The notes beneath the pieces are model-generated. The model searched no databases. It saw only the letters and a list, made by a program, of their open reading frames with translations, and was not told the DNA's origin. A program made the position numbers and the translations under genes. Source: Flavobacterium litorale (GTDB lineage: Bacteria; Bacteroidota; Bacteroidia; Flavobacteriales; Flavobacteriaceae). From it: DNA of 64,000 nt. Shown piece by piece: positions 1 through 64,000 of the stretch; position 1 is the first letter of the stretch; each line of letters starts with the position of its first letter. The stretch spans positions 2,606,501-2,670,500 of the forward strand of contig NZ_CP080429.1 of NCBI RefSeq assembly GCF_019613795.1. Reading direction: 5' to 3'.

Positions 1-1
1 T

Positions 2-1237
2 AGTCTTAATCGTTTATTAGACGAAAACGTTGCGGCACCAGGCAGATGGATATTACAAAATGTAGCTGATTTTAAAGCTGTAAATGATACCATATTCCAG
101 ATACAACTTAATAAAACATTTCCTGCCTTTTTAGGCTTGCTTACCATGAAATACGCATCGGTAGTACCACATGAAGCTTTTGAAGCAGCAGGGTACGATT
201 TTAGAGCCAACCCTATTGGTACAGGTGCATTCCAATTTAAAATCTGGGAGGAGAACGTAAAATTAGTCCTCCGAAAAAACCCATTGTATTACGAAAAGGA
301 TGAAGAAGGTGTACAGCTCCCCTACCTTGAAGCTGTAGCGATTACCTTTTTACCCGATAAGCAAAGTGGCTTTTTACAGTTTGTACAGGGTAGACAGGAT
401 TTAGTTTCGGGATTAGACCCATCGTATAAAGATGAAATTGTAACTCCTAAAGGTAAATTGCAAGCCAAATACAATGATGAGGTAGACATGATTACAGGAC
501 CTTATTTAAACACCGAGTATATTGGTTTTAGGTTGGATGGTGCTAACGATGCCGTAAAGGACAAGCGGATTAGACAGGCTATGAATTATGGTTTTGACCG
601 CGAAAAAATGGTAATGTACCTCCGTAATGGTATGGGTACGCCCGCAATATATGGTATGATACCTACGGGGCTTGGCGGATATGGCACGACAGGTTATAAT
701 TATAATCCTGAAAAGGCACGTAAATTAATAGCTGAATATAAAAGTGAGAATGGAAATGCCAATTTGGATATACAAATGAGTACAAGTGCCTCGTACCTTG
801 ATATTGCTGAGTATTTACAGCGCGAATGGCAAAAAATAGGGCTTACGGTTGCTGTAGATGTAAACCCGCCTTCTACATTAACGCAATCCATATCTAACGG
901 GAAAGTGTCGTTTTTTAAAGCGAGTTGGATAGCTGATTATCCTGATGCCGAAAATTACCTTTCATTATTTTACAGCAAGAATTTTTCGCCAGGTGGTCCT
1001 AACTATACTCATTTTAAGAATGAGGATTTTGACAGGTTGTACGAAAAAGCTTTTACGGTTATTAACGATAAGGAACGGTATGCTTTATATAAAAAAATGG
1101 ATGCTATTGTAATGGAAGAAGCTCCTGTTGTGCCTTTGTTTTACGATAAAGCAGCACGATTTACTACTAAAGATGTAGCAGGGCTAGGTATTAACCCGTT
1201 AAATTTATTGGTACTGAAAAAGGTAAAAAAGAATTGA
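2..1237 (+). CDS. Peptide ABC transporter substrate-binding protein, 5'-truncated
   Basis: The reading frame is open from base 2, so this is the C-terminal ~411 residues of a gene that begins left of the window. The sequence is typical of solute-binding protein family 5 (OppA/DppA): a conserved block around GTGAFQFKIWE, the DKRIRQAMNYGFDREKMV segment, and the C-terminal YKKMDAIVMEEAPVVPLFYD block that closes lobe I. Family members bind oligopeptides outside the inner membrane, usually as lipoproteins in Gram-negatives; the N-terminus that would show this is missing. The stop codon is three bases from the convergent nuclease gene. The family is certain; the ligand cannot be read from sequence. 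Confidence 0.9.
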   Translation, partial: SLNRLLDENVAAPGRWILQNVADFKAVNDTIFQIQLNKTFPAFLGLLTMKYASVVPHEAFEAAGYDFRANPIGTGAFQFKIWEENVKLVLRKNPLYYEKDEEGVQLPYLEAVAITFLPDKQSGFLQFVQGRQDLVSGLDPSYKDEIVTPKGKLQAKYNDEVDMITGPYLNTEYIGFRLDGANDAVKDKRIRQAMNYGFDREKMVMYLRNGMGTPAIYGMIPTGLGGYGTTGYNYNPEKARKLIAEYKSENGNANLDIQMSTSASYLDIAEYLQREWQKIGLTVAVDVNPPSTLTQSISNGKVSFFKASWIADYPDAENYLSLFYSKNFSPGGPNYTHFKNEDFDRLYEKAFTVINDKERYALYKKMDAIVMEEAPVVPLFYDKAARFTTKDVAGLGINPLNLLVLKKVKKN

Positions 1238-1240
1238 TTA

Positions 1241-1846
1241 TTACCTGCTCCTATTACGCCTATTTTTTCGGTACTGCCAAGGGGCTACAGGGTTTTTAGC
1301 CGACCATAACCCTACTTTTTCGACTCTAGCCTTATTTTCCATTTCGGCTAAGGCGTCACTATCCGAGTAATCTTTGTAATGCCATGCCAAACCTGCTTGT
1401 ATAAGTGCTTCGTTTACATTAATACCTTCTTTGGTAATTACTGTACCTACTACCCTACCATAACGGTCGCGCTTACCACCCGATGCCACAGTTACTATTT
1501 TTCCGAAGCATAAATCGGATGCATATTTTTTAGCTGCTTTGCCAAAAGCTTGTTTCTTTTCAGGGCAATCAATTTCGGCAAGGCGTACCCGTTCAGCATA
1601 GCCTTCATATAGTACATCAAATGTATCACCATCGCTAATACCTACCACCTTTCCAGTAAAGGTTTTTAAACTCCGAAATGGTTTCTTGGCTTTTTTATAG
1701 TTCTTTTCTACATAACCATCCCTACCTGTATTGCTTTTATTATCATTGTTTCTAACTACAGAATAAATGGAAACAATTAATAATACTATTATAACCCAAA
1801 TAGGATATTTTCTGCTACGCCCGCCTCGGTGCTGCCGCTTTGCCAT
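1241..1846 (-). CDS. Membrane-anchored thermonuclease-family (SNase-like) nuclease
   Basis: A 201-residue protein with a single N-terminal hydrophobic segment at about residues 16-31 behind a basic start, then a staphylococcal-nuclease OB-fold domain from about residue 62. The three catalytic side chains of the family can be placed: Arg88 in ERVRLAEIDCPE, Glu96 in the same motif, and Arg131 in DRYGR. Calcium-binding-type aspartates (DGDTF) are also present. It probably degrades nucleic acid outside the cytoplasmic membrane. The gene lies 13 bp downstream of the GlmU-like gene on the same strand and may be co-transcribed with it. An intact active site argues that it is functional. Confidence 0.88.
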   Translation of the reverse strand: MAKRQHRGGRSRKYPIWVIIVLLIVSIYSVVRNNDNKSNTGRDGYVEKNYKKAKKPFRSLKTFTGKVVGISDGDTFDVLYEGYAERVRLAEIDCPEKKQAFGKAAKKYASDLCFGKIVTVASGGKRDRYGRVVGTVITKEGINVNEALIQAGLAWHYKDYSDSDALAEMENKARVEKVGLWSAKNPVAPWQYRKNRRNRSR

Positions 1847-1859
1847 AGTGTATTACTTA

Positions 1860-3035
1860 CTATTCTTTACGCCATTTTTTCGTCTCTTCAAAAATATGTT
1901 CCATTATAGCAGCATCTTCTGGAGTAAAAGCAACCTTGCGTCGTGCCATTACTATTTCGGCAGTAATAAACGCTTTTTTGGTAATGTATGTTGTAAAACC
2001 TGATGCGCCACCCCATGAGAAACTTGGCACAAAGTTGCGCGGGAATCCGCTACCAAATATATTGGTGCTTACTCCTACTACTGTACCTGTATTAAACATG
2101 GTGTTAATGCCACATTTACTATGGTCGCCCATCATAAGCCCACAAAACTGTGTTCCTGTTTTGGCAAAACCTTCTTTCTCGTAGCTCCAAAGTTTAACTT
2201 CGTCGTAGTTGTTTTTAAGGTTGGAGTTATTCGTATCGGCACCAAGGTTACACCATTCGCCTAATACTGAGTTTCCTAAAAAGCCATCGTGCCCTTTGTT
2301 AGAGTACCCAAATAATACCGAATTATTTACCTCTCCTCCAATGCGCGAGTGGGGTCCTACCGTAGTAGCACCGTACACTTTAGTAGCTAGTTTTACTTGT
2401 GCACCCTCGCATAATGCAAAAGGACCTCGTATAACCGAGTTTTCCATAATCTCGGTATCTTTACCAATGTATATTGGTCCTCCAGAGGCATTTAAGGTTA
2501 CAAACTCTAACTTTGCGCCCTTTTCTATAAAAATATTTTCAGGAGCTATTGTATTTATACTGGTAGGTATAGGCTGCGAAGTTCTGCCCTCTGTAAGCAA
2601 TGCAAAATCTTCACGAATGGCAGCATCATTTTTCTGGAATATATCCCAAGTATTTTCCAATCGTAAACAATTTTCGGTGTACTCTATACTTTCGTAAGTA
2701 TCAAAATCTACTTCCTCCTGTGTGTCTTTCGTATAAAAGGCAATCACTTCTTCACCATGAAATATAGCTTGGTTTTCCTTAAGCCCCTGTATCATGGCTA
2801 CCATATCTACCGTAGGTAAAAAAGAGGCATTTATCATAATATTTTCCTCCATCTCTACCATAGGGTACTTTTGCATTAAATATTCCTCAGTAAGCGTTGT
2901 GGTAGTATAACCCAAATGCTTTTCCCATTTTTCTCTAATGGTTAATATCCCCATTCTAATATCGGCTACAGGGCGTGTAAACGTAAAAGGTAATAACGCG
3001 TTGCGTACAGTTCCGTCAAAAAGTATATAGTTCAT
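1860..3035 (-). CDS. GlmU-like putative sugar nucleotidyltransferase
   Basis: A 391-residue protein of the Bacteroidota GlmU-like family. The N-terminal part (MNYILFDGTVRNALLPFTF onward) corresponds to a divergent nucleotidyltransferase fold, and the C-terminal half from about residue 165 shows hexapeptide left-handed beta-helix periodicity (IYIGKDTEIMENSVIRG, then further I/V-rich turns to about residue 330). Related proteins are annotated as N-acetylglucosamine-1-phosphate uridyltransferase or acetyltransferase-like, but the classic GlmU pyrophosphorylase signature is weak, so the substrate is open. The start is the ATG at 3035; nothing in frame upstream looks conserved. Confidence 0.82.
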   Translation of the reverse strand: MNYILFDGTVRNALLPFTFTRPVADIRMGILTIREKWEKHLGYTTTTLTEEYLMQKYPMVEMEENIMINASFLPTVDMVAMIQGLKENQAIFHGEEVIAFYTKDTQEEVDFDTYESIEYTENCLRLENTWDIFQKNDAAIREDFALLTEGRTSQPIPTSINTIAPENIFIEKGAKLEFVTLNASGGPIYIGKDTEIMENSVIRGPFALCEGAQVKLATKVYGATTVGPHSRIGGEVNNSVLFGYSNKGHDGFLGNSVLGEWCNLGADTNNSNLKNNYDEVKLWSYEKEGFAKTGTQFCGLMMGDHSKCGINTMFNTGTVVGVSTNIFGSGFPRNFVPSFSWGGASGFTTYITKKAFITAEIVMARRKVAFTPEDAAIMEHIFEETKKWRKE

Positions 3036-3132
3036 GGTTGTAGTGTTTGTGGCTCAAAAATAGGTAATAAAGTTTTAAAATTATAAAGAATAGTTATACT
3101 AATGATTTGGCAACAATAAACTGCAAATAAAA

Positions 3133-3159
3133 AAGCCTCCCTAAAATTAGGAAGGCTTT
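3133..3159 (-). terminator. Intrinsic terminator after L31
   Basis: The inverted repeat AAGCCTcCCTAA / TTAGGaAGGCTT forms a stem with a short loop; read on the minus strand it is followed by a T-tract. It sits about 25 bp past the stop codon of the L31 gene. Confidence 0.8.
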
Positions 3160-3182
3160 TGATATGATTTAAAATCCAGAAA

Positions 3183-3434
3183 TTACTTTTTGAATTTTGC
3201 GTATTTGTTTTTGAACTTGTCAATACGTCCTGCGGTATCGATAAGTTTAGATTTACCTGTATAAAATGGGTGTGATGTTCTGGAAATTTCCATTTTCACT
3301 ACCGGATATTCAACTCCGTCTACTTCAATTGTGTCTTTCGTGTCTGCTGTAGATTTAGTAATAAATACGTCATCGTTTGACATATCTTTGAATGCTACTA
3401 ATCTGTAATTTTCTGGGTGAATACCTTTTTTCAT
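3183..3434 (-). CDS. rpmE2: 50S ribosomal protein L31, type B
   Basis: An 83-residue protein beginning [19 protein letters not shown] and containing [21 protein letters not shown], which are hallmarks of type B L31. It lacks the zinc-binding cysteines of type A L31, so it is the zinc-independent form; in Bacteroidota this is often the only L31. It binds the large ribosomal subunit near the central protuberance. It is a single-gene unit with its own terminator and a hairpin in its 5' leader. Confidence 0.95.
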
Positions 3435-3480
3435 CTTTACGTAAATTTTATTCTGTTATGGTTGTAGTTTTATTTTGCGG

Positions 3481-3499
3481 CTTCCTTCTTTTAAGGAAG
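3481..3499 (-). promoter_or_regulatory. Hairpin in the 5' leader of the L31 gene
   Basis: A perfect 7-bp inverted repeat, CTTCCTT / AAGGAAG with a five-base loop, lies about 47 bp upstream of the L31 start codon. Ribosomal-protein leaders often carry such structures for autoregulation. It could also be the remains of a terminator belonging to an upstream gene, but no gene reads into it on this strand within the window. Confidence 0.4.
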
Positions 3500-3647
3500 G
3501 TGTAAATAAGCATACAACTTTTTATTTTAAATTATTTAAATTTCAGAGTGCAAAAGTACAACTATTTTTTTAATATCAAATACTTATAATTGATTTTTTA
3601 GCGTGTAACATACGTTTGTTTTCCGCGACACATTATATTGTAATTAG

Positions 3648-3655
3648 TATATTTG
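3648..3655 (+). promoter_or_regulatory. Bacteroidota -7 promoter motif for the DUF4199 gene
   Basis: TATATTTG matches the Bacteroidota -7 consensus TAnnTTTG exactly and lies 23 bp upstream of the ATG at 3679. No clear -33 TTG is seen at the preferred spacing. Confidence 0.5.
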
Positions 3656-3678
3656 TAACCTTAAAACTAACCATTATT

Positions 3679-4212
3679 ATGAAAGAAGCAATTAAAAAGA
3701 ATGGAATTAATTTCGGTATTATAATCGGTGTTGTATCTATTTTAATAAGTACCCTACTATATATTATTGACCTAGAGCTTATGGTTAGCATTTGGGTAGG
3801 TATTATTATTTTCCTTGTAAGCTTGGGTATTGGCATATTTGCAGTAGCAAAATCTAAAAAAGAACTTGGCGGATTTATTAGCTTTAAAGAAGCCTTTACT
3901 GTATTTTTTATAAGTATGGCTATTAGTGCTGCTATTAGTAATTTATTTATGTACGGACTTTTTAATTTTGTAGACCCTGATGCTAAAGCAGAATTATCGG
4001 AGTTGGTAATTAAAAAAACGGTTACTATGATGCAAGATATGGGTGCTCCTTCTGACAGTATTAAGGAAACAGCCAAACAACTGAAAGAAACAGATAACTT
4101 TAGTCCGCTTTCATTACTTAAATCGTATGTAGGTGGTCTTGTTTTTCATATCATTATCGGGCTTATTGTAGCTGCTGCAATGAAAAAAAATAAGCCTGAG
4201 TTCGAAAACTAG
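3679..4212 (+). CDS. DUF4199 integral membrane protein
   Basis: A 177-residue protein with four hydrophobic segments (about residues 11-31, 34-56, 72-96 and 147-170), the pattern of DUF4199 proteins that are widespread in Bacteroidota and lack an assigned function. The start at 3679 (MKEAIKKNGINFG) is preferred over a longer frame because it follows the promoter motif and gives the usual family N-terminus. The next gene starts directly after the stop, so the two are translationally coupled, which suggests a role with the membrane glycosyltransferase. Confidence 0.8.
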   Translation: MKEAIKKNGINFGIIIGVVSILISTLLYIIDLELMVSIWVGIIIFLVSLGIGIFAVAKSKKELGGFISFKEAFTVFFISMAISAAISNLFMYGLFNFVDPDAKAELSELVIKKTVTMMQDMGAPSDSIKETAKQLKETDNFSPLSLLKSYVGGLVFHIIIGLIVAAAMKKNKPEFEN

Positions 4213-5163
4213 ATGAATCTATCCATAGTTATACCCTTACTCAACGAAGAGGAATCACTCAGCGAACTACATCAGTGGATTGTTACCGTAATGACGGCTA
4301 ATAACTATAGCTACGAAATTATTTTTATAGATGATGGTAGCACCGATAGTTCGTGGCAAAAAATAACACACCTTTCCAAAACCAATAAAAATGTAAAAGC
4401 CATACGCTTTTTGCATAATTATGGCAAATCGCAGGCATTGCACGCTGGTTTTGCTAAGGCACAAGGGGAAGTTATTATTACTATGGATGCCGATTTACAG
4501 GATAGCCCAGAAGAAATTCCAGCATTATATGATATGGTAATGCATAAAGAATTTGACTTGGTATCGGGTTGGAAAAAAAAGCGGTACGATTCGGTATTAA
4601 CTAAAAATATGCCCTCAAAACTTTTTAACTGGGCGGCACGCAAAACATCGGGGGTAAAACTACACGATTTTAATTGCGGATTAAAAGCCTACAAAAATAC
4701 CGTAGTAAAAAACATAGAGGTATCGGGAGAAATGCATCGTTATATACCTGTATTAGCCAAAAATGCAGGTTTTAGCAATATTGGCGAAAAAGTAGTAGTA
4801 CACCAAGCCCGAAAATATGGTACCACCAAATTTGGTATGGAACGCTTTATAAATGGCTTCTTGGATCTTATCACTATTTGGTTTATATCGCGCTTTGGCA
4901 AACGCCCTATGCATCTTTTTGGTGCCTTGGGGGTACTTATGTTTGTTATAGGATTACTATCGGCTGTATATATTGGTATTACCAAACTTTATAAACTATA
5001 CAATAACGAACCTGCAATATTAGTAACCAGTAACCCTTGGTTTTATATTGCTCTTACTACCATGATTATAGGTACACAATTATTTTTGGCAGGCTTTCTG
5101 GGCGAAATAATTTTGCGTACTAAAAACAACGAGGAACGATATAAGGTAAGTGAAACACTGTAA
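4213..5163 (+). CDS. Family 2 glycosyltransferase, DPM1/GtrB-like, membrane-bound
   Basis: A 316-residue protein. The N-terminal GT-A domain shows IPLLNEEESLSEL, IDDGSTDSSW and the DAD metal-binding motif (TMDADLQDSPEEI), followed by FNCGLKAY. Two C-terminal transmembrane segments (about residues 236-258 and 272-297) place it with polyprenyl-phosphate sugar transferases such as dolichol-phosphate-mannose synthase or GtrB. It likely loads a sugar onto undecaprenyl phosphate at the inner membrane. The ATG directly abuts the stop of the DUF4199 gene; phosphoglucomutase and an MsbA-like exporter follow, so the cluster plausibly serves envelope glycan assembly. Confidence 0.88.
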   Translation: MNLSIVIPLLNEEESLSELHQWIVTVMTANNYSYEIIFIDDGSTDSSWQKITHLSKTNKNVKAIRFLHNYGKSQALHAGFAKAQGEVIITMDADLQDSPEEIPALYDMVMHKEFDLVSGWKKKRYDSVLTKNMPSKLFNWAARKTSGVKLHDFNCGLKAYKNTVVKNIEVSGEMHRYIPVLAKNAGFSNIGEKVVVHQARKYGTTKFGMERFINGFLDLITIWFISRFGKRPMHLFGALGVLMFVIGLLSAVYIGITKLYKLYNNEPAILVTSNPWFYIALTTMIIGTQLFLAGFLGEIILRTKNNEERYKVSETL

Positions 5164-5227
5164 CTGAAAATAATTTGTATCTTCATTTTATAAAAACCAA
5201 CCAATAATTTTACATAACAAAACTATT

Positions 5228-6952
5228 ATGGATATTGATAAATCAATACTAGAAAAAGTAAACGTATGGCTAACGCCAGATTTTGATACCGATACACAAA
5301 ATACAATTCGGGAGATGATGACAGCATCGCCCAAAGAACTAGAGGAAAGTTTTTATAAAAACCTTGAATTTGGTACAGGTGGTATGCGTGGTATTATGGG
5401 ACCTGGTACCAACCGTATTAATAAATATACGTTAGGTAAAGCTACACAAGGATTATCTGATTATATAAAAAAATCATTCCCTAACGAGCAGGCTAAAGTA
5501 GCTATAGCTTACGATTGCCGCCATAATAGTGATACGCTTGCTAAAGTGGTTGCCGATGTCTTTTCGGCAAACGGAATAAAAGTATTCCTGTTTTCCGATA
5601 TGCGCCCAACACCAGAGCTTTCATTCGCATTAAAACATTTAGATTGCCATGCAGGTATTGTACTTACAGCATCGCACAACCCACCAGAGTATAATGGTTA
5701 TAAAGTATATTGGCAAGATGGTGGGCAGCTAGTACCACCACAGGATGGCGAAATTATAAACACTATAGAAGCATTAGCGTACAATCAGATTAACTTTAAC
5801 GCTAACGAAGATTTAATTGAATATATTGATAAAACCATTGATGAGGCTTTTATAAAATCATCATTGGAAAATGCAACGTTTACGAGTAAGGAAGCTAAAA
5901 ACGAGTTAAACATTGTATTTACTTCGCTACACGGTACTTCTATCAAACTGGTTCCTGATTTATTGGAAGCAGCAGGCTATAATAATGTACACATTGTTGC
6001 AGAACAAGCGGTACCCAATGGTGATTTCCCAACCGTAAAATCGCCAAATCCAGAAGAACCTGAAGCACTAAAAATGGCTACTGAACTGGCCGATAAAGTA
6101 AATGCTGATATTGTTATTGGTACCGACCCCGATAGCGACAGGCTGGGTGTAGCAGTACGCAACAACAATAATGAAATGGTGCTCCTTAATGGTAACCAAA
6201 CCATGGTACTGATGACGCACTTTTTATTGGAGCAATGGAAAAAGAACGACAAATTAACGGGTAATGAGTTTATTGGCTCAACAATTGTATCTACCCCAAT
6301 GATGATGGAATTGGCTACTGCCTACGGTATAGAATGCAAAGTGGGCTTAACAGGCTTTAAATGGATTGCCAAAATGATAAAAGATTTCCCAGACCAACAG
6401 TTTATTGGTGGTGGCGAAGAAAGTTTTGGCTATATGGTAGGCGATGCAGTGCGCGATAAAGATGCAGTTACCTCTACACTACTGGTATGCGAAATAGCAG
6501 CACAGGCAAAAGCAAACGGAAGCTCTTTGTATAAAGAGTTATTAAAATTATATACCGAGTTTGGGTACTATAAAGAAACGCTTATTTCGTTAACCAAAAA
6601 AGGTATTGAAGGTGCACAAGAGATAAAACAGATGATGGTTGACCTACGTGAGAACCCGATGAGCGAAATTAACGGGCAGCGTGTAGTTATGGTAGAAGAT
6701 TATCAAGCAGGTACAGCAAAAAACCTGCTTACAAATGAGGAAGAGGAACTATACCTACCAAAATCTAACGTACTAATTTACTACCTAGAAGATGGTAGTA
6801 AAATATGTGCTAGACCAAGCGGTACCGAACCTAAAATTAAATTTTACTTTAGTGTAAACGATACACTAGATAATGTTGACAATTTTAAAAGCGTGGAAGC
6901 CAATCTTACTAAAAGAGTTGAAAACATTATAAAAGCAATGAATCTTATTTAA
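5228..6952 (+). CDS. Phosphoglucomutase/phosphomannomutase (alpha-D-phosphohexomutase)
   Basis: A 574-residue alpha-D-phosphohexomutase with all four active-site loops: the phosphoserine loop TASHNPPEYNGYK (Ser149), the metal loop DPDSDRLG (about 300-307), the sugar-binding loop GGEESFGY, and the phosphate-binding loop RPSGTEPKIKF near the C-terminus. The length and NPPEYNGYK motif fit the phosphoglucomutase/PGM2-like subgroup rather than bacterial ManB. It interconverts hexose 1- and 6-phosphates in the cytosol, supplying nucleotide-sugar synthesis. The last base of its stop codon is the first base of the next ATG. Confidence 0.93.
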   Translation: MDIDKSILEKVNVWLTPDFDTDTQNTIREMMTASPKELEESFYKNLEFGTGGMRGIMGPGTNRINKYTLGKATQGLSDYIKKSFPNEQAKVAIAYDCRHNSDTLAKVVADVFSANGIKVFLFSDMRPTPELSFALKHLDCHAGIVLTASHNPPEYNGYKVYWQDGGQLVPPQDGEIINTIEALAYNQINFNANEDLIEYIDKTIDEAFIKSSLENATFTSKEAKNELNIVFTSLHGTSIKLVPDLLEAAGYNNVHIVAEQAVPNGDFPTVKSPNPEEPEALKMATELADKVNADIVIGTDPDSDRLGVAVRNNNNEMVLLNGNQTMVLMTHFLLEQWKKNDKLTGNEFIGSTIVSTPMMMELATAYGIECKVGLTGFKWIAKMIKDFPDQQFIGGGEESFGYMVGDAVRDKDAVTSTLLVCEIAAQAKANGSSLYKELLKLYTEFGYYKETLISLTKKGIEGAQEIKQMMVDLRENPMSEINGQRVVMVEDYQAGTAKNLLTNEEEELYLPKSNVLIYYLEDGSKICARPSGTEPKIKFYFSVNDTLDNVDNFKSVEANLTKRVENIIKAMNLI

Positions 6953-8778
6953 TGAGTAACTTCAAAAAAATTGTTCGCTTTGCAATACCTTATAAAAAGT
7001 ATGCCTACTTAAACATATTTTTTAATGTTCTGTATGCACTATTCAGTACACTATCGTTCATTGCACTTATACCAATGATAGAAGTAATTTTTGACGATAC
7101 AAAACAACGTACAACAGAACCTGTATATACCGATATTACAGATATTAAAGTGTATTTAAGCGAGTACCTCAATTACTTTGTAACAACAACCAATGCTACT
7201 AAAGGTGTAGAGTACACACTTGGGGCTATGGTAATTGTTATTATAAGTATATTTTTATTAAAAAACCTAGCCAACTACATGGCACTATTTTTCTCTACTT
7301 TTTTACGCAATGGTGTATTACGAGATTTGAGAAATGCCATGTATCAAAAAATAATAGAATTACCACTCGCATTTTATTCTGAAAAAAGAAAGGGCGATGT
7401 AATTGCCCGTATGTCATCCGATGTAAACGAGGTACAGCAGTCGTACCTTTCTATATTAGAACTTATTGTAAAAGAACCACTTACCATATTATTTTCAATA
7501 GGGATGATGCTTTTTATAAGCGTTAAACTCACAATATTTGTATTCATTTTTATACCAATATCAGGATTTATTATATCTCGTATAGGTAAATCGCTCAAGA
7601 AAAACTCAGGTAAAGCACAACAAGAACAAGGTACATTTTTATCGATAATTGAAGAAACGCTTGGCGGACTTAAAGTGATTAAGAGTTTTACTTCGGAAAA
7701 ATACTTTACCGACAAGTTCAATACCTCATCAGAAAGACACTATAAACTATCCAATAAAATACTCAACAAACAATACCTAGCCTCCCCAATGAGTGAGTTT
7801 ATGGGTATTGCTGTAATTGCTGTAATTTTATGGTATGGTGGGCATATGGTTTTAGTAGAGGAAAGCTTGGCAGGTGGAGCATTTATCGGCTATATGGGGC
7901 TTGCCTATAACATACTTACCCCTGCAAAAGCAATATCTAAAGCGTCGTATAACATTAAAAAAGGAAATGCTGCCGCAGATAGGCTTATGGAAATATTGGA
8001 GCAGGAAAACCCTATAGAAGATAAAAAAGGTGCGCTCGAAAAAGCTGAGTTTGGAAGTAGTATTGTTATCGAAAACATTAACTTTAAATACGAAGAGGAG
8101 AATGTACTACACAACTTCTCGTTAACCGTACCTAAAGGGCAAACTGTTGCATTGGTAGGACAATCGGGGAGTGGAAAAAGTACTATTGCCAACCTACTTA
8201 CTCGTTTTTACGATGTACAAGAAGGTAGTATAAAAATAGACGGTATTGATATAAAAGAGTACAAACTTAATGCCTTAAGAAAGCTCATGGGGCTTGTAAC
8301 GCAAGATAGCATACTTTTTAACGACACTATATACAATAACGTTGGTTTGGGTAAGGAGGATGCCTCTGAGCAGGAAGTTATTGATGCCCTTAAAATTGCA
8401 AATGCCTACGAGTTTGTAAAAGATTTACCCGAAGGCATACACACCAACATAGGCGATAGCGGTAACAAATTAAGTGGTGGGCAACGGCAACGTTTAAGTA
8501 TAGCGCGTGCCGTACTTAAAAATCCACCTATTATGGTGTTGGACGAAGCAACATCGGCACTAGATACCGAAAGCGAAAGGCTGGTACAACAAGCATTGGA
8601 AAACATGATGCAAAATCGTACATCGGTAGTAATAGCACACCGACTATCTACCATACAGAAAGCAGACAGAATTATTGTAATGCAAAAAGGGCGTATTGTT
8701 GAGCAAGGCACACACGACGAGCTTATTGCCTTTAATGGTAACTACAAAAAGCTAGTAATGATGCAAAGTTTTGAGTAA
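6952..8778 (+). CDS. ABC exporter, fused permease and ATPase (MsbA-like)
   Basis: A 608-residue half-transporter: a six-helix type I exporter domain (about 1-340) followed by an ATPase domain with Walker A GQSGSGKST, Q-loop TQDSILF, signature LSGGQRQR, Walker B IMVLDEATSALD and H-loop IAHRLST. It overlaps the phosphoglucomutase stop by one base (TAATG), so the two are translationally coupled. Homologues export lipids, lipid-linked glycans or drugs as homodimers; in this context a lipid A or glycolipid substrate is plausible but not shown. Confidence 0.92.
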   Translation: MSNFKKIVRFAIPYKKYAYLNIFFNVLYALFSTLSFIALIPMIEVIFDDTKQRTTEPVYTDITDIKVYLSEYLNYFVTTTNATKGVEYTLGAMVIVIISIFLLKNLANYMALFFSTFLRNGVLRDLRNAMYQKIIELPLAFYSEKRKGDVIARMSSDVNEVQQSYLSILELIVKEPLTILFSIGMMLFISVKLTIFVFIFIPISGFIISRIGKSLKKNSGKAQQEQGTFLSIIEETLGGLKVIKSFTSEKYFTDKFNTSSERHYKLSNKILNKQYLASPMSEFMGIAVIAVILWYGGHMVLVEESLAGGAFIGYMGLAYNILTPAKAISKASYNIKKGNAAADRLMEILEQENPIEDKKGALEKAEFGSSIVIENINFKYEEENVLHNFSLTVPKGQTVALVGQSGSGKSTIANLLTRFYDVQEGSIKIDGIDIKEYKLNALRKLMGLVTQDSILFNDTIYNNVGLGKEDASEQEVIDALKIANAYEFVKDLPEGIHTNIGDSGNKLSGGQRQRLSIARAVLKNPPIMVLDEATSALDTESERLVQQALENMMQNRTSVVIAHRLSTIQKADRIIVMQKGRIVEQGTHDELIAFNGNYKKLVMMQSFE

Positions 8779-8804
8779 ACTGTATTAATACCATAACTAC
8801 TAAT

Positions 8805-8828
8805 AGCTGCAAATTTGCAGCTATTTTT
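8805..8828 (+). terminator. Intrinsic terminator of the mutase/exporter operon
   Basis: A perfect palindrome AGCTGCAAATTTGCAGCT followed by a short T-run, 27 bp after the ABC exporter stop codon. Confidence 0.75.
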
Positions 8829-8889
8829 GTATATTTTTATACGGACAACTAATAACAGTATAGTAACCAAATATATAATGTAACATTTG

Positions 8890-8897
8890 TACATTTG
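8890..8897 (+). promoter_or_regulatory. -7 promoter motif for the DUF2971 gene
   Basis: TACATTTG matches TAnnTTTG and lies 26 bp before the ATG at 8924. No -33 box is obvious. Confidence 0.45.
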
Positions 8898-8923
8898 ATA
8901 CTTGTAAAAGTTTAGATATAACT

Positions 8924-9622
8924 ATGTTTATACCTCAAAAAAATATAAGCCTGCCAGACCCTGATACTGTGGTATGGAAGTACTTAGATCTTTCTAAGTT
9001 TTTAGATTTATTGCTTTGTAAAAAGCTCTTTATGGCGCGTGCCGATAAGTTTAAAGACCAATACGAAGGTACGTTTAGTGAGCCTACATATGGCGAAATG
9101 AAAAAAATTGCGCAAAACAATCCTGAGTTTTTAGAGCGGTATAAAAAGCACCGTGAAAAAGTGGTTATTAGCAGTTGGCACCTCAACGAACACGAATCGT
9201 ATGCCATGTGGCAGATATTTACGCAAAATACCGAAGGACTAGCCATACAATCTACCATAGGGCGGTTACAACAAGCACTAAAATCGGATACTGATTATGA
9301 GCAGCATATTGGTGCCGTAAATTATATTGACTATAAAAAAGAGTTTATACCCTTTGATGATATTTTCTTCCCGTTTTTATACAAAAGAAAGAGTTTTCAG
9401 TACGAGGGAGAGGTACGCATTATATCTGACCATACTAAATATGGTAAAAGTATTAGGGATGGGGTAAAAATTAATGTTGATATTAATTGCCTTATCGAGA
9501 GGATATATATACACCCAAAATCGGAAAATTGGTATAAAAACCTTGTTTTCCAGCTTATGGAACAACTAGGGTTTAACTTTACTATTGAAAAATCAGATTT
9601 GGAGAGCGATATACTAATTTAA
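8924..9622 (+). CDS. DUF2971 domain protein
   Basis: A 232-residue soluble protein with the DUF2971 pattern: WKYLDLSKFLDLL near the start, FADxF-like RADKFKDQYEG, and the SSWHLNEHESYAMWQIF block with the WxxY/MW core. The family has no established biochemical role and is often found in accessory regions. It stands alone between a terminator and a convergent lipoprotein gene and has its own promoter motif. Confidence 0.82.
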   Translation: MFIPQKNISLPDPDTVVWKYLDLSKFLDLLLCKKLFMARADKFKDQYEGTFSEPTYGEMKKIAQNNPEFLERYKKHREKVVISSWHLNEHESYAMWQIFTQNTEGLAIQSTIGRLQQALKSDTDYEQHIGAVNYIDYKKEFIPFDDIFFPFLYKRKSFQYEGEVRIISDHTKYGKSIRDGVKINVDINCLIERIYIHPKSENWYKNLVFQLMEQLGFNFTIEKSDLESDILI

Positions 9623-9626
9623 ACTA

Positions 9627-10394
9627 TCAGTTTATTGGCACGTTAGTTATAGTATCGGTTACAGTAATAGGTACTGTTAGTACAGGCTCGTAACTGGTTA
9701 CCTCCCAAGTTGGCGATAATAGCTCGGTGTAATAATAATGGAGTTTATCATTCTTATCAAAAGCACCATTTTTATTAATATCCTCTATCGTACGGAAGTA
9801 TAACCTGTTTTGTACCTCTACAGTATTCCAGTCAATAAGCTCCTCCATATTGTGTGATAACTTGTAAAAGTTACGCCCGCTAATATCACTAATATAAAGC
9901 GATTTTATATCGTTACTATCTATTTTACTATCGTGGTTGGTATCGCTATCTACCAATGTATACACCAATACTGCTTTTCTGGTTATAGTATTAAGATATG
10001 TAACGGTTTGTATTTGGAGTTTTTTATTGCTAAGCGAATGGAGTGCTGTAGAATCGATATGCTGGAATTTTAAATTCTCGAAATAGCCCGTTATTTCAAA
10101 ACGATTGTAGTTGGATATCGCATAACTAATATTATTGGTTCGGCTAGTACCGTAAATCTTCTTTTTATCGTCGTATATACGGATATCGCCAATAGGATGT
10201 ATTAAATATTCCGTACCATCCATATGCACTGGTAAATCGGCAATTTTTATCTGCGTAGAGTCAATCTTAGGAACTGTTTTTTTCACTTCCTCCGCATCTT
10301 CATACGTTACCTTAGGTTTAGGTTCTGCCTCTTCACGACAACCTACAGTTAAGAGTACAAGAAATACTAATGCTAATAGTGCTTTGTTTTTCAT
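9627..10394 (-). CDS. Predicted lipoprotein with two calcium-binding-like loops
   Basis: A 255-residue protein with a lipoprotein signal (hydrophobic ALLALVFLVLLTVG then Cys19 in a TVGC lipobox). Two acidic loops, DTNHDSKIDSNDI (about 160) and DINKNGAFDKNDK (about 212), resemble EF-hand/dockerin calcium loops. No enzymatic motif is recognised. Similar exported lipoproteins are common beside TonB receptors; it lies 45 bp downstream of one on the same strand, so it may be its partner in the outer membrane. Confidence 0.65.
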   Translation of the reverse strand: MKNKALLALVFLVLLTVGCREEAEPKPKVTYEDAEEVKKTVPKIDSTQIKIADLPVHMDGTEYLIHPIGDIRIYDDKKKIYGTSRTNNISYAISNYNRFEITGYFENLKFQHIDSTALHSLSNKKLQIQTVTYLNTITRKAVLVYTLVDSDTNHDSKIDSNDIKSLYISDISGRNFYKLSHNMEELIDWNTVEVQNRLYFRTIEDINKNGAFDKNDKLHYYYTELLSPTWEVTSYEPVLTVPITVTDTITNVPIN

Positions 10395-10439
10395 TTCTGA
10401 ATAAGATATACACCAAAAATAGCGAAAATGTTTGAATTA

Positions 10440-12929
10440 TTATATCGCAGCATTAAGCTTTATACTGAAAACGCGTGTAGTTAAAAAATTAGGTATACCA
10501 TATTGTGTTTTAGTATATACATCGCGCACCCAAGTATTGGTAATGGCATTTTGGTTATCGAACAAATTAAAAATCTCTAAACCAACAGATAATTCTTTAA
10601 ACAAAGCTAGCCAATGCCCCTTATCGTACACCTTAGAGCCATCTGTAAACACGTAGGCAAAGCCAGCATCGGCACGACGGTAATCGTTAAGGCGCGATTG
10701 GAACTCATAAGGGTCGGCATAAGATGGCGAACCTCCTGGTAAACCCGTATTATATACCAAATTTAGGTACATTTTTAAACTCGGTATGTTTGGTACGTAA
10801 TCTTGAAATAGTATTCCAAACTTCAACCTTTGGTCAGTAGGGCGTGCAATGTAGCCTCTATCCCTATAATTTTCTTCTGTTTTTAGGTAACCAAACGTTA
10901 CCCACGATTCAGTACCAGGCACAAACTCACCATTCATACGTACGTCCAAGCCATAGGCATACGCAACAGCATCGTTATTGGCACGATAACGAATACGTAC
11001 ATTCTCCAACGTATATGTATTTACGTTATCGAGCTTTTTATAATAGGCTTCTGATACTAGTTTAAACGGACGTTCCCAGAGTTTAAAACTATAATCGTTA
11101 GCCAATACAATGTGTATGGATTGCTGTGCTTTTACGTTGGGGCGTACTACACCAAGCGAGTCGCGCAACTCCCTGTAAAAAGGGGGCTGGTGGTACAATC
11201 CGCCCGAAAGGCGAAAAAGCATATCCTTATTCCAATTGGGTTTAATGGTAAATTGTGCACGCGGGCTAATGGTTACTTGGCTTTTACCTGAGCTGCCACC
11301 CTCAACATTTACTTGCCACTGGTGGGCTCGTACACCTGCATTCATCCAAATATCGCTATTACCCAGTTTTGCTCGTTTGCTCCACTGTGCGTAGCCCGAA
11401 AAACGGTTAACTTCGGCAAAATTAGTAGCTCTTACATTCTGGTAAGGCGTTAACGGTCCTGTATAAGGGTTGTAGGGTTGGTCGTTTATAGGACGATCTA
11501 TAACGGGAGCTGGTAAAGAGAACCCTGCCGAATCAATTACCTCCCATTCTACCAAACGGTCACGAATATCTTCGCGGGTGTATTTAACACCCCACTCTAT
11601 ACGATGTTTCTCAATATCATGAAAACCTTTTACTTCTGCATTAATAATAAGGGCATCCAAGTCGTTACGCCCATGATTAAGTTGTGATCCTACTCCGCGT
11701 GCCGATTGGATATCGCCAAAGGTATCCGAACCTATATTCGTATCTACCTCGCCCAGTGCGTACTGTGCCAATATATCAAAATGTTCTTGTTCTTGCGTAT
11801 GGTATATGGAGCCAATTACCTTAAAAGTAAAGTTTTCCGATACTTCGTAAGTCGATTTAAACGCACCAAAATAGGTTTCGTATTCATCACGCTCCTCCCC
11901 TTCGTAAAATATTTGTAATGCAATAGGTTCGTCAATAGTACCAAAATTGGTCTGCCGTGTTAAAGGCTCAAAGTAGTATTTATTTTGCGATATGTTTCCT
12001 AAAAAACTCAACTCCCATTTATCCGATGGTTTAAAATTAACCATGGTTTGGATGTCGGCAAACGTAGGTCTAAAATTGGTTTCTGTTTCACGGCTATTCA
12101 CCAGCAAACTATTATCGCGATACCGTGCACCTACAATACCACTCCATTTTTTATTTTTTGATATTGATTCCAGCGTTAAGCTACCTCCTAAAAAACTAGC
12201 TTCTAGCTCTGCACCAAACTCTTTTGGGCGGCGGTAGGTAATATCCAGTACCGACGATAATTTATCGCCATACCGTGCCTGAAACCCTCCTGCCGAGAAC
12301 TCTACATTCTCTACCATTGCGGTATTGGTAAAGCTCAAACCTTCCTGTTGCCCCGAGCGTATAAGGAATGGGCGGTATATTTCGATATCTTCTACATATA
12401 CCAAATTTTCATCGTAGTTACCACCGCGCACAGCATATTGGGTACTTAACTCGTTATTACTATTACCACCCAATAGTTTAATAATATTTTCTACCCCTGC
12501 GTTGGCTCCAGGTATTTTCCTAATTGTTTCGGGCGATATGCTGGTTATACCCTCTACGCGCCGCCTACCTGTGTTAGAGGTTATTACTACGCCTTTTAAG
12601 GTTTCGGAGCCTGTGAGCATAAAGGAATTGAACTCAAACGTATCGTTATAACCCATTTGTACATTCTGGATGGATGAAATTTTAAAGCTAATATGCTCAA
12701 AATAAACATCTACAGGAGTATCTACAGGAATGGTTATTTGGTAAAACCCTGTCCGATCGGTTGTTGCATTTACACGTCCCGAAGGGAGGTCATAATACAC
12801 ATTTACACCTTCAATGGGTACATTGCGTTCGTCTAGTAATACTCCGTATAAAACAGGGCTTTTTTGTGCAAACAGTACGGTAGTACACAAAAAAAGTGCA
12901 AGGGTTATTACTTTATTTATCGTTTTCAA
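10440..12929 (-). CDS. TonB-dependent outer-membrane receptor with CarboxypepD_reg domain
   Basis: About 829 residues: signal peptide (KTINKVITLALFLCTTVLFAQ region), a CarboxypepD_reg-like domain (GVLLDERNVPIEGVNVYY) , a plug domain (ISPETIRKIPGANAGVENIIK...YAVRGGNYDENLVYVEDIEIYRP is its core) and a long beta-barrel ending in a hydrophobic strand. I place the start at the TTG at 12929, which overlaps the end of the M23 gene by 17 bp and directly precedes the signal peptide; an ATG at 12989 would add 20 residues ahead of it. It imports an unknown ligand using TonB energy. The overlap suggests translational coupling with the M23 peptidase gene. Confidence 0.85.
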   Translation of the reverse strand: MKTINKVITLALFLCTTVLFAQKSPVLYGVLLDERNVPIEGVNVYYDLPSGRVNATTDRTGFYQITIPVDTPVDVYFEHISFKISSIQNVQMGYNDTFEFNSFMLTGSETLKGVVITSNTGRRRVEGITSISPETIRKIPGANAGVENIIKLLGGNSNNELSTQYAVRGGNYDENLVYVEDIEIYRPFLIRSGQQEGLSFTNTAMVENVEFSAGGFQARYGDKLSSVLDITYRRPKEFGAELEASFLGGSLTLESISKNKKWSGIVGARYRDNSLLVNSRETETNFRPTFADIQTMVNFKPSDKWELSFLGNISQNKYYFEPLTRQTNFGTIDEPIALQIFYEGEERDEYETYFGAFKSTYEVSENFTFKVIGSIYHTQEQEHFDILAQYALGEVDTNIGSDTFGDIQSARGVGSQLNHGRNDLDALIINAEVKGFHDIEKHRIEWGVKYTREDIRDRLVEWEVIDSAGFSLPAPVIDRPINDQPYNPYTGPLTPYQNVRATNFAEVNRFSGYAQWSKRAKLGNSDIWMNAGVRAHQWQVNVEGGSSGKSQVTISPRAQFTIKPNWNKDMLFRLSGGLYHQPPFYRELRDSLGVVRPNVKAQQSIHIVLANDYSFKLWERPFKLVSEAYYKKLDNVNTYTLENVRIRYRANNDAVAYAYGLDVRMNGEFVPGTESWVTFGYLKTEENYRDRGYIARPTDQRLKFGILFQDYVPNIPSLKMYLNLVYNTGLPGGSPSYADPYEFQSRLNDYRRADAGFAYVFTDGSKVYDKGHWLALFKELSVGLEIFNLFDNQNAITNTWVRDVYTKTQYGIPNFLTTRVFSIKLNAAI

Positions 12930-14634
12930 CAGCGTTTGTATTTTGTGTTCTAAAAAAATGTGTATTGTAGGTTGTGCTATTACCAACATTATCAGTAACT
13001 ACAACTTTTAAATCGTTACGCCCATTTGCTACAATACCATCACTAAAATTATGGAAAACAGTATTGGTTTTATGCTCGTAATGCAGTAATACCCACTTGT
13101 TGTTTAACCAAGCGTCAAATGTAGCAATTCCCGCAAAATTGTCACTTATCTTAAGGCTAAAAGTTTGTTGCTTGCTAATCCAGCTACCTTCTTTAAAACT
13201 AGGCGTGTATATTTTGGGTGCAATAGTATCTTGGTCTAGTTTGTAGTTGCCTAACGCTTTTACTTTTGCTGTTAGTTTTCCATTTTCTAAATGACTAGTA
13301 TGGTACGAACGTCGTTTTTCGCTAAAGCCTGAAATAAACGTTTTTTGGAGTACTTCGGGTGAAAGGTGGCTTACGTCAAACGATAGTGTAATGTTTTTAT
13401 GTACTGGTACTGTAGGGTTGTGTAAATACAATACAGAATCGTTAACCTCAAAATCCATATAAAAATCTTCATAAAACGTACCACTTGGTATATGTACTGT
13501 AACACCATCTTTACTGTACGTATTATCTTTAGCTGCTGCTACAAAGTAAGGTGTGTTTTTTTCTTTTTTATTCGTTTTAGCATCGGTAGCAGTATGTACT
13601 ATAGTACCGTGAACTGTTGTTTTGTTCCCATGAAAATCGGCAACTTCTATGGTAAAATTATGGGGGGTATTGTTAGGAAGTACCTCAAACTGCCCATTGG
13701 ATGTATTGCCTGATACTACTGATAACGGATAAGGGGTTTGTGTAAATAATTTATGAAAACGTTGCCTTTTTTTATGATAATAGGCATAATCTATAAAATT
13801 ATTGGCGTAACGTGTTTCGCTAAAAGCAAATGTATCAAACGTATAATTAAAATCGAGCGTATCGTTACGGAACAGTTGCACTTTATACACACCGTTATTG
13901 TTAGTACTCCCTGTAGACCTATCGGATGCATTAATAGAAAGTCCTACTGTGCCTTTTGCCATAACAGCGTTGGCACGGTACGTACCATCTTTTTGTAAAA
14001 CAACGGGAATTGTAACGGGAACATTACTACCATTAACCACAGCATCGTCGTTAAGCGGATATACCATAAGCCCTTTTATGCGAGGGGCTTGGGTATCCGT
14101 CATAAGTTTTTTAAGCCCAAAATGTAATGGATTAATTATTTTTTGTGTTTCAGTATCACGATATTCAAAATGCAAATGGGGTCCGCCAGAGCTCCCTGTA
14201 TTGCCCGAAATAGCTACTGTTTCGCCTTGTTGTACAGGTATTTCGTTGGGTTTAAAAAACATTTCTACCTGAAACAATTTCCTTCTGTACTGCTCGGCAC
14301 GTACCACATCGTCTATTTTAGGGGCATAGCTTTCTAGGTGGGCATATACGGTAGTATAACCGTTAGGGTGCGTTATGTATAGTGCTGTACCGTAGCCGTA
14401 GGTAGATACTTTAATGCGCGAAACATAGCCATCTGCGGCGGCATGCACTGGAAAACCTGTTCTTTTCTGGGTTCTGTAATCCAGTCCTGCATGAAAATGA
14501 TTGCTCCTTACCTCGCCAAAAGTACCCGACGGGCATACGGGTAAATCCAGTGGTGGCTTAAAATAATCCTCTGGATACTGTTGTTGTGCAAAAGATATAA
14601 GGGTAAAAAGTAAAAAAAATAATCGTGATACCAT
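12913..14634 (-). CDS. M23 family metallopeptidase (LytM-like), exported
   Basis: A 573-residue protein starting at the ATG at 14634 (MVSRLFFLLFTLISFAQ), which gives a clean signal peptide; the longer open frame upstream has no plausible signal. The LytM domain follows at once: HFHAGLDYRT carries the HxxxD zinc ligands and GPHLHFEYRD the HxH motif. The rest (about 190-573) is beta-rich and probably forms accessory domains. Such enzymes cleave peptidoglycan cross-bridges or act as inactive activators; the zinc ligands are intact here. The gene is the first of a leftward unit with the TonB receptor and lipoprotein. Confidence 0.88.
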   Translation of the reverse strand: MVSRLFFLLFTLISFAQQQYPEDYFKPPLDLPVCPSGTFGEVRSNHFHAGLDYRTQKRTGFPVHAAADGYVSRIKVSTYGYGTALYITHPNGYTTVYAHLESYAPKIDDVVRAEQYRRKLFQVEMFFKPNEIPVQQGETVAISGNTGSSGGPHLHFEYRDTETQKIINPLHFGLKKLMTDTQAPRIKGLMVYPLNDDAVVNGSNVPVTIPVVLQKDGTYRANAVMAKGTVGLSINASDRSTGSTNNNGVYKVQLFRNDTLDFNYTFDTFAFSETRYANNFIDYAYYHKKRQRFHKLFTQTPYPLSVVSGNTSNGQFEVLPNNTPHNFTIEVADFHGNKTTVHGTIVHTATDAKTNKKEKNTPYFVAAAKDNTYSKDGVTVHIPSGTFYEDFYMDFEVNDSVLYLHNPTVPVHKNITLSFDVSHLSPEVLQKTFISGFSEKRRSYHTSHLENGKLTAKVKALGNYKLDQDTIAPKIYTPSFKEGSWISKQQTFSLKISDNFAGIATFDAWLNNKWVLLHYEHKTNTVFHNFSDGIVANGRNDLKVVVTDNVGNSTTYNTHFFRTQNTNAVENDK

Positions 14635-14755
14635 GAAGCTAAAATATAAAAAAGCAACTAAAAATGAGCAATAGCGGGCTTTAAACTTATAACTGTTTAC
14701 ATTGCAATTTATTACAGATAAACAAAAAAAAGTTATAATAATTTTAAGAGAATTC

Positions 14756-14785
14756 TTGTTTGTAAACAAAGTAATACTAACTTTG
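14756..14785 (+). promoter_or_regulatory. Promoter of the coiled-coil/zapA unit
   Basis: TTG at 14756-14758, a 19-bp spacer, then TAACTTTG at 14778-14785: a full match to the Bacteroidota -33/-7 promoter. It lies 29 bp upstream of the ATG at 14814. Confidence 0.75.
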
Positions 14786-14813
14786 TAAAACATTGTAATG
14801 AATATTGAATGCT

Positions 14814-15104
14814 ATGAGCGGATTACCCGAAATAGTTGATTCTCTGGAAAATAAAATTGAAAAGCTGTACCAAAAAATGGAATTGCTTGACAAAAAAAAC
14901 CAGGAGCTCGAAAACAAAGTTTCAGCATCAGCTAAGGTTATCAGCACACAGTCTGAAGAAATTAATTTGCTGAAAGAGCAGCATGAGACTTTAAAAATAG
15001 CAAACTCATTACTAGGCAGTGACGAAAACAAGAGAGCGACAAAACTCAAAATAAATTCATTAATCCGTGAAATAGATTACTGCATAGCACAACTTTCTGA
15101 TTAG
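14814..15104 (+). CDS. Small coiled-coil protein upstream of zapA
   Basis: A 96-residue protein predicted to be almost entirely one coiled coil (heptad-like ENKIEKLYQKMELLDKKNQELENKV). Start chosen at the ATG 14814 rather than a TTG nine bases upstream. It lies 6 bp ahead of zapA and is transcribed with it. Gene pairs of this kind occur next to zapA in Flavobacteria; a division-associated, ZapB-like role is plausible from context only. Confidence 0.7.
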   Translation: MSGLPEIVDSLENKIEKLYQKMELLDKKNQELENKVSASAKVISTQSEEINLLKEQHETLKIANSLLGSDENKRATKLKINSLIREIDYCIAQLSD

Positions 15105-15110
15105 GAAGCA

Positions 15111-15404
15111 ATGGATGAAAAGCTTAAAATAAAGATATCAATTGCAGACAGGGTGTATCCGTTAACGGTAGATCCCTCGCAGGAAGAAGGGCTACGTAGT
15201 GCTTCGAAAAAAATTGATGCTATGATTAAGCAGTTCGAAGAAAACTATGCGGTACGAGATAAACAGGATGTTTTAGCAATGTGCGCTTTGCAATTTGCAG
15301 CAAAAACAGAGCAAAAACAAATAGATAATGCAGAATCGCTAGATGAAGCGATGGCACGACTTAAAGAAATGGATGAGAAGTTGAGCGAAGTGCTTTCCAA
15401 ATAA
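15111..15404 (+). CDS. zapA: Cell division protein ZapA
   Basis: A 97-residue ZapA-like protein: N-terminal beta-rich part (KLKIKISIADRVYPLTVD), then SASKKIDAMIKQFEENY and DVLAMCALQFA, ending in a helix for dimerisation. ZapA cross-links FtsZ filaments at the division site. It is followed by a 6S RNA gene, the same neighbourhood seen for ssrS in enterobacteria. Confidence 0.9.
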   Translation: MDEKLKIKISIADRVYPLTVDPSQEEGLRSASKKIDAMIKQFEENYAVRDKQDVLAMCALQFAAKTEQKQIDNAESLDEAMARLKEMDEKLSEVLSK

Positions 15405-15443
15405 AATTATAAAAAATACGTTCTTTACATACGTCAAAAATAC

Positions 15444-15609
15444 TGCCTACATTAGTACATATTTTGATAAACTCAACACTAACAAATTAAAATGGGTAAA
15501 TCATCGTTACTAAAGCAAGCTGCCTCCGAGCAGATCCTTGAACAACGAGTTAGCCCAAAACTTGTCATTTACGAGTTTATACAATCCATTTCTGATGTAG
15601 GCTTTTTTT
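15444..15609 (+). ncRNA. ssrS: 6S RNA
   Basis: No long reading frame exists between zapA and rny. The ends pair: GCCTACATTAG (15445-15455) with CTGATGTAGGC (15592-15602), followed by a T7 run, leaving a long rod-like interior with partial complementarity (GGGTAAATCATCGTT region against AACAACGAGTTAGCCC). Length (~160 nt), closing stem, open centre, terminator and position after zapA all fit 6S RNA, which binds housekeeping RNA polymerase and damps transcription in stationary phase. A covariance-model match would settle it. Confidence 0.72.
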
Positions 15610-15640
15610 ATATATAAAACACCAACATTTATACAACTTT

Positions 15641-17206
15641 ATGGATTCAACATTAATGATAATTATCGGTTGCATTATAGGCTTAGCCATTGGTTTTGGA
15701 ATAGCAAAATTTTTGGAAAAAAAGAGTGCTTCTGGAATTTTAGGCAATGCCAAAAAAGAGGCTGCATCTATTCTTAAAGAAGCAAACAGCAAGGCAGACA
15801 CCGTTAAAAAAGATAAGATACTACAAGCTAAAGAAAAGTTTTTAGAGCTTAAAGCAGAGCATGAGCAAGTAATACTTGGGCGCGATAAAAAAATAGCTGA
15901 GGCTGAAAAAAGAACGCGTGATAAAGAGTCGCAAGTTTCTAGCGAATTGGCAAAAGCTAAAAAATTAAACGACGAGTCGGAATCTAAAATTAAAGATTAC
16001 AACAACCGTTTAGATCATCTTGATAAAAAACAACAAGAGATAGACCGACTGCATAAAAGCCAAGTGGAGCAACTTGAGGTTATATCAGGATTATCTGCTG
16101 ATGATGCAAAAGCACAATTGGTAGAGAGCTTAAAAGCGGAAGCGAAAAGCAATGCCATGTCGCACATTCAAGATACCATTGAAGAGGCAAAACTTACAGC
16201 ACAACAGGAAGCGAAAAAAATAATTATAAGTACTATACAACGTGTAGGTACTGAGGAAGCTGTTGAAAACTGCGTATCAGTATTCAACATCGAATCAGAC
16301 GACGTAAAGGGTAGAATTATTGGTCGTGAAGGACGTAACATTCGTGCACTGGAAAGTGCTACGGGTGTAGAGATTATTGTAGATGATACGCCCGAAGCTA
16401 TTATACTTTCGTGCTTTGATCCTGTGCGTAGAGAGGTTGCACGCCTATCGTTACATAAACTGGTAACAGACGGACGAATTCACCCAGCACGTATTGAGGA
16501 GGTTGTTGCTAAAACAGCCAAACAGATTGAAGATGAAATTATAGAGGTGGGTAAACGTACCGTTATTGATTTAGGTATACACGGATTGCATCCTGAGCTT
16601 ATTAAGGTAATTGGTAGAATGAAGTACCGTTCGTCTTACGGTCAGAACTTACTACAGCACTCGCGCGAAGTAGCAAAACTTTGTGGTATTATGGCTGCCG
16701 AGCTTGGGCTTAACGTTAAATTGGCCAAAAGGGCTGGTTTATTACACGATATTGGTAAAGTGCCTGATGCAGAGAGCGATTTACCACACGCATTATTGGG
16801 TATGCAATGGGCTGAAAAGTATGGCGAAAAAGAAGAGGTTTGTAATGCCATTGGTGCGCACCACGATGAAATAGAAATGAAATCATTGCTATCGCCAGTA
16901 GTACAGGTGTGTGATGCCATATCGGGGGCAAGACCAGGTGCAAGACGACAGGTGCTTGACTCGTATATACAGCGATTAAAGGATCTTGAGGATATTGCTT
17001 ATGGCTTTGGTGGTGTAAAAAGTGCTTATGCCATACAAGCAGGACGCGAACTACGTGTAATTGTAGAGAGTGAGAAAGTAAGTGATGAGATGGCTGCAAA
17101 CTTATCGTTTGAGATATCGCATAAAATACAAACTGAAATGACGTACCCCGGACAGGTTAAAATTACTGTTGTTAGGGAAACTAGAGCTGTTAATATTGCT
17201 AAGTAA
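15641..17206 (+). CDS. rny: Ribonuclease Y
   Basis: A 521-residue protein with the full RNase Y order: N-terminal membrane anchor (residues ~5-23), a long charged coiled coil (to ~190), a KH domain with [11 protein letters not shown], and an HD domain with [10 protein letters not shown] plus HHDEIE. It is a membrane-bound endoribonuclease that starts mRNA decay. It follows the 6S RNA terminator and has its own downstream terminator. Confidence 0.96.
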
Positions 17207-17230
17207 TATTAACTATGTTTTAAATAAAAA

Positions 17231-17256
17231 AAGCTGCCGAATGGCAGCTTTTTTTA
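17231..17256. terminator. Bidirectional terminator between rny and the receiver gene
   Basis: AAGCTGCC / GGCAGCTT stem with a four-base loop, flanked by A-run and T-run, so it can end transcription of rny (plus) and of the convergent receiver gene (minus). Confidence 0.8.
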
Positions 17257-17661
17257 TTATTGTACATCTTGTGGTAGGAATATTTTGTTTAAATCGTCTT
17301 TGCAAATGGGTTTTAAGTAATAGTCCCTAACAATTTCATTAAAATCCTTAGCTTTATTAATATCAACCTCGTTGTTGGACGAGCTTATCATGTAAATAAC
17401 AGATTGCTTTACAAGTTTTGGTACCAAAGCCGAATATTCTTCTAAAAACTGCCAACCGTTCATAATAGGCATATTTACATCCAATAATATAAGGTCTGGC
17501 AATTCTTCATTATTATTATCTTTAATATAATCTATAGCCTCTGCACCATCGCAAAAAAACCTTACGGAAGCGTCTATACCGTTTTGCTTGAGTAAATTTT
17601 TAAGCAAAAAGTGGTAAATTTTATCATCATCTATAACATAAAGGCTTTTAATTGTCCTCAT
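17257..17661 (-). CDS. Single-domain response regulator (receiver)
   Basis: A 134-residue CheY-type receiver with no output domain: acidic pair in VIDDDKIYHFL, phospho-acceptor Asp in LILLDVNMPIMNGW (about residue 64), Thr/Ser position SS and a conserved Lys in YYLKPI. Its start overlaps the end of the histidine kinase gene by 14 bp, so it is the direct partner. A lone receiver is likely to signal by protein contact or act as a phosphate relay. Confidence 0.9.
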   Translation of the reverse strand: MRTIKSLYVIDDDKIYHFLLKNLLKQNGIDASVRFFCDGAEAIDYIKDNNNEELPDLILLDVNMPIMNGWQFLEEYSALVPKLVKQSVIYMISSSNNEVDINKAKDFNEIVRDYYLKPICKDDLNKIFLPQDVQ

Positions 17662-19171
17662 TAAAATATATTTTAAAAGTAGTCCCTTTATTAACTTCGC
17701 TAAACACTTCTATACGTCCTCCCATAGCTTCTACTTGGTTTTTGGTTATAAATAAACCTATACCACGAGCATTTTGGTTTTTGTGAAATGTTTTATACAT
17801 ACCAAAGAGAGAATTTCCGTGCTTCTTTAAGTCGATACCCAAACCATTATCTGATATGGATAATACTTTTTGCCCATCTATCATCTCAAAATCGTATGAT
17901 AGCATCGGCTTTCTTTCGGAGCTCGAATATTTAATGGCATTTGTAGTAAAGTTAAGCAAAACACTTTCTAGATAAGCGGGGTTATAATTTACTGTTAAGT
18001 CAAGGGGAATGTTTATTTCTATATCTACACCATGTTTTCTTATTTCATTGTGCAAGATATTCAATATATTTTTAAGATAATGTCTTAAATTGAGCTTTTC
18101 TTTCACAATTTTAACCTCAAACTGTATGTCTACTAATTCCTTAAGGTGAATAATTGTAACATAAAGTCCATCAGATATAGCCTCAAGCTGCTTAAACATT
18201 TCTTCCTTTTCTTCTTCCTTAGCTTGTTTAAATATGTCGATAAGCATTTTAAGATTACCCGCATGCGATCTTAAATTGTGTGAAACAATATGGGCAAAAT
18301 TGCTAAGCCTATTGTTTTGGCTACCTATTATATTTATGGTATTGGCTAGCTCTATTTCTTTCTCTTTTAGTAAAGTAATATCTTTATGGGTACCTATAGC
18401 TCGTATGGGTTTATCATTATCGTAAGCTACTACTTTACCCCTACTTAAAACCCACCGATACTTACCTTTGTTATTTTTAACGCGGTATATGCTCTCAAAA
18501 TAGGGTGCTTCGCCACTTAGGTGTGCTTTTCTGGAAAGTTCGTGTTGCTTAATATCGTCAGGGTGCATGCGTTCTCTCCAAAAATCAAGAGGTACTATTG
18601 CCTCCTCTTCGGTGCCTATAATCCCCATAGATTGTCCAGAAAAATAAACCGTATTATTTGTCATGTCCCAGTCCCATATCCCCTCAGATGCTGCGCGTAG
18701 GGCGTACTTAAACCGTTCTTCAGATATCTTTAACCTTCTCTCGTGCTCTTTTTGCTCAGTAATATCGCTAACCCTGCCGTAAAAGCTTATTGTACCATCT
18801 TTTTCCAACTCTGGGTGTGCTGCAACACGCATCCAGCGTAACCCTTTTTTAGGTAGCTCTACTCTGTATTCGTATTTCCAATCCGTAAGGGTATCTTTGG
18901 AGTGTTCCATTGTAGCAATAAACTGCTCTGCATCTTCTGGGAACAAACGCTCTTCAAAGAAAAACGCACTATTGTACATAGCCGTTTCAACACTAATTTC
19001 GTAAACGTCATTTACCGATTCACTAACGTACACTAAGGAGTATAGGTTATCTGTCTTCCAAACCATTTTAAATATAATATCTGGTACTTGGTCAAGAAGT
19101 TTTTTGTAAAAAGCGTTTAAACTTTCCTCATCGTGTATATCGGGCATTCCGAAGAATCTCATATTATTCAT
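17648..19171 (-). CDS. PAS-domain sensor histidine kinase
   Basis: A 507-residue cytosolic kinase without membrane segments: two PAS/PAC modules (about 15-140 and 145-270; the second with FYGRVSDITEQKE-type and IRAIGTHKDITLLKEKE PAC ends), a dimerisation helix with His in FAHIVSHNLRSHAGN (~300), and an HATPase with N-box NFTTNAIKYSS, G1 SISDNGLGID and G2 RGIGLFI. It autophosphorylates in response to an unknown cytosolic signal and probably passes phosphate to the overlapping receiver. Confidence 0.9.
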   Translation of the reverse strand: MNNMRFFGMPDIHDEESLNAFYKKLLDQVPDIIFKMVWKTDNLYSLVYVSESVNDVYEISVETAMYNSAFFFEERLFPEDAEQFIATMEHSKDTLTDWKYEYRVELPKKGLRWMRVAAHPELEKDGTISFYGRVSDITEQKEHERRLKISEERFKYALRAASEGIWDWDMTNNTVYFSGQSMGIIGTEEEAIVPLDFWRERMHPDDIKQHELSRKAHLSGEAPYFESIYRVKNNKGKYRWVLSRGKVVAYDNDKPIRAIGTHKDITLLKEKEIELANTINIIGSQNNRLSNFAHIVSHNLRSHAGNLKMLIDIFKQAKEEEKEEMFKQLEAISDGLYVTIIHLKELVDIQFEVKIVKEKLNLRHYLKNILNILHNEIRKHGVDIEINIPLDLTVNYNPAYLESVLLNFTTNAIKYSSSERKPMLSYDFEMIDGQKVLSISDNGLGIDLKKHGNSLFGMYKTFHKNQNARGIGLFITKNQVEAMGGRIEVFSEVNKGTTFKIYFNEDN

Positions 19172-19242
19172 CTTTCGAAAAAAAATGTGTGGTACTAAAA
19201 ATAAGGTTTTTTTCCGTCATTCTTTCAGATTTGGTTTCTAAA

Positions 19243-20148
19243 TTATCGTCTAGGATGGTAATTATCTATAATATTTTTGAGAAATTTTCTATCCATATGC
19301 ATGTAAATTTCGGTTGTTGTAATAGATTCATGCCCTAACATTAGCTGAATAGAGCGTAAATCGGCACCATTCTCTAATAAATGTGTAGCGAAGGAATGCC
19401 GAAATGTGTGCGGACTTATTGTTTTATTGAGTTCTGCTTGTTTTGCCAAATTTTTAATTATTGTAAATATCATCGCACGCGTTAAGCTTTTACCACGTCG
19501 GTTTAAAAATAACGTATCCTCGTAACCTTTTTGTATGGGTTGTAAAACCCTAACCTCATCTTTATATATTGTTATATATTTTTGCGTTAAATTATCTATG
19601 GGTACAAAACGTTGCTTATTTCCTTTTCCTGTAACTTTTATAAAACCTTCATCAAAAAACAAATCAGATATTTTAAGTTCTGTAAGTTCGGATACGCGAA
19701 GCCCGCAACTGTATAATGTTTCGAGTATAGCTTTATTTCGGTGACCTTGCTTATTTTTTGCAGATAAATCAATAGATCCTATAAGCATATCAATTTCATC
19801 AGTAGATAGCGTATCGGGCAGTTTACGCCCTATTTTAGGTACTTCTATTAATGCCAACGGGTTATCTTCTCTGTATCCTTCAAAAACAATGTAACTAAAA
19901 AAACTTTTAAGCCCTGATATGAGCCGTGCACGCGAACGCGGGTTTAATGTTTCTGCAATATGATATATAAATTGTTGTATTGTCTCTTCGGTTATTTTTT
20001 TAGGAGATACATCAATTTCATTTTCCTCTATATAGGCAACCAGTCGCTTTACATCGAAAAGATAATTGGTTACGGAGTTATCTGATAAGCCTCTTTCGAT
20101 TTTAAGATACGATTGATAATCGTTTATGTACTTTGTCCAGCTTTTCAT
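19243..20148 (-). CDS. xerD: Tyrosine recombinase XerD
   Basis: A 301-residue tyrosine recombinase: N-terminal SAM-like core-binding domain (INDYQSYLKIERGLSDNSV) and catalytic domain with Arg in LYSCGLRVSELTEL, HxxR in SPHTFRHSFATHLL, the second His in LMLGHESITTT and Tyr in TEIYMHMD. The length and lack of phage-integrase extensions fit chromosomal XerD, which resolves chromosome dimers at dif. Its usual flavobacterial neighbour aroQ is nearby, separated by a sugar kinase gene. Confidence 0.9.
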   Translation of the reverse strand: MKSWTKYINDYQSYLKIERGLSDNSVTNYLFDVKRLVAYIEENEIDVSPKKITEETIQQFIYHIAETLNPRSRARLISGLKSFFSYIVFEGYREDNPLALIEVPKIGRKLPDTLSTDEIDMLIGSIDLSAKNKQGHRNKAILETLYSCGLRVSELTELKISDLFFDEGFIKVTGKGNKQRFVPIDNLTQKYITIYKDEVRVLQPIQKGYEDTLFLNRRGKSLTRAMIFTIIKNLAKQAELNKTISPHTFRHSFATHLLENGADLRSIQLMLGHESITTTEIYMHMDRKFLKNIIDNYHPRR

Positions 20149-20159
20149 GAATTGTCATT

Positions 20160-21092
20160 TTATTGTTTAGACAACCATTGATACAATTGCTCGGCATCGG
20201 CAGTTTTAAATAACCCTGTACCAGGATTCATTGTTGCTGCAGAGCCGCAGGCTACTCCCATACGAACCATATCGACCAAAGTCCCTTTTTTAGATAATAC
20301 AGCCATCATGCCTGCTACCATACTATCGCCAGCACCCACTGTGCTTTTTTTGTGTACTGATGGCGCAGGTACATGCACCTGTTTGTTTTTAGTTACTAAA
20401 TAAGCTCCCTGCGCTCCCATAGATATTACAATAACCTCTGCCATACCTTTGTTAATGAGTTGTAATGCTGCATGGGTTGCCGTATCGTTATCCAAATACT
20501 CAATACCTGCCAAACGGCTAAGTTCGCCAATATTAGGTTTAAGTAAATAAACCCCTTCGTTAAGCGCTGCCTGTAATGCATTACCAGAGGTATCCATAAC
20601 TACCTTACTGCCTTTACTTTTTACCAATTGTACTATAGTTGTAATAAATGCAGAGGGTATACCTGGAGGCAAACTACCGCTTATTACCACAATTTCTGGA
20701 AAAGGGTGTATTACTGCTATTGCATTTTTTATAGCAACCCTGTCATCAGGAGTTACTGTTTTACCTGGCATACCAAAACGATACTGCTCATTGGTAAAAG
20801 TATCTACTACCACAAAATTTTCTCTGGTTTCGGCAACTATAGGTATTGGGAGTGTTTTTATGTTTTCTTGCTCCAAAAGCTCCTCTAACAAACTACCTGT
20901 ACGTCCACCTGTTGTAAATAAAGCTTTAGTATTTACTCCTAAACGTACCAAACCACGAGATACGTTAATACCGCCACCACCTGGTTCGTACTTAGGTGGA
21001 GCGCATCTTAGCTTTTTTTCGGGTTTTATATTGGCTACGCTACTGCTTTTATCAACAGTTGGGTTTAGGGTGATAGTAAGTATGGTGGACAT
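20160..21092 (-). CDS. PfkB-family hexose kinase (1-phosphofructokinase-like)
   Basis: A 310-residue ribokinase-fold protein: GGGGINVSRGLVRLG near the N-terminus, GSLPPG, and the C-terminal anion-hole motif VGAGDSMVAG with catalytic Asp. The start TLTLNPTVDKS-like (ILTITLNPTVDKSS) is that of 1-phosphofructokinase/tagatose-6-phosphate kinases. It phosphorylates a sugar phosphate; no PTS genes are adjacent to define the substrate. It lies 11 bp upstream of xerD on the same strand. Confidence 0.87.
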   Translation of the reverse strand: MSTILTITLNPTVDKSSSVANIKPEKKLRCAPPKYEPGGGGINVSRGLVRLGVNTKALFTTGGRTGSLLEELLEQENIKTLPIPIVAETRENFVVVDTFTNEQYRFGMPGKTVTPDDRVAIKNAIAVIHPFPEIVVISGSLPPGIPSAFITTIVQLVKSKGSKVVMDTSGNALQAALNEGVYLLKPNIGELSRLAGIEYLDNDTATHAALQLINKGMAEVIVISMGAQGAYLVTKNKQVHVPAPSVHKKSTVGAGDSMVAGMMAVLSKKGTLVDMVRMGVACGSAATMNPGTGLFKTADAEQLYQWLSKQ

Positions 21093-21270
21093 TTATAGTA
21101 TTTTTTGAAATATACTAATTTAGAATGATTATTAATTTTGTGTAATATTAAGGAATCTATCGCATTCAACAATGGTACATGTTGTAATTATATCTAAAAA
21201 ATAAATAAAAATTATAAAATGTAACTAACTGGTAATCTGATAGCTTAAAAGTAGTATAAAAATTCTTACA

Positions 21271-21687
21271 TTATGATTTATAAGACTGTATTGCGAGATT
21301 GTATCCGTTAAGACCGAAACCAATAACGACACCTACAGAAACTGGTGAAATATATGATTGATGCCTAAACGTTTCGCGTGAGAAGGTGTTGGATATATGT
21401 ACCTCTACTACTGGTGTGGTTATTGCTTTAATGGCATCGGCAATTGCTACGGATGTGTGTGTGTAGGCTCCTGCATTAAGTACTATACCATCGTAACTAA
21501 AACCTACTTGGTGAATTTTATCTATAATTTCGCCTTCAATATTGCTTTGATAGTACGAAAGTTCAACGCTGGGATGCTTTTCTTGTAAAAGCTCAAAGTA
21601 ATCGTTAAACGATTTATTACCATATATTTCTGGCTCTCTTTGTCCCAATAAGTTGAGATTTGGACCGTTAATGATGATGATTTTCAT
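21271..21687 (-). CDS. aroQ: Type II 3-dehydroquinate dehydratase
   Basis: A 138-residue AroQ with NGPNLNLLGQREPEIYG (catalytic Arg and Tyr), NAGAYTHTSVAIADAI and the VEVHISNTFSRE motif. It converts 3-dehydroquinate to 3-dehydroshikimate in the shikimate pathway as a dodecamer. It is a single gene with about 180 bp before the downstream kinase gene. Confidence 0.95.
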   Translation of the reverse strand: MKIIIINGPNLNLLGQREPEIYGNKSFNDYFELLQEKHPSVELSYYQSNIEGEIIDKIHQVGFSYDGIVLNAGAYTHTSVAIADAIKAITTPVVEVHISNTFSRETFRHQSYISPVSVGVVIGFGLNGYNLAIQSYKS

Positions 21688-21760
21688 ACATGTAAAATTA
21701 GGTAATCGTAAATTATTTTATAGCGTTATTACAATAATTTTAGGTTTTTTATTGGTATAA

Positions 21761-21786
21761 AAAAACCGACCTAGCTAGTAGGTCGG
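21761..21786 (-). terminator. Intrinsic terminator of the beta-barrel gene pair
   Basis: CCGACCTA / TAGGTCGG stem with a five-base loop followed on the minus strand by seven T residues, 28 bp after the stop of the barrel gene ending at 21814. Confidence 0.85.
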
Positions 21787-21813
21787 CATATATACATTTG
21801 AAATAGGTATTAA

Positions 21814-22347
21814 TTAAAAGAAGTAACCTACTGATAGCTGAAATACTGCATTTTGGGCATCAACATCATCAGCAATATCCGTAACACCAATAGTGTAACG
21901 CGCTTGTGCAAAAAGCCCACCCATTATTTTAAGCTCCACACCACCTGCGGCTGCCATATCAAAACTATTGGCCTCTAATGATTCTTCGGCTTCGTCTACT
22001 AAAAACGAGAATTGAGGTCCTGCCATTAAACTTAGTTTACTGGGTATTATATAATATTTTGCCATTACAGGTACTGATATATAACTTAAATCAACATCAG
22101 TTGTTCCCAATTCATTTTCAAATTTAGCACCTTGAGAAGAGAAAAGCCCTTCCCCTTGTATTGATAATACTGGGAGAACATTAAGCTCTAAAACAGCTCC
22201 TGCATGAAAGCTCGTGATTCCCTCAGAGTCAACATCGCCACTAAAGTTAGAAAAGTTAGCTCCGGCCTTTACACCAAAGTTTATTCCTTGCGCCTGTACT
22301 GCAAATGTACCTGCTAATGCAACTGCTAAAAATAATAGTTTTTTCAT
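21814..22347 (-). CDS. Small outer-membrane beta-barrel protein (PorT/OMP_b-brl family)
   Basis: A 177-residue protein with a signal peptide (MKKLLFLAVALAGTFAVQAQ) and alternating beta strands (GINFGVKAGANFSNF to C-terminal FQLSVGYFF with terminal Phe). It belongs to the porin-family/PorT-like barrels typical of Bacteroidota. Its function is unknown. It is the second gene of a tandem pair with a clear paralogue upstream, 21 bp away, and a third paralogue follows divergently at 23142. Confidence 0.8.
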   Translation of the reverse strand: MKKLLFLAVALAGTFAVQAQGINFGVKAGANFSNFSGDVDSEGITSFHAGAVLELNVLPVLSIQGEGLFSSQGAKFENELGTTDVDLSYISVPVMAKYYIIPSKLSLMAGPQFSFLVDEAEESLEANSFDMAAAGGVELKIMGGLFAQARYTIGVTDIADDVDAQNAVFQLSVGYFF

Positions 22348-22368
22348 ATCTAAAAATTTGGTTATTTA

Positions 22369-22896
22369 CTAAAACATGTAACAAAGAGATAATTGTAATA
22401 CCGAATTCTTGAGGTCAAAATCGTCTGATATTTCGCTTACTCCAGAAATATAACGTGCTTGAACAGAGAAACTATCTGCAAAGAAAAACTCTGCACCTCC
22501 TGCAAAACCAAAATCGTAGGTATTACTATTAAAACTATCAAAACTTTCTGACTCACTTATTAATATACTTGCCTGAGGCCCCCCGTGCAGATTAAAACTA
22601 TCAGTAAGATAAATTTTAGCCATTACAGGTACCGTTATATAATTAAGCTTGTAATTATTGTCATCGGCTTCCGCTCCTTGCACAGAGTATAGTAATTCGG
22701 GCTGTATGGTTAAGGATTGTAATAATCCTATTTCGGCAACCATACCTGCATGAAAACTAGTAAGCACATTAAAATCGTTAGCATCATTACCACTAAAATT
22801 AGCAAAATTTAGTCCTGCTTTAATACCAAAAGACTGTGCGTTTGTAGTAGCATAACTACCCATAATAATAAAAACAATAAGTAAAAGTTTTTTCAT
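22369..22896 (-). CDS. Small outer-membrane beta-barrel protein, paralogue
   Basis: 175 residues, signal peptide ending at TNAQ, core SFGIKAGLNFANFSG and ending LQLSLCYMF. It shares the strand pattern and motifs of its two neighbours (for example LxYITVPVMAKIYL), so the three arose by local duplication. It is the first gene of the leftward pair. Confidence 0.8.
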   Translation of the reverse strand: MKKLLLIVFIIMGSYATTNAQSFGIKAGLNFANFSGNDANDFNVLTSFHAGMVAEIGLLQSLTIQPELLYSVQGAEADDNNYKLNYITVPVMAKIYLTDSFNLHGGPQASILISESESFDSFNSNTYDFGFAGGAEFFFADSFSVQARYISGVSEISDDFDLKNSVLQLSLCYMF

Positions 22897-23103
22897 ACTG
22901 TATAAGTTTGTGTTATAATTATATTCGGCAAAAATAATATATTTTATAACACTTTTTTGTTATAGAAAAGCTAAACTAAAAAATAATCGGAGTCATAATT
23001 CGATACACATTTTTTAAAACTAGAGGGGATAATTGTTAACATTGTAATGATAATGAATTAAAACAAGGCTAATATTAATTATTTAATAAATGAAAAAATA
23101 AAT

Positions 23104-23111
23104 TACATTTG
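23104..23111 (+). promoter_or_regulatory. -7 promoter motif of the third barrel gene
   Basis: TACATTTG matches TAnnTTTG and lies 30 bp before the ATG at 23142. The leftward barrel pair starts 245 bp away in the opposite direction, so this intergenic stretch is a divergent promoter region. Confidence 0.5.
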
Positions 23112-23141
23112 TAAAAACATAACAACAAATAACTTACAAAC

Positions 23142-23711
23142 ATGAAAAAAATTTTATTATCTGCTGTAGCTGTAATAGCTTTAGGTGTTACAGCACAGGC
23201 ACAAGAAATTAAATTTGGTGTAAAAGCTGGTTTAAACATTGCTGATTTAGGTGGCGATGCTGAAACCAATGGTTCTAGAACTGGTTTACACATTGGTGGT
23301 TTAGCTGAGTTTAAACTTACCGAAACATTCTCTGTTCAGCCAGAATTAGTATACTCTATGCAAGGAGCAAAATCTGATAACGGAGTAGGTGGTGAATTTG
23401 ACCTTAACTTGGATTATATTAACGTACCAATTATGGCGAAGTACTACGTTATGGAAGGTTTAAGTATTGAAGCTGGACCTCAAATTGGTTTCTTGATGGG
23501 TGCTGAATTTGATGGCAACGATGTAAAAGACAACTACAAAAGTATAGACTTTGGTTTAGGCGGTGGTGTAGCTTATGATTTGCCAATGGGCGTATTTTTC
23601 CAAGCAAGATACTATGCAGGCATGTCGAGCATTACAGAAGACATTGAAGGTGTAGAAACTGTTGATACTATGAATAATGTAATTTCGCTTTCTGTAGGAT
23701 ACAAATTCTAA
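23142..23711 (+). CDS. Small outer-membrane beta-barrel protein, paralogue
   Basis: 189 residues with a signal peptide ending at TAQAQ, core EIKFGVKAGLNIADLGG, a conserved LDYINVPIMAKYYV strand and terminal VISLSVGYKF. It is the third member of the local barrel family and diverges from the other two. Its clean promoter and terminator suggest independent expression. Confidence 0.82.
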   Translation: MKKILLSAVAVIALGVTAQAQEIKFGVKAGLNIADLGGDAETNGSRTGLHIGGLAEFKLTETFSVQPELVYSMQGAKSDNGVGGEFDLNLDYINVPIMAKYYVMEGLSIEAGPQIGFLMGAEFDGNDVKDNYKSIDFGLGGGVAYDLPMGVFFQARYYAGMSSITEDIEGVETVDTMNNVISLSVGYKF

Positions 23712-23730
23712 ATAAACTTTTATTATTACC

Positions 23731-23763
23731 AAAGCCTGTATTATATTTATACAGGCTTTTTTT
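23731..23763 (+). terminator. Intrinsic terminator of the third barrel gene
   Basis: AAAGCCTGTA / TACAGGCTTT stem, A/T loop, then a T-tract, 20 bp after the stop codon. Confidence 0.85.
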
Positions 23764-23804
23764 ATGCGCTATTATTATGTTAATTCAACTGTAACTATAA
23801 CACT

Positions 23805-24314
23805 ATGCCAAGACCGACATCTAAAACTACATTGCTGGAATTAAGTAGTGAAAACTTTAATAAATTAAACGACTTTATTAACCAGTTAAGCATTGAAGAA
23901 CAGAACAAAGAATTTCCTGAAGGTACCATGAACAGGAATATTAGGGATATTTTAATGCATTTACACCATTGGCACCTAATGGTGCAAGATTGGTACAAAG
24001 TAGGTATGGCTGGTAACAAGCCTGATATGCCTGCAAAAGGATATACTTGGAAAACTACTCCCGATTTGAATAGGTGGATTTTGGAGCAGTACCAAAACAC
24101 AAGCCTTAAAGAAGCTAAAAAGTACCTAAACAAAAGTTTTGAGCAAATACAACATATTATTGAAAAGCATACTGATGAAGAGCTTTTTGAGAAAAAACGC
24201 TACAAATGGACAGGGAGTACATCGCTTGGATCATATTTAGTATCGGCAACATCCAGTCATTACGACTGGGCTTTAAAACTAATTAAAAAGGCTAAAAAAA
24301 CCAGAAAGAAATAA
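23805..24314 (+). CDS. ClbS/DfsB-family four-helix protein
   Basis: A 169-residue helical protein starting MPRPTSKTTLLELS, with NIRDILMHLHHWHLMVQDWY and a C-terminal SATSSHYDWALKLI. This is the ClbS/DfsB (DUF1706) pattern of DinB-like four-helix bundles. Named members include ClbS, a colibactin-resistance hydrolase, but most family members have no known role. It is followed 15 bp later by a thioredoxin-fold gene, probably on the same transcript. Confidence 0.8.
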   Translation: MPRPTSKTTLLELSSENFNKLNDFINQLSIEEQNKEFPEGTMNRNIRDILMHLHHWHLMVQDWYKVGMAGNKPDMPAKGYTWKTTPDLNRWILEQYQNTSLKEAKKYLNKSFEQIQHIIEKHTDEELFEKKRYKWTGSTSLGSYLVSATSSHYDWALKLIKKAKKTRKK

Positions 24315-24329
24315 TATAAAGAAGATGAT

Positions 24330-24884
24330 ATGGCATTAACAGAATCAAACATGATGGCATTGGGAACAACGGCACCTAACTTTGCGTTGCCCGATACGAT
24401 ATCGGGTAAAATACTCTCGTTACACCAACTCCATTCGGAAATTGCAACGGTTGTTGTTTTTATATGCAACCATTGCCCTTTTGTACACCATATAAATAAA
24501 AAATTGGTTGATGTAGCCACCACTTACCAAGCCAAAGGCATTCAGTTTATTGCCATAAGTAGTAACGATAGTTCAACCCATCCGCAAGATGCACCAGAAC
24601 ACATGGCGCGTGTAGCAAAAGAAGAAGACTATCCGTTCCCTTATTTATACGATGAAACACAAAACGTAGCTAAAGCCTACCAAGCAGCATGTACACCTGA
24701 CTTTTTTGTTTTTGATGGCGATTTAAAATGTGCATACAGAGGTCGTTTTGATGAAACTCGACCAAATATGGGGCAACCTACAGGTAATGATTTATCGAAT
24801 GCTTTGGATGCCATTATTGCAGGAAAACCAGTAAGCACAGACCAAAAACCTAGTATGGGTTGTAACATTAAATGGAAAAAATAA
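24330..24884 (+). CDS. Thioredoxin-fold (redoxin family) protein
   Basis: A 184-residue AhpC/TSA-type redoxin: GTTAPNFALPDTISGK, the active-site region VVVFICNHCPFVHHI with two cysteines (CNHC), IAISSNDSSTHPQDAPEHM, and a cis-Pro-type ACTPDFFVFDGD. It lacks a signal peptide and so acts in the cytosol. The CxxC suggests thiol oxidoreductase rather than peroxiredoxin chemistry. It is the last gene before the toxin locus. Confidence 0.87.
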   Translation: MALTESNMMALGTTAPNFALPDTISGKILSLHQLHSEIATVVVFICNHCPFVHHINKKLVDVATTYQAKGIQFIAISSNDSSTHPQDAPEHMARVAKEEDYPFPYLYDETQNVAKAYQAACTPDFFVFDGDLKCAYRGRFDETRPNMGQPTGNDLSNALDAIIAGKPVSTDQKPSMGCNIKWKK

Positions 24885-25000
24885 AGATATTTTATTTTAC
24901 ATTTTAACGAAACCAAAAAAATACCTTAATAATTGGGTAGTGCTTTTTTGATGCGTTTTTTCTCCACATCACTTATAGGGTCTCCTTAGCAAAAGCGTTT

Positions 25001-25534
25001 TTAAATTAGTGTTGGGTCAACTAAATTTATAGGATTTTGGTAACAATACCCATAGGCATCTCTGGTTTTTTCTACTAATGAATCGACACTTACAAATATA
25101 CTCAATTTCGGGTCGTAGTAACGAGCGGAGTAGTAATAATTTCCTGTTTCTTCGCCAAACTCTTTACCGTTAAACTTAAAAGGGCTGTTGTGTGAGTTAC
25201 TATGTTCATCTATTAAGGTTTCGCCAGACGGCAATTATTCCATGTGTTGGGTTATTTCTGCTGAACCATTAGTAATATAACTACTGCTACCTAAATGGTC
25301 GGGGTGAAAGTAGTGGGTATGTAATTCTAAACCATATGTATCGTGGTCGTCTGGCGCAACAAGGTTACTTTTATCAATATCAGGTTTGTATGCTTGATAA
25401 GCATAATTTTCAACTCTTGTTTTCCTGTACAACTTACAAATATATATCTGGTTACCTGATCTTGTTTTTCCATATTTTATCATGTTACTAATTTTACCAA
25501 CACATCTGTAACACCAAGTCTGGTTTAAAGCCAT
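25001..25534 (-). pseudogene. Broken terminal RHS tip fused to an IS1-like zinc ribbon (tip 6)
   Basis: Reading left from 25534: an IS1 InsA-like N-terminus (TWCYRCVGKISNMIKYGKTR, with the last zinc cysteine changed to Tyr, CKLYRKT), joined in frame to the conserved RHS segment (LELHTHYFHPDHLGSSSYI). A stop codon replaces the Tyr of MEYLPFGETL at 25235. The second half continues FGETLIDEHSNSHN to NLVDPTLI and ends exactly where a toxin domain should begin. Two inactivating lesions plus the loss of any warhead make it a dead cassette at the far end of the tip array. Confidence 0.85.
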
Positions 25535-25672
25535 TTTTTTCGATTTAAGACATGATAAAATAAAAAAACAACCCGAAGGTTGTTTTAGCTTAGTTGTAAT
25601 ATTACTGTAAATACCTGATTATCTGTATATGTTAGATAGAATTATTAACCATCAACACGTCTGATACATTAC
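25300..25672. repeat. Long direct repeat, copy 1 (IS1-like fragment plus flank)
   Basis: This stretch is repeated at about 30470-30834 with roughly 90% identity by eye, including the zinc-ribbon fragment, a CAACCcgaaGGTTG hairpin (25567-25584; 30727-30744) and A/T-rich flank ending GATACATTACC. The shared end marks the edge of the mobile or duplicated unit. Confidence 0.7.
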
Positions 25673-25717
25673 CTAATACTTATGTTATTAAATAATTCGA
25701 ATCATTATCCTTCTAAA

Positions 25718-26167
25718 TTATAATGTTTTATATAGTTCTGGATGCTTATTTTTCCAATAACGATGGAATTTAAGAACATTCTTATTGTACTTATCTTCCG
25801 AAAAAAAATAATCCAATAAATGTAAATGACTGTAAATGGCATTTGAAATATGATTTAATTGCTTTTTATAACATTCTTCAATTTCTTTTTCTTTCCGAAA
25901 AAACTCTGATTTAGGTGTATTAGAATCACTTTGATTTAGGAAGCCTGCTAAATTGAAAAAATTAATTTTATTATCTAGGTCATTAATAGAATATACAGTA
26001 GGATAAAATTCACGGTTATATTTCTCTATCCTAATTACATAGTTTTCAGATGCATATTCTACCAAATATGATTCATCACTTATCATTTCATTTTTTACAT
26101 TAAAATTAAACTTGGTTATAAGTGCCCCAAAAAAAGCATCAGTATATTTTTTGATAATCGTATTCAT
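25718..26167 (-). CDS. Candidate immunity protein for tip 5, cytoplasmic
   Basis: 149 residues, no signal peptide and no membrane segment; a mixed alpha/beta protein rich in Asn and Tyr, not recognised. It starts 12 bp after the stop of the RHS tip 5 gene, the position of an immunity gene in every cassette of this locus. It is the only one of six candidates here without a lipoprotein signal, so its cognate toxin presumably acts in the cytosol. The immunity function is inferred from position only. Confidence 0.6.
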   Translation of the reverse strand: MNTIIKKYTDAFFGALITKFNFNVKNEMISDESYLVEYASENYVIRIEKYNREFYPTVYSINDLDNKINFFNLAGFLNQSDSNTPKSEFFRKEKEIEECYKKQLNHISNAIYSHLHLLDYFFSEDKYNKNVLKFHRYWKNKHPELYKTL

Positions 26168-26179
26168 AATATTAAAAAA

Positions 26180-27157
26180 TCATTGCTTAACTAATTTAGT
26201 AAAATTTTTGTCCCAAGAATACCCGTGTCGCTGCAAATATCTAATTTCTTGTGCAAGAACGGAGCTTGGGTCAAGTCTTGCAGGATTATATTTTCCAGAA
26301 AATATAACGTCATCACCTCTTTTGACTACACCTTGTAAAAACTCGATATTTTTCCGCATTGTCCAAGCATCATCCGTAACATCCAAAAAGTTCGCTCCAA
26401 TTTTCTTGGCAAATTCTCGATAATTAGCTCTTGGTCCAATTACACTAAGACCTCTAGCTAATTTACCAGTCTGAGCCAACATTCCAACAACCATTCCTTC
26501 AAAAGGAATTAAAGAGGTCACGTAACTGACCGCCGTTTCTCTAGCGCTCTTGGTACGGTATTCATCAGAAGTCCAAAAATCTACTGCAGCATTTTCAACA
26601 ACATCTAACGTATTATAACCGTAATTTATATCGTCAAGCTTTATACCAGCTTTATGCATATCCAAACCAGCTTCTTTACCTTGAAATATTTCAGTCGCAT
26701 ACTTACCCCCTTCATCCATGATCATATACATCTGCTCATTCTTGCCGTCCTTAATTCTTTTCCATAACTGGGCTCTGTAAGTACCATCATGATTTTTAAA
26801 GACCATAAATATATCCGTAGGAGGTTGGGGATCCTCTGCATTCATTCCTGTAGGGTCAACCAAATTGATGGGGTTGTTATAAGTATATCCGTAAGTATCA
26901 AATGTTTCTTCAACAAGCGGGTCAACGGATATAAAGATACTCATTTTAGGATCATAATAACGAGCGGAATAATAATAATAATAATAATAATAATTACCCG
27001 TCTCTTCGTCAAATTCTTTTCCGTTGAACTTGAATGGCGTATTGTGGGAGTTATTATGTTCGTCAACCAGCGGTTCTCCAAACGGTAAGTAGTTCATGTG
27101 TTGGGTAAAAACGAGAAAGGTGTACATAACTGTACACCTTTCTAAAATACTATTCAA
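26180..27157 (-). CDS. Displaced RHS tip 5 with unrecognised C-terminal toxin
   Basis: The RHS part is short: it begins inside the conserved block at about QHMNYLPFGEPL and runs to NPINLVDPTGM, so the HYFHPDHLGSS segment is missing and replaced by terminator sequence. NYYYSARYYDP is expanded to eight Tyr by an ATA/TAA-type triplet run near 26970-26996. After DPTG come ~220 residues: a pre-toxin-like hydrophobic stretch (SLIPFEGMVVGMLAQTG) and a charged C-terminus (ANYREFAKKIGANF to KNFTKLVKQ). No metallopeptidase motif is seen; a nuclease is possible but not shown. Probably a silent cassette. Confidence 0.65.
   Translation of the reverse strand: MNSILERCTVMYTFLVFTQHMNYLPFGEPLVDEHNNSHNTPFKFNGKEFDEETGNYYYYYYYYSARYYDPKMSIFISVDPLVEETFDTYGYTYNNPINLVDPTGMNAEDPQPPTDIFMVFKNHDGTYRAQLWKRIKDGKNEQMYMIMDEGGKYATEIFQGKEAGLDMHKAGIKLDDINYGYNTLDVVENAAVDFWTSDEYRTKSARETAVSYVTSLIPFEGMVVGMLAQTGKLARGLSVIGPRANYREFAKKIGANFLDVTDDAWTMRKNIEFLQGVVKRGDDVIFSGKYNPARLDPSSVLAQEIRYLQRHGYSWDKNFTKLVKQ
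27114..27143 (-). terminator. Terminator at the start of tip 5
   Basis: A perfect 13-bp inverted repeat AGAAAGGTGTACA / TGTACACCTTTCT with a four-base loop. It lies just after the immunity gene of cassette 4 and inside the apparent 5' end of tip 5, which argues that tip 5 is not read from an upstream promoter. Confidence 0.75.
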
Positions 27158-27270
27158 TTTTTAGTATTTTAATTTTCAAAAATTTAAACCAAATATTTTG
27201 TTATTAACTAATTTGAACTATTTTTTTTTCAAAAATCTCAAAATAAAAAAGTTATAAAGCAAATATTAAT

Positions 27271-27801
27271 TCAATAAATATCAGATGTTTTCATTATATA
27301 GTAAAAGCCTCCATAACCATCAAACACACCTAGATAATTATTTAAAAAACAGTAGTAAAATATAGACCTCCTTTTTTTATTAAATTCTCTTTTCAATCTG
27401 TATGACTTATTATCTCTTTCAAAATATTTTTCAATAAAATTTGAAAAATTTACTTTTTGATAGTATATCATCACTTCTTTATCAATGTAAAAGCAATCTA
27501 TAATATCATTTACATTAATAAAGTTTTGTTTTTGATGTAAAGCACGTTTTAAAAAGTCTTCGAAACTTTCATCGACTGTATTACTATCATTATACATATA
27601 TTGCAACTGTTTAACATTAATTTCTGAAATTTGCTCTTTCTCACATTGCACATAGAAGAAGTACATATCATATTGAGAGGGAAGGCTAGAATTTTCTGTG
27701 GCAATTCTATGAATTAATTTTTCATCAAACTTTCCACCTTTTTTGCTTTTACAGAAGCAAAAAAGTAAACTAAAAACAATTAAAACACTTATTTTTTTCA
27801 T
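27271..27801 (-). CDS. Candidate immunity lipoprotein for tip 4
   Basis: 176 residues with a lipoprotein signal (MKKISVLIVFSLLFCFC, lipobox FCFC-K), then a charged, Tyr-rich domain without recognised motifs. It starts directly after the stop of tip 4 (27803), so the two are coupled. By position it should neutralise the HExxH metallopeptidase-like toxin of tip 4, in the periplasm or on the outer membrane. Confidence 0.6.
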   Translation of the reverse strand: MKKISVLIVFSLLFCFCKSKKGGKFDEKLIHRIATENSSLPSQYDMYFFYVQCEKEQISEINVKQLQYMYNDSNTVDESFEDFLKRALHQKQNFINVNDIIDCFYIDKEVMIYYQKVNFSNFIEKYFERDNKSYRLKREFNKKRRSIFYYCFLNNYLGVFDGYGGFYYIMKTSDIY

Positions 27802-27802
27802 C

Positions 27803-28801
27803 TTATTCTAACTTATTAGGGTCTATTTCTTCTCCACCGTACTTTGTACGTTTTGATAAATCTTCTATTTTACGGGCTCTATTTTCTATATTTACTGCTC
27901 TAATTTCAGCTGGGTCTTTTGCAGAAGAATCAATATCCACACTATCAGCCATACAGCCCTGATCATAATCATATACATGTTTTAATTCATGAGACACTAT
28001 AGAAAGAGGAGTTTCTGGAACACCAATACTTTCTTCAAGCCTACTCATTTCTTCATCAGAAAAGTTATGAGTTGTTCTAGTATCAACAGGATTACCATTT
28101 GTAACTTTCTCTCTGGTTTCTTTAACTGACATCGTATTAGGATCTGGAGTAACTTGATTTTTGGGACCATCACTAACCCAATGATTTTGTTCACTCGTCT
28201 CTAGGGTCTTCAACATCCCCTTTAATGTTGAATCATCTGATGCTTCTATTTTTCTATAGGAATCTAATACTTTATACATAGTCCCTCCCTTTTCAGGATT
28301 ATATATTTTTCCTTTGTTATCATAAAAGTTTCCATTTTGATAAGTATATGTAGAGGGACGTCCTTTCTTATGGTAAACAACAAATATTATTCTATTGCCA
28401 TCAGGATCAATAGCATTGATAGGATTATTAGCTACATACGCATATGATGAAATGCTGGGATACTCCTCCGCTAAGCGATCCACCGATATAAAGATACTCA
28501 TTTTCGGGTCGTAGTAACGAGCGGAGTAATAATAATTACCCGTCTCTTCGTCAAATTCTTTTCCGTTGAACTTAAATGGGGTGTTGTGGGAGTTATTATG
28601 TTCATCAACCAACGTTTCTCCAAAAGGCAAATATTCCATATGTTGGGTTATTTCTGCAGAGCCGTTAGTTATATAACTGCTACTACCCAAATGGTCGGGG
28701 TGGAAATAGTGGGTATGCAATTCTAAACCATATGTATTATGGTTACTGTTATACATTCCATAACATTTCTGCCAATTTATATCATAAAGATTAAAAAACA
28801 C
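27803..28801 (-). CDS. Displaced RHS tip 4 with HExxH metallopeptidase-like toxin
   Basis: The conserved RHS end (LELHTHYFHPDHLGSSSYI to NPINAIDPDG) is followed by ~200 residues ending in IVSHELKHVYDYDQG, a zincin HExxH, with downstream EIRAVNIENRAR. That spacing and the AVxxENxxR helix resemble NleD-like (M91) effectors. The start shown is a GTG at 28801; the preceding sequence is a terminator hairpin, so expression as it stands is doubtful. Candidate protease warhead stored in the tip array. Confidence 0.7.
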   Translation of the reverse strand: MFFNLYDINWQKCYGMYNSNHNTYGLELHTHYFHPDHLGSSSYITNGSAEITQHMEYLPFGETLVDEHNNSHNTPFKFNGKEFDEETGNYYYSARYYDPKMSIFISVDRLAEEYPSISSYAYVANNPINAIDPDGNRIIFVVYHKKGRPSTYTYQNGNFYDNKGKIYNPEKGGTMYKVLDSYRKIEASDDSTLKGMLKTLETSEQNHWVSDGPKNQVTPDPNTMSVKETREKVTNGNPVDTRTTHNFSDEEMSRLEESIGVPETPLSIVSHELKHVYDYDQGCMADSVDIDSSAKDPAEIRAVNIENRARKIEDLSKRTKYGGEEIDPNKLE

Positions 28802-29180
28802 ACTTTAAAATTTTTACTTGTCTTTAAAATATAAAAGGTGTGCAATTATGCACACCTTTTTAAATCAACTTACTCTAAATTAGAGTTTTGATTTATAAAA
28901 ATTTAAGCTAAATATTTTTTACTAAGACTAATTTTGACCTATACATATCATTCCTCTCTTTTATCGTAATCAACTATTTTAAAACTCTTAATGAGAGTAA
29001 GATATTTTTCAACATTTTCAGGTTTTATATTGTACAAAATAATATCAATTTTGCCATTAGAGTATAATTTATTTATTCTATTTTCCTGTTCGCCTTGTAG
29101 ATATCTAATATTATAACCTCTTTCTTTCCAATACCAAATGAATGAATACTCTCTAGATATATCTCCATAATAATCCGAAA
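28741..29180. repeat. Long direct repeat, copy 1 (immunity 3' half to tip start)
   Basis: Nearly identical to about 34311-34740. The shared DNA covers the last ~80 codons of the two related immunity genes, a noncoding spacer with an AAGGTGTGCA hairpin, and the first codons of the next RHS tip. Confidence 0.75.
28833..28860 (-). terminator. Terminator after immunity gene of cassette 3
   Basis: AAAAGGTGTGCA / TGCACACCTTTT, 12-bp stem with a four-base loop and flanking A/T-runs. The same element recurs at 34388-34416. Confidence 0.75.
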
Positions 29181-29502
29181 TAACCCATTTATCTTCTATG
29201 CCAGGGTTTTGGTAATCTGATTTTATGTAAATTATTTGTTTAGAATTATATTCAAAAAAGAAATTAGTATCTGAACTTCCCCAATTAGCAATCTTTTTAG
29301 GTAACTTAATATTAAAGTGATATGGATAGTATAATTTATCACCAGCTTTACCATAAATTTTTGAATAATAGATGTATTCATTGAAATCATGGTAAAAATG
29401 AAATTTATACCTCTCTGTATGATGACTATATCGATTAATGTCAATGTATGTATTACAAGATAGAAAACTCAAACAGACTGTTAGTATGATAGCTTTTTTC
29501 AT
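28948..29502 (-). CDS. Candidate immunity lipoprotein for tip 3
   Basis: 184 residues; lipoprotein signal MKKAIILTVCLSFLSC. The C-terminal ~80 residues (ISDYYGDISREY onward to IVDYDKREE) are almost identical to those of the immunity candidate at 34504-35073, whereas the N-terminal half differs. The gene begins 2 bp after tip 3, whose toxin is the paralogue of the main RHS toxin, so the matched toxin/immunity pairs co-vary. Function is inferred from context. Confidence 0.65.
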   Translation of the reverse strand: MKKAIILTVCLSFLSCNTYIDINRYSHHTERYKFHFYHDFNEYIYYSKIYGKAGDKLYYPYHFNIKLPKKIANWGSSDTNFFFEYNSKQIIYIKSDYQNPGIEDKWVISDYYGDISREYSFIWYWKERGYNIRYLQGEQENRINKLYSNGKIDIILYNIKPENVEKYLTLIKSFKIVDYDKREE

Positions 29503-29504
29503 AT

Positions 29505-30455
29505 TTACTTTTTTGGCTTATGTTTGTTCATTTTTTTAACTCCTTTCTTAAAAGTTCTATAATCTACAGTAATTATTTCATCAAGGTTAGAAGTAAAAAA
29601 TCCAATTTTTGGAACATGATCATTTTTAAGTACGCCTCCCTTTTCTCCAAAAGGTAAAGGCGTTTGTATCTCCTTCCAACCTAAAACTATTGATGGTTGA
29701 GTGAAACCTTTATTGTTTTTAGGTTTTATATCTTCAGGAGAACCTATAGGCTTACCAAATCTTTTTACTTGACCATTTTCATACTCTAATGGGTGTAGGT
29801 GTACATCTGATGATGGAACTATTCCCCTATCCTGTAAATCCTTTATAGCTATTTTCCATTCGTCATCTAGTTTTCCAGCTTCCTCGCTTGTAACTACAAC
29901 GGAGGACTCTCCTTCTTGCCCCATAATAAAACCTTTCTCAGCTCCAGTTTTATCTTTTTTACCAAATTTATATATTTCATCCATATTTTCAATGTTACTA
30001 TCACTAAACTGATTCATAACATGCCCCTTACTTATAGCCTCGTCTACTTTCTGACCTCCCTTTTCAGATGTCAGAACCATTTTTTTCGCATTACTACCAT
30101 CATCTACATGCTTCACGTGTTTCCCATAAATATTATAATAATCAGTAGGTAGTAAATCAGCACTCATCCCCGTAGGGTCAACCAAATTAATAGGGTTGTT
30201 ATAAGTATATCCATACGAATCCATAGTCTTTTCTACTAAAGGATCAACCGATATAAAAATACTCATTTTAGGATCATAATAACGAGCCGAGTAATAATAA
30301 TTTCCTGTTTCTTCATCAAATTCTTTACCATTAAATTTAAACGGGGTGTTATGGGAGTTATTATGTTCGTCTACCAACGTTTCTCCAAAAGGCAAGTATT
30401 CCATATGTTGGGTTATCTCTGCTGCCCCATTGGTGATGTAGCTACTACTACCCAA
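29505..30455 (-). CDS. Displaced RHS tip 3 with JAMM-like (Tox-JAB) toxin
   Basis: Conserved RHS end (GSSSYITNGAAEITQHMEYL to NPINLVDPTGM), then a ~220-residue domain paralogous to the C-terminus of the main RHS protein. It contains VHLHPLEYE followed by GSPEDI, matching the JAMM/MPN+ pattern HxH ... SxxD, with an upstream Glu (AEKGFIMGQ). JAMM proteins are zinc peptidases or deubiquitinase-like enzymes. No ATG or GTG precedes the conserved block; a TTG at 30455 opens the frame, and upstream the frame runs into an IS1-like fragment with a 1-bp deletion. Likely a silent cassette. Confidence 0.68.
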   Translation of the reverse strand: MGSSSYITNGAAEITQHMEYLPFGETLVDEHNNSHNTPFKFNGKEFDEETGNYYYSARYYDPKMSIFISVDPLVEKTMDSYGYTYNNPINLVDPTGMSADLLPTDYYNIYGKHVKHVDDGSNAKKMVLTSEKGGQKVDEAISKGHVMNQFSDSNIENMDEIYKFGKKDKTGAEKGFIMGQEGESSVVVTSEEAGKLDDEWKIAIKDLQDRGIVPSSDVHLHPLEYENGQVKRFGKPIGSPEDIKPKNNKGFTQPSIVLGWKEIQTPLPFGEKGGVLKNDHVPKIGFFTSNLDEIITVDYRTFKKGVKKMNKHKPKK

Positions 30456-30469
30456 ATGGTCGGGGTGGA

Positions 30470-30834
30470 AGTAATGCGTATGTAATTCTAAACTATATAT
30501 ATCGTGGTAGTCTGGCGCAACAGGGTTACTTTTATCAATATCAGGTTTGTATGTTGATAAGCATAATTTTCAACTCTTGTTTTCCTGCAAAACTTACAGA
30601 TATATCTCTGGTTACCTGACCTTGTTTTTCCATATTTTATCATGTTACTAATTTTACCAACACATCTGTAACACCAAGTCTGGTTTGAAGCCATTTTTTC
30701 CAATTTAAGACATTATAAAATAAAAAAACAACCCGAAGGTTGTTTTTAGTTTAGTTACAATATTACTATAAGTAATTGATTATCTGTATATGTTAGATGG
30801 AATTATTAACCATCAACACATCTGATACATTACC
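30470..30834. repeat. Long direct repeat, copy 2 (IS1-like fragment plus flank)
   Basis: Partner of 25300-25672. Copy 2 lacks one base in the run TGCTTGATAAG (here TGTTGATAAG), which shifts the frame between the zinc ribbon and the RHS tip. Its right end joins RHS core sequence at 30835. Confidence 0.7.
30488..30703 (-). pseudogene. IS1-family InsA-like zinc-ribbon fragment
   Basis: 71 residues: MASNQTWCYRCVGKISNM, then YGKTRSGNQRYICKFCRKT, with two CxxC pairs and the NGxxxxGxQRYxC pattern of the IS1 InsA N-terminus. Only the DNA-binding zinc ribbon is present; no InsB catalytic domain follows. The frame ends after a shifted 22-residue tail. It sits at the junction between RHS core and tip, either as an IS scar or as a domesticated piece carried with the cassette. 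Confidence 0.65.
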
Positions 30835-31083
30835 GTGGAGCTACATTAAGCTCATTATGTATTGCCAGAATAGCACTACGGGCTTGTTGGAGGTAAGCAG
30901 TGCCAATTTGTTCTATTGCAGTCTGGTTTAAATCAGGCATCTGAGCTTCATTTGGTGTGCTCACTGCTCCGTACAGTAGTTCGCTAGGAAATTGACCCAA
31001 ACCTCCTGTTGTGCCTGTTTTGGTACTTACTCGCTCAGTACCTACATAATAGTGCTTGGTATAGCTAAGGGATAAACCTTGTT
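30835..31083 (-). pseudogene. Fragment of an RHS core (displaced)
   Basis: The minus-strand frame reads LSYTKHYYVGTERVSTKTGT to SAILAIHNELNVAP, matching the main RHS core just before its tip (YTKHYYVGAERVSTKTG to AIHNELNVAPP). It has a stop codon immediately upstream and ends exactly at ELNVAP, where the IS1-like unit begins. It shows that at least cassette 3 was once joined to a longer RHS gene. The 300 bp around it hold no other gene. Confidence 0.85.
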
Positions 31084-31173
31084 AAGACTCCATAGACGAC
31101 TTGCAATCAACTAATTTGAATATTACTATTATCACGTTTTAGTTTTACACCTTATCAGACTTAAATATTACTA

Positions 31174-31650
31174 TTAATAACCTTTAGATAATACTTCCCC
31201 GTTTTCTTTGAAAGCTATATGATAAACCCTATCAAAGATTGCCCTCTTCATACTTCTCAAGTATATGTTATTCTTATAATTATCTAGATATTCTTGGGCA
31301 TTTTCAGTATTTGCAAAAGTATAATCAGTATAAAAAATCAGAGGATATAAAGTTCCGTTAATGGAAACATATCTGTTAGTATTTTGTACCCATTTATCTT
31401 TCTGATAATAATAATTAATAATATATAATATATATTCATTAGATCCAGAGTCAGAATATAATACAAAATATGGCATATATTCCTTTTCGGTACTAATCTC
31501 GTTCAGATGAGTAGAAGCTAGTTTTACAACTGGATTTGGAATAATGTAAACTATACCATTTGAATAATTTCTATCAGAACTGTTTCTTTTAATGCTAGAA
31601 CACCCAAATAACAACAATAATAATAACATTAGTTTCAATACTTTTATCAT
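31174..31650 (-). CDS. Candidate immunity lipoprotein for tip 2
   Basis: 158 residues with lipoprotein signal MIKVLKLMLLLLLLFGC and a Tyr-rich beta-type body with no recognised domain. It starts 11 bp after the stop of tip 2. Immunity role inferred from position and from the repeated toxin-lipoprotein layout. Confidence 0.6.
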   Translation of the reverse strand: MIKVLKLMLLLLLLFGCSSIKRNSSDRNYSNGIVYIIPNPVVKLASTHLNEISTEKEYMPYFVLYSDSGSNEYILYIINYYYQKDKWVQNTNRYVSINGTLYPLIFYTDYTFANTENAQEYLDNYKNNIYLRSMKRAIFDRVYHIAFKENGEVLSKGY

Positions 31651-31661
31651 GACTTTAATTT

Positions 31662-32654
31662 TTAATTACCTACATATTCTCTCAATGCGTCGTTACCAAT
31701 ATCATGGGCTTCAGTTGTTCCTACATTTGTTGAAGCTTTCCCACGAGCGTTGACTCTATGGATAGCATTTCCTCCAGGCGTAATCTTTGTCCAAGAATCA
31801 ATAGCATATATAGTAATTCCAAAACCAGCAGCTGTAGACTTATCATTAAAAGGACCAAAAGTTGTTGCGCTATCAGATGTTTGTGCGACATTTTTTTTCC
31901 CTTTGGGTGCTGTATTGTGACTATGAATTTGAGCTAGAGGACGTAGACGAGTACCAGCGAATCTTCTAGATGTCAAATTACCTTCTCCATCAGTTGTCTC
32001 ATGTATTTCTGGCTCTGTGAGCCCACTGACACCAGCTGGACCTATTGCAGAAGTAACTTCAGCAGTAGGGTAATCGGTAGAAGTATCAACTAATAATCCA
32101 ATGTAAACCTGTCTTTCTTTTGTTTGATCTGCAATAGTTTGATTATTAATAGTATTAATATCTTTTGCAATTTTTGTAGAATTGACTGTTATTTTTCCAC
32201 TTACACTTTGTAAATCCTTTGTAGCTTGCTCGGATTTACTTCCACCATTAACTGAGACTTTTTCATCCCAATCACTTTTAAACACTACTCTAAATTCATT
32301 TGTGGCAGCTCCATCTTGTCCCAGTACTTTTCCTGTTTGTGCATCTATATACCAATCATCACCTTTCATCCCCGTAGGGTCAACCAAATTAATTGGATTA
32401 TTATAAACATACCCGTAAGTATCGCCAGTTTGCTCTGCGAGTGGATCCACCGATATAAAAATACTCATTTTAGGATCATAATAACGAGCCGAATAATAAT
32501 AATTTCCTGTCTCTTCATCAAATTCTTTACCGTTGAATTTAAAGGGTGTGTTGTGGGAGTTATTATGTTCATCTACCAACGTTTCTCCAAACGGTAAGTA
32601 CTCCATATGTTGGGTTATCTCGGCTGACCCATTGGTTATGTAACTACTACCCAA
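31662..32654 (-). CDS. Displaced RHS tip 2 with possible JAB-like toxin
   Basis: Conserved RHS end (MEYLPFGETL to NPINLVDPTGM, one Ser shorter at LGSSYIT) followed by ~235 residues. The toxin region has ERQVYIGLLVDTS, a central E, and LAQIHSHNTAPKG ... TSDSATTFG, which could be a divergent JAMM HxH...S/D motif; this is weaker than in tip 3. No ATG or GTG precedes the conserved block, although the frame stays open upstream to about 32745. Likely a silent cassette. Confidence 0.6.
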   Translation of the reverse strand: MGSSYITNGSAEITQHMEYLPFGETLVDEHNNSHNTPFKFNGKEFDEETGNYYYSARYYDPKMSIFISVDPLAEQTGDTYGYVYNNPINLVDPTGMKGDDWYIDAQTGKVLGQDGAATNEFRVVFKSDWDEKVSVNGGSKSEQATKDLQSVSGKITVNSTKIAKDINTINNQTIADQTKERQVYIGLLVDTSTDYPTAEVTSAIGPAGVSGLTEPEIHETTDGEGNLTSRRFAGTRLRPLAQIHSHNTAPKGKKNVAQTSDSATTFGPFNDKSTAAGFGITIYAIDSWTKITPGGNAIHRVNARGKASTNVGTTEAHDIGNDALREYVGN

Positions 32655-32751
32655 ATGATCAGGGTGGAAATAGTGGGTATGCGATTCTAAACCGTATGTA
32701 TTATAATCAAATCTTGTATGATTATTACAGACTTCATAAAATTTAGATCAA

Positions 32752-33258
32752 CTAATCTGTATCATTACCTACTAAAGGTGGCTCAGGTAACTTATCCAGT
32801 AATAATTCTACTGGGAAATCACGATGTTCTATTTTGATAGTATCACAATCTTTCAAAGTGATTAAATCATGAATGATTTCACGCTGTTTATCATTAATTA
32901 ATTCTAAATAGAATACAAATCTTAAAGTATCTTGTTTCTCAACAATATCCAACTGACATGGAGTTGCATCTGGAATGTCAGAATATTTAGGGTAATAGTT
33001 AAAGAGAGGTTTTAATTTTCTAATATACTCTTCAACATTGGTTCTTTGTAAACAGTAATAATAATCATATTCTGCTTTTTCGTGCTTCTCCAAACAATAA
33101 AATAAAGTGTCTGGTTTTATTTCAATTCCTATTCTAGGCTCACTTGGATCCATGGCAATACCAGTAGTAAAAATTATTTTACTATCATTTTCATAACTAT
33201 TACTGCAACCTAATAAAAATATTATGGTTATCAGTTTTAACGCTTTAAAATTGTTCAT
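32752..33258 (-). CDS. Candidate immunity lipoprotein for tip 1
   Basis: 168 residues; lipoprotein signal MNNFKALKLITIIFLLGC. The body is acidic with many Asp/Glu near the end (PLVGNDTD) and is not recognised. It starts 13 bp after tip 1. Presumed antidote to the tip 1 toxin by position. Confidence 0.6.
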   Translation of the reverse strand: MNNFKALKLITIIFLLGCSNSYENDSKIIFTTGIAMDPSEPRIGIEIKPDTLFYCLEKHEKAEYDYYYCLQRTNVEEYIRKLKPLFNYYPKYSDIPDATPCQLDIVEKQDTLRFVFYLELINDKQREIIHDLITLKDCDTIKIEHRDFPVELLLDKLPEPPLVGNDTD

Positions 33259-33271
33259 GCCTTGTAATTAA

Positions 33272-34357
33272 TTAGGGTTTGTATTCCAATTCTCCAGTTT
33301 TAGGATTTACGTTTATTAGAGATCCACTAAAATCCCACATTTGAGTCCTAATTTGTGCTTTTGTAAAATTTAAGTTCCATTTTTTCGATGCCCTATGTAA
33401 GATGTTAAATCCCTTTACAGTAAATTGTTGAACTTTATCATCAGTATTGTTATAAATTGCACCATGACTAATGTGATAGTGATCAGAATGGTTTTTAGCA
33501 TACCTAAACTTCTTTGGAACACTTGAATAATTAGCTCGACCATCATCAATAAAATCATAAGCATCTGCATCTACATGGAGAAAACTTTCATGGACTATAG
33601 CCTCAAGCAAATTAAACTTAGTGCTACTACTCCCAAATCCCTTATCAGCTATGTGAACATTTACATCATATTTACTTCCTTTTCTTTTCCTCATAATAAA
33701 CTCTCCACGAGTAGTACTTCCTTTCTCTGAATTAGATAAAGTATAATTCAAATCAATTCCTTCATTATGTAACTCTCCAGCTTCATCAGCTTGATAGTAT
33801 ACTTCCCCTTTGTACTCAAGTTTTTGCCCTTTAGATGCATATTTATCCAAAAACTCCTTACCCTCTTTACTTTTGGCAAATTCTATAAACGCTTCAGCAT
33901 GATCTTTACTTTTTTTCATTAATTCTGAGGGATCAATATGTTCTCCCTCCATACCTGTAGGGTCAACAAAGTTAATTGGATTATTAAAACAATAAGCATA
34001 AGAACTCCAACTAGGATATTTCTCAGTCAGTGGATCTACCGATATAAATATACTCAATTTCGGGTCGTAGTAACGAGCGGAGTAGTAATAATTTCCCGTT
34101 TCCTCATCAAACTCCTTACCGTTGAACTTGAATGGCGTATTGTGGGAATTATTATGTTCATCTACCAAAGTCTCACCAAAAGGTAAATATTCCATATGTT
34201 GGGTTATTTCTGCTGACCCGTTAGTAATATAACTACTACTACCCAAATGGTCGGGGTGGAAGTAGTGGGTATGTAATTCTAAACTATATGTATTATGGTT
34301 ACTGTTATACATTCCATAACATTTCTGCCAATTTATACCATAAAGATTAAAAAACAC
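33272..34357 (-). CDS. Displaced RHS tip 1 with unassigned, possibly zinc-binding toxin
   Basis: Conserved RHS end (LELHTHYFHPDHLGSSSYI to NPINFVDPTGM) then ~225 residues. The toxin region contains LLEAIVHESFLHVDADAYDF; HESFLH is HExxxH, one residue longer than a zincin HExxH, with acidic residues following and His-rich YAKNHSDHYHISHGAIY further on. A metal-dependent hydrolase is possible but the spacing is non-standard. The start is a GTG at 34357 beside a terminator hairpin, the same arrangement as tip 4. Confidence 0.62.
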   Translation of the reverse strand: MFFNLYGINWQKCYGMYNSNHNTYSLELHTHYFHPDHLGSSSYITNGSAEITQHMEYLPFGETLVDEHNNSHNTPFKFNGKEFDEETGNYYYSARYYDPKLSIFISVDPLTEKYPSWSSYAYCFNNPINFVDPTGMEGEHIDPSELMKKSKDHAEAFIEFAKSKEGKEFLDKYASKGQKLEYKGEVYYQADEAGELHNEGIDLNYTLSNSEKGSTTRGEFIMRKRKGSKYDVNVHIADKGFGSSSTKFNLLEAIVHESFLHVDADAYDFIDDGRANYSSVPKKFRYAKNHSDHYHISHGAIYNNTDDKVQQFTVKGFNILHRASKKWNLNFTKAQIRTQMWDFSGSLINVNPKTGELEYKP

Positions 34358-34740
34358 AATTTGAAATTTTTACTTGTGTTTAAAATATAAAAGGTGTGCA
34401 TAATTGCACACCTTTTTAAATCAACTTACTCTAAATTAGAATTTTGATTTATAAAAATTTAAGCTAAATATTTTTTACTAAGACTAATTTTGACCTATAC
34501 ATATCATTCCTCTATTTTATCGTAATCAACTATTTTAAAACTCTTAATGAGAGTAAGATATTTTTCAACATTTTCAGGTTTTATATTGTACAAAATAATA
34601 TCAATTTTGCCATTAGAATATAATTTATTTATTCTATTTTCTCGTTCGCCTTGTAGATATCTAATATTATAACCTCTTTCTTTCCAATACCAAATAAATG
34701 GATATTCACTGGATATATCTCCATAATAATCCGAAATTAT
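34311..34740. repeat. Long direct repeat, copy 2 (immunity 3' half to tip start)
   Basis: Partner of 28741-29180; see that entry. The pair brackets three cassettes and could recombine to delete or duplicate them. Confidence 0.75.
34388..34416 (-). terminator. Terminator after the main RHS immunity gene
   Basis: AAAAGGTGTGCA / TGCACACCTTTT stem with a four-base loop, 88 bp after the stop of the immunity gene. It probably ends the main toxin operon, leaving downstream tips untranscribed. Confidence 0.78.
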
Positions 34741-35073
34741 CCAATCATCTTTTACACCAAGGGTTTCGTAATCTGATTTTATGTAAATAATTTGTTTATC
34801 AGGAAATTCAAAGAAAAAGTCATTGTCAGATATTGCGAAAGTGATTATTTTTTTTGGTAAGTTGATTCTAAAGTGCTGCTTATAGTAAACTGTTTCTTCC
34901 GCTACACCGTGAATCGTTGAATTGTAATAAAACTCGTTAAAATTAGATCCGAAGTTAAAACTATAATTATCTGTAATGTAACTATACCCGTTAATATCAA
35001 AATACATCGGTTTACATGAAATTATGACTATTGAGCCAAATAGTAACAATAATGTATGTTTAAATTTAATCAT
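34504..35073 (-). CDS. Candidate immunity lipoprotein for the main RHS toxin
   Basis: 189 residues; lipoprotein signal MIKFKHTLLLLFGSIVIISC. Starts 5 bp after the RHS stop codon, so is co-translated. Its C-terminal ~80 residues are nearly identical to the immunity candidate at 28948-29502, whose toxin is a paralogue of this one; the N-terminal halves differ, which may carry specificity. Expected to protect against the JAMM-like RHS C-terminus in the periplasm. Confidence 0.7.
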   Translation of the reverse strand: MIKFKHTLLLLFGSIVIISCKPMYFDINGYSYITDNYSFNFGSNFNEFYYNSTIHGVAEETVYYKQHFRINLPKKIITFAISDNDFFFEFPDKQIIYIKSDYETLGVKDDWIISDYYGDISSEYPFIWYWKERGYNIRYLQGERENRINKLYSNGKIDIILYNIKPENVEKYLTLIKSFKIVDYDKIEE

Positions 35074-35078
35074 TTTCT

Positions 35079-38000
35079 CTAAGGTTTATGTTTGTTCATC
35101 TTTTTTATTGCGTTCTTTAGTGTAGAATAATCTACTGAAATTATTTCTCGGACACCCAAGGTAAAGAAACCTACTTTTGGTAGGTACTTATAGTTTTTCT
35201 CAGTTGATACACTATTAAAATCCACAATCTCAATTCTTTTCCAGCCCAAAGCGATTGAAGGCTGTATACCTAAGATATTTTTTTCAAGTATATCACCATC
35301 AGAGCCCCTAGGAGCCCCAAATTGTTTTACTTTTTTATTTTTATCGAAGATTAGGTTATGTAAATGGACACTTGAAGCAGGAGTATCTCCTTTTGATGAT
35401 AGGTCATCAATTGCATGTTGCCATTCTTCGGATCCTATTTCTCTTTTCTCCACACCAGTGACTATTTCAGAACTGGTTCCATTCTGTCCTCTCAGAAAAC
35501 CTTTTTCAAGTTCGGTTTCGTCTTTTTTACCATATGAATAAATTTCATCCATTTTTTCGACTTCAGAATCCGTAAATTGATTAACATAATATCCTTTAGC
35601 GATAGTTTCATCAACTTCTTTACTCTTCTTTGAAAATGTCAAAACCATTTTTTTTGCATCACTACCATCGTCAACATGTTTGACGTGTTTACCATAAAGA
35701 TTGTAATAATCAGTAGGTGGCAAATCAGCACTCATACCTGTAGGGTCAGTCAAATTAATTGGATTTTGATAACAATATCCATAAGTATCGCCCGTTTGCT
35801 CTACAAGGGGGTCAACAGATATAAAGATACTCAATTTAGGGTCGTAGTATCTAGCACTGTAATAATAATTTCCTGTTTCCTCATCAAATTCTTTACCGTT
35901 GAATTTGAATGGCGTGTTATGGGAGTTATTATGTTCATCTACCAAAGTCTCACCAAAAGGCAAGTATTCCATGTGTTGAGTTACTTCTGCTGCCCCATTG
36001 GTGATGTAACTACTACTACCCAAATGGTCAGGATGGAAGTAGTGCGTATGTAATTCTAATCCGTGACTTTCTTGATGGTCGGCTCCTGTATAACCATCTT
36101 CATCCATATCGGGTAATAATACAGGTGGGGCTACATTGAGTTCATTATGGATTGCTACTATAGCTGTACGGGCTTGATCAACATAAACATCACTGGTACT
36201 TGCTATGGTTTCTTGATTTAGGTTAACCATTTGGTTATCCAATGCACCTTCGGGAAAGTATCCCATACCTATTGCAGTACCTGTTTTGGTGCTTACACGC
36301 TCTGCTCCTACGTAATAATGCTTGGTATAGCTAAGGCGGTTGGCTCCTTTTTCTGTATTATAGATAGCTTTTCCTACCAGTAAACCGCTAGGGTATATCA
36401 TTATGTTATCTACGCTGCTTTCGCCTGCCTCTGTAGCGTTGGAGTGGGTATCTATACGGTCGTAATTGTATTTTATGGTACGCTCGCCACCTGCATCGTA
36501 GGTGTATACGGCTACGGGGTGTACTGTTTTCTCGTCTGGTTTTAGGTCAACCGCTAATAGGCGGTTTTCTTCGTCCCATACGTTTCTGCGTAGTACGGTT
36601 TTTTCATCGCCCAATATTTCGGCTATTTCTGTTTGGTTTCCGTTGGCATCGTACGTAATTTCTTTGTGTTTTATACGCGGGTCGTCTGCCGCAGGGTTGG
36701 TTACCCAACTTGGGGTTTCGGTTAGCTTGCGTACGGCATGGGGTTGCCCGTAGGTATAATCGGTATTATTGGTGGTTATATTACGGTTAGAGCCTTGGGT
36801 GGCATCGTAATTATAATCCAACTCATAACTGTTTTTATACACTGGGGTTCCGCCTGTAAGGACATCCGTATGGTTGGATACGGCACCTTGGTATTGTACT
36901 TGTCTTTTTTTCCTTATGGTGTGGTTTACGTTGTATTCCATATCCAAACTGTATTCTTGGCGCAAATAGTCACCATCAATATCGTTAGCTCCTACATAGT
37001 TCCCTTCGGCATGGGTTAGCCTATTATAAGCATCGTACTGGTAGGTATGGTTTATGGGGCCTCCTATTTCGCCAGCATCGGGTAAGCTACTTGTTGGATT
37101 ACCCGTTGTTACACTCGTTATGTTAGAGAGCGGGTCGTACGCATAATCTTTAGTAATGGCAAAATTGGCACTAAAATTATGATTTATTTGGTTCATCCTG
37201 CGTCTGGAGTCGTAATTATAGGTTGTTGTGGCACCGTTACCATATTTTATGCTATGGCGTTCGCCATAATCGTTGTACTTTATATTCTCTACTATGTCTT
37301 GTACTGTACGGTTGGGTATAATACTCGTTATTTTTTTAAGGGCTCCTGCTGTGTTGTACTCGTAATCTACTTCTTCTTCATCAGGATATATAATTTTTTG
37401 TACCCTGTTCCAGCTATCGTATTGCCATTGGGTAAAAAACCAATACGATTGGTACCCTGCTACCGCTACTGAGCGTAGGTTTTTGGTTAACTCGCCCATG
37501 CGCCCGTAGCCAAACACTTGTACGCCTGAGGCATCTTCTTGTTGTAATAAACGTCCTACAGCGTTTTCTGATAGTGCTAACGGGTCATCGTAAGCACCAT
37601 AAGTGTACGTTACATTATTTTCTGGGTTTTGGGGGTAAGTTATGCCTATTAACCTCCCAAAATCATAGGTGTATTCTATGCTCTCCCCTGCATCATCCAA
37701 TAATAAATTGGAGTTGGTTTGCACTGTCATTCTGTTAGCTGTATCGTATGTAAACGTTACCACACCACGGTCGGGGTGTTTTACTTCTGTTTTTCTGCCC
37801 GCCAAATCGTAGGTATATCGGGTGGTTTGCCCTTGTGTGTTGGTTACCGTAAGTAACTCGTTAATGGCATTGTAACCAAACGTTGTGGTATTGGGGGTTA
37901 CTGGGTTTCCGTTTCCGCCTGTTACGCCTTCGTTTTGTATTGTTTTACGCTGACGCCCTCTAATATCGGTATAGGTTTTGTTGGTTTGCCCGTTTTCGTT

Positions 38001-41000
38001 GGTAAGTTTTTGTACAAACATATTATCCTCAATACTGTATTCGATTACTGCATTTGCTGTTTCATCTATTTGTTGTACTGTTTTTACACGATTGCGAGCA
38101 TCATAAGTTGTTACCGTAATAGGGGTTTCTTGTGCTGGCAGTTGTACGTATTGTAATGAGGCATTGTCAATATTATAAACATCTGTAGGGTATGGTGTTT
38201 GGGTAATTGGTAAATAGTTTTCTGTAGTTCTACCAAATGCATCTTTTTTCTCAAAGCCATTTATAATCCATTTTGTAGTTGTGCCTGTTTGATGCGTTTT
38301 TTTAACTTGTAAAGGTTGCCCAAAGCCATCTGCTATACTTATGGTTAGTAGCTCGTTGGTTGTAGTGGTGGTACCATTTGCAAACTCAGGGTCAAAATGT
38401 CGGGTAACGGCATAATGTTGTGCTGTACCTTCTTGTGTTATATCATCGTACTCAAAACTTCCTGTTGCAGGAATCATATATTCATCTGAGGCTAATGTTG
38501 TACTCATTGCATCCATTTGCCCTTTGTAATTCATGCGAATGGTCCAAGCATTACCGTTACCATTTTGATTTTCGAGTGCTAGTTCGTTAGGTCCTGTTAC
38601 TTCTACTACCCTACCCCTATTATCGATACGAGTTCGCATGGACTGACCGTTACTATCGGTAGTAAATACAGGGATTCCGAATAAATAATTGTATGTAGTA
38701 TAGGAGTTTTCTTCAAATGAATTACCATATGTAATAGGATAAGTAGACAAAACTGTATCGTAATAGATACCCGTATTATAAATTTCTCCTAAGTCATTGG
38801 TATTGTCTGTTTGAAGTACAACTATTAAATTCCCATAATCATCATAAACAAATTTTGTAACATTTATTTGATTTTCATTGAGTTTAGTAATAAGTCTGTT
38901 TACCTTACCTTTTGTACTCACACGGTATACAGTTCTTTGGCGTAATAGTTCATTGGTGGCATTATTAAAAACCCTTACCCTAGTTGGAAAACCTGTAGCA
39001 TTATCGAGATTTGCTATAGCTCCTTCGTCATAGTATACTATCTCAGTTCTGTAAACATCATTATTACCCTCGCCATAGTCAACGTAAGTAAGGAGGTTAC
39101 CGTACTTGTCGTATTCTTTAAACTCTTTCACTGCAGTAAGCCCTTCACCATTTTCGTAGGATGTGGCGGTAACACGTACGGGAGCTATAAATAGTCTTGA
39201 TTTATCGAACAAGGTCGTTGCTAAGCCCGTTTGTAAAAAGTTATCCTCCTCAGTTGCATTTAAGTTAACTATAGGGTTATCTGGATCTAGTATGTTATAT
39301 AATGTTTCTTGCTTAGAGAGTATTTCATCAGATGCGTTATATAGGATACTTGATTTTTCAGCTCCGCTCAAATAATAGTTGTTGTTGTGGTATGATTTTT
39401 CAGCTTTTCTGTATGTTTCCTCTGTATCTGGATATTTTTCTTCTATGATTAGTTTTTCATATCCAAAAAATTCTCGCTCTCTTCTGTCGTATTTTGGGTT
39501 TTCGTACGTTGCACTTGTTAATGTTTCATCAGGTTTAAGGTTATTATCTCCAGTAAAACCATCATTAGTTCGTATCGTGGTTAACACCCATTTATTATTA
39601 GGCATATCATAAGTGTTACCGTCTCTTTTATAATCAATAGTCCAACTACCTCCTAACGGAAGATTTACTTTTTTAAGTAAATGGGTTTTTGCTAGTTTAT
39701 TTAAATGTACAGAAATATTACTATTGTTTATATTACTACCTTTTTTAAGTACATCTGTATAGCCATCTCCATTTATGTCCTGTACAGCTGCAATAGTTTC
39801 GTTATGGCTGGCATTGGTACCAGCAGAAATAGAAGCAGTAATTTTTATAGGCGGTAAAAATACAAGTGGAATTATAAAGCCTTTTGTAAAAGAACCATAA
39901 ATATTACCTGATACTGATTCGTTTTTCTGTATTCTACCATCTCCATCATTATAAAACGTTTTAGGAGTACCTTCAAAACCTCTACCAGTATTTAAATAGT
40001 AGTTGGAACTGCTTGAACTGTTTATTACCAAATCGGGTAAACCATCGCCATTTACATCTACAAACCCTGCTCCTGTGTGTGCCTCACTAATTGCGACACC
40101 TAAACCAGCAGCAAACGAATTACCTAAAGATACCCCTCCTCCAAGGCTACTATTTTCTCTTTTATTCGCTACAAGAGAGTTTCCGCTTGCAGTGTACCAT
40201 ATTACTTCATTAGTAAAACTATACCCTCTATTTAATCGTACTTTTATTTCGTTTTCCTTAATTAAAACTTTATCCACTAATCCGTCGCCATTAATATCTA
40301 TCCATTGCTTTGAATTGTATGATTCGCCACTACTGGTATTTATACCAGAATTTACGTTCGTTTTGGTTTTATTACCTGTAGATTGCGCGTTGGACGACTC
40401 TGAAGAATTTGGAAACATAGCAGGTACATTAATTCCAATTGTTTCGTCATCGCTCTGATCTCCAGAAACAAAAGGTGTACCTAAATCAGTATTGGGATCA
40501 TCTGCATTGGATACAGTGAAATCGGTTAATGCACCAAGCATATTGGTATATTGAATTTTACTTCTGGAAACAATATCGGGGTAACGATCGCCATTAATAT
40601 CAATATATTGATTCAATACTTGTGAATTCGCTTCACTTTTAGTGCCATTAGTGAATCCGACACCTCCAGACTCTGCGCTACCTTTTGATTTTGAACGTTG
40701 TGTTAAACCAATAAAAACACTATTTTGATTAGGAGTATTTTGTAGCTGCAATACTGTATCAGGATCAATATATATATCAAAAATATCATTTTCAGCAAAA
40801 CGACCTAATTTTGTAACCAATATATTATTATTAATACCATGTTCTGCGCTTGGTATAGCATCGTTACTATACATCCTAGCTCCACTATTAGCCTGTGTGT
40901 AGTTTACATAACGCAATGAGAAGGTATTGGTTGAGTTTTCATCGTTAGGGTCTGTAGGCTCAACATCACCCTCATACAGAGCACTAACATCAATTGGGTT

Positions 41001-44000
41001 TATTCCATAGGCTACTGATGCAGGACCTATTTGTAATTCTCCTGCATTCTCTCCTTCTTCAATAAAAGAAACATCGAGACCACCGTTATATAAAAACTGC
41101 CCCCAACCCCGATAAGGTATCCCATAAAAGTCTTCTGTTTTTGCTATAAATGGACTTTGTAATGTTACCTCACTAAAACTATAATCATTTAAGTTAGGTA
41201 CATCAGGGCTTAATACAAAATTAATATCGGCGTTATTATTTATAAGGTTAGGATTGTCTATATAAAATGCAGCATATATTTTACCTGCATTACCACTTTT
41301 TATCTGATTTATGTCTTCCTTGGAGAAAGTATGTTCGAAATAATATTCATCAAGTAAAGGATCTATTTCGCCAACAGTACTTGTTGTTTTACTTAAAACA
41401 TAACCTTGTGATTGTGTATTTAAGATATAAAACGTTTTCTTAACAACAACATTAACAGCATTTAACGATTGTGTTCCAACTTTTTGTTTGACAACCCAGT
41501 TTACTTTTAAAGGATATAGCGCATCATCAATATAACCTAAAGCTTCATTACTTGGGAGTGTAAAATTATGACTAATTCTAAGGAATGGGTCATCCTCATC
41601 TGCAGCAGATTGTATATTGGGGTCAGGTAATTCTCCACCTAAAATCCAATAAATGCTTTCGTTTATATTATCGTTATAAATTTTATATTTTACAGGTGCA
41701 TTTAACGGATCATCTGTAACGTTATTTACAATATAATATGGTTCCCAATTTATCGATTCCCAATTTACATTAGAGTCACTCTCTACGTAAAATTGTAAAA
41801 TATAATAGTAATTGGTGTTACTATTAGAAGGAATAGATACTTGGTCTGTACTTGCATTACTAGATGATGTAATGCCCCCTGTTACTGGATTATAGGTTTT
41901 TCTCCAAATATTTTCAACAACTTCACTCCCATCTTGTAAACTTATCTTCGTTTTTTTAATAACGAAGCTTATCGCATCAGAAAATTGATCTTGAGTGTAC
42001 GGGTTAGTATCTAGATTGAAATTGATCTGGTACGTATTATTATTATCAAGTTCTAGTAAGCCTGCATTATTATTAATATAGTCATTTGTAGAACGATACT
42101 CATTTCCAAACTTACCTGTTTCGTCATCGATGTTGAATTGGAACTGATTACCAGCAGTATCAAATCCTTGGTAATCTACTCTAGGATTCCACTTTACCTC
42201 AGCACCATATCCATAACCTACATTGTGCGCCCTGAAAAATATTAGATCGCCTTTTTCAACATCAATAGGATGAGAACCAAGACCAACACTGGACACTTGA
42301 GTGCTATTATTAGGTAAATTATGGGTTAAACTCTCAATTATTTCTGCATCGCTGTTTGCAGACCCAGATTTGAAGTGTTCTATTGAAAGTTTTATCTGGT
42401 TGGATCCATCTAAAGGATGATTAGTGTAATAGTTTATATTTTTAAGTTCGATAAATTCATCGGCACTTACACTTACTTTACCAGTATAAGGTGCACTCCA
42501 TACTTTAACATGGTCAAATTGGGGATATTCGGCTCTCAATTCATCTAACGATTCCAATTCGAGATCATTTAAAAGCTCTGCATTTATGATTCCAGAAACT
42601 ATTGGGTTTTCGGAATTATTAACATTTTGGTCAAAATGTCTAGTAAGTGTATTATTTACACTGCCAGTAATGGTAGTATTAAAATTAACTCTACCACTAG
42701 CTACCATATCGGGTAAACCATCACCATTAAAATCAGTAAAATAATTATCCGTTCTTGATCTGGTTGTACTCCAACTCTTACCAGCACTTACTCCAAAACC
42801 TGCAAAGCCAACACCGCCATCAATTCCAAAACCAGAGGTTCTTGAGGTTGTAGTACTTAATTTATTTACTCCAGATATAGGAACAAAATCTCCAAAACTA
42901 TACTTAGTACCTTCTTCATTTAAAATATTCGGTCTGTAAAACAGCCCTGAAGGAGCCTGATACACTTTATCAGGCAATCCATCACCATTAACATCCAGAA
43001 AACTAATTTTTGTTTTTTGATTATTTTTACTGCTATTATAAGATACACCCAACGTACCTCCAATGTTTATTGGTACAAACCCTATACCAACACCACCACG
43101 AAGCCCAAACGAAAAGCCTGAAGCTGTAGAAGTTCCTAATGGAGAGCCATTAGGAACTATATTCAACCCTCCTTGTATATCGTCTAATTTTCCAGATACA
43201 CCATCATTAGATGCAATATTCTCCCACGAATCAGGAGTAGATGTTGAGATAATGACATCGCTATCAGGATTAAAATCATCATCATAATACTCTAACGTAT
43301 TAGAATAAAATAGCTCATTACCAGCATCAAATTCAGATATTTTTATAAGCTGTTGCTTTAGAAAGCTTTTTTCTTCATAGTCAAACTTGTAAGATCGAAT
43401 ACGTGTATTTGGCTGTCCTTGCTGATGAAACGATACGTGAATTTCAGTAAGTAAGTCGTCAAATACCTGAAAGTACCCGTTACGTGCATTAAAAGTTACG
43501 TCATTTCTGGGTGTAAAAGTTGAAGGGTTACCTAACGGTAAAGAGTATTCGTTTCTTATAAAATCAATTTTGTAGTAGTTTGGTATATTGGCATGCATTG
43601 TATAGGTAATACTCGAAATATAAAGTTCTTGAGCTTCTATGGATGATTCTCCTATACTTACATTAGAATTAGTTTTATCGTAGTTATACTCTATATAATT
43701 ACCAAAAGGGTCTTGGATACGTTTTAATGGCCAGTAACCAATATTACCACTATTGGCTACACCGTTAATATCTGGAGTTCTTAACACAATAGAGTTATCA
43801 GCAGCATTGTCATCTGGGGTTCCCCCATAAAACGATTTATTACCCTGTTTATCTGTTACTTCCCACCAATAATCTGTCGGATTGGTACCATGACGAATAA
43901 TTTCTTGGTAACCTCCTTCTTTACGGGTATAAAATTGTCTGTCATCAACTCTAGCGATAGCATTTGTTTCCCTATGCGGGTTTGTATAGTTGGGTGTTTG

Positions 44001-45725
44001 CTCAGTACCTGCTGCATTTAAAACCAAATCTGAGCCACTTAATGAATATAACTCTGTTTCGTTATCACCATCAAACAAGGGTGCACCCCATTTAGTATTT
44101 AGGGTAATGGCTTGCGTAGCTAAATTCCAACCTAAACCCATCCAGCCATTACCGCCTTCGCTATTATAAGTAACTTGTAATGATGGCTGTAAACCGTTTC
44201 TGCCAGGTGGTAGTTTTATAGGAAAGCTAGTGGTAGCTACCCCTGTACTATTTGGGCTGGGTGGTTGTATACCTACTATACCTGCACTAGGGTCGGCATA
44301 CTTCATATCCGTAATAGTAGTGGGCGCAAAACTTCCTACTTCTGGAGACTGGGGTACTTGAATTACACCGTTTATGTAATCTGTTTCGCCTTCACCTCCT
44401 GCAATAGTTGTTACAATTTCTTCATTACCATAATCTAGACTATCAACCGGTAGCATTTTCCAGTTACGCTGCTTTTTATCAAAATAAAAAGTTTTTACGT
44501 CTTTCGGGGTGTAGCCATCTGGTATTTTATCAAAATCGTATTTTAATCTAAGTTGTATTGCTGTACTGTCTGTTACATTGTATTTTTTTACTTTATAACC
44601 CAGAAATTTACCTGCAGTTACATTTTTCATGTCGTTACTTAGTGTTTTTACATCTTTAAATTGTAGCCCTTTAACACTAACGCTTCTTTTAGGGCTACTA
44701 ACTATTGCTTCTTCTTCAACAGTAATAGTTAATGCATCGTAAATGGCGCAATCGGTTAAATTGTACCCAATTTCGTTAGTGCTTAATTTTGAATCTGAAA
44801 ATTGATAATCACTATCGCTATTTTGATAGGTTAAAGGATAGCTAACAATTCTTTTACTTTCATTGTTACCATTGTAAATAACATCTATTTTGGTTGTAGT
44901 TTCTGGTACATTTTGCAATACATGTTCAAAAACACCATTTTGAACAGGAATGGTTTGCCCAAAGGCTTCAACGTGTTTAATATCAGTAGCTATAACGCTG
45001 CCCAATAGGTAAACATTTCCGTTAAAATTTATAAGCTGCTGCTGTTTTGTTGAGATCGTATTGTTATCTCCATTCTCTAATTTGATTCTGAGATTTTTAA
45101 TCTCATATTGATAATTCTCCTCTACTCTACGGTTAAAGAAAATTTCATTTATTCCTGACTTTAGTTGCGTTAATGATACGTCTTCGCTAACTGCATTCCA
45201 CTGCTGACTTTTTAAGATAACTTTACCTCCGTATGATGGGTTACTGTTTATACTTTTTGTAGTATGTGCTGCACTTGCTACACCGTAAACATCATAAACT
45301 AGAGTAGCTTTATAATTGTTTGAGTGGATATTGTCTGGCAAGTTAATTGTAAAAAAGTTATCTCTAGGGTTTTCACCTTCAGAGCTTGATAATTTACCTA
45401 TAACGCCTTGTGGTTGTTGGGCATAAAATACATTGTATGATTTGAAAGTAGCATTCGGCTGAGCAAGTGTAGTCTTTTTAGGTGTTGCAGGAACTTTTAA
45501 AGTATCACTCCCACCTTTATTGGAACGCTCTGAATTACTAACCTCCTCAGTGCCACTAGAAGAACTGTAATTTATTATACTACTTCGTTTGGCATCGTTG
45601 ATATAATGGTTTGAGATTATTTGTTGTATTGGTTGACCAAATAAAACTAAGTTGCTTAAAATAGAAGTAAACAATACTTTTACTGCGTACGACTTTCTGA
45701 TTTTGTTAAAATTGTTTACTGCCAT
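35079..45725 (-). CDS. Giant SpvB/FG-GAP/RHS polymorphic toxin (TcB+TcC-like)
   Basis: A 3548-residue protein. Order: N-terminal hydrophobic export signal (VLFTSILSNLVLFG, ~17-31); adhesin-like region; SpvB/TcB module at ~475-560 (FPIKLPPGRNGLQPSLQVTY, GWMGLGWNLA); repeated FG-GAP/VCBS calcium loops between ~910 and ~1990 (DVNGDGLPDKV, DFNGDGLPDMV, DINGDRYPDIV, DINGDGYTDVL); YD repeats ~2150-3230; the RHS core end HYFHPDHLGSSSYIT (~3230) and the DPTGM boundary (~3330) typical of RHS self-cleavage. The last ~218 residues are a JAMM-like domain (VHLHNLIFD ... GSDGD). In Tc toxins the B and C proteins form a closed shell holding the toxin; here both are one chain. The stop of the T9SS gene is 2 bp upstream. 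Confidence 0.88.
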   Translation of the reverse strand: MAVNNFNKIRKSYAVKVLFTSILSNLVLFGQPIQQIISNHYINDAKRSSIINYSSSSGTEEVSNSERSNKGGSDTLKVPATPKKTTLAQPNATFKSYNVFYAQQPQGVIGKLSSSEGENPRDNFFTINLPDNIHSNNYKATLVYDVYGVASAAHTTKSINSNPSYGGKVILKSQQWNAVSEDVSLTQLKSGINEIFFNRRVEENYQYEIKNLRIKLENGDNNTISTKQQQLINFNGNVYLLGSVIATDIKHVEAFGQTIPVQNGVFEHVLQNVPETTTKIDVIYNGNNESKRIVSYPLTYQNSDSDYQFSDSKLSTNEIGYNLTDCAIYDALTITVEEEAIVSSPKRSVSVKGLQFKDVKTLSNDMKNVTAGKFLGYKVKKYNVTDSTAIQLRLKYDFDKIPDGYTPKDVKTFYFDKKQRNWKMLPVDSLDYGNEEIVTTIAGGEGETDYINGVIQVPQSPEVGSFAPTTITDMKYADPSAGIVGIQPPSPNSTGVATTSFPIKLPPGRNGLQPSLQVTYNSEGGNGWMGLGWNLATQAITLNTKWGAPLFDGDNETELYSLSGSDLVLNAAGTEQTPNYTNPHRETNAIARVDDRQFYTRKEGGYQEIIRHGTNPTDYWWEVTDKQGNKSFYGGTPDDNAADNSIVLRTPDINGVANSGNIGYWPLKRIQDPFGNYIEYNYDKTNSNVSIGESSIEAQELYISSITYTMHANIPNYYKIDFIRNEYSLPLGNPSTFTPRNDVTFNARNGYFQVFDDLLTEIHVSFHQQGQPNTRIRSYKFDYEEKSFLKQQLIKISEFDAGNELFYSNTLEYYDDDFNPDSDVIISTSTPDSWENIASNDGVSGKLDDIQGGLNIVPNGSPLGTSTASGFSFGLRGGVGIGFVPINIGGTLGVSYNSSKNNQKTKISFLDVNGDGLPDKVYQAPSGLFYRPNILNEEGTKYSFGDFVPISGVNKLSTTTSRTSGFGIDGGVGFAGFGVSAGKSWSTTRSRTDNYFTDFNGDGLPDMVASGRVNFNTTITGSVNNTLTRHFDQNVNNSENPIVSGIINAELLNDLELESLDELRAEYPQFDHVKVWSAPYTGKVSVSADEFIELKNINYYTNHPLDGSNQIKLSIEHFKSGSANSDAEIIESLTHNLPNNSTQVSSVGLGSHPIDVEKGDLIFFRAHNVGYGYGAEVKWNPRVDYQGFDTAGNQFQFNIDDETGKFGNEYRSTNDYINNNAGLLELDNNNTYQINFNLDTNPYTQDQFSDAISFVIKKTKISLQDGSEVVENIWRKTYNPVTGGITSSSNASTDQVSIPSNSNTNYYYILQFYVESDSNVNWESINWEPYYIVNNVTDDPLNAPVKYKIYNDNINESIYWILGGELPDPNIQSAADEDDPFLRISHNFTLPSNEALGYIDDALYPLKVNWVVKQKVGTQSLNAVNVVVKKTFYILNTQSQGYVLSKTTSTVGEIDPLLDEYYFEHTFSKEDINQIKSGNAGKIYAAFYIDNPNLINNNADINFVLSPDVPNLNDYSFSEVTLQSPFIAKTEDFYGIPYRGWGQFLYNGGLDVSFIEEGENAGELQIGPASVAYGINPIDVSALYEGDVEPTDPNDENSTNTFSLRYVNYTQANSGARMYSNDAIPSAEHGINNNILVTKLGRFAENDIFDIYIDPDTVLQLQNTPNQNSVFIGLTQRSKSKGSAESGGVGFTNGTKSEANSQVLNQYIDINGDRYPDIVSRSKIQYTNMLGALTDFTVSNADDPNTDLGTPFVSGDQSDDETIGINVPAMFPNSSESSNAQSTGNKTKTNVNSGINTSSGESYNSKQWIDINGDGLVDKVLIKENEIKVRLNRGYSFTNEVIWYTASGNSLVANKRENSSLGGGVSLGNSFAAGLGVAISEAHTGAGFVDVNGDGLPDLVINSSSSSNYYLNTGRGFEGTPKTFYNDGDGRIQKNESVSGNIYGSFTKGFIIPLVFLPPIKITASISAGTNASHNETIAAVQDINGDGYTDVLKKGSNINNSNISVHLNKLAKTHLLKKVNLPLGGSWTIDYKRDGNTYDMPNNKWVLTTIRTNDGFTGDNNLKPDETLTSATYENPKYDRREREFFGYEKLIIEEKYPDTEETYRKAEKSYHNNNYYLSGAEKSSILYNASDEILSKQETLYNILDPDNPIVNLNATEEDNFLQTGLATTLFDKSRLFIAPVRVTATSYENGEGLTAVKEFKEYDKYGNLLTYVDYGEGNNDVYRTEIVYYDEGAIANLDNATGFPTRVRVFNNATNELLRQRTVYRVSTKGKVNRLITKLNENQINVTKFVYDDYGNLIVVLQTDNTNDLGEIYNTGIYYDTVLSTYPITYGNSFEENSYTTYNYLFGIPVFTTDSNGQSMRTRIDNRGRVVEVTGPNELALENQNGNGNAWTIRMNYKGQMDAMSTTLASDEYMIPATGSFEYDDITQEGTAQHYAVTRHFDPEFANGTTTTTNELLTISIADGFGQPLQVKKTHQTGTTTKWIINGFEKKDAFGRTTENYLPITQTPYPTDVYNIDNASLQYVQLPAQETPITVTTYDARNRVKTVQQIDETANAVIEYSIEDNMFVQKLTNENGQTNKTYTDIRGRQRKTIQNEGVTGGNGNPVTPNTTTFGYNAINELLTVTNTQGQTTRYTYDLAGRKTEVKHPDRGVVTFTYDTANRMTVQTNSNLLLDDAGESIEYTYDFGRLIGITYPQNPENNVTYTYGAYDDPLALSENAVGRLLQQEDASGVQVFGYGRMGELTKNLRSVAVAGYQSYWFFTQWQYDSWNRVQKIIYPDEEEVDYEYNTAGALKKITSIIPNRTVQDIVENIKYNDYGERHSIKYGNGATTTYNYDSRRRMNQINHNFSANFAITKDYAYDPLSNITSVTTGNPTSSLPDAGEIGGPINHTYQYDAYNRLTHAEGNYVGANDIDGDYLRQEYSLDMEYNVNHTIRKKRQVQYQGAVSNHTDVLTGGTPVYKNSYELDYNYDATQGSNRNITTNNTDYTYGQPHAVRKLTETPSWVTNPAADDPRIKHKEITYDANGNQTEIAEILGDEKTVLRRNVWDEENRLLAVDLKPDEKTVHPVAVYTYDAGGERTIKYNYDRIDTHSNATEAGESSVDNIMIYPSGLLVGKAIYNTEKGANRLSYTKHYYVGAERVSTKTGTAIGMGYFPEGALDNQMVNLNQETIASTSDVYVDQARTAIVAIHNELNVAPPVLLPDMDEDGYTGADHQESHGLELHTHYFHPDHLGSSSYITNGAAEVTQHMEYLPFGETLVDEHNNSHNTPFKFNGKEFDEETGNYYYSARYYDPKLSIFISVDPLVEQTGDTYGYCYQNPINLTDPTGMSADLPPTDYYNLYGKHVKHVDDGSDAKKMVLTFSKKSKEVDETIAKGYYVNQFTDSEVEKMDEIYSYGKKDETELEKGFLRGQNGTSSEIVTGVEKREIGSEEWQHAIDDLSSKGDTPASSVHLHNLIFDKNKKVKQFGAPRGSDGDILEKNILGIQPSIALGWKRIEIVDFNSVSTEKNYKYLPKVGFFTLGVREIISVDYSTLKNAIKKMNKHKP

Positions 45726-45727
45726 GA

Positions 45728-48529
45728 CTAGTCAATAATTAGTTTTTCAGTTAGTACTTTTCCGTTTACTTTAGTAGCTATTAAATAAACTCCTGAAGAT
45801 AAAGCAAGGTCAAATGGTAAATTGTAATTTGTTTTTCCTGTTATAGTAACTTGGTGTACTAGCGCCCCCGTAGGGCTATATATCTCTACAGTTCCCTCTA
45901 GTATTTCTGTTGAAGAAATTTCATAATGAAATGTTGTACCCGATTCGCTAGGATTAGGGTATAAAGTTGTTTTTAGGCTTGCTGTTGGTTGGATATCAGA
46001 AACCTCTTCTGGAACTGATGTATTGTTGCCTGGTCTTAAAGATGTAGTTTGGCTAGGAATCTCGCGTATTCTCCATCCTCTTTCTAGACCAAAATTTTCT
46101 ATTACTTGGCATCCACTTAACGAGTTAGTAACTGTAATTATAATTTCAGATACGTTATTGTCTGGAGTATCCAAATATAATTCAACTACTGGATCATATA
46201 TGTATTGAGTCGTACCATTATGATTAACCTCCCATTCGTAATAAACATTAGGGTTATTGACCAACGCTGATAATGCATAAACATTTGACGGAACATTGCA
46301 ACTACTAAAAACCGGATAAAGTAGACTGGTACCAGTATCAATACAATTTTGTTCTAACTGCGATATTACATCTAAGTCCATCCCTTCAAGAGGGTCTTTA
46401 AATTCTAAGTTATTTTGGGTAAATACAACGCCTAAGTTTGCGTCTATAGTAGTTATATTGTATTCTCCAAAAGGAATAGTGGCGCTATTAATATCTTGGT
46501 TATCAGTATGAAATGTAGGTGTGTTATGATAAATTGTTATAAATTCTGATGGATCTGAACTTGACGTATTAACAAGAGTTGTAGTGAATGGTGGTACGCC
46601 TCCACTAGTATTTAAAATGAATGCAGCGGCAGTATCGTCGCAACTAATGTCCTCTACTATGTTACCTCCAAAATTATAACTAAGCACAACAGAGTCTTCA
46701 ATTTCACAAGAACCATCAGCACTAGTTATTACCACAGTATACTCTCCTGGTTCGCCAGCAAGTAATGTATAATCATAATGTTGTAAAGGTTCGCCTTTAA
46801 ACAACCAATTATATGTAGCGTTAGGGTCTGTAACAGTTACACCCCCTGGTGCTCCAGCGTCTAGTGTCACTTCTTGTAGCGATTCATCCAACACTATATC
46901 ATTTCCTAAATCCACCGAAATAGGTAATATGTTTATAGTTATCTCTGTTTGCTCCTGATTAGCAACCGGTGAGTCTGAATCAGTTACTGTTATAGTGTAA
47001 GTTTCACCGTTTGTAGCAACAAACTCCATGATATTTCCTTGATCAGGATAATCATCATTAGCACCCGATGTACTTGTGATGTTAATATTATAAGGTGGAG
47101 TACCTCCCGTTATTACTACTTCAGGTCGTAGTGTTTGCTGCTCACATTCATCACGCAGGCGCACTTGCACAATCATCTCAGGTCCTACACCAAAAGTAAA
47201 TTGGTCGTAAATATTATCATCAGTATCAAAAAACACATTCTCAAAAAAGCCATATTGCAGTCCGTCCATATTCACTGGTTCGTAATAATCAACGTATTGA
47301 CTATTGAAATTTGATTCTGCCTGATCTGTGACATCCTTATCATGCAACATCCAAAGTTTCAATTCAGGATCATTCGCCAACTCTTGTGCTATTGCACCAT
47401 TTATATTAAGCTTAAAGAAAATGGGAATAGTAGATGAATCATCTCCAGTATTTTGAGAAAGCCATTTTCTGTTTAAGGCACGAACATTAAAATCATTCTC
47501 TGGTTGTAACCCATCCGCTTGGTTATTATCCCCGAAAACAACAAAATTTTCATTGTCTATACTAACTAGTTGTTGTTTTTCAGGGTTTGTATTTACCAGC
47601 TTTTTTACTGATGCTATCAAATAATCTTGATTGTGGTAGCTCTCGCTCTGTAATTGGTTAAGTCCTGAAATATCATCACGACCTATACCAAAAATATTAG
47701 TCCTAAAATTTTGATTACTCAATTGCCCATCATCAGTAGTAGTATTCCAAAAAACAATATTTTCTGCACTTTTATAAACTTCATCTACTAACGTAAGACC
47801 ATACTTAAGTGCTAAATAAGATTCCACTCTATTACGTTGGTTAGCAGACAATTCAAATGGGTAAGAAACAAACTCGGGAAAGTTCCCTTCAAAACCCTGT
47901 GCATCTATACTTTCTGTTGTATTAACAAAGTCTTTACCTATATAAAAGGTAGTTTCTCCTTCGTAACCATAACTTTTATATTTTCTGTCAGTATTGTAAA
48001 TATTCCAATGGTAAAAATTAACACTAGCATTATTATCAGATATATATACTCCTAAATGTTCATCTACATAAAGTGTATTCATAGAAATATCAAAACGATT
48101 GTGTATCGTTTCAGAGGTTACTTGAGGTAAACCTGATAAAATCTGATTCCAATCTGTTGTAAGGTATGAGTAATGTATATCTTGTTTTTTATAAAGCTCT
48201 GCGACAAAAAACACATTACGTGATGTCGTGTTCTCTAAGGTAGCATTATATTTTAAACAAAGTTGATTACCTGCATCTGAACCACCTACATCAATAGAAT
48301 GATTAAAATTAAACAATCCATTATTTAAATTACTAGTATTGCAAGCACTAATCTCGATGGGTTCAGTTCCATCATTTTTAAACTGTTCCAAATCAAGATC
48401 TGCATGATCTGCAATATACCAAACTTCAGCTCCCGATACTCCTCCAGGAAATTTAGGAGGGGTTTGTGCGTTAGCATTAAATGAAATAAAAAAAAGAAGT
48501 AAAATAGTAGCGTATATTTTTGGTCTCAT
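45728..48529 (-). CDS. T9SS-sorted surface protein, partner of the RHS toxin
   Basis: About 933 residues. Signal peptide MRPKIYATILLLFFISFNANA from the ATG at 48529 (a further in-frame start 18 bp upstream gives no better signal). The N-terminal half includes a GAEVWYIADHADLDLEQF region and a LamG-like stretch; the middle has SprB/PKD-like segments (VITGGTPPYNINI). The C-terminus is a type A T9SS sorting domain (TLYPNPSESGTTFHYEIS ... LTEKLIID). It would be exported to and anchored on the cell surface. The 2-bp gap to the RHS gene implies coupled translation, so it may display or deliver the toxin. Confidence 0.82.
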   Translation of the reverse strand: MRPKIYATILLLFFISFNANAQTPPKFPGGVSGAEVWYIADHADLDLEQFKNDGTEPIEISACNTSNLNNGLFNFNHSIDVGGSDAGNQLCLKYNATLENTTSRNVFFVAELYKKQDIHYSYLTTDWNQILSGLPQVTSETIHNRFDISMNTLYVDEHLGVYISDNNASVNFYHWNIYNTDRKYKSYGYEGETTFYIGKDFVNTTESIDAQGFEGNFPEFVSYPFELSANQRNRVESYLALKYGLTLVDEVYKSAENIVFWNTTTDDGQLSNQNFRTNIFGIGRDDISGLNQLQSESYHNQDYLIASVKKLVNTNPEKQQLVSIDNENFVVFGDNNQADGLQPENDFNVRALNRKWLSQNTGDDSSTIPIFFKLNINGAIAQELANDPELKLWMLHDKDVTDQAESNFNSQYVDYYEPVNMDGLQYGFFENVFFDTDDNIYDQFTFGVGPEMIVQVRLRDECEQQTLRPEVVITGGTPPYNINITSTSGANDDYPDQGNIMEFVATNGETYTITVTDSDSPVANQEQTEITINILPISVDLGNDIVLDESLQEVTLDAGAPGGVTVTDPNATYNWLFKGEPLQHYDYTLLAGEPGEYTVVITSADGSCEIEDSVVLSYNFGGNIVEDISCDDTAAAFILNTSGGVPPFTTTLVNTSSSDPSEFITIYHNTPTFHTDNQDINSATIPFGEYNITTIDANLGVVFTQNNLEFKDPLEGMDLDVISQLEQNCIDTGTSLLYPVFSSCNVPSNVYALSALVNNPNVYYEWEVNHNGTTQYIYDPVVELYLDTPDNNVSEIIITVTNSLSGCQVIENFGLERGWRIREIPSQTTSLRPGNNTSVPEEVSDIQPTASLKTTLYPNPSESGTTFHYEISSTEILEGTVEIYSPTGALVHQVTITGKTNYNLPFDLALSSGVYLIATKVNGKVLTEKLIID

Positions 48530-48841
48530 GGTATTGCAAATTAACATATATTTATGATAAATTATCTTGTTAATGAATAGCTACAAAACTATAAAGATAT
48601 TTCTTGCAAAATTCAAAATATCAATATTTAACGATATAATAATAAAACTAATCGATGAATGACATTTTTGTAAAATACTATTTAATTATGGGATTTAGAT
48701 ATATACCTGAATTTATCTAAGTAAATATAATTACACCTTGTTAAGGAAAAAGTACAAAAATTGTATATATTAAATTCACAATTTGTAGCTAAGCCAAACA
48801 GAATTTGTTATTATTGAAGTATTAAACCAAAAAACAAAACC
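48530..48841. other. A/T-rich divergent intergenic region
   Basis: 312 bp between the leftward toxin operon and a rightward FAD/NAD(P) gene. It must hold both promoters, but I find no exact TAnnTTTG with correct spacing on either strand and no strong hairpin. Confidence 0.5.
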
Positions 48842-50620
48842 TTGAATCGTACGCTAGTCAAAAAAGTAGCCATTATTGGATGTGGTCCAAGAGGGCTCTC
48901 TGCTCTAGAAAGTTTATATAAATTTTATGTGAGTAACGGTACCAATTACAAACTAAAAATCATAGTTTTTGAAAGGACAGGTAACTTTGGGAATGGTCAG
49001 GTTTACGACCAAAATCAGACCTCGTATAACTGGTTGAACCTATCGGAAAGGGGGCTTACTATTCCAGAAAGAGAAGCAATTGTAGTTGATGATATAAATA
49101 TAGATGGTTTTCCATCATTTCAAACGTGGGCAAAATACGAACATACGTCGGATAAGAGTATTGACGTTTTTCCGCAGAGGGCAACTTTAGGAAACTATTT
49201 AAATGAGCGTTTTCAATCTATAAAAACAGTAATTGAAAATAACGGCTCCATAGAAACCTACACATCTTTAATAACCAGTTTAAAATATTCCAATTCCAAA
49301 TTTGAACTGATTTCAGATGAAGATGATTCGTTCACAGCAGATGAGGTAGTATTAACCATAGGGCATCAGCCAACCTACAATTCAGCACAAATTAACAAGT
49401 GGAAAAATTTTGTAAGCCAAAATTCAAATCTGAGTTTAATAACGGAAACCTATCCTATAGAATCAACCCTAGAAAGCATACCTCAAGATAATAACGAAAT
49501 AGGACTTAGAGGTTTTGGATTGGCTATGATTGATTTATCAAGAAGTATAGCACATTATTTTGGAGGACATTTTGAAATTATAGATGAATTTACCCAGAAA
49601 ATGAAGTTTCATCCAAGTAAAAATAGTTTTTACAAAATATTTCCATTTTCGTTAAATGGTTTACCAATGGCTCCAAAACCGATAAATAAAAAGGTAGACG
49701 ACTTATTTTTGCCAACTACACAACACTTTAATATACTTAAAGCTAATTTAGAGTCTGCGACTTTAAATGCCAAGCAGATACAATCAGAAAGTTTTTTGAT
49801 TGATGTGATGGCACAAGTAATTACCAGTGTATTTATAGGTCTCAAAGATAAAACAGTAAAACATTCGTATAATTCGGAAGAGATTCTTGCTATAACCAAA
49901 TCGTGGATTAGCGAGGGAACATCCAGCTCAGAAATTTGCCTGTCTGAAAATTTGAACCCTGTAGCGATTATGACTGAATATGCTGGTATGGCAACCAACA
50001 CGTTACCAATAAGTTTAGATTATTGTATTGGTCAGGTATGGCGTCACTGTCATCCAACATTATACAAACAGCTATCTTACAAAGAATTTTCAGAAGATGT
50101 GATGAGCAAGATAATAGGACTAGATAATAAACTAAAAAGGCTAACATTTGGACCTCCTTTGGCAAGTATACAGCAATTACTCGCCATGATTGAATCGGGT
50201 GTTATGAACTTAAAAATTGTAGATGATCCTGATATTTTGTGTACTGAAAAGGGATGGCATTTGGACTCTGAGGATGATACTGCTGTAGTTACAACTATGA
50301 TTAATACAGTGCTTGATCCGCCGAAAGTTTTGGAAGTTAAATCGAATCTTGTTACTCAATTGCTAAACGACGATTATATAAAGCCAATACACTCTGAACT
50401 AGGGATAGAAACTTATGTAGATGGAATAGTTGCACTATCTGACACGGATAAAAAAATTCCGTTGGCACTTTTAGGGCGATTAGCAAAAGGGACGCTATTT
50501 GGGGTTGATGCTATTTTAGAATGTTTTAACCAACGCTCTGATAATTGGGCAAAGGGTGTGGTTAAACGCTTAAACAATGTTACCGAGGTTGTTGGGGATA
50601 AACCTGAACCAACTGTATAA
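48842..50620 (+). CDS. FAD/NAD(P)-binding protein
   Basis: A 592-residue protein starting at a TTG with a Rossmann motif AIIGCGPRGLSALES, the VFERTGNFGNGQVYD segment, and EVVLTIGHQPTY before a second nucleotide-binding region (EIGLRGFGLAMIDLSR). This fits the NAD_binding_9 FAD-NAD(P)-binding family, whose substrates are mostly unknown. It is not part of a recognisable pathway cluster here. An unusual start codon and A/T-rich leader suggest modest expression. Confidence 0.78.
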   Translation: MNRTLVKKVAIIGCGPRGLSALESLYKFYVSNGTNYKLKIIVFERTGNFGNGQVYDQNQTSYNWLNLSERGLTIPEREAIVVDDINIDGFPSFQTWAKYEHTSDKSIDVFPQRATLGNYLNERFQSIKTVIENNGSIETYTSLITSLKYSNSKFELISDEDDSFTADEVVLTIGHQPTYNSAQINKWKNFVSQNSNLSLITETYPIESTLESIPQDNNEIGLRGFGLAMIDLSRSIAHYFGGHFEIIDEFTQKMKFHPSKNSFYKIFPFSLNGLPMAPKPINKKVDDLFLPTTQHFNILKANLESATLNAKQIQSESFLIDVMAQVITSVFIGLKDKTVKHSYNSEEILAITKSWISEGTSSSEICLSENLNPVAIMTEYAGMATNTLPISLDYCIGQVWRHCHPTLYKQLSYKEFSEDVMSKIIGLDNKLKRLTFGPPLASIQQLLAMIESGVMNLKIVDDPDILCTEKGWHLDSEDDTAVVTTMINTVLDPPKVLEVKSNLVTQLLNDDYIKPIHSELGIETYVDGIVALSDTDKKIPLALLGRLAKGTLFGVDAILECFNQRSDNWAKGVVKRLNNVTEVVGDKPEPTV

Positions 50621-50705
50621 TATAAAACTTGTATTTGTTGGTATTTGATGCTTTACATTACTGATTAATGTGGTAAAATACCTTTAAATTAATATATATT
50701 AAATT

Positions 50706-51224
50706 ATGACTTTAGAGAATGCTATTTGGCTGGTTTTATCTGTGCTTGGTATATTTAGTACCATTATAATTATAACCCGAATATTTGGTTTAAGAACATT
50801 TGCAAAAATGTCTAGTTTCGATTTTGCATCAACAATAGCCGTAGGGTCTGTTTTGGCAGCTATCATCCTCAACAGCAATTACTCCTTAACAAAAGGTGCC
50901 ATTGTATTAGCAGCAATTATTGGATTCCAAACCCTATTTTCATATCTGGTCAGAAAAAATAATCTATTCAAAGAAATCTTCACGAATAAGCCACAAATTA
51001 TAATGTGGAATGGTGAAATTCTTTATAAAAAACTCAAACAATGTAATATTGGCGAGGACGATTTAATTGCCAAGTTAAGGGAAGCTAATATACATAGTTT
51101 TGACGAGGTAAAAGCAGTAGTTTTTGAAAGCACAGGCGATGTTTCTGTTATACACAATAGCGAAAACAAGGCTATTGCACCAAAATTACTGAGCAATGTA
51201 AATACTCAGGACATAGATATCTGA
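50706..51224 (+). CDS. DUF421/YetF-like membrane protein
   Basis: 172 residues: three transmembrane segments (about 7-25, 36-58, 62-80) and a C-terminal cytoplasmic domain (KPQIIMWNGEILYKKLKQ, FDEVKAVVFESTGDVSVI). The RIFGLRTFAKMSSFDFA motif between helices 1 and 2 is characteristic of DUF421. Bacillus relatives (YetF, SpoVA-like YcaP) are linked to membrane or stress biology; precise function unknown. Confidence 0.85.
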   Translation: MTLENAIWLVLSVLGIFSTIIIITRIFGLRTFAKMSSFDFASTIAVGSVLAAIILNSNYSLTKGAIVLAAIIGFQTLFSYLVRKNNLFKEIFTNKPQIIMWNGEILYKKLKQCNIGEDDLIAKLREANIHSFDEVKAVVFESTGDVSVIHNSENKAIAPKLLSNVNTQDIDI

Positions 51225-51242
51225 TTTTACTTAAAAGTATAG

Positions 51243-51509
51243 TTATTCTTTGTTTTGTGTAAGTAGTATAACTAACATTACACTATTTAAAATTAACGAA
51301 ATACCATTGGTAATAATTATAGGCCAATCGTGCTTTAAAAACCCGTATATTGTCCAGAAACCAACGCCTAAGCACAAAATTATAAACATAAACGGGCTTA
51401 CATCGCTTACTCTTCTAGTTTTTATAGCTTTATAAATTTGTGGTATTACGGCAATAGTTGTAAATATTCCAGCTAATGTGCCCACTACTTCATCAATACT
51501 AATATTCAT
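51243..51509 (-). CDS. SemiSWEET sugar transporter
   Basis: An 88-residue three-helix protein with the PQ-loop motif AVIPQIYKAIKTRRVSDVSP and the second conserved part GFWTIYGFLKHDWPIIITNG. SemiSWEETs work as dimers to move mono- or disaccharides by facilitated diffusion. The helix count and motif make the family secure; the substrate is not readable. Monocistronic, convergent with the YetF gene. Confidence 0.9.
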   Translation of the reverse strand: MNISIDEVVGTLAGIFTTIAVIPQIYKAIKTRRVSDVSPFMFIILCLGVGFWTIYGFLKHDWPIIITNGISLILNSVMLVILLTQNKE

Positions 51510-51576
51510 AATTTCTTAGTTTTAGTCAAAATGGGTTATCAATTATCAAAGCCTTTTCTATAGCCTCGTGTTCTGG

Positions 51577-51789
51577 TTAGCAAATTAATGAAATAGGTTT
51601 ACTTTGTTCCTTATTCCAAGTAATATATCCAGAGTGGCTAAACTTTTCAAAATGGTTTGCCACAGCCCAAATACCCTATTTAAAATAAAAACGGCTACAG
51701 GTGTGTAAGGGGGGTACGATGGCATTTTTAGTAAACTGAAATGTTTGAGCATTGATTACATCTTTTGTATTATACACGGGTTGCCCCAT
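51577..51789 (-). pseudogene. Gene remnant with an in-frame stop
   Basis: A minus-strand frame starting ATG (51789) reads MGQPVYNTKDVINAQTFQF to HTCSRFYFK, then a stop, and continues in the same frame GIWAVANHFEKFSHSGYITW to KPISLIC. The amino-acid composition looks protein-like on both sides of the stop. The ATG lies inside a 10-bp inverted repeat (TTGCCCCATG / CATGGGGCAA). I cannot name the ancestor; it may be chance, but the rest of the 51510-51908 gap has nothing else. Confidence 0.3.
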
Positions 51790-51908
51790 GTGTAGTGCAT
51801 GGGGCAAAATTTTAAGATTTTTAATATTTGCAATAAATCGTAAGACGGAACGCAATCGACGATCATGCCTACCATAAAATATAATTATAACAGCAATTTA
51901 ATCTAGTT

Positions 51909-52925
51909 TCATAAAAACGGTTTTAATTCAGTAATCGTTTTAAAGTCTTCCATCCGTCCAAAATAAGATTCCAAATCAATATTTATGGGCAAAGCATCGT
52001 ATAATGTTATACAGTGCTCTATGTTTTCAACATCCAGCTCTACTGCTAAATTATTTGCTACCAACGCCTTACATATTGCTTTCTGCTCAGCATAAGGGCG
52101 GTCTTCTGGCACGGCAATAAACTTGTTTTTTAGTGCTAGTATTTCTGACGTTAAATTTAAACCACACGATGATATAACAATGTCGTGTCGTAAAATAAGT
52201 TCCTCCAATTCACTCGTAAAAGGAACAGAAGTTAAATTCTTTATCCCGTTGTATGTACTTTTTCTACCAAATACCGTAAAACTTGCATCTTCAAGCTGAG
52301 TACAAATTTTTTCGATGTTGTTATCGGTAAGTTTTGTATCTCCTTTTCCTGTAATAATTAAAATTTTATATTGTTTACTAATATCACTCCTATAGCTATT
52401 GATGTTTCTTCGAAATTCGAAACGAGATATAAATCCAAGATAATGCGTTTTATCAACAATTGCTTGCTCTTCTCCAATATCCAATAGTTTGGGGTAGTAG
52501 GCATACAAAAACTCCGAAGCTTCAAACGCAATCTCATGTGCTTCATCGTTTCTGTAGCCTGCCATTTTATGGTAGGCATAAGGAATGCCGGCAATTCTAA
52601 ACTGTATAGCAGTTTCTACACTTACATCTATAATCGCAAACTTTATATTGTGGAGTATACAATACTCTATAATATGAAAATTACGATGTAATATAGCATC
52701 TAACGATTTTGGCAGATAATGTGCATATCGGGGTAGGTTATGTGTTGTAGGTGCGTAGCTTGCGTAAGCTGTATCTTCCTTTTCTATTTTTAGAACTTTA
52801 ATACCATCATCAAACTCGAAATCTGAAGCAGTAATAATCAATGACTTTTTCCCAAAAATTTTGGCAAACTGTTGTGCAGCATTGCTGTGTTCGTAACCAT
52901 GGTTGTGTGCATAGTATGCAATCAT
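51909..52925 (-). CDS. Glycosyltransferase, MurG/UGT-like (TIGR00661-type)
   Basis: 338 residues starting MIAYYAHNHGYEHSNAAQQF, the N-terminal GT-B pattern where a HGxGH-like motif binds the acceptor, and a C-terminal half with ILIITGKGD, SSCGLNLTSEILALKNKF and AVPEDRPYAEQKA, resembling the donor-binding ExxxxxxPxxxxQ region of GT28 enzymes. Likely transfers a nucleotide-activated sugar in the cytosol. An upstream gene that overlapped its start has decayed (see 52923-53110). Confidence 0.78.
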   Translation of the reverse strand: MIAYYAHNHGYEHSNAAQQFAKIFGKKSLIITASDFEFDDGIKVLKIEKEDTAYASYAPTTHNLPRYAHYLPKSLDAILHRNFHIIEYCILHNIKFAIIDVSVETAIQFRIAGIPYAYHKMAGYRNDEAHEIAFEASEFLYAYYPKLLDIGEEQAIVDKTHYLGFISRFEFRRNINSYRSDISKQYKILIITGKGDTKLTDNNIEKICTQLEDASFTVFGRKSTYNGIKNLTSVPFTSELEELILRHDIVISSCGLNLTSEILALKNKFIAVPEDRPYAEQKAICKALVANNLAVELDVENIEHCITLYDALPINIDLESYFGRMEDFKTITELKPFL

Positions 52926-53110
52926 ATCAAGTTGTTGGTTTTAATTACTATAGTATCATATAAATTTTTGTACTGGTTCATAACATTATAAGCAAAACCG
53001 CTCTGCCCTATTACGGCAATGTCTGGGTTTATTAATAGTATGCAATTTTGTTAGTGCCTCCGTAAAAGTTTCTGGTTGATAGATACCGAAAAGAATCCCA
53101 CTCTTTGGAA
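52923..53110 (-). pseudogene. Frameshifted remnant upstream of the glycosyltransferase
   Basis: Two minus-strand frames give protein-like pieces: IPKSGILFGIYQPETFTEAL up to KLHTI, and after a one-base shift NPDIAVIGQSGFAYNVMNQY to IKTNNLI, whose stop overlaps the glycosyltransferase ATG (ATGA). This looks like the C-terminus of a gene once co-translated with the glycosyltransferase. A different-frame open stretch at 53032-53247 could be a 71-residue protein but lacks support. The ancestor is not recognised. Confidence 0.4.
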
Positions 53111-53357
53111 TTTAAAATAGCGATTTTAGGAGCGTAGAAGTTTTTAACAAAAAATATCCTCAGAGCACCAAGTATCGGGATTGTTAATAGATTTAAACAT
53201 GGAATAAAACATATTAGTACTACCAACGGATTAGCTATTAAAAACATACTTTTAAAAAAGATTGATAATCAATACTACTACAGTAAAATTGACATCAAAA
53301 TTAGGTATGCAAAGACTAATTTGTTGTTACTATAAAGTCAGACTTTGTAACTTTTGA

Positions 53358-54392
53358 TTAAATTTTCTTATAATCAGTAGGACTCATTTTATATTTTTTC
53401 TTGAAAATTTTTGAAAAATAGCTGTTACTTGAGAAACCTACCCCACTCGCTACGTCTGATACGTTTAAATCGGATTGTTTTAAAAGTACCAATGCTTTTT
53501 CCAACCTAGTGTTAGTAACATATTCGTTAACCGTAGTATTAAAAAGATGTTTAAAACCTGTTTGCAGTTTGCTTGGATTTAAACCTGTTATTCGTGACAG
53601 GCTAACGATTGATAAATCTTCAGTGGGATTTTCTTTTATATATATCGAAATATCTTCTACCCTATTAAGTTCGTTAACGCGTAATATTGAACGGTCATTA
53701 TTATTTAATAAGTCATCTTCAAACTGTTCTAGCTGTTTTACAAAAATTTGTAAACCCATACTTTCCAGATAAAATTTCCTGATTAACTTTTGATTTTCGT
53801 ATTTGGATATATCCTGAAGTAAATTTTTAAACTCTATTCCATAAAAACCATCGTGGTAAAAGGTTTCAGCAGCATCAATATCTTTAAACAATTTTTGCAA
53901 TTTTGAGGTAGAATCTCCCAATTCACAAGTAGTATTTACCAGAAACTTTCGCCTATCAATTTCTAAGCTTACAATCTCAACTTTTTTATCTTTAGGGAAT
54001 GATAGTACATGACCATTATTACGCTCGCTCGCAACAATGGCACATTTATACTGCTCTATGAGGTGAACGGTCGACTCGTTGCTAAAACTATGTTCTACAG
54101 GACCTTCAACGGAATAAATATATTTAATGGGATGCACATCATTTACTGAAAAATCAACACGTACATCTTTATTGAATTTGCATTTATAAATGATTATTCC
54201 TAAACCATTATCAAAATTTACCCCCCTAATTTGTCCTTCGCCTATAAATGCAGGAATATCCAAATAATACTCGTTACAATTTTCTTTATACTCAACATTT
54301 AAGCAGCTAGCTAAGTTTTTTATAACATCTTTTAGGGGCAAAGAACTTACTTTACAAATTTTCATTTGACTTTCATTTAAAGTATTAATCAC
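53358..54392 (-). CDS. AraC-family transcriptional regulator
   Basis: 344 residues. The C-terminal ~95 residues contain two helix-turn-helix motifs (LSIVSLSRITGLNPSKLQ and VSDVASGVGFSSNSYFSKIF, then FKKKYKMSPTDYKK), standard for AraC/XylS. The N-terminal part is a beta-rich ligand or dimerisation domain without a named match. An ATG 27 bp inside (54365) is an alternative start. It is the last gene before the CRISPR RNA region; no sequence link to CRISPR control was seen. Confidence 0.88.
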   Translation of the reverse strand: MINTLNESQMKICKVSSLPLKDVIKNLASCLNVEYKENCNEYYLDIPAFIGEGQIRGVNFDNGLGIIIYKCKFNKDVRVDFSVNDVHPIKYIYSVEGPVEHSFSNESTVHLIEQYKCAIVASERNNGHVLSFPKDKKVEIVSLEIDRRKFLVNTTCELGDSTSKLQKLFKDIDAAETFYHDGFYGIEFKNLLQDISKYENQKLIRKFYLESMGLQIFVKQLEQFEDDLLNNNDRSILRVNELNRVEDISIYIKENPTEDLSIVSLSRITGLNPSKLQTGFKHLFNTTVNEYVTNTRLEKALVLLKQSDLNVSDVASGVGFSSNSYFSKIFKKKYKMSPTDYKKI

Positions 54393-54585
54393 TTTATTTA
54401 CGGGTTCGAATAATCCAAATTTACATTTTTATCAAACACTATCAGATAGCAATATGTTAATAATAGCAAATTTATTTGTTAGAATCGTCTACCAGATTTG
54501 ATGCTGGGAAGCAGAACCCAATACTTTAAAGAAAAAATAAATTATGTAATCCTAACATCAACCAATCCGAATCGTAGCTATCTTT

Positions 54586-54693
54586 TTAAACGAAAAATAC
54601 GTCCCAAAGACCAGATTAAATATTTTCACAAGAAAGTTATCATTATTTATTGAAAAATAAATTACTGTAAATCAATTGTTTAAAAAATATAAT
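54586..54693 (-). ncRNA. Decayed tracrRNA paralogue
   Basis: Read on the minus strand this copies the layout of the tracrRNA at 54972-55062: a weak anti-repeat, CAATAA at the nexus, TTGTGAAAATATTTAA (tracrRNA: TTGTGAAAACATTTAA), GGTCTTTGGGAC in place of GGTCTTCGGATC, then TTTTTCGTTT. The terminator stem has lost several pairs (about four Watson-Crick, two wobble, two mismatches), and the anti-repeat no longer pairs well with the array repeat. Probably a non-functional duplicate. Confidence 0.65.
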
Positions 54694-54701
54694 CAAAATT
54701 A
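54694..54701 (-). promoter_or_regulatory. -7 motif ahead of the decayed tracrRNA copy
   Basis: TAATTTTG on the minus strand matches TAnnTTTG. The identical octamer occurs on the minus strand at 54948-54955. It lies between the putative guide target (54711-54735) and the decayed copy. Confidence 0.4.
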
Positions 54702-54710
54702 AATAAATTA

Positions 54711-54735
54711 TCACGCTACGCTATAATTATTATGC
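54711..54735 (+). promoter_or_regulatory. Putative target site of the orphan guide
   Basis: The plus strand starts TCACGCTACGC, the exact complement of the last 11 bases before the orphan repeat; after one extra T, ATAATTA matches, then TT/AA mismatch, then ATGC matches. In total 22 of the 24 guide bases are complementary. The PAM side would be the minus-strand flank TAATTTATTT. It abuts the TATATTTG motif at 54737. Confidence 0.5.
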
Positions 54736-54736
54736 A

Positions 54737-54744
54737 TATATTTG
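54737..54744 (+). promoter_or_regulatory. -7 promoter motif upstream of the orphan guide
   Basis: TATATTTG is an exact TAnnTTTG match. Transcription from here would start near 54750, pass a 15-codon frame (ATG 54756 to TGA 54803), and read through the orphan guide and possibly on toward cas9 at 55216. No -33 TTG at the preferred spacing. Confidence 0.5.
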
Positions 54745-54893
54745 CAACAGACATAATGGATAAAACATATCATTCAGACCACATTAGAGTTGAAGAACTT
54801 TGAATACCTCATAAGTATTTTTGAAGTGCGCTTCTTATGTCATTTAACTGTACTGTCTAAGCTAGACACGTTTAATAATTAAATCACTATTAA

Positions 54894-54945
54894 GCATTTT
54901 AATTATGCGTAGCGTGAGTTGTGAATTGATTTCAAAATTGTTATT
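54894..54945 (+). ncRNA. Orphan crRNA-like unit (spacer-like 24 nt plus half repeat)
   Basis: 54918-54945 matches the crRNA-sense array repeat over its first ~28 bases (GTTGTGAATTG, A for C, TTTCAAAATTGT), then diverges. That is exactly the part that pairs with the tracrRNA anti-repeat: 22 canonical pairs or wobbles with one internal mismatch, as for true repeats. The 24 bases before it (54894-54917) are complementary to 54711-54735. It could be transcribed with the leader and processed with tracrRNA by RNase III. It may instead be the right arm of an inverted repeat around a ~205-bp insertion. Confidence 0.55.
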
Positions 54946-54971
54946 TACAAAATTAGGCAGTACAGTTTTTT

Positions 54972-55062
54972 AAAAACGAAAAACGCGATCCGAAGACCGC
55001 GTTAAATGTTTTCACAACGGAATAATCCTTATTGCGAATTGTTTTCAAAATTGTAGCACAAT
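54972..55062 (-). ncRNA. tracrRNA of the type II-C system
   Basis: Minus strand: anti-repeat CTACAATTTTGAAAACAATT (55056 downward) complementary to the array repeat, then CAATAAGGATTATTCCG forming the nexus, GTTGTGAAAACATTTA, and a terminator ACGCGGTC-TTCG-GATCGCGT followed by TTTTTCG. TTCG tetraloop and T-tract make a strong intrinsic terminator. A TATATTTTG motif (55075-55067) lies just upstream. It is transcribed away from cas9. It should pair with crRNA and be cut by RNase III before loading into Cas9. Confidence 0.88.
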
Positions 55063-55215
55063 TATACAAAATATATTTTTAATACTAACTTCATTTTTTG
55101 CTTAATTTGGAAAAAATACCCATTATTGGGGATAAAACTTACGAGCTACTTTTATAATTTTATCGTAGTTAAAATTTAGATAATATATTACCCCCTAAAA
55201 AATAATTTACTAAAC

Positions 55216-58200
55216 ATGAAAAAAATATTAGGACTTGATTTAGGCTCTGCCTCTATAGGCTGGGCATTCGTACATGAAGATGATATAGACAAAAAATCTG
55301 AAATTATAAATACTGGAGTTCGTATTGTACCACTAACTACAGAAGAGGAATCGGACTTTAAAAAAGGAAATACCATTTCTATTAATGCCGACAGAACACT
55401 GAAACGTGGAGCAAGGAGAAACTTACAACGTTTTAAACTAAGGCGTGAGGCTTTACTTGAAATTTTTAAAGAAGCTGGATTTATACCACAGGATTATCAT
55501 TATGCCGAAGATGGAGAGAATACTACTTTTTCTACTTACGAATTAAGGGCTAAAGCAGCAACCGAGATGATTTCGAAAGAAGAGTTAGTCAAAGTACTGC
55601 TAATGATTAATAAAAAACGGGGCTATAAAAGCAGCCGTAAAGCAAAATCGGAAGAAGAAGGGCAGGCAATTGACGGTATGGCGATAGCCAAAGAGCTATA
55701 TACTAAAAATATCACTCCTGGGCAGTGGGTATATACCAGCCTATCCGAAGGCGGAAAGTACATTCCTGACTTTTACCGTTCTGACCTTATTAGCGAATTT
55801 GAAAAAATTGTACGCTTCCAGAATCAGTTTTATCCTGAAATTTTTAATGATAAACTGTTGGAAGTTATAAAAGTTGAGAAATCCAAAGTTTCCGATTATT
55901 TCAAGACATTACATATAGAGCTTGCCGAAAATAAAGGTAATTATCAGGAAAAAAGATTACAACAATATGAATGGCGGGCTAATGCTGTAAAGCAGGAATT
56001 AACCCCACAAGAAACTGCTTATATACTAACGGAGATTAAGAAGCAGATTAATAACTCAAGTGGTTATTTAGGCGCTATTAGCGACCGCAGTAAAGAATTG
56101 TATTTTGATAGCCTTACCGTAGGGCAATATCTGTATCAACAACTTAAAGAAAATTCACATAATAGCCTGAAAAACCAAGTGTTTTACCGTCAGGATTATA
56201 TGGACGAGTTTGATAAAATATGGAAAATACAATCAAAGCATCATAAAGAACTCACCGAAGCACTTAGAAAAGAAGTTAGAGATATTACTATTTTTTACCA
56301 AAGGCGTTTAAAATCGCAAAAACACCTGATAAGCCACTGCGAATTTGAAAAACAGCATAGGGTTATCCCAAAATCATCTCCCCTATTTCAGGAGTTCAGG
56401 ATATGGCAAAACATTAATGCTATTGTTATTAAAAATACTGAAACAAAAGAAACCTTGCTTTTAGATGAAGATGCTAAAGATAGCCTTAGTGAGGCACTAA
56501 ACTTTAAAGATAATTTAACCGATTTACAGCTTCTTAAATTCTTTAATCTGGATAAACGAGTGCATGAGGTTAACTTTAAAAAAATTGAAGGTAACAGAAC
56601 CAATACAGCATTGTATAAGGCTTTTGAAGCTATTTTACGACAGGAAGGACAGGATGCCCTTGACTTCTCTAAAATGGATGCTGAGGATATAAAGAGTACA
56701 ACAGCATTATTATTTAAGGACCTGAATATTGATACCCATATTATAGATTTTAATGCTGAGCTACAAGGTAATGACTTTGACAAACAACCATATTACCAGT
56801 TATGGCACCTACTCTATTCGGCAGAAGATGATGCTAAACTAAAAGATACATTACAGGAAAAATTTGGCTTTAAGCCAGAACACACGCACCATATTGCTAA
56901 TGTAGACCTGCAAGCTGATTATGGTAACTTGAGTGCTAAAGCGATAAAAAAGATACTCCCTGAGTTAAAAGATGGGCATATGTATGATAAAGCATGCGAT
57001 ATGGCGGGCTACAATCATTCTTCATCATTAACAAAAGAAGAGAATGAGAACAGACCTCTAAAAGAAAAATTGGAACTTCTAAAAAAGAATAGTCTTCGTA
57101 ATCCTGTGGTTGAGAAAATACTTAATCAAATGATAAATCTGGTTAATGCTATTATTGCCGACCCTACAATGGGAACGCCTAATGACATACGCGTAGAATT
57201 AGCTCGTGAACTTAAGGCGAACAGTGAACAGCGTGGGGAAATGACTAGGGCAATAAATAAAGCTACGAAAGAACATGAAGAGATAAGAAAATTACTAAAA
57301 TCGGAATTTGGCATACCAAGAGTAACACGAAATGATATTATACGCTATAAACTATGGAAAGAAACGAATGGTATATCTATATATACAGGTAAGTGCATAG
57401 AGGCATCTAAACTATTTACTAAAGAATACGATATTGAACATATAATACCCAAATCACGATTGTTTGATGATAGTTTTTCTAATAAAACGCTTTGCGAAAG
57501 GCAATTTAATATTGATAAAGCCAACCGTACTGCATTCTCAATCTGTCAAGAGAAACATAGCGAATTTGAGTTCGAACAATATCAAAAACGTGTTAATGAA
57601 TTGTTTACATCTGGTAAGATAAAATATACTAAATACAAAAAGCTCTTAATGGCTGACAATGAAATCCCAGAAGGGTTTATTGAAAGGCAGTTAAGAGAGT
57701 CACAGTATATTGCCAAAAAAGCTAAAGAATTGTTACAGGAAGTTTCAAGAAATGTAACTCCTACTATTGGAAGTATTACCGATAGGCTACGTGAAGACTG
57801 GGAATTGATTGAAGTAATGAAAGAACTTAACTGGGACAAGTACCATAAACTGGGACTTACCAGAGAAGAAACGGGTAAAGGCGGTGAGCGTTTACGAAAA
57901 ATTAATGACTGGACGAAACGTAACGACCACCGCCACCACGCTATGGATGCTCTAACGGTAGCTTTTACAAAACCACAATATATTAATTATTTAAATAACC
58001 TTAATGCTAGAGATAGAGATGGTAAAAAGATTAATAGTATATTAGGTATCGAAGAAAAATACTTAGAGTATAAAAAGGGTAAACTAAAATTCAAATCACC
58101 CATTCCAAATTTTAGAGAAGAAGCGAAAAAACATTTAGAAAACATTATTGTTTCGTATAAGGCGAAGAATAAAGTAGTTACTAAGAATAAGAATATTACT

Positions 58201-59265
58201 AAAACAGCTAAAGGTACCAATAGTAAAATACAACTTACACCACGTGGGCAACTACATAAGGAAACAGTATATGGTAAAATAGTACAGTATAATAAAAAAC
58301 AGGTAAAAGTAAATGCAGGCTTTACTGCCGATGTTATTAAGCAGGTAGTTAATGCAGCATATAAAGATGCTTTGTTAACGCGTTTGGAAGCTAATGACGG
58401 CGATCCTAAAAAGGCATTTACAGGTAAAAACTCACTAACCAAAAACCCCGTTTACTTAAATAATAATACTCAGGTTGTTCCTGATAAAGTAGAAATATCG
58501 TCCCCCATAGAGGTGTATACGATACGAAAAGAGGTTACTCCTGATAACTTTAAAGATGAGAGAAGCATCAATAAAGTTATTGACGCTAAAGTAAGAGAAT
58601 TGCTTTTAAACCGACTAAGGGAATATGGCGATGCTAAAAAAGCTTTTTCAAATCTTACTGAAAACCCTATTTGTTTAAATAGAGAAGAAAATATAACTGT
58701 AAAACGAGTTACTATAAGTGGTGTTAGTAATGTAGAAGCATTGCATACCAAAAAAGACCATAATGGCAACGAAATTTTGGATAACAAAGGTAAACCTATT
58801 CCTACTGATTTTGTGAGTACTGGTAATAACCATCATGTAGCCATTTACAGGGATGACAGAGGCAACTTACAAGAAGAGGTTGTTTCTTTTTACGAGGCTG
58901 TAATACGCAAAAATTTAGGGCTTCCTATTATTGATAAAAATCATAAAAATGGGTGGGAGTTTTTATTTACCATGAAACAAAATGAGTTTTTTGTTTTCCC
59001 AAATACTGAAACTGGTTTTGACCCTGAAACTATTGATTTACTTGATCCTAAAAACAGGGAACTAATTAGCCCTAATTTATTTAGAGTGCAAAAAATAGCG
59101 ACAAAAAATTATTATTTCAGACATCATCTTGAAACCACAGTTGAAGATAAAAAAGAGCTGAAAAATATTACCTATAAACCAATACAAAGCCTTAAACCTA
59201 TTGAACCTATCATAAAAGTAAGAGTCAATCATTTAGGACATATAGTACAAGTCGGAGAATATTAA
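55216..59265 (+). CDS. cas9: CRISPR-associated endonuclease Cas9, type II-C
   Basis: 1349 residues with intact catalytic sites: RuvC-I GLDLGSASIGW (Asp8), Arg-rich bridge helix (KRGARRNLQRFKLRREAL), RuvC-II IRVELAREL (Glu661), HNH YDIEHIIPKS (Asp739, His742) with NKTLCERQFNIDKANR (Asn), and RuvC-III RNDHRHHAMDAL (His907/His908, Asp911). The C-terminus is the PAM-interacting region; it is long for II-C, as in other Bacteroidota Cas9s. It cleaves DNA matching the crRNA spacer. The gene is 11 bp upstream of cas1; only cas1 and cas2 accompany it, which defines II-C. Confidence 0.97.
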   Translation: MKKILGLDLGSASIGWAFVHEDDIDKKSEIINTGVRIVPLTTEEESDFKKGNTISINADRTLKRGARRNLQRFKLRREALLEIFKEAGFIPQDYHYAEDGENTTFSTYELRAKAATEMISKEELVKVLLMINKKRGYKSSRKAKSEEEGQAIDGMAIAKELYTKNITPGQWVYTSLSEGGKYIPDFYRSDLISEFEKIVRFQNQFYPEIFNDKLLEVIKVEKSKVSDYFKTLHIELAENKGNYQEKRLQQYEWRANAVKQELTPQETAYILTEIKKQINNSSGYLGAISDRSKELYFDSLTVGQYLYQQLKENSHNSLKNQVFYRQDYMDEFDKIWKIQSKHHKELTEALRKEVRDITIFYQRRLKSQKHLISHCEFEKQHRVIPKSSPLFQEFRIWQNINAIVIKNTETKETLLLDEDAKDSLSEALNFKDNLTDLQLLKFFNLDKRVHEVNFKKIEGNRTNTALYKAFEAILRQEGQDALDFSKMDAEDIKSTTALLFKDLNIDTHIIDFNAELQGNDFDKQPYYQLWHLLYSAEDDAKLKDTLQEKFGFKPEHTHHIANVDLQADYGNLSAKAIKKILPELKDGHMYDKACDMAGYNHSSSLTKEENENRPLKEKLELLKKNSLRNPVVEKILNQMINLVNAIIADPTMGTPNDIRVELARELKANSEQRGEMTRAINKATKEHEEIRKLLKSEFGIPRVTRNDIIRYKLWKETNGISIYTGKCIEASKLFTKEYDIEHIIPKSRLFDDSFSNKTLCERQFNIDKANRTAFSICQEKHSEFEFEQYQKRVNELFTSGKIKYTKYKKLLMADNEIPEGFIERQLRESQYIAKKAKELLQEVSRNVTPTIGSITDRLREDWELIEVMKELNWDKYHKLGLTREETGKGGERLRKINDWTKRNDHRHHAMDALTVAFTKPQYINYLNNLNARDRDGKKINSILGIEEKYLEYKKGKLKFKSPIPNFREEAKKHLENIIVSYKAKNKVVTKNKNITKTAKGTNSKIQLTPRGQLHKETVYGKIVQYNKKQVKVNAGFTADVIKQVVNAAYKDALLTRLEANDGDPKKAFTGKNSLTKNPVYLNNNTQVVPDKVEISSPIEVYTIRKEVTPDNFKDERSINKVIDAKVRELLLNRLREYGDAKKAFSNLTENPICLNREENITVKRVTISGVSNVEALHTKKDHNGNEILDNKGKPIPTDFVSTGNNHHVAIYRDDRGNLQEEVVSFYEAVIRKNLGLPIIDKNHKNGWEFLFTMKQNEFFVFPNTETGFDPETIDLLDPKNRELISPNLFRVQKIATKNYYFRHHLETTVEDKKELKNITYKPIQSLKPIEPIIKVRVNHLGHIVQVGEY

Positions 59266-59276
59266 TCTATCAAGAT

Positions 59277-60513
<1,237 letters not shown>

Positions 60514-60550
60514 TTCAGGATTGGAAAAATTTATAGTACTAAAAGAACAC

Positions 60551-60571
60551 ATAGAGGTTGCCTCTATATTT
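60551..60571. terminator. Hairpin between cas2 and the array
   Basis: ATAGAGG / CCTCTAT, perfect 7-bp stem with a three-base loop, followed by ATTTT on the plus strand; on the minus strand TTCTTTT follows a few bases later. It may stop cas transcription or array transcription coming from the right. It lies inside the ~114-bp leader-like region 60514-60627. Confidence 0.55.
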
Positions 60572-60627
60572 TCATATTCAAAACTTTATCATAATTACCA
60601 ACATACCAGTTATTTAAATATAGGTAT

Positions 60628-62033
60628 GTTGGGAATCATGAGTAAAAATACAATTTTGAAAGCAATTCACAACTTTAAAGATAACGATAAAAGTACGAAT
60701 TTTGTTGGGAATCATGAGTAAAAATACAATTTTGAAAGCAATTCACAACCAGCACGTCCTTTTTAATTTCATCGGCGTGGTTGGGAATCATGAGTAAAAA
60801 TACAATTTTGAAAGCAATTCACAACTCAATTATATTTCTAATACTTTTCATAAATGTTGGGAATCATGAGTAAAAATACAATTTTGAAAGCAATTCACAA
60901 CATAACCTCCGGTAATGCTACAGTATGTAATGTTGGGAATCATGAGTAAAAATACAATTTTGAAAGCAATTCACAACACGACGGGCGAAGCGGATAACCT
61001 TAAACTCGTTGGGAATCATGAGTAAAAATACAATTTTGAAAGCAATTCACAACTCTTTTACAATGTAAGAACCAGGCTTCCACGTTGGGAATCATGAGTA
61101 AAAATACAATTTTGAAAGCAATTCACAACAATCTCGTCATTGAATATTTTATCCACTAAGTTGGGAATCATGAGTAAAAATACAATTTTGAAAGCAATTC
61201 ACAACGTACCTTGTTAGGGAATCGAACCCAACCCGTTGGGAATCATGAGTAAAAATACAATTTTGAAAGCAATTCACAACGGAGGCAGGCGCAGGAACGG
61301 CAGCCGAAAGTTGGGAATCATGAGTAAAAATACAATTTTGAAAGCAATTCACAACGGAATGATAGCAGGCAAGACAATAGATGCAGTTGGGAATCATGAG
61401 TAAAAATACAATTTTGAAAGCAATTCACAACAGTCAATTAGTTTTTCCATTTTGAATATAGTTGGGAATCATGAGTAAAAATACAATTTTGAAAGCAATT
61501 CACAACTCAATGATACCTAACACAGTAATACCTTCGGTTGGGAATCATGAGTAAAAATACAATTTTGAAAGCAATTCACAACAGTACTATAAACTACAAA
61601 AACATATATCTAGTTGGGAATCATGAGTAAAAATACAATTTTGAAAGCAATTCACAACAAATAAATAATCATCAATCTCATTAATCTCGTTGGGAATCAT
61701 GAGTAAAAATACAATTTTGAAAGCAATTCACAACTGTAAAGGTTAGCTTTGTCTATTTTATGGTGTTGGGAATCATGAGTAAAAATACAATTTTGAAAGC
61801 AATTCACAACAAGAACCTTATTTATTTTACGTATGAGTCGTTGGGAATCATGAGTAAAAATACAATTTTGAAAGCAATTCACAACGACAATTGAGCGAAC
61901 ATTTGAGCAAAAATAGTTGGGAATCATGAGTAAAAATACAATTTTGAAAGCAATTCACAACATAGATTTTATGCTACATTTTATCCATTAGTTGGGAATC
62001 ATGAATAAAAATACAATTTTGAAAGCAATTCAC
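60628..62033 (-). CRISPR. Type II-C CRISPR array, 19 repeats and 18 spacers
   Basis: Repeat of 46 bp (first copy 60628-60673; plus strand starts GTTGGGAATCATGAGTAAAA, ends GCAATTCACAAC); spacers are 29 or 30 bp. Repeats 1-18 are identical. The last (61991-62033) has a G-to-A change and loses its final three bases, so the cas-distal end is the old end and the cas2 side the insertion end. Pairing with the tracrRNA requires crRNA to be read from the minus strand, toward cas2. In that sense each repeat carries TTG, 19 bp, TATTTTTA, close to a Bacteroidota promoter, as in II-C arrays with promoters in each repeat. Spacer 8 (61206-61234) resembles a tRNA 3' end. Confidence 0.98.
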
Positions 62034-62283
62034 CCTCCCCTCCGCATGTTAAGACCGTGACATCCCTCTATGAGTCCTGATAATCTGGCTAACCAAAATA
62101 ACAGCAAGAAACTTAATACGGAATCTAATAACCTTATCAGTCCTCTAAGATCAAGAGCAAGCTTTATAAAGTCATATGATTTAATATGGATAAACCACCT
62201 CTTTTTTATATCAAAAGGAATCATTTTAAGGTATAAAAGCCCCCTATTTGTTTAACCATTGTTTAACCCTTAAAAATAAAAAA

Positions 62284-62307
62284 GGCTTTCCGATTTCTCG
62301 GAAAGCC
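62284..62307 (-). terminator. Terminator downstream of the tRNA-Met 3' half
   Basis: Perfect 10-bp stem GGCTTTCCGA / TCGGAAAGCC with a four-base loop; the minus strand continues TTTTTTATTTTT. Original terminator of the chromosomal tRNA transcript. Confidence 0.85.
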
Positions 62308-62320
62308 CTTATTTTACTTG

Positions 62321-62371
62321 TAGCGAAGACGGGGTTTGAACCCGTGACCTCAGGGTTATGAATCCTGATTT
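62321..62371 (-). tRNA. 3' half of tRNA-Met(CAT): attachment-site copy
   Basis: Minus strand: anticodon loop TTCATAA with CAT, stem CAGGA/CCCTG, variable loop AGGTC, T-arm ACGGG-TTTGAAC-CCCGT, then acceptor strand CTTCGCT and discriminator A. No D-arm and no 5' acceptor strand (AGCGAAG) lie to the right, so this is not a complete tRNA. Tyrosine integrases target tRNA 3' halves and leave such a copy at one end. Because the terminator and chromosome lie to the left, the element should extend right from about 62372, beyond the window. Confidence 0.75.
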
Positions 62372-62412
62372 ATTGCAAAATTTAGCGCTTTTTAAGATTG
62401 ATTTTCAGAAAA

Positions 62413-62436
62413 TCGTGTACTGTTTCGTGTACTGTT
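62413..62436. repeat. Tandem 12-bp direct repeat next to the tRNA fragment
   Basis: TCGTGTACTGTT occurs twice head to tail, about 40 bp from the tRNA fragment. This is where arm-type integrase binding sites would be expected at the end of an integrated element. Confidence 0.6.
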
Positions 62437-62578
62437 ATTAAAGTGCAAAATAATTATATTTTCTATTATCTTGACATGTTTTTTCGGATATTTCACTTCT
62501 AGTTATGTGCTATTGAAATTACGATTTAGATGCGATATTGGAAATAGTGTTTAAGACAAAAAGAAAAATATTACCAAA

Positions 62579-63301
62579 CTACATATCGAGACACACATAC
62601 TTATTAATCATATAATTAGTTATTGGTTTTAATGTTTTACCTGTTCCTGGGTGTAACCCTACTGAGGTAAAAAACTCCAACTCCTTTCTTGCATTCTTTC
62701 CATACCAAATTTTAACTTTCCCTGTTGGGTCAAAAAACTCAGTATCACAATCAACAGATATCTTTCTAAGATTGTCAACCCGATCTTCACTATATAGTTT
62801 TAATTGCGAAAGATTATATTTTTCCAAATCAAAGCTTACTTCAATATATCTATCATTCTCCCATATCATCCAACGCTCATTGTTGGAAAAATGGAGAATT
62901 AATAAAATTACAGCCATACAAATTGTACTACTTATTATAAGGAGTACCTTATTACTCTTCAAACTTGTTAATGTGCTATTTAATTTTTTAGGAGAGTATT
63001 CCCCTGCAGAATTTCTAATTTTATTAGCTTCTTTAAAACTTTCAAAGTTATCATAACCCAAATAGCTACAAAGTGCTTGTACTACTTCTGACCTGTTAAT
63101 TAGCAATTCATCTTCATTTTGATTTAATGCCGATTTATAGTATTTAGTAAGGCTTCTTTCTCCAAAAGGGAATTTCTGATTTTCACCGATAAAATCAGAC
63201 AACACTTTGGCAGCAGCGGTATCTGAGGTCGTTGTACCATTTTTATCCTTCTCTCTTGCTTTTACTTCTTGAAAAGCACTAATTATCAAATTCCTGTGCA
63301 T
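62579..63301 (-). CDS. Unrecognised protein with N-terminal helical domain and one TM segment
   Basis: 240 residues. The N-terminal ~95 residues are helical (ISAFQEVKAREKDKNG, SDFIGENQKFPFGERSLTKY, EVVQALCSYLGYDNFESF) and resemble a small domain seen in Bacteroidota accessory proteins, possibly binding DNA or protein. One hydrophobic segment (VLLIISSTICMAVILLILHF) follows, then a C-terminal ~95-residue domain (YIEVSFDLEKYNLSQLKLY, VDCDTEFFDPTGKVKIWYG). No function can be named. Its place beside the tRNA fragment suggests element cargo. Confidence 0.6.
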   Translation of the reverse strand: MHRNLIISAFQEVKAREKDKNGTTTSDTAAAKVLSDFIGENQKFPFGERSLTKYYKSALNQNEDELLINRSEVVQALCSYLGYDNFESFKEANKIRNSAGEYSPKKLNSTLTSLKSNKVLLIISSTICMAVILLILHFSNNERWMIWENDRYIEVSFDLEKYNLSQLKLYSEDRVDNLRKISVDCDTEFFDPTGKVKIWYGKNARKELEFFTSVGLHPGTGKTLKPITNYMINKYVCLDM

Positions 63302-63427
63302 AATTCAAATATAATTTACTGGTTATTAATTTAATAGAAATTTTATCGAAAATAAAATTCTTAAAATTTTCCGCTTCTTTTCAACCGTATTTCCATTACC
63401 TAAATAGAAGAATCACTTCATTTGCTT

Positions 63428-63478
63428 CAGAATTGATTATGGCCTTACACGCAATAAGGTTTGCGAAAATCAATTCTG
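63428..63478. repeat. Nested inverted repeat
   Basis: Outer arms CAGAATTGATT (63428-63438) and AATCAATTCTG (63468-63478) are perfect; inside, CCTTA (63443-63447) pairs with TAAGG (63455-63459). The 348-bp gap 63302-63649 holds no gene, and this is its only strong structure. It could be an ncRNA, a recombination site or an operator. Confidence 0.55.
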
Positions 63479-63649
63479 TTGGAGCTATAAGGTAAAGCTG
63501 TGTAACACCCGAGAAGTAATTATACCTCTTTACTTATTAGATCCTACTTCTCAACTAAGGAGAGACGTCCTCCCATTTTTCAATGTGTAATAATATCCGA
63601 ATACTAAACTCGGACAGCTACACCCATGTTTAATTTTAAATAATTCAAA

Positions 63650-63841
63650 ATGAATAAAATAAATTTATTATTGCTTATGGTTTTCCTCAATATAACATTT
63701 TCTTCGTGTTCTACGGATGACCTACCGAACTCAAAAAGTAATGCAGCCGAGGCAACCACCTTATGTTGTGGTGAAGATGGCGATTTGCCTCCTCCTCCTC
63801 CTCCGCCACCACCTCCTATAGATACGGGATTGAAAAAGTAA
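63650..63841 (+). CDS. Small polyproline lipoprotein
   Basis: 63 residues: lipoprotein signal MNKINLLLLMVFLNITFSSC, then STDDLPNSKSNAAEATTLCC, a GEDGDL linker, ten consecutive prolines and IDTGLKK. The proline run is encoded by slippage-prone CCT/CCA/CCG triplets. It lies 33 bp upstream of the next exported protein gene, probably on one transcript. It may be a surface peptide or a signal for the downstream protein; no homologue is recognised. Confidence 0.6.
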   Translation: MNKINLLLLMVFLNITFSSCSTDDLPNSKSNAAEATTLCCGEDGDLPPPPPPPPPPIDTGLKK

Positions 63842-63874
63842 CTGATATACAAAAAGATTAATTAATTTAGAGGG

Positions 63875-64000
63875 ATGAAAGCAATAAAGCTATTATCCCT
63901 CTTTTTTTATCTAGTAATGTTAGGTTGTTGTATAATACCTAAACACTTGTGTGCACAGCAAGCAATTGATAGTTCATGGTACCACTATAACAAAGCACTT
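63875..64000 (+). CDS. Exported protein, 3'-truncated by the window edge
   Basis: The first 42 codons read MKAIKLLSLFFYLVMLGCCI, ending CAQQAIDSSWYHYNKAL. The N-terminus is a signal sequence (lipobox-like LGCC or signal peptidase I at CAQ). The SWYHYNKAL start resembles TPR-containing sensor proteins of Flavobacteria, but too little is present to classify it. It follows the polyproline peptide gene closely. Confidence 0.55.
   Translation, partial: MKAIKLLSLFFYLVMLGCCIIPKHLCAQQAIDSSWYHYNKAL

Follow-up and report, generated by a model that had tools for sequence, protein, structure and literature searches.

The type II-C locus of Flavobacterium litorale

The stretch of DNA analyzed here (the window; 64,000 nucleotides, positions 2,606,501 to 2,670,500) is part of the one-contig, 2.73-Mb genome of Flavobacterium litorale and includes a type II-C CRISPR-Cas locus with the following components, in positions of the window:

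55216-59265, plus strand: cas9, type II-C, 1349 aa, with RuvC_III and HNH_4 domains (domain annotation)
59277-60170, plus strand: cas1 (domain annotation)
60127-60513, plus strand: cas2 (domain annotation), as the ORF is listed; the true start is probably later
60628-62036, minus strand: CRISPR array in its crRNA orientation, with 18 identical repeats and a decayed last copy
54965-55060, minus strand: tracrRNA gene, with antirepeat (55055-55032), nexus, and terminator hairpin (sequence and pairing)
54583-54691, minus strand: decayed second copy of the tracrRNA gene (gapped alignment to 54967-55075)

The array, transcribed from the minus strand, combines a 46-nt repeat, which in crRNA orientation begins GTTGTGAATTGCTTTCAAAATTGT, with spacers of 29-30 nt. 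Among the related loci (designated by L numbers below), the closest named Cas9 is that of Flavobacterium suaedae (L031; 87% identity). The tracrRNA gene adjoins the upstream side of cas9 and has a nexus similar to those of relatives. Its decayed copy retains 74% identity across 65 nt, and the alignment score of 81 compares with a mean of 38 and a maximum of 53 in 500 shuffles. A second tracrRNA-like sequence is also found in L166, 696 nt upstream of cas9, where the nexus and terminator are the same and the antirepeat is altered, recalling the decayed copy of the window. The flanks have been rearranged between the window and F. suaedae, as indicated by a 240-aa ORF (62579-63301) whose relative directly adjoins the tracrRNA in F. 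suaedae (two sequences compared). Elsewhere, the window encodes a 3548-aa ORF with RHS/YD-type repeats (35079-45725; from translation only) and a 6S-Flavo RNA (15471-15578; Rfam RF01685).

An orphan half-repeat whose guide matches its own predicted promoter

Between the decayed copy and the tracrRNA gene lies a compact series of elements:

54694-54701, minus strand: -7-like box TAATTTTG on the PAM side of the target (box match; putative function)
54701-54710, minus strand: bases 3' of the protospacer (PAM position), TAATTTATTT, fitting the NNRTTT of own-spacer protospacers
54711-54735, minus strand: protospacer of the orphan guide (complementarity to 54894-54917)
54737-54744, plus strand: -7 box TATATTTG of the module promoter (match to consensus)
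54750-54893, plus strand: payload RNA, a candidate effector with a predicted start, homologous to the payload of L107
54777-54791, plus strand: 15-mer GACCACATTAGAGTT common to the window and L107 modules (genome search)
54846-54860, plus strand: 5' arm of a long-range stem enclosing guide and half-repeat, 93% complementary to 54953-54967
54894-54917, plus strand: 24-nt guide segment of a crRNA-like RNA (complementarity to 54711-54735)
54918-54948, plus strand: orphan half-repeat, pairing with the tracrRNA antirepeat (repeat alignment and pairing energy)
54953-54971, plus strand: 3' arm and then a T run, terminator-like (sequence, arms, and fold)

As read from the sequence, the layout of this module is thus a promoter with a protospacer, a payload, a guide, a half-repeat, and a terminator. 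The original prediction, which overlooked the decayed tracrRNA copy, the terminator-like arms, and the payload segment common with a relative, had described the half-repeat as matching only the tracrRNA-pairing half of the array repeat. This was borne out at 23 of 24 positions (54918-54941), and the match continues to 54948 with one gap and one further mismatch. The predicted pairing with the antirepeat (-25.9 kcal/mol) is close to that of the array repeat (-27.5 kcal/mol), and the single change in the first 24 positions (C to A) falls where the array repeat is also left unpaired. Recomputing the guide-target pairing returned the same pairs, bulge, and mismatches as had been described, namely, 11 perfect seed pairs, a one-base bulge, 7 pairs, 2 mismatches, and 4 pairs; in the window the match does stop at the half-repeat boundary, and the -7 motif said to touch the target is present and adjoins it. 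The guide-target score is 18, compared with a maximum of 14 across 2000 dinucleotide shuffles of 54400-54890, and none of 300 shuffles was as good in an anchored test. The seed 11-mer is absent elsewhere in the window. One further candidate target in the genome (G000:C1:222050) has a mismatched seed and was taken as a chance match. The T run after the second arm suggests that the crRNA-like RNA probably ends there, and a long-range stem layout of a like kind is seen in L035 and L107.

Two readings that dispense with a guide function were weighed against these observations. The inverted repeats formed by the two arms and a single-strand DNA fold z-score of -3.3 are what a small mobile element (MITE) inserted at 54711-54917 with terminal inverted repeats would present. 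The original prediction had itself raised mobile-element copies as a possibility; the segment 54700-54960 is single copy in the genome and no target-site duplication is visible by eye, which together argue against a MITE, as does the finding that, in eight other families, the sequences placed likewise with respect to half-repeats are unrelated (see below). We therefore regard an insertion of this kind as extremely improbable. The nearby decayed tracrRNA copy raises the possibility that the half-repeat is debris, either a leftover repeat or the antirepeat of that copy, with a chance match upstream. We consider this highly improbable, since the half-repeat resembles the repeat rather than the antirepeat and keeps the unpaired position, the guide match is not attained in the 2000 shuffles, the target has the right PAM, and the payload is shared with genome G362.

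Comparable modules upstream of other cas9 genes

A related-locus search yielded 86 candidate stretches, of which 76 were confirmed as 76 loci, and further cas9 loci came from genome searches. Upstream scans of 100 and 29 regions were then repeated together with controls as a joint scan of 119 regions, from which 9 known duplicates, two partial loci, and regions of <200 nt were left out; L176 duplicates L011, giving 118 distinct regions, and neither of these two holds a candidate. Candidates were orphan half-repeats classed by filters as neither antirepeat nor array, and a hit was an anchored target score of >=12, a threshold that was chosen after the data had been seen and that L010, L031, and L035 just reach.

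In the 118 distinct regions, 14 of 17 orphan half-repeats have an anchored target, on the strand opposite to the guide in all 14. The remaining 104 regions lack a module detectable by this procedure, which misses half-repeats with >3 mismatches in 16. The reversed repeat gave 0 candidates, eight shuffled repeats gave 0-3 candidates and 0 hits, and shifted guide windows gave 0-3 hits of 16-17. At the chosen threshold, three half-repeats have no target: that of L042, which is an array end at a contig edge, the weak one of L060, and that at -37 in L107, a solitary diverged full-length repeat 37 nt before cas9 with a top target score of 11. Single-locus tests with 300 shuffles, which covered seven loci, gave 0 for L001, L031, L062, L107, and L110, 0.003 for L010, and 0.017 for L035. 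The 14 half-repeats pair with their own antirepeats at -16 to -26 kcal/mol (for L166, -18.8 kcal/mol with the tracrRNA site by cas9), and contiguous seeds range from 8 to 13 nt across the families, which are as follows (target positions relative to cas9, strand of the orphan half-repeat, and PAM-side bases):

Window family: target -505 to -482; plus; TAATTTATTT
L031, F. suaedae: target -67 to -44; minus; GAGTTTTTTA
L035, Litoribacter ruber: target -273 to -250; plus; AGGTTCGCTG
L062, Bacteroidia PG1894_40: target -83 to -60; minus; GAATTTCTAC
L107: target -177 to -154; minus; GGATTTGTTA
L010: target -82 to -59; minus; AAAACGGTAA
L159: target -40 to -17; minus; GAAACATTAA
L160, L162, L164, L166, and L168: targets between -629 and -564; plus; TAAACGGAGT, TAAACGGATT, GAAATTATAA, TAAACGGAGA, and GAAACATAAA
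L182 and L184: targets between -344 and -309; plus; CAATACTTAT and CAATACATTT

L010 and L159 are counted as separate families because their guides differ, though their places are orthologous. For the L062 guide there are two matching sites, one of 12 nt at the cas9 promoter and one, at -241, of 19/20 nt; the latter scores best but is without PAM-like bases and an exact -7 box, and the site used in the family list is the one at the cas9 promoter. The scan also revealed a palindrome, TAYGG-N4-CCRTA, upstream of cas9 in 19 of 119 regions (e.g., L011, L033, L168, and L182), mostly ~70 nt before the gene and perhaps a protein operator; it is present in 6 of the 14 module loci and absent from the window.

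The PAM and covariation of guide with target

The PAM side of the target, where the original prediction looked for a conserved motif, could be compared with protospacers of spacers from the same array. Among the 48 matching phage records covered, 2 of the 18 window spacers have protospacers: spacer 2 (60750-60779) matches Croceibacter phage P2559S at 30/30 positions (flank GCGTTTGCGC), and spacer 1 (60674-60703) matches Croceibacter phage P2559Y at 29/30 (flank CAATTTTTTA). These are the leader-side or the oldest two spacers of the array, and they match Croceibacter phages although the bacterium that carries the array is a Flavobacterium relative. The NNATTT at the window target agrees with the NNGTTT and NNATTT of these protospacers. 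With the F. suaedae array, for which all 24 records were covered, one spacer matches Flavobacterium phage 1/32 (27/30; flank TAATTCGTTA) and one matches Cellulophaga phage phi3ST:2 (26/30; flank ATGTTTACCT), and the four flanks all fit NNRTTY. The module targets of the window, L031 (GAGTTT), L062 (GAATTT), L107 (GGATTT), and L035 (AGGTTC) fit this pattern too, and PAM position 3 is A or G in all 14 elements. Two reports give PAMs at the same positions 3-6, NNATAT and NNAAAG, for related Cas9 proteins of F. psychrophilum (PMC4814470, PMC10309648).

The module flanks of the f5 group differ at positions 3-6 (AACG, AACA, AATT, and ATAC), and the arrays of L126 and L129 from this group gave only repeat-like matches, which yield no PAM for its Cas9 proteins. 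The L034 array gave only Riemerella-phage repeat matches in 11 of 11 phage records; for the L033 and L127 arrays, 20 of 71 and 60 of 93 records, respectively, were examined. A spacer of the L107 genome matches Flavobacterium phage FCL-2 with two mismatches and a flank, TAATCTTTGG, that is near but not equal to NNRTTY. A window spacer also matches, at 27/30, a site in L135, which comes from a Flavobacterium genome; this match was left unused because its flank, GGATGGCTTT, misfits the PAM, and the site is in an intergenic stretch that resembles a terminator.

Paired changes of guide and target, which the original prediction had anticipated, are evident in two families of close relatives and in one orthologous pair. 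The seed is ATTGAATCG in L160, L162, and L164 and ATTAAATCG in L166 and L168, guide and target being equal in each, and between L182 and L184 one G/A change in the guide, outside the seed, recurs as the same change in the target. In the orthologous intergenic regions of L010 and L159, both guide and target are replaced. The window and L107 have a common payload and unrelated guides, each matched by its own target. Together, the paired changes and the fitting PAM make the reading as a guide-target module testable.

Promoter geometry and possible control of cas9

The -7 promoter consensus of Bacteroidota is TAnnTTTG. In the direction of the crRNA-like transcript, the targets lie upstream of or overlap a box of this form (-5 to 35 nt). 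Taking one representative per family, with the distance range set after the data had been seen, a transcript-oriented box is found at the target in 9 of 9 families versus 0.78 expected at random places in the same regions. The orientation of the box points to the promoter that makes the guide being the target of that guide. In the promoter of the window module, TTG is absent from the position where a -33 element would be expected.

This geometry also bears on whether guide and target arms might pair inside one transcript as an RNA hairpin or attenuator. In favor of this, the arms form inverted repeats and the fold of the transcript is stable; the -7 box, however, lies between the arms or at their edge in all nine families, so that the target arm should be upstream of the transcription start, and neither the fitting PAM nor the end of the window match at the half-repeat boundary is expected of a hairpin. 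We hold this explanation to be very unlikely.

The original prediction proposed a crRNA-like autoregulator that limits its own transcript and perhaps cas9. Its first part is supported by the comparison of relatives, in that the guide matches the predicted promoter of its own transcript; control of cas9 by the window module is more conjectural. In L010, L031, L062, L107, and L159, whose half-repeats are on the minus strand, divergent from cas9, the target site also has a plus-strand -7 box that possibly serves cas9 and is 27 to 127 nt away from that gene, so one bound Cas9 could shut both promoters. The window target is ~480 nt from cas9, with the tracrRNA gene in between. The only exact plus-strand TAnnTTTG boxes in 54390-55216 are those at 54737 and 54816, and the module promoter might feed cas9.

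These observations lend some support to a plainer alternative in which the crRNA-like RNA tunes only its own level and that of cas9, as in CreR and tracr-L (see below), and the payload is merely a leader: the five divergent families offer a possible cas9 box at the target, the window has no exact box nearer cas9 than 54816, and payloads are unlike between most families. Against it, the targets of the L160 and L182 families are ~310-630 nt from cas9, and neither a tRNA gene nor payload homology despite swapped guides (both described in the next section) would be expected of a leader. The position of the payload between promoter and guide makes the layout of a CRISPR-regulated toxin-antitoxin system likelier than plain autoregulation, which we retain as a serious though lesser possibility.

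Candidate payloads

The stretch from promoter to guide measures ~20 to 145 nt across the families (the start for L062 was set by hand). Payload homology between the window and L107, and likewise between L010 and L159, is equaled in none of 400 shuffles; the remaining 19 of the 21 payload pairs show no significant likeness, the nearest of them being L031-L062 (31 of 400 shuffles). Of 249 sampled Flavobacterium genomes, 2 contain the 15-mer GACCACATTAGAGTT, each in a single copy that lies inside the module, and none of the 249 has an exact reverse match, as would suit antisense action. Rfam searches with the window module and the payloads of L031 and L062 gave nothing credible. Two further readings were dropped: a tRNA-Trp anticodon arm in the payloads of L010, L031, L062, and L159, which is too short to test, and a conserved peptide, DHIRV, in the window and L107, where the reading frame of the 15-mer, counted from the first ATG that follows the -7 box, is not the same in the two.

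The payloads of L182 and L184 (G1068 and G1090) are tRNA genes, for Ile(TAT) and Phe(GAA), respectively. G1:C72, G3:U70, and A73 are the main identity marks for alanyl-tRNA synthetase. Among the 67 tRNA genes detected by ARAGORN in the G1090 stretches, with the L182 tRNA included, these three occur together only in two tRNA-Ala genes and the two module tRNAs; two further rows with G3:U70 belong to a Thr gene, in which the end pair is C1:G72, and to a His gene misread by end-trimming. The module tRNA genes with the alanine-type acceptor also appear as entries L247 and L249. In G1090, two tRNA-Phe genes are ordinary and identical to each other, and a third, which differs from them, sits in a cluster. 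Differences between the two module tRNAs fall in the anticodon loop, the T loop, and one other place, and among 246 sampled genomes of that family the module tRNA was recovered in one, G1090 (G1068 is absent from this result). The anticodon stem of the module tRNAs looks weak, which makes a role as decoy no less plausible than one as misreading tRNA.

In the L160 family, a 35-codon basic ORF, MDLKNLICFRSFKHWRSKKIVHLSKPFCFYCKKRK, lies 3' of the half-repeat, ~350-390 nt upstream of cas9, and is nearly invariant in the five genomes (L160, L162, L164, L166, and L168); it may be the effector of that family.

Predicted mechanism and relationship to known systems

Guide, half-repeat, target, PAM, promoter geometry, pairing, covariation, and payload homology are all legible in the sequences compared, and from them we infer transcription, loading into Cas9, binding without cutting, and repression. 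The promoter at 54737 would give rise to a payload RNA with a crRNA-like tail of guide, half-repeat, and terminator. The tracrRNA would pair with the half-repeat, allowing the RNA to be loaded into Cas9, and the guide, with its fitting PAM and 11-base seed, would bring Cas9 to its own promoter. There, the broken match outside the seed would let Cas9 bind but probably not cut, and the gene would stay silent as long as Cas9 and the tracrRNA are intact. Loss or blockage of either would lead to production of the payload, which by analogy with CreTA would most likely be harmful, so that the module would guard the CRISPR system or enforce its retention. We consider self-repression of the module through Cas9 very likely, and the explanation as a whole, a Cas9-dependent, self-silenced payload module guarding the CRISPR system, probable; that the payload is toxic or otherwise costly is a finely balanced conjecture, tilted slightly to the negative.

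The closest parallels are CreTA and CreR, and the module appears to work like both, in what we call a variant with Cas9. In the CreTA order, CreT lies between the promoter and CreA, and the promoter-payload-guide order is alike here. In CreTA (types I-B and I-F, with CreA as antitoxin and CreT as RNA toxin), the guide next to a degenerate ectopic repeat represses a promoter of the same locus, as described in the accessible portions of the reports on this type I system (PMC8501985, PMC9458426, PMC12737573). A degenerate ectopic repeat and a partial guide match to a same-locus promoter are common to both, with the PAM fitting here as well, and the CreTA payload sequesters a tRNA while the payload here is a tRNA gene in two relatives. 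The CreTA promoter drives a toxic RNA; here the payload is a candidate for such a role, homologous in two module pairs and, in two relatives, a tRNA gene with an alanine-type acceptor. CreTA has one or two degenerate copies of the repeat of its locus, and the module has one, a single half-repeat (23/24). CreTA uses Cascade, whereas the module would use Cas9 and tracrRNA (the locus has cas9, cas1, and cas2); this one tested feature, the type I Cascade, places the module outside CreTA.

CreR, described for types I and V-A in the accessible text of PMC12737573, is a crRNA-like RNA that represses a promoter via a CRISPR effector, as proposed here; the present locus is of type II-C and has an extra payload. 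CreR represses a cas promoter; here a possible cas9 -7 box lies at the target in five relatives and not in the window.

Natural repression by Cas9 itself has precedents. The tracr-L RNA, which uses a short match, is a naturally occurring guide through which Cas9 represses its own locus, as is proposed for the module. It differs in being a natural single guide from a longer tracrRNA, with the guide fused to the tracrRNA, whereas here a separate crRNA-like RNA would act with an ordinary tracrRNA, and the guide is on the opposite strand, joined to a half-repeat and not to the antirepeat. The accessible portions of the reports on tracr-L of Streptococcus pyogenes (type II-A; PMC11417352) and on the scaRNA of Francisella (PMC9458426) document these precedents. 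In Francisella novicida (type II-B), scaRNA, a degenerate repeat RNA, directs Cas9 to repress transcription; at the level of sequence, the module likewise has a degenerate repeat RNA that pairs with tracrRNA and a short promoter match, with the difference that the scaRNA target is a distant lipoprotein operon and here it is the module's own promoter. Further, noncanonical crRNAs from cellular transcripts are known for the Cas9 of C. jejuni (PMC8224270), and in Neisseria a scaRNA from a type II-C system functions for the most part independently of Cas9 (PMC13431127), both according to the accessible text. In the literature covered, as far as its text was accessible, the CreTA and CreR examples are of types I and V-A and none is run by Cas9; the literature searched, beyond whose reach most subscription papers lay, held no case from type II-C or Bacteroidota. 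The CRISPR-derived regulatory elements of Shmakov et al. (2023) are reportedly mostly of types I and V-A.

We offer tentatively, as a somewhat doubtful proposal by analogy, that the modules are a Cas9-run counterpart of CreTA in Bacteroidota II-C loci, with Cas9, tracrRNA, and a crRNA-like antitoxin holding a toxic RNA silent, and that the toxin of one lineage is an alanine-charged misreading tRNA. If so, loss or inhibition of Cas9 would harm the cell, and some Cas9 loci would be guarded against loss and inhibitors by built-in poison-and-antidote RNAs. Orphan repeats near Cas9 would be explained, and seed-only CRISPRi would occur naturally in Bacteroidota. Given its anticodon (GAA for Phe or UAU for Ile), the module tRNA would insert alanine where those codons are read, which suggests a new kind of toxin, a rogue tRNA that could poison protein synthesis.

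Repeats of the type II-C form also turned up in phages. Twelve phage records (11 Riemerella and 1 labelled Shigella) match the II-C repeat, and in Riemerella phage RAP44 (30127-33228; L131) and in CRP19 (27808-30995; L132) a non-coding mini-array stands beside a dinD-like gene. One phage mini-array spacer has a 90% match at 7153-7182 of PP067980, a different Riemerella phage, within its tape measure gene, suggesting phage-phage conflict.
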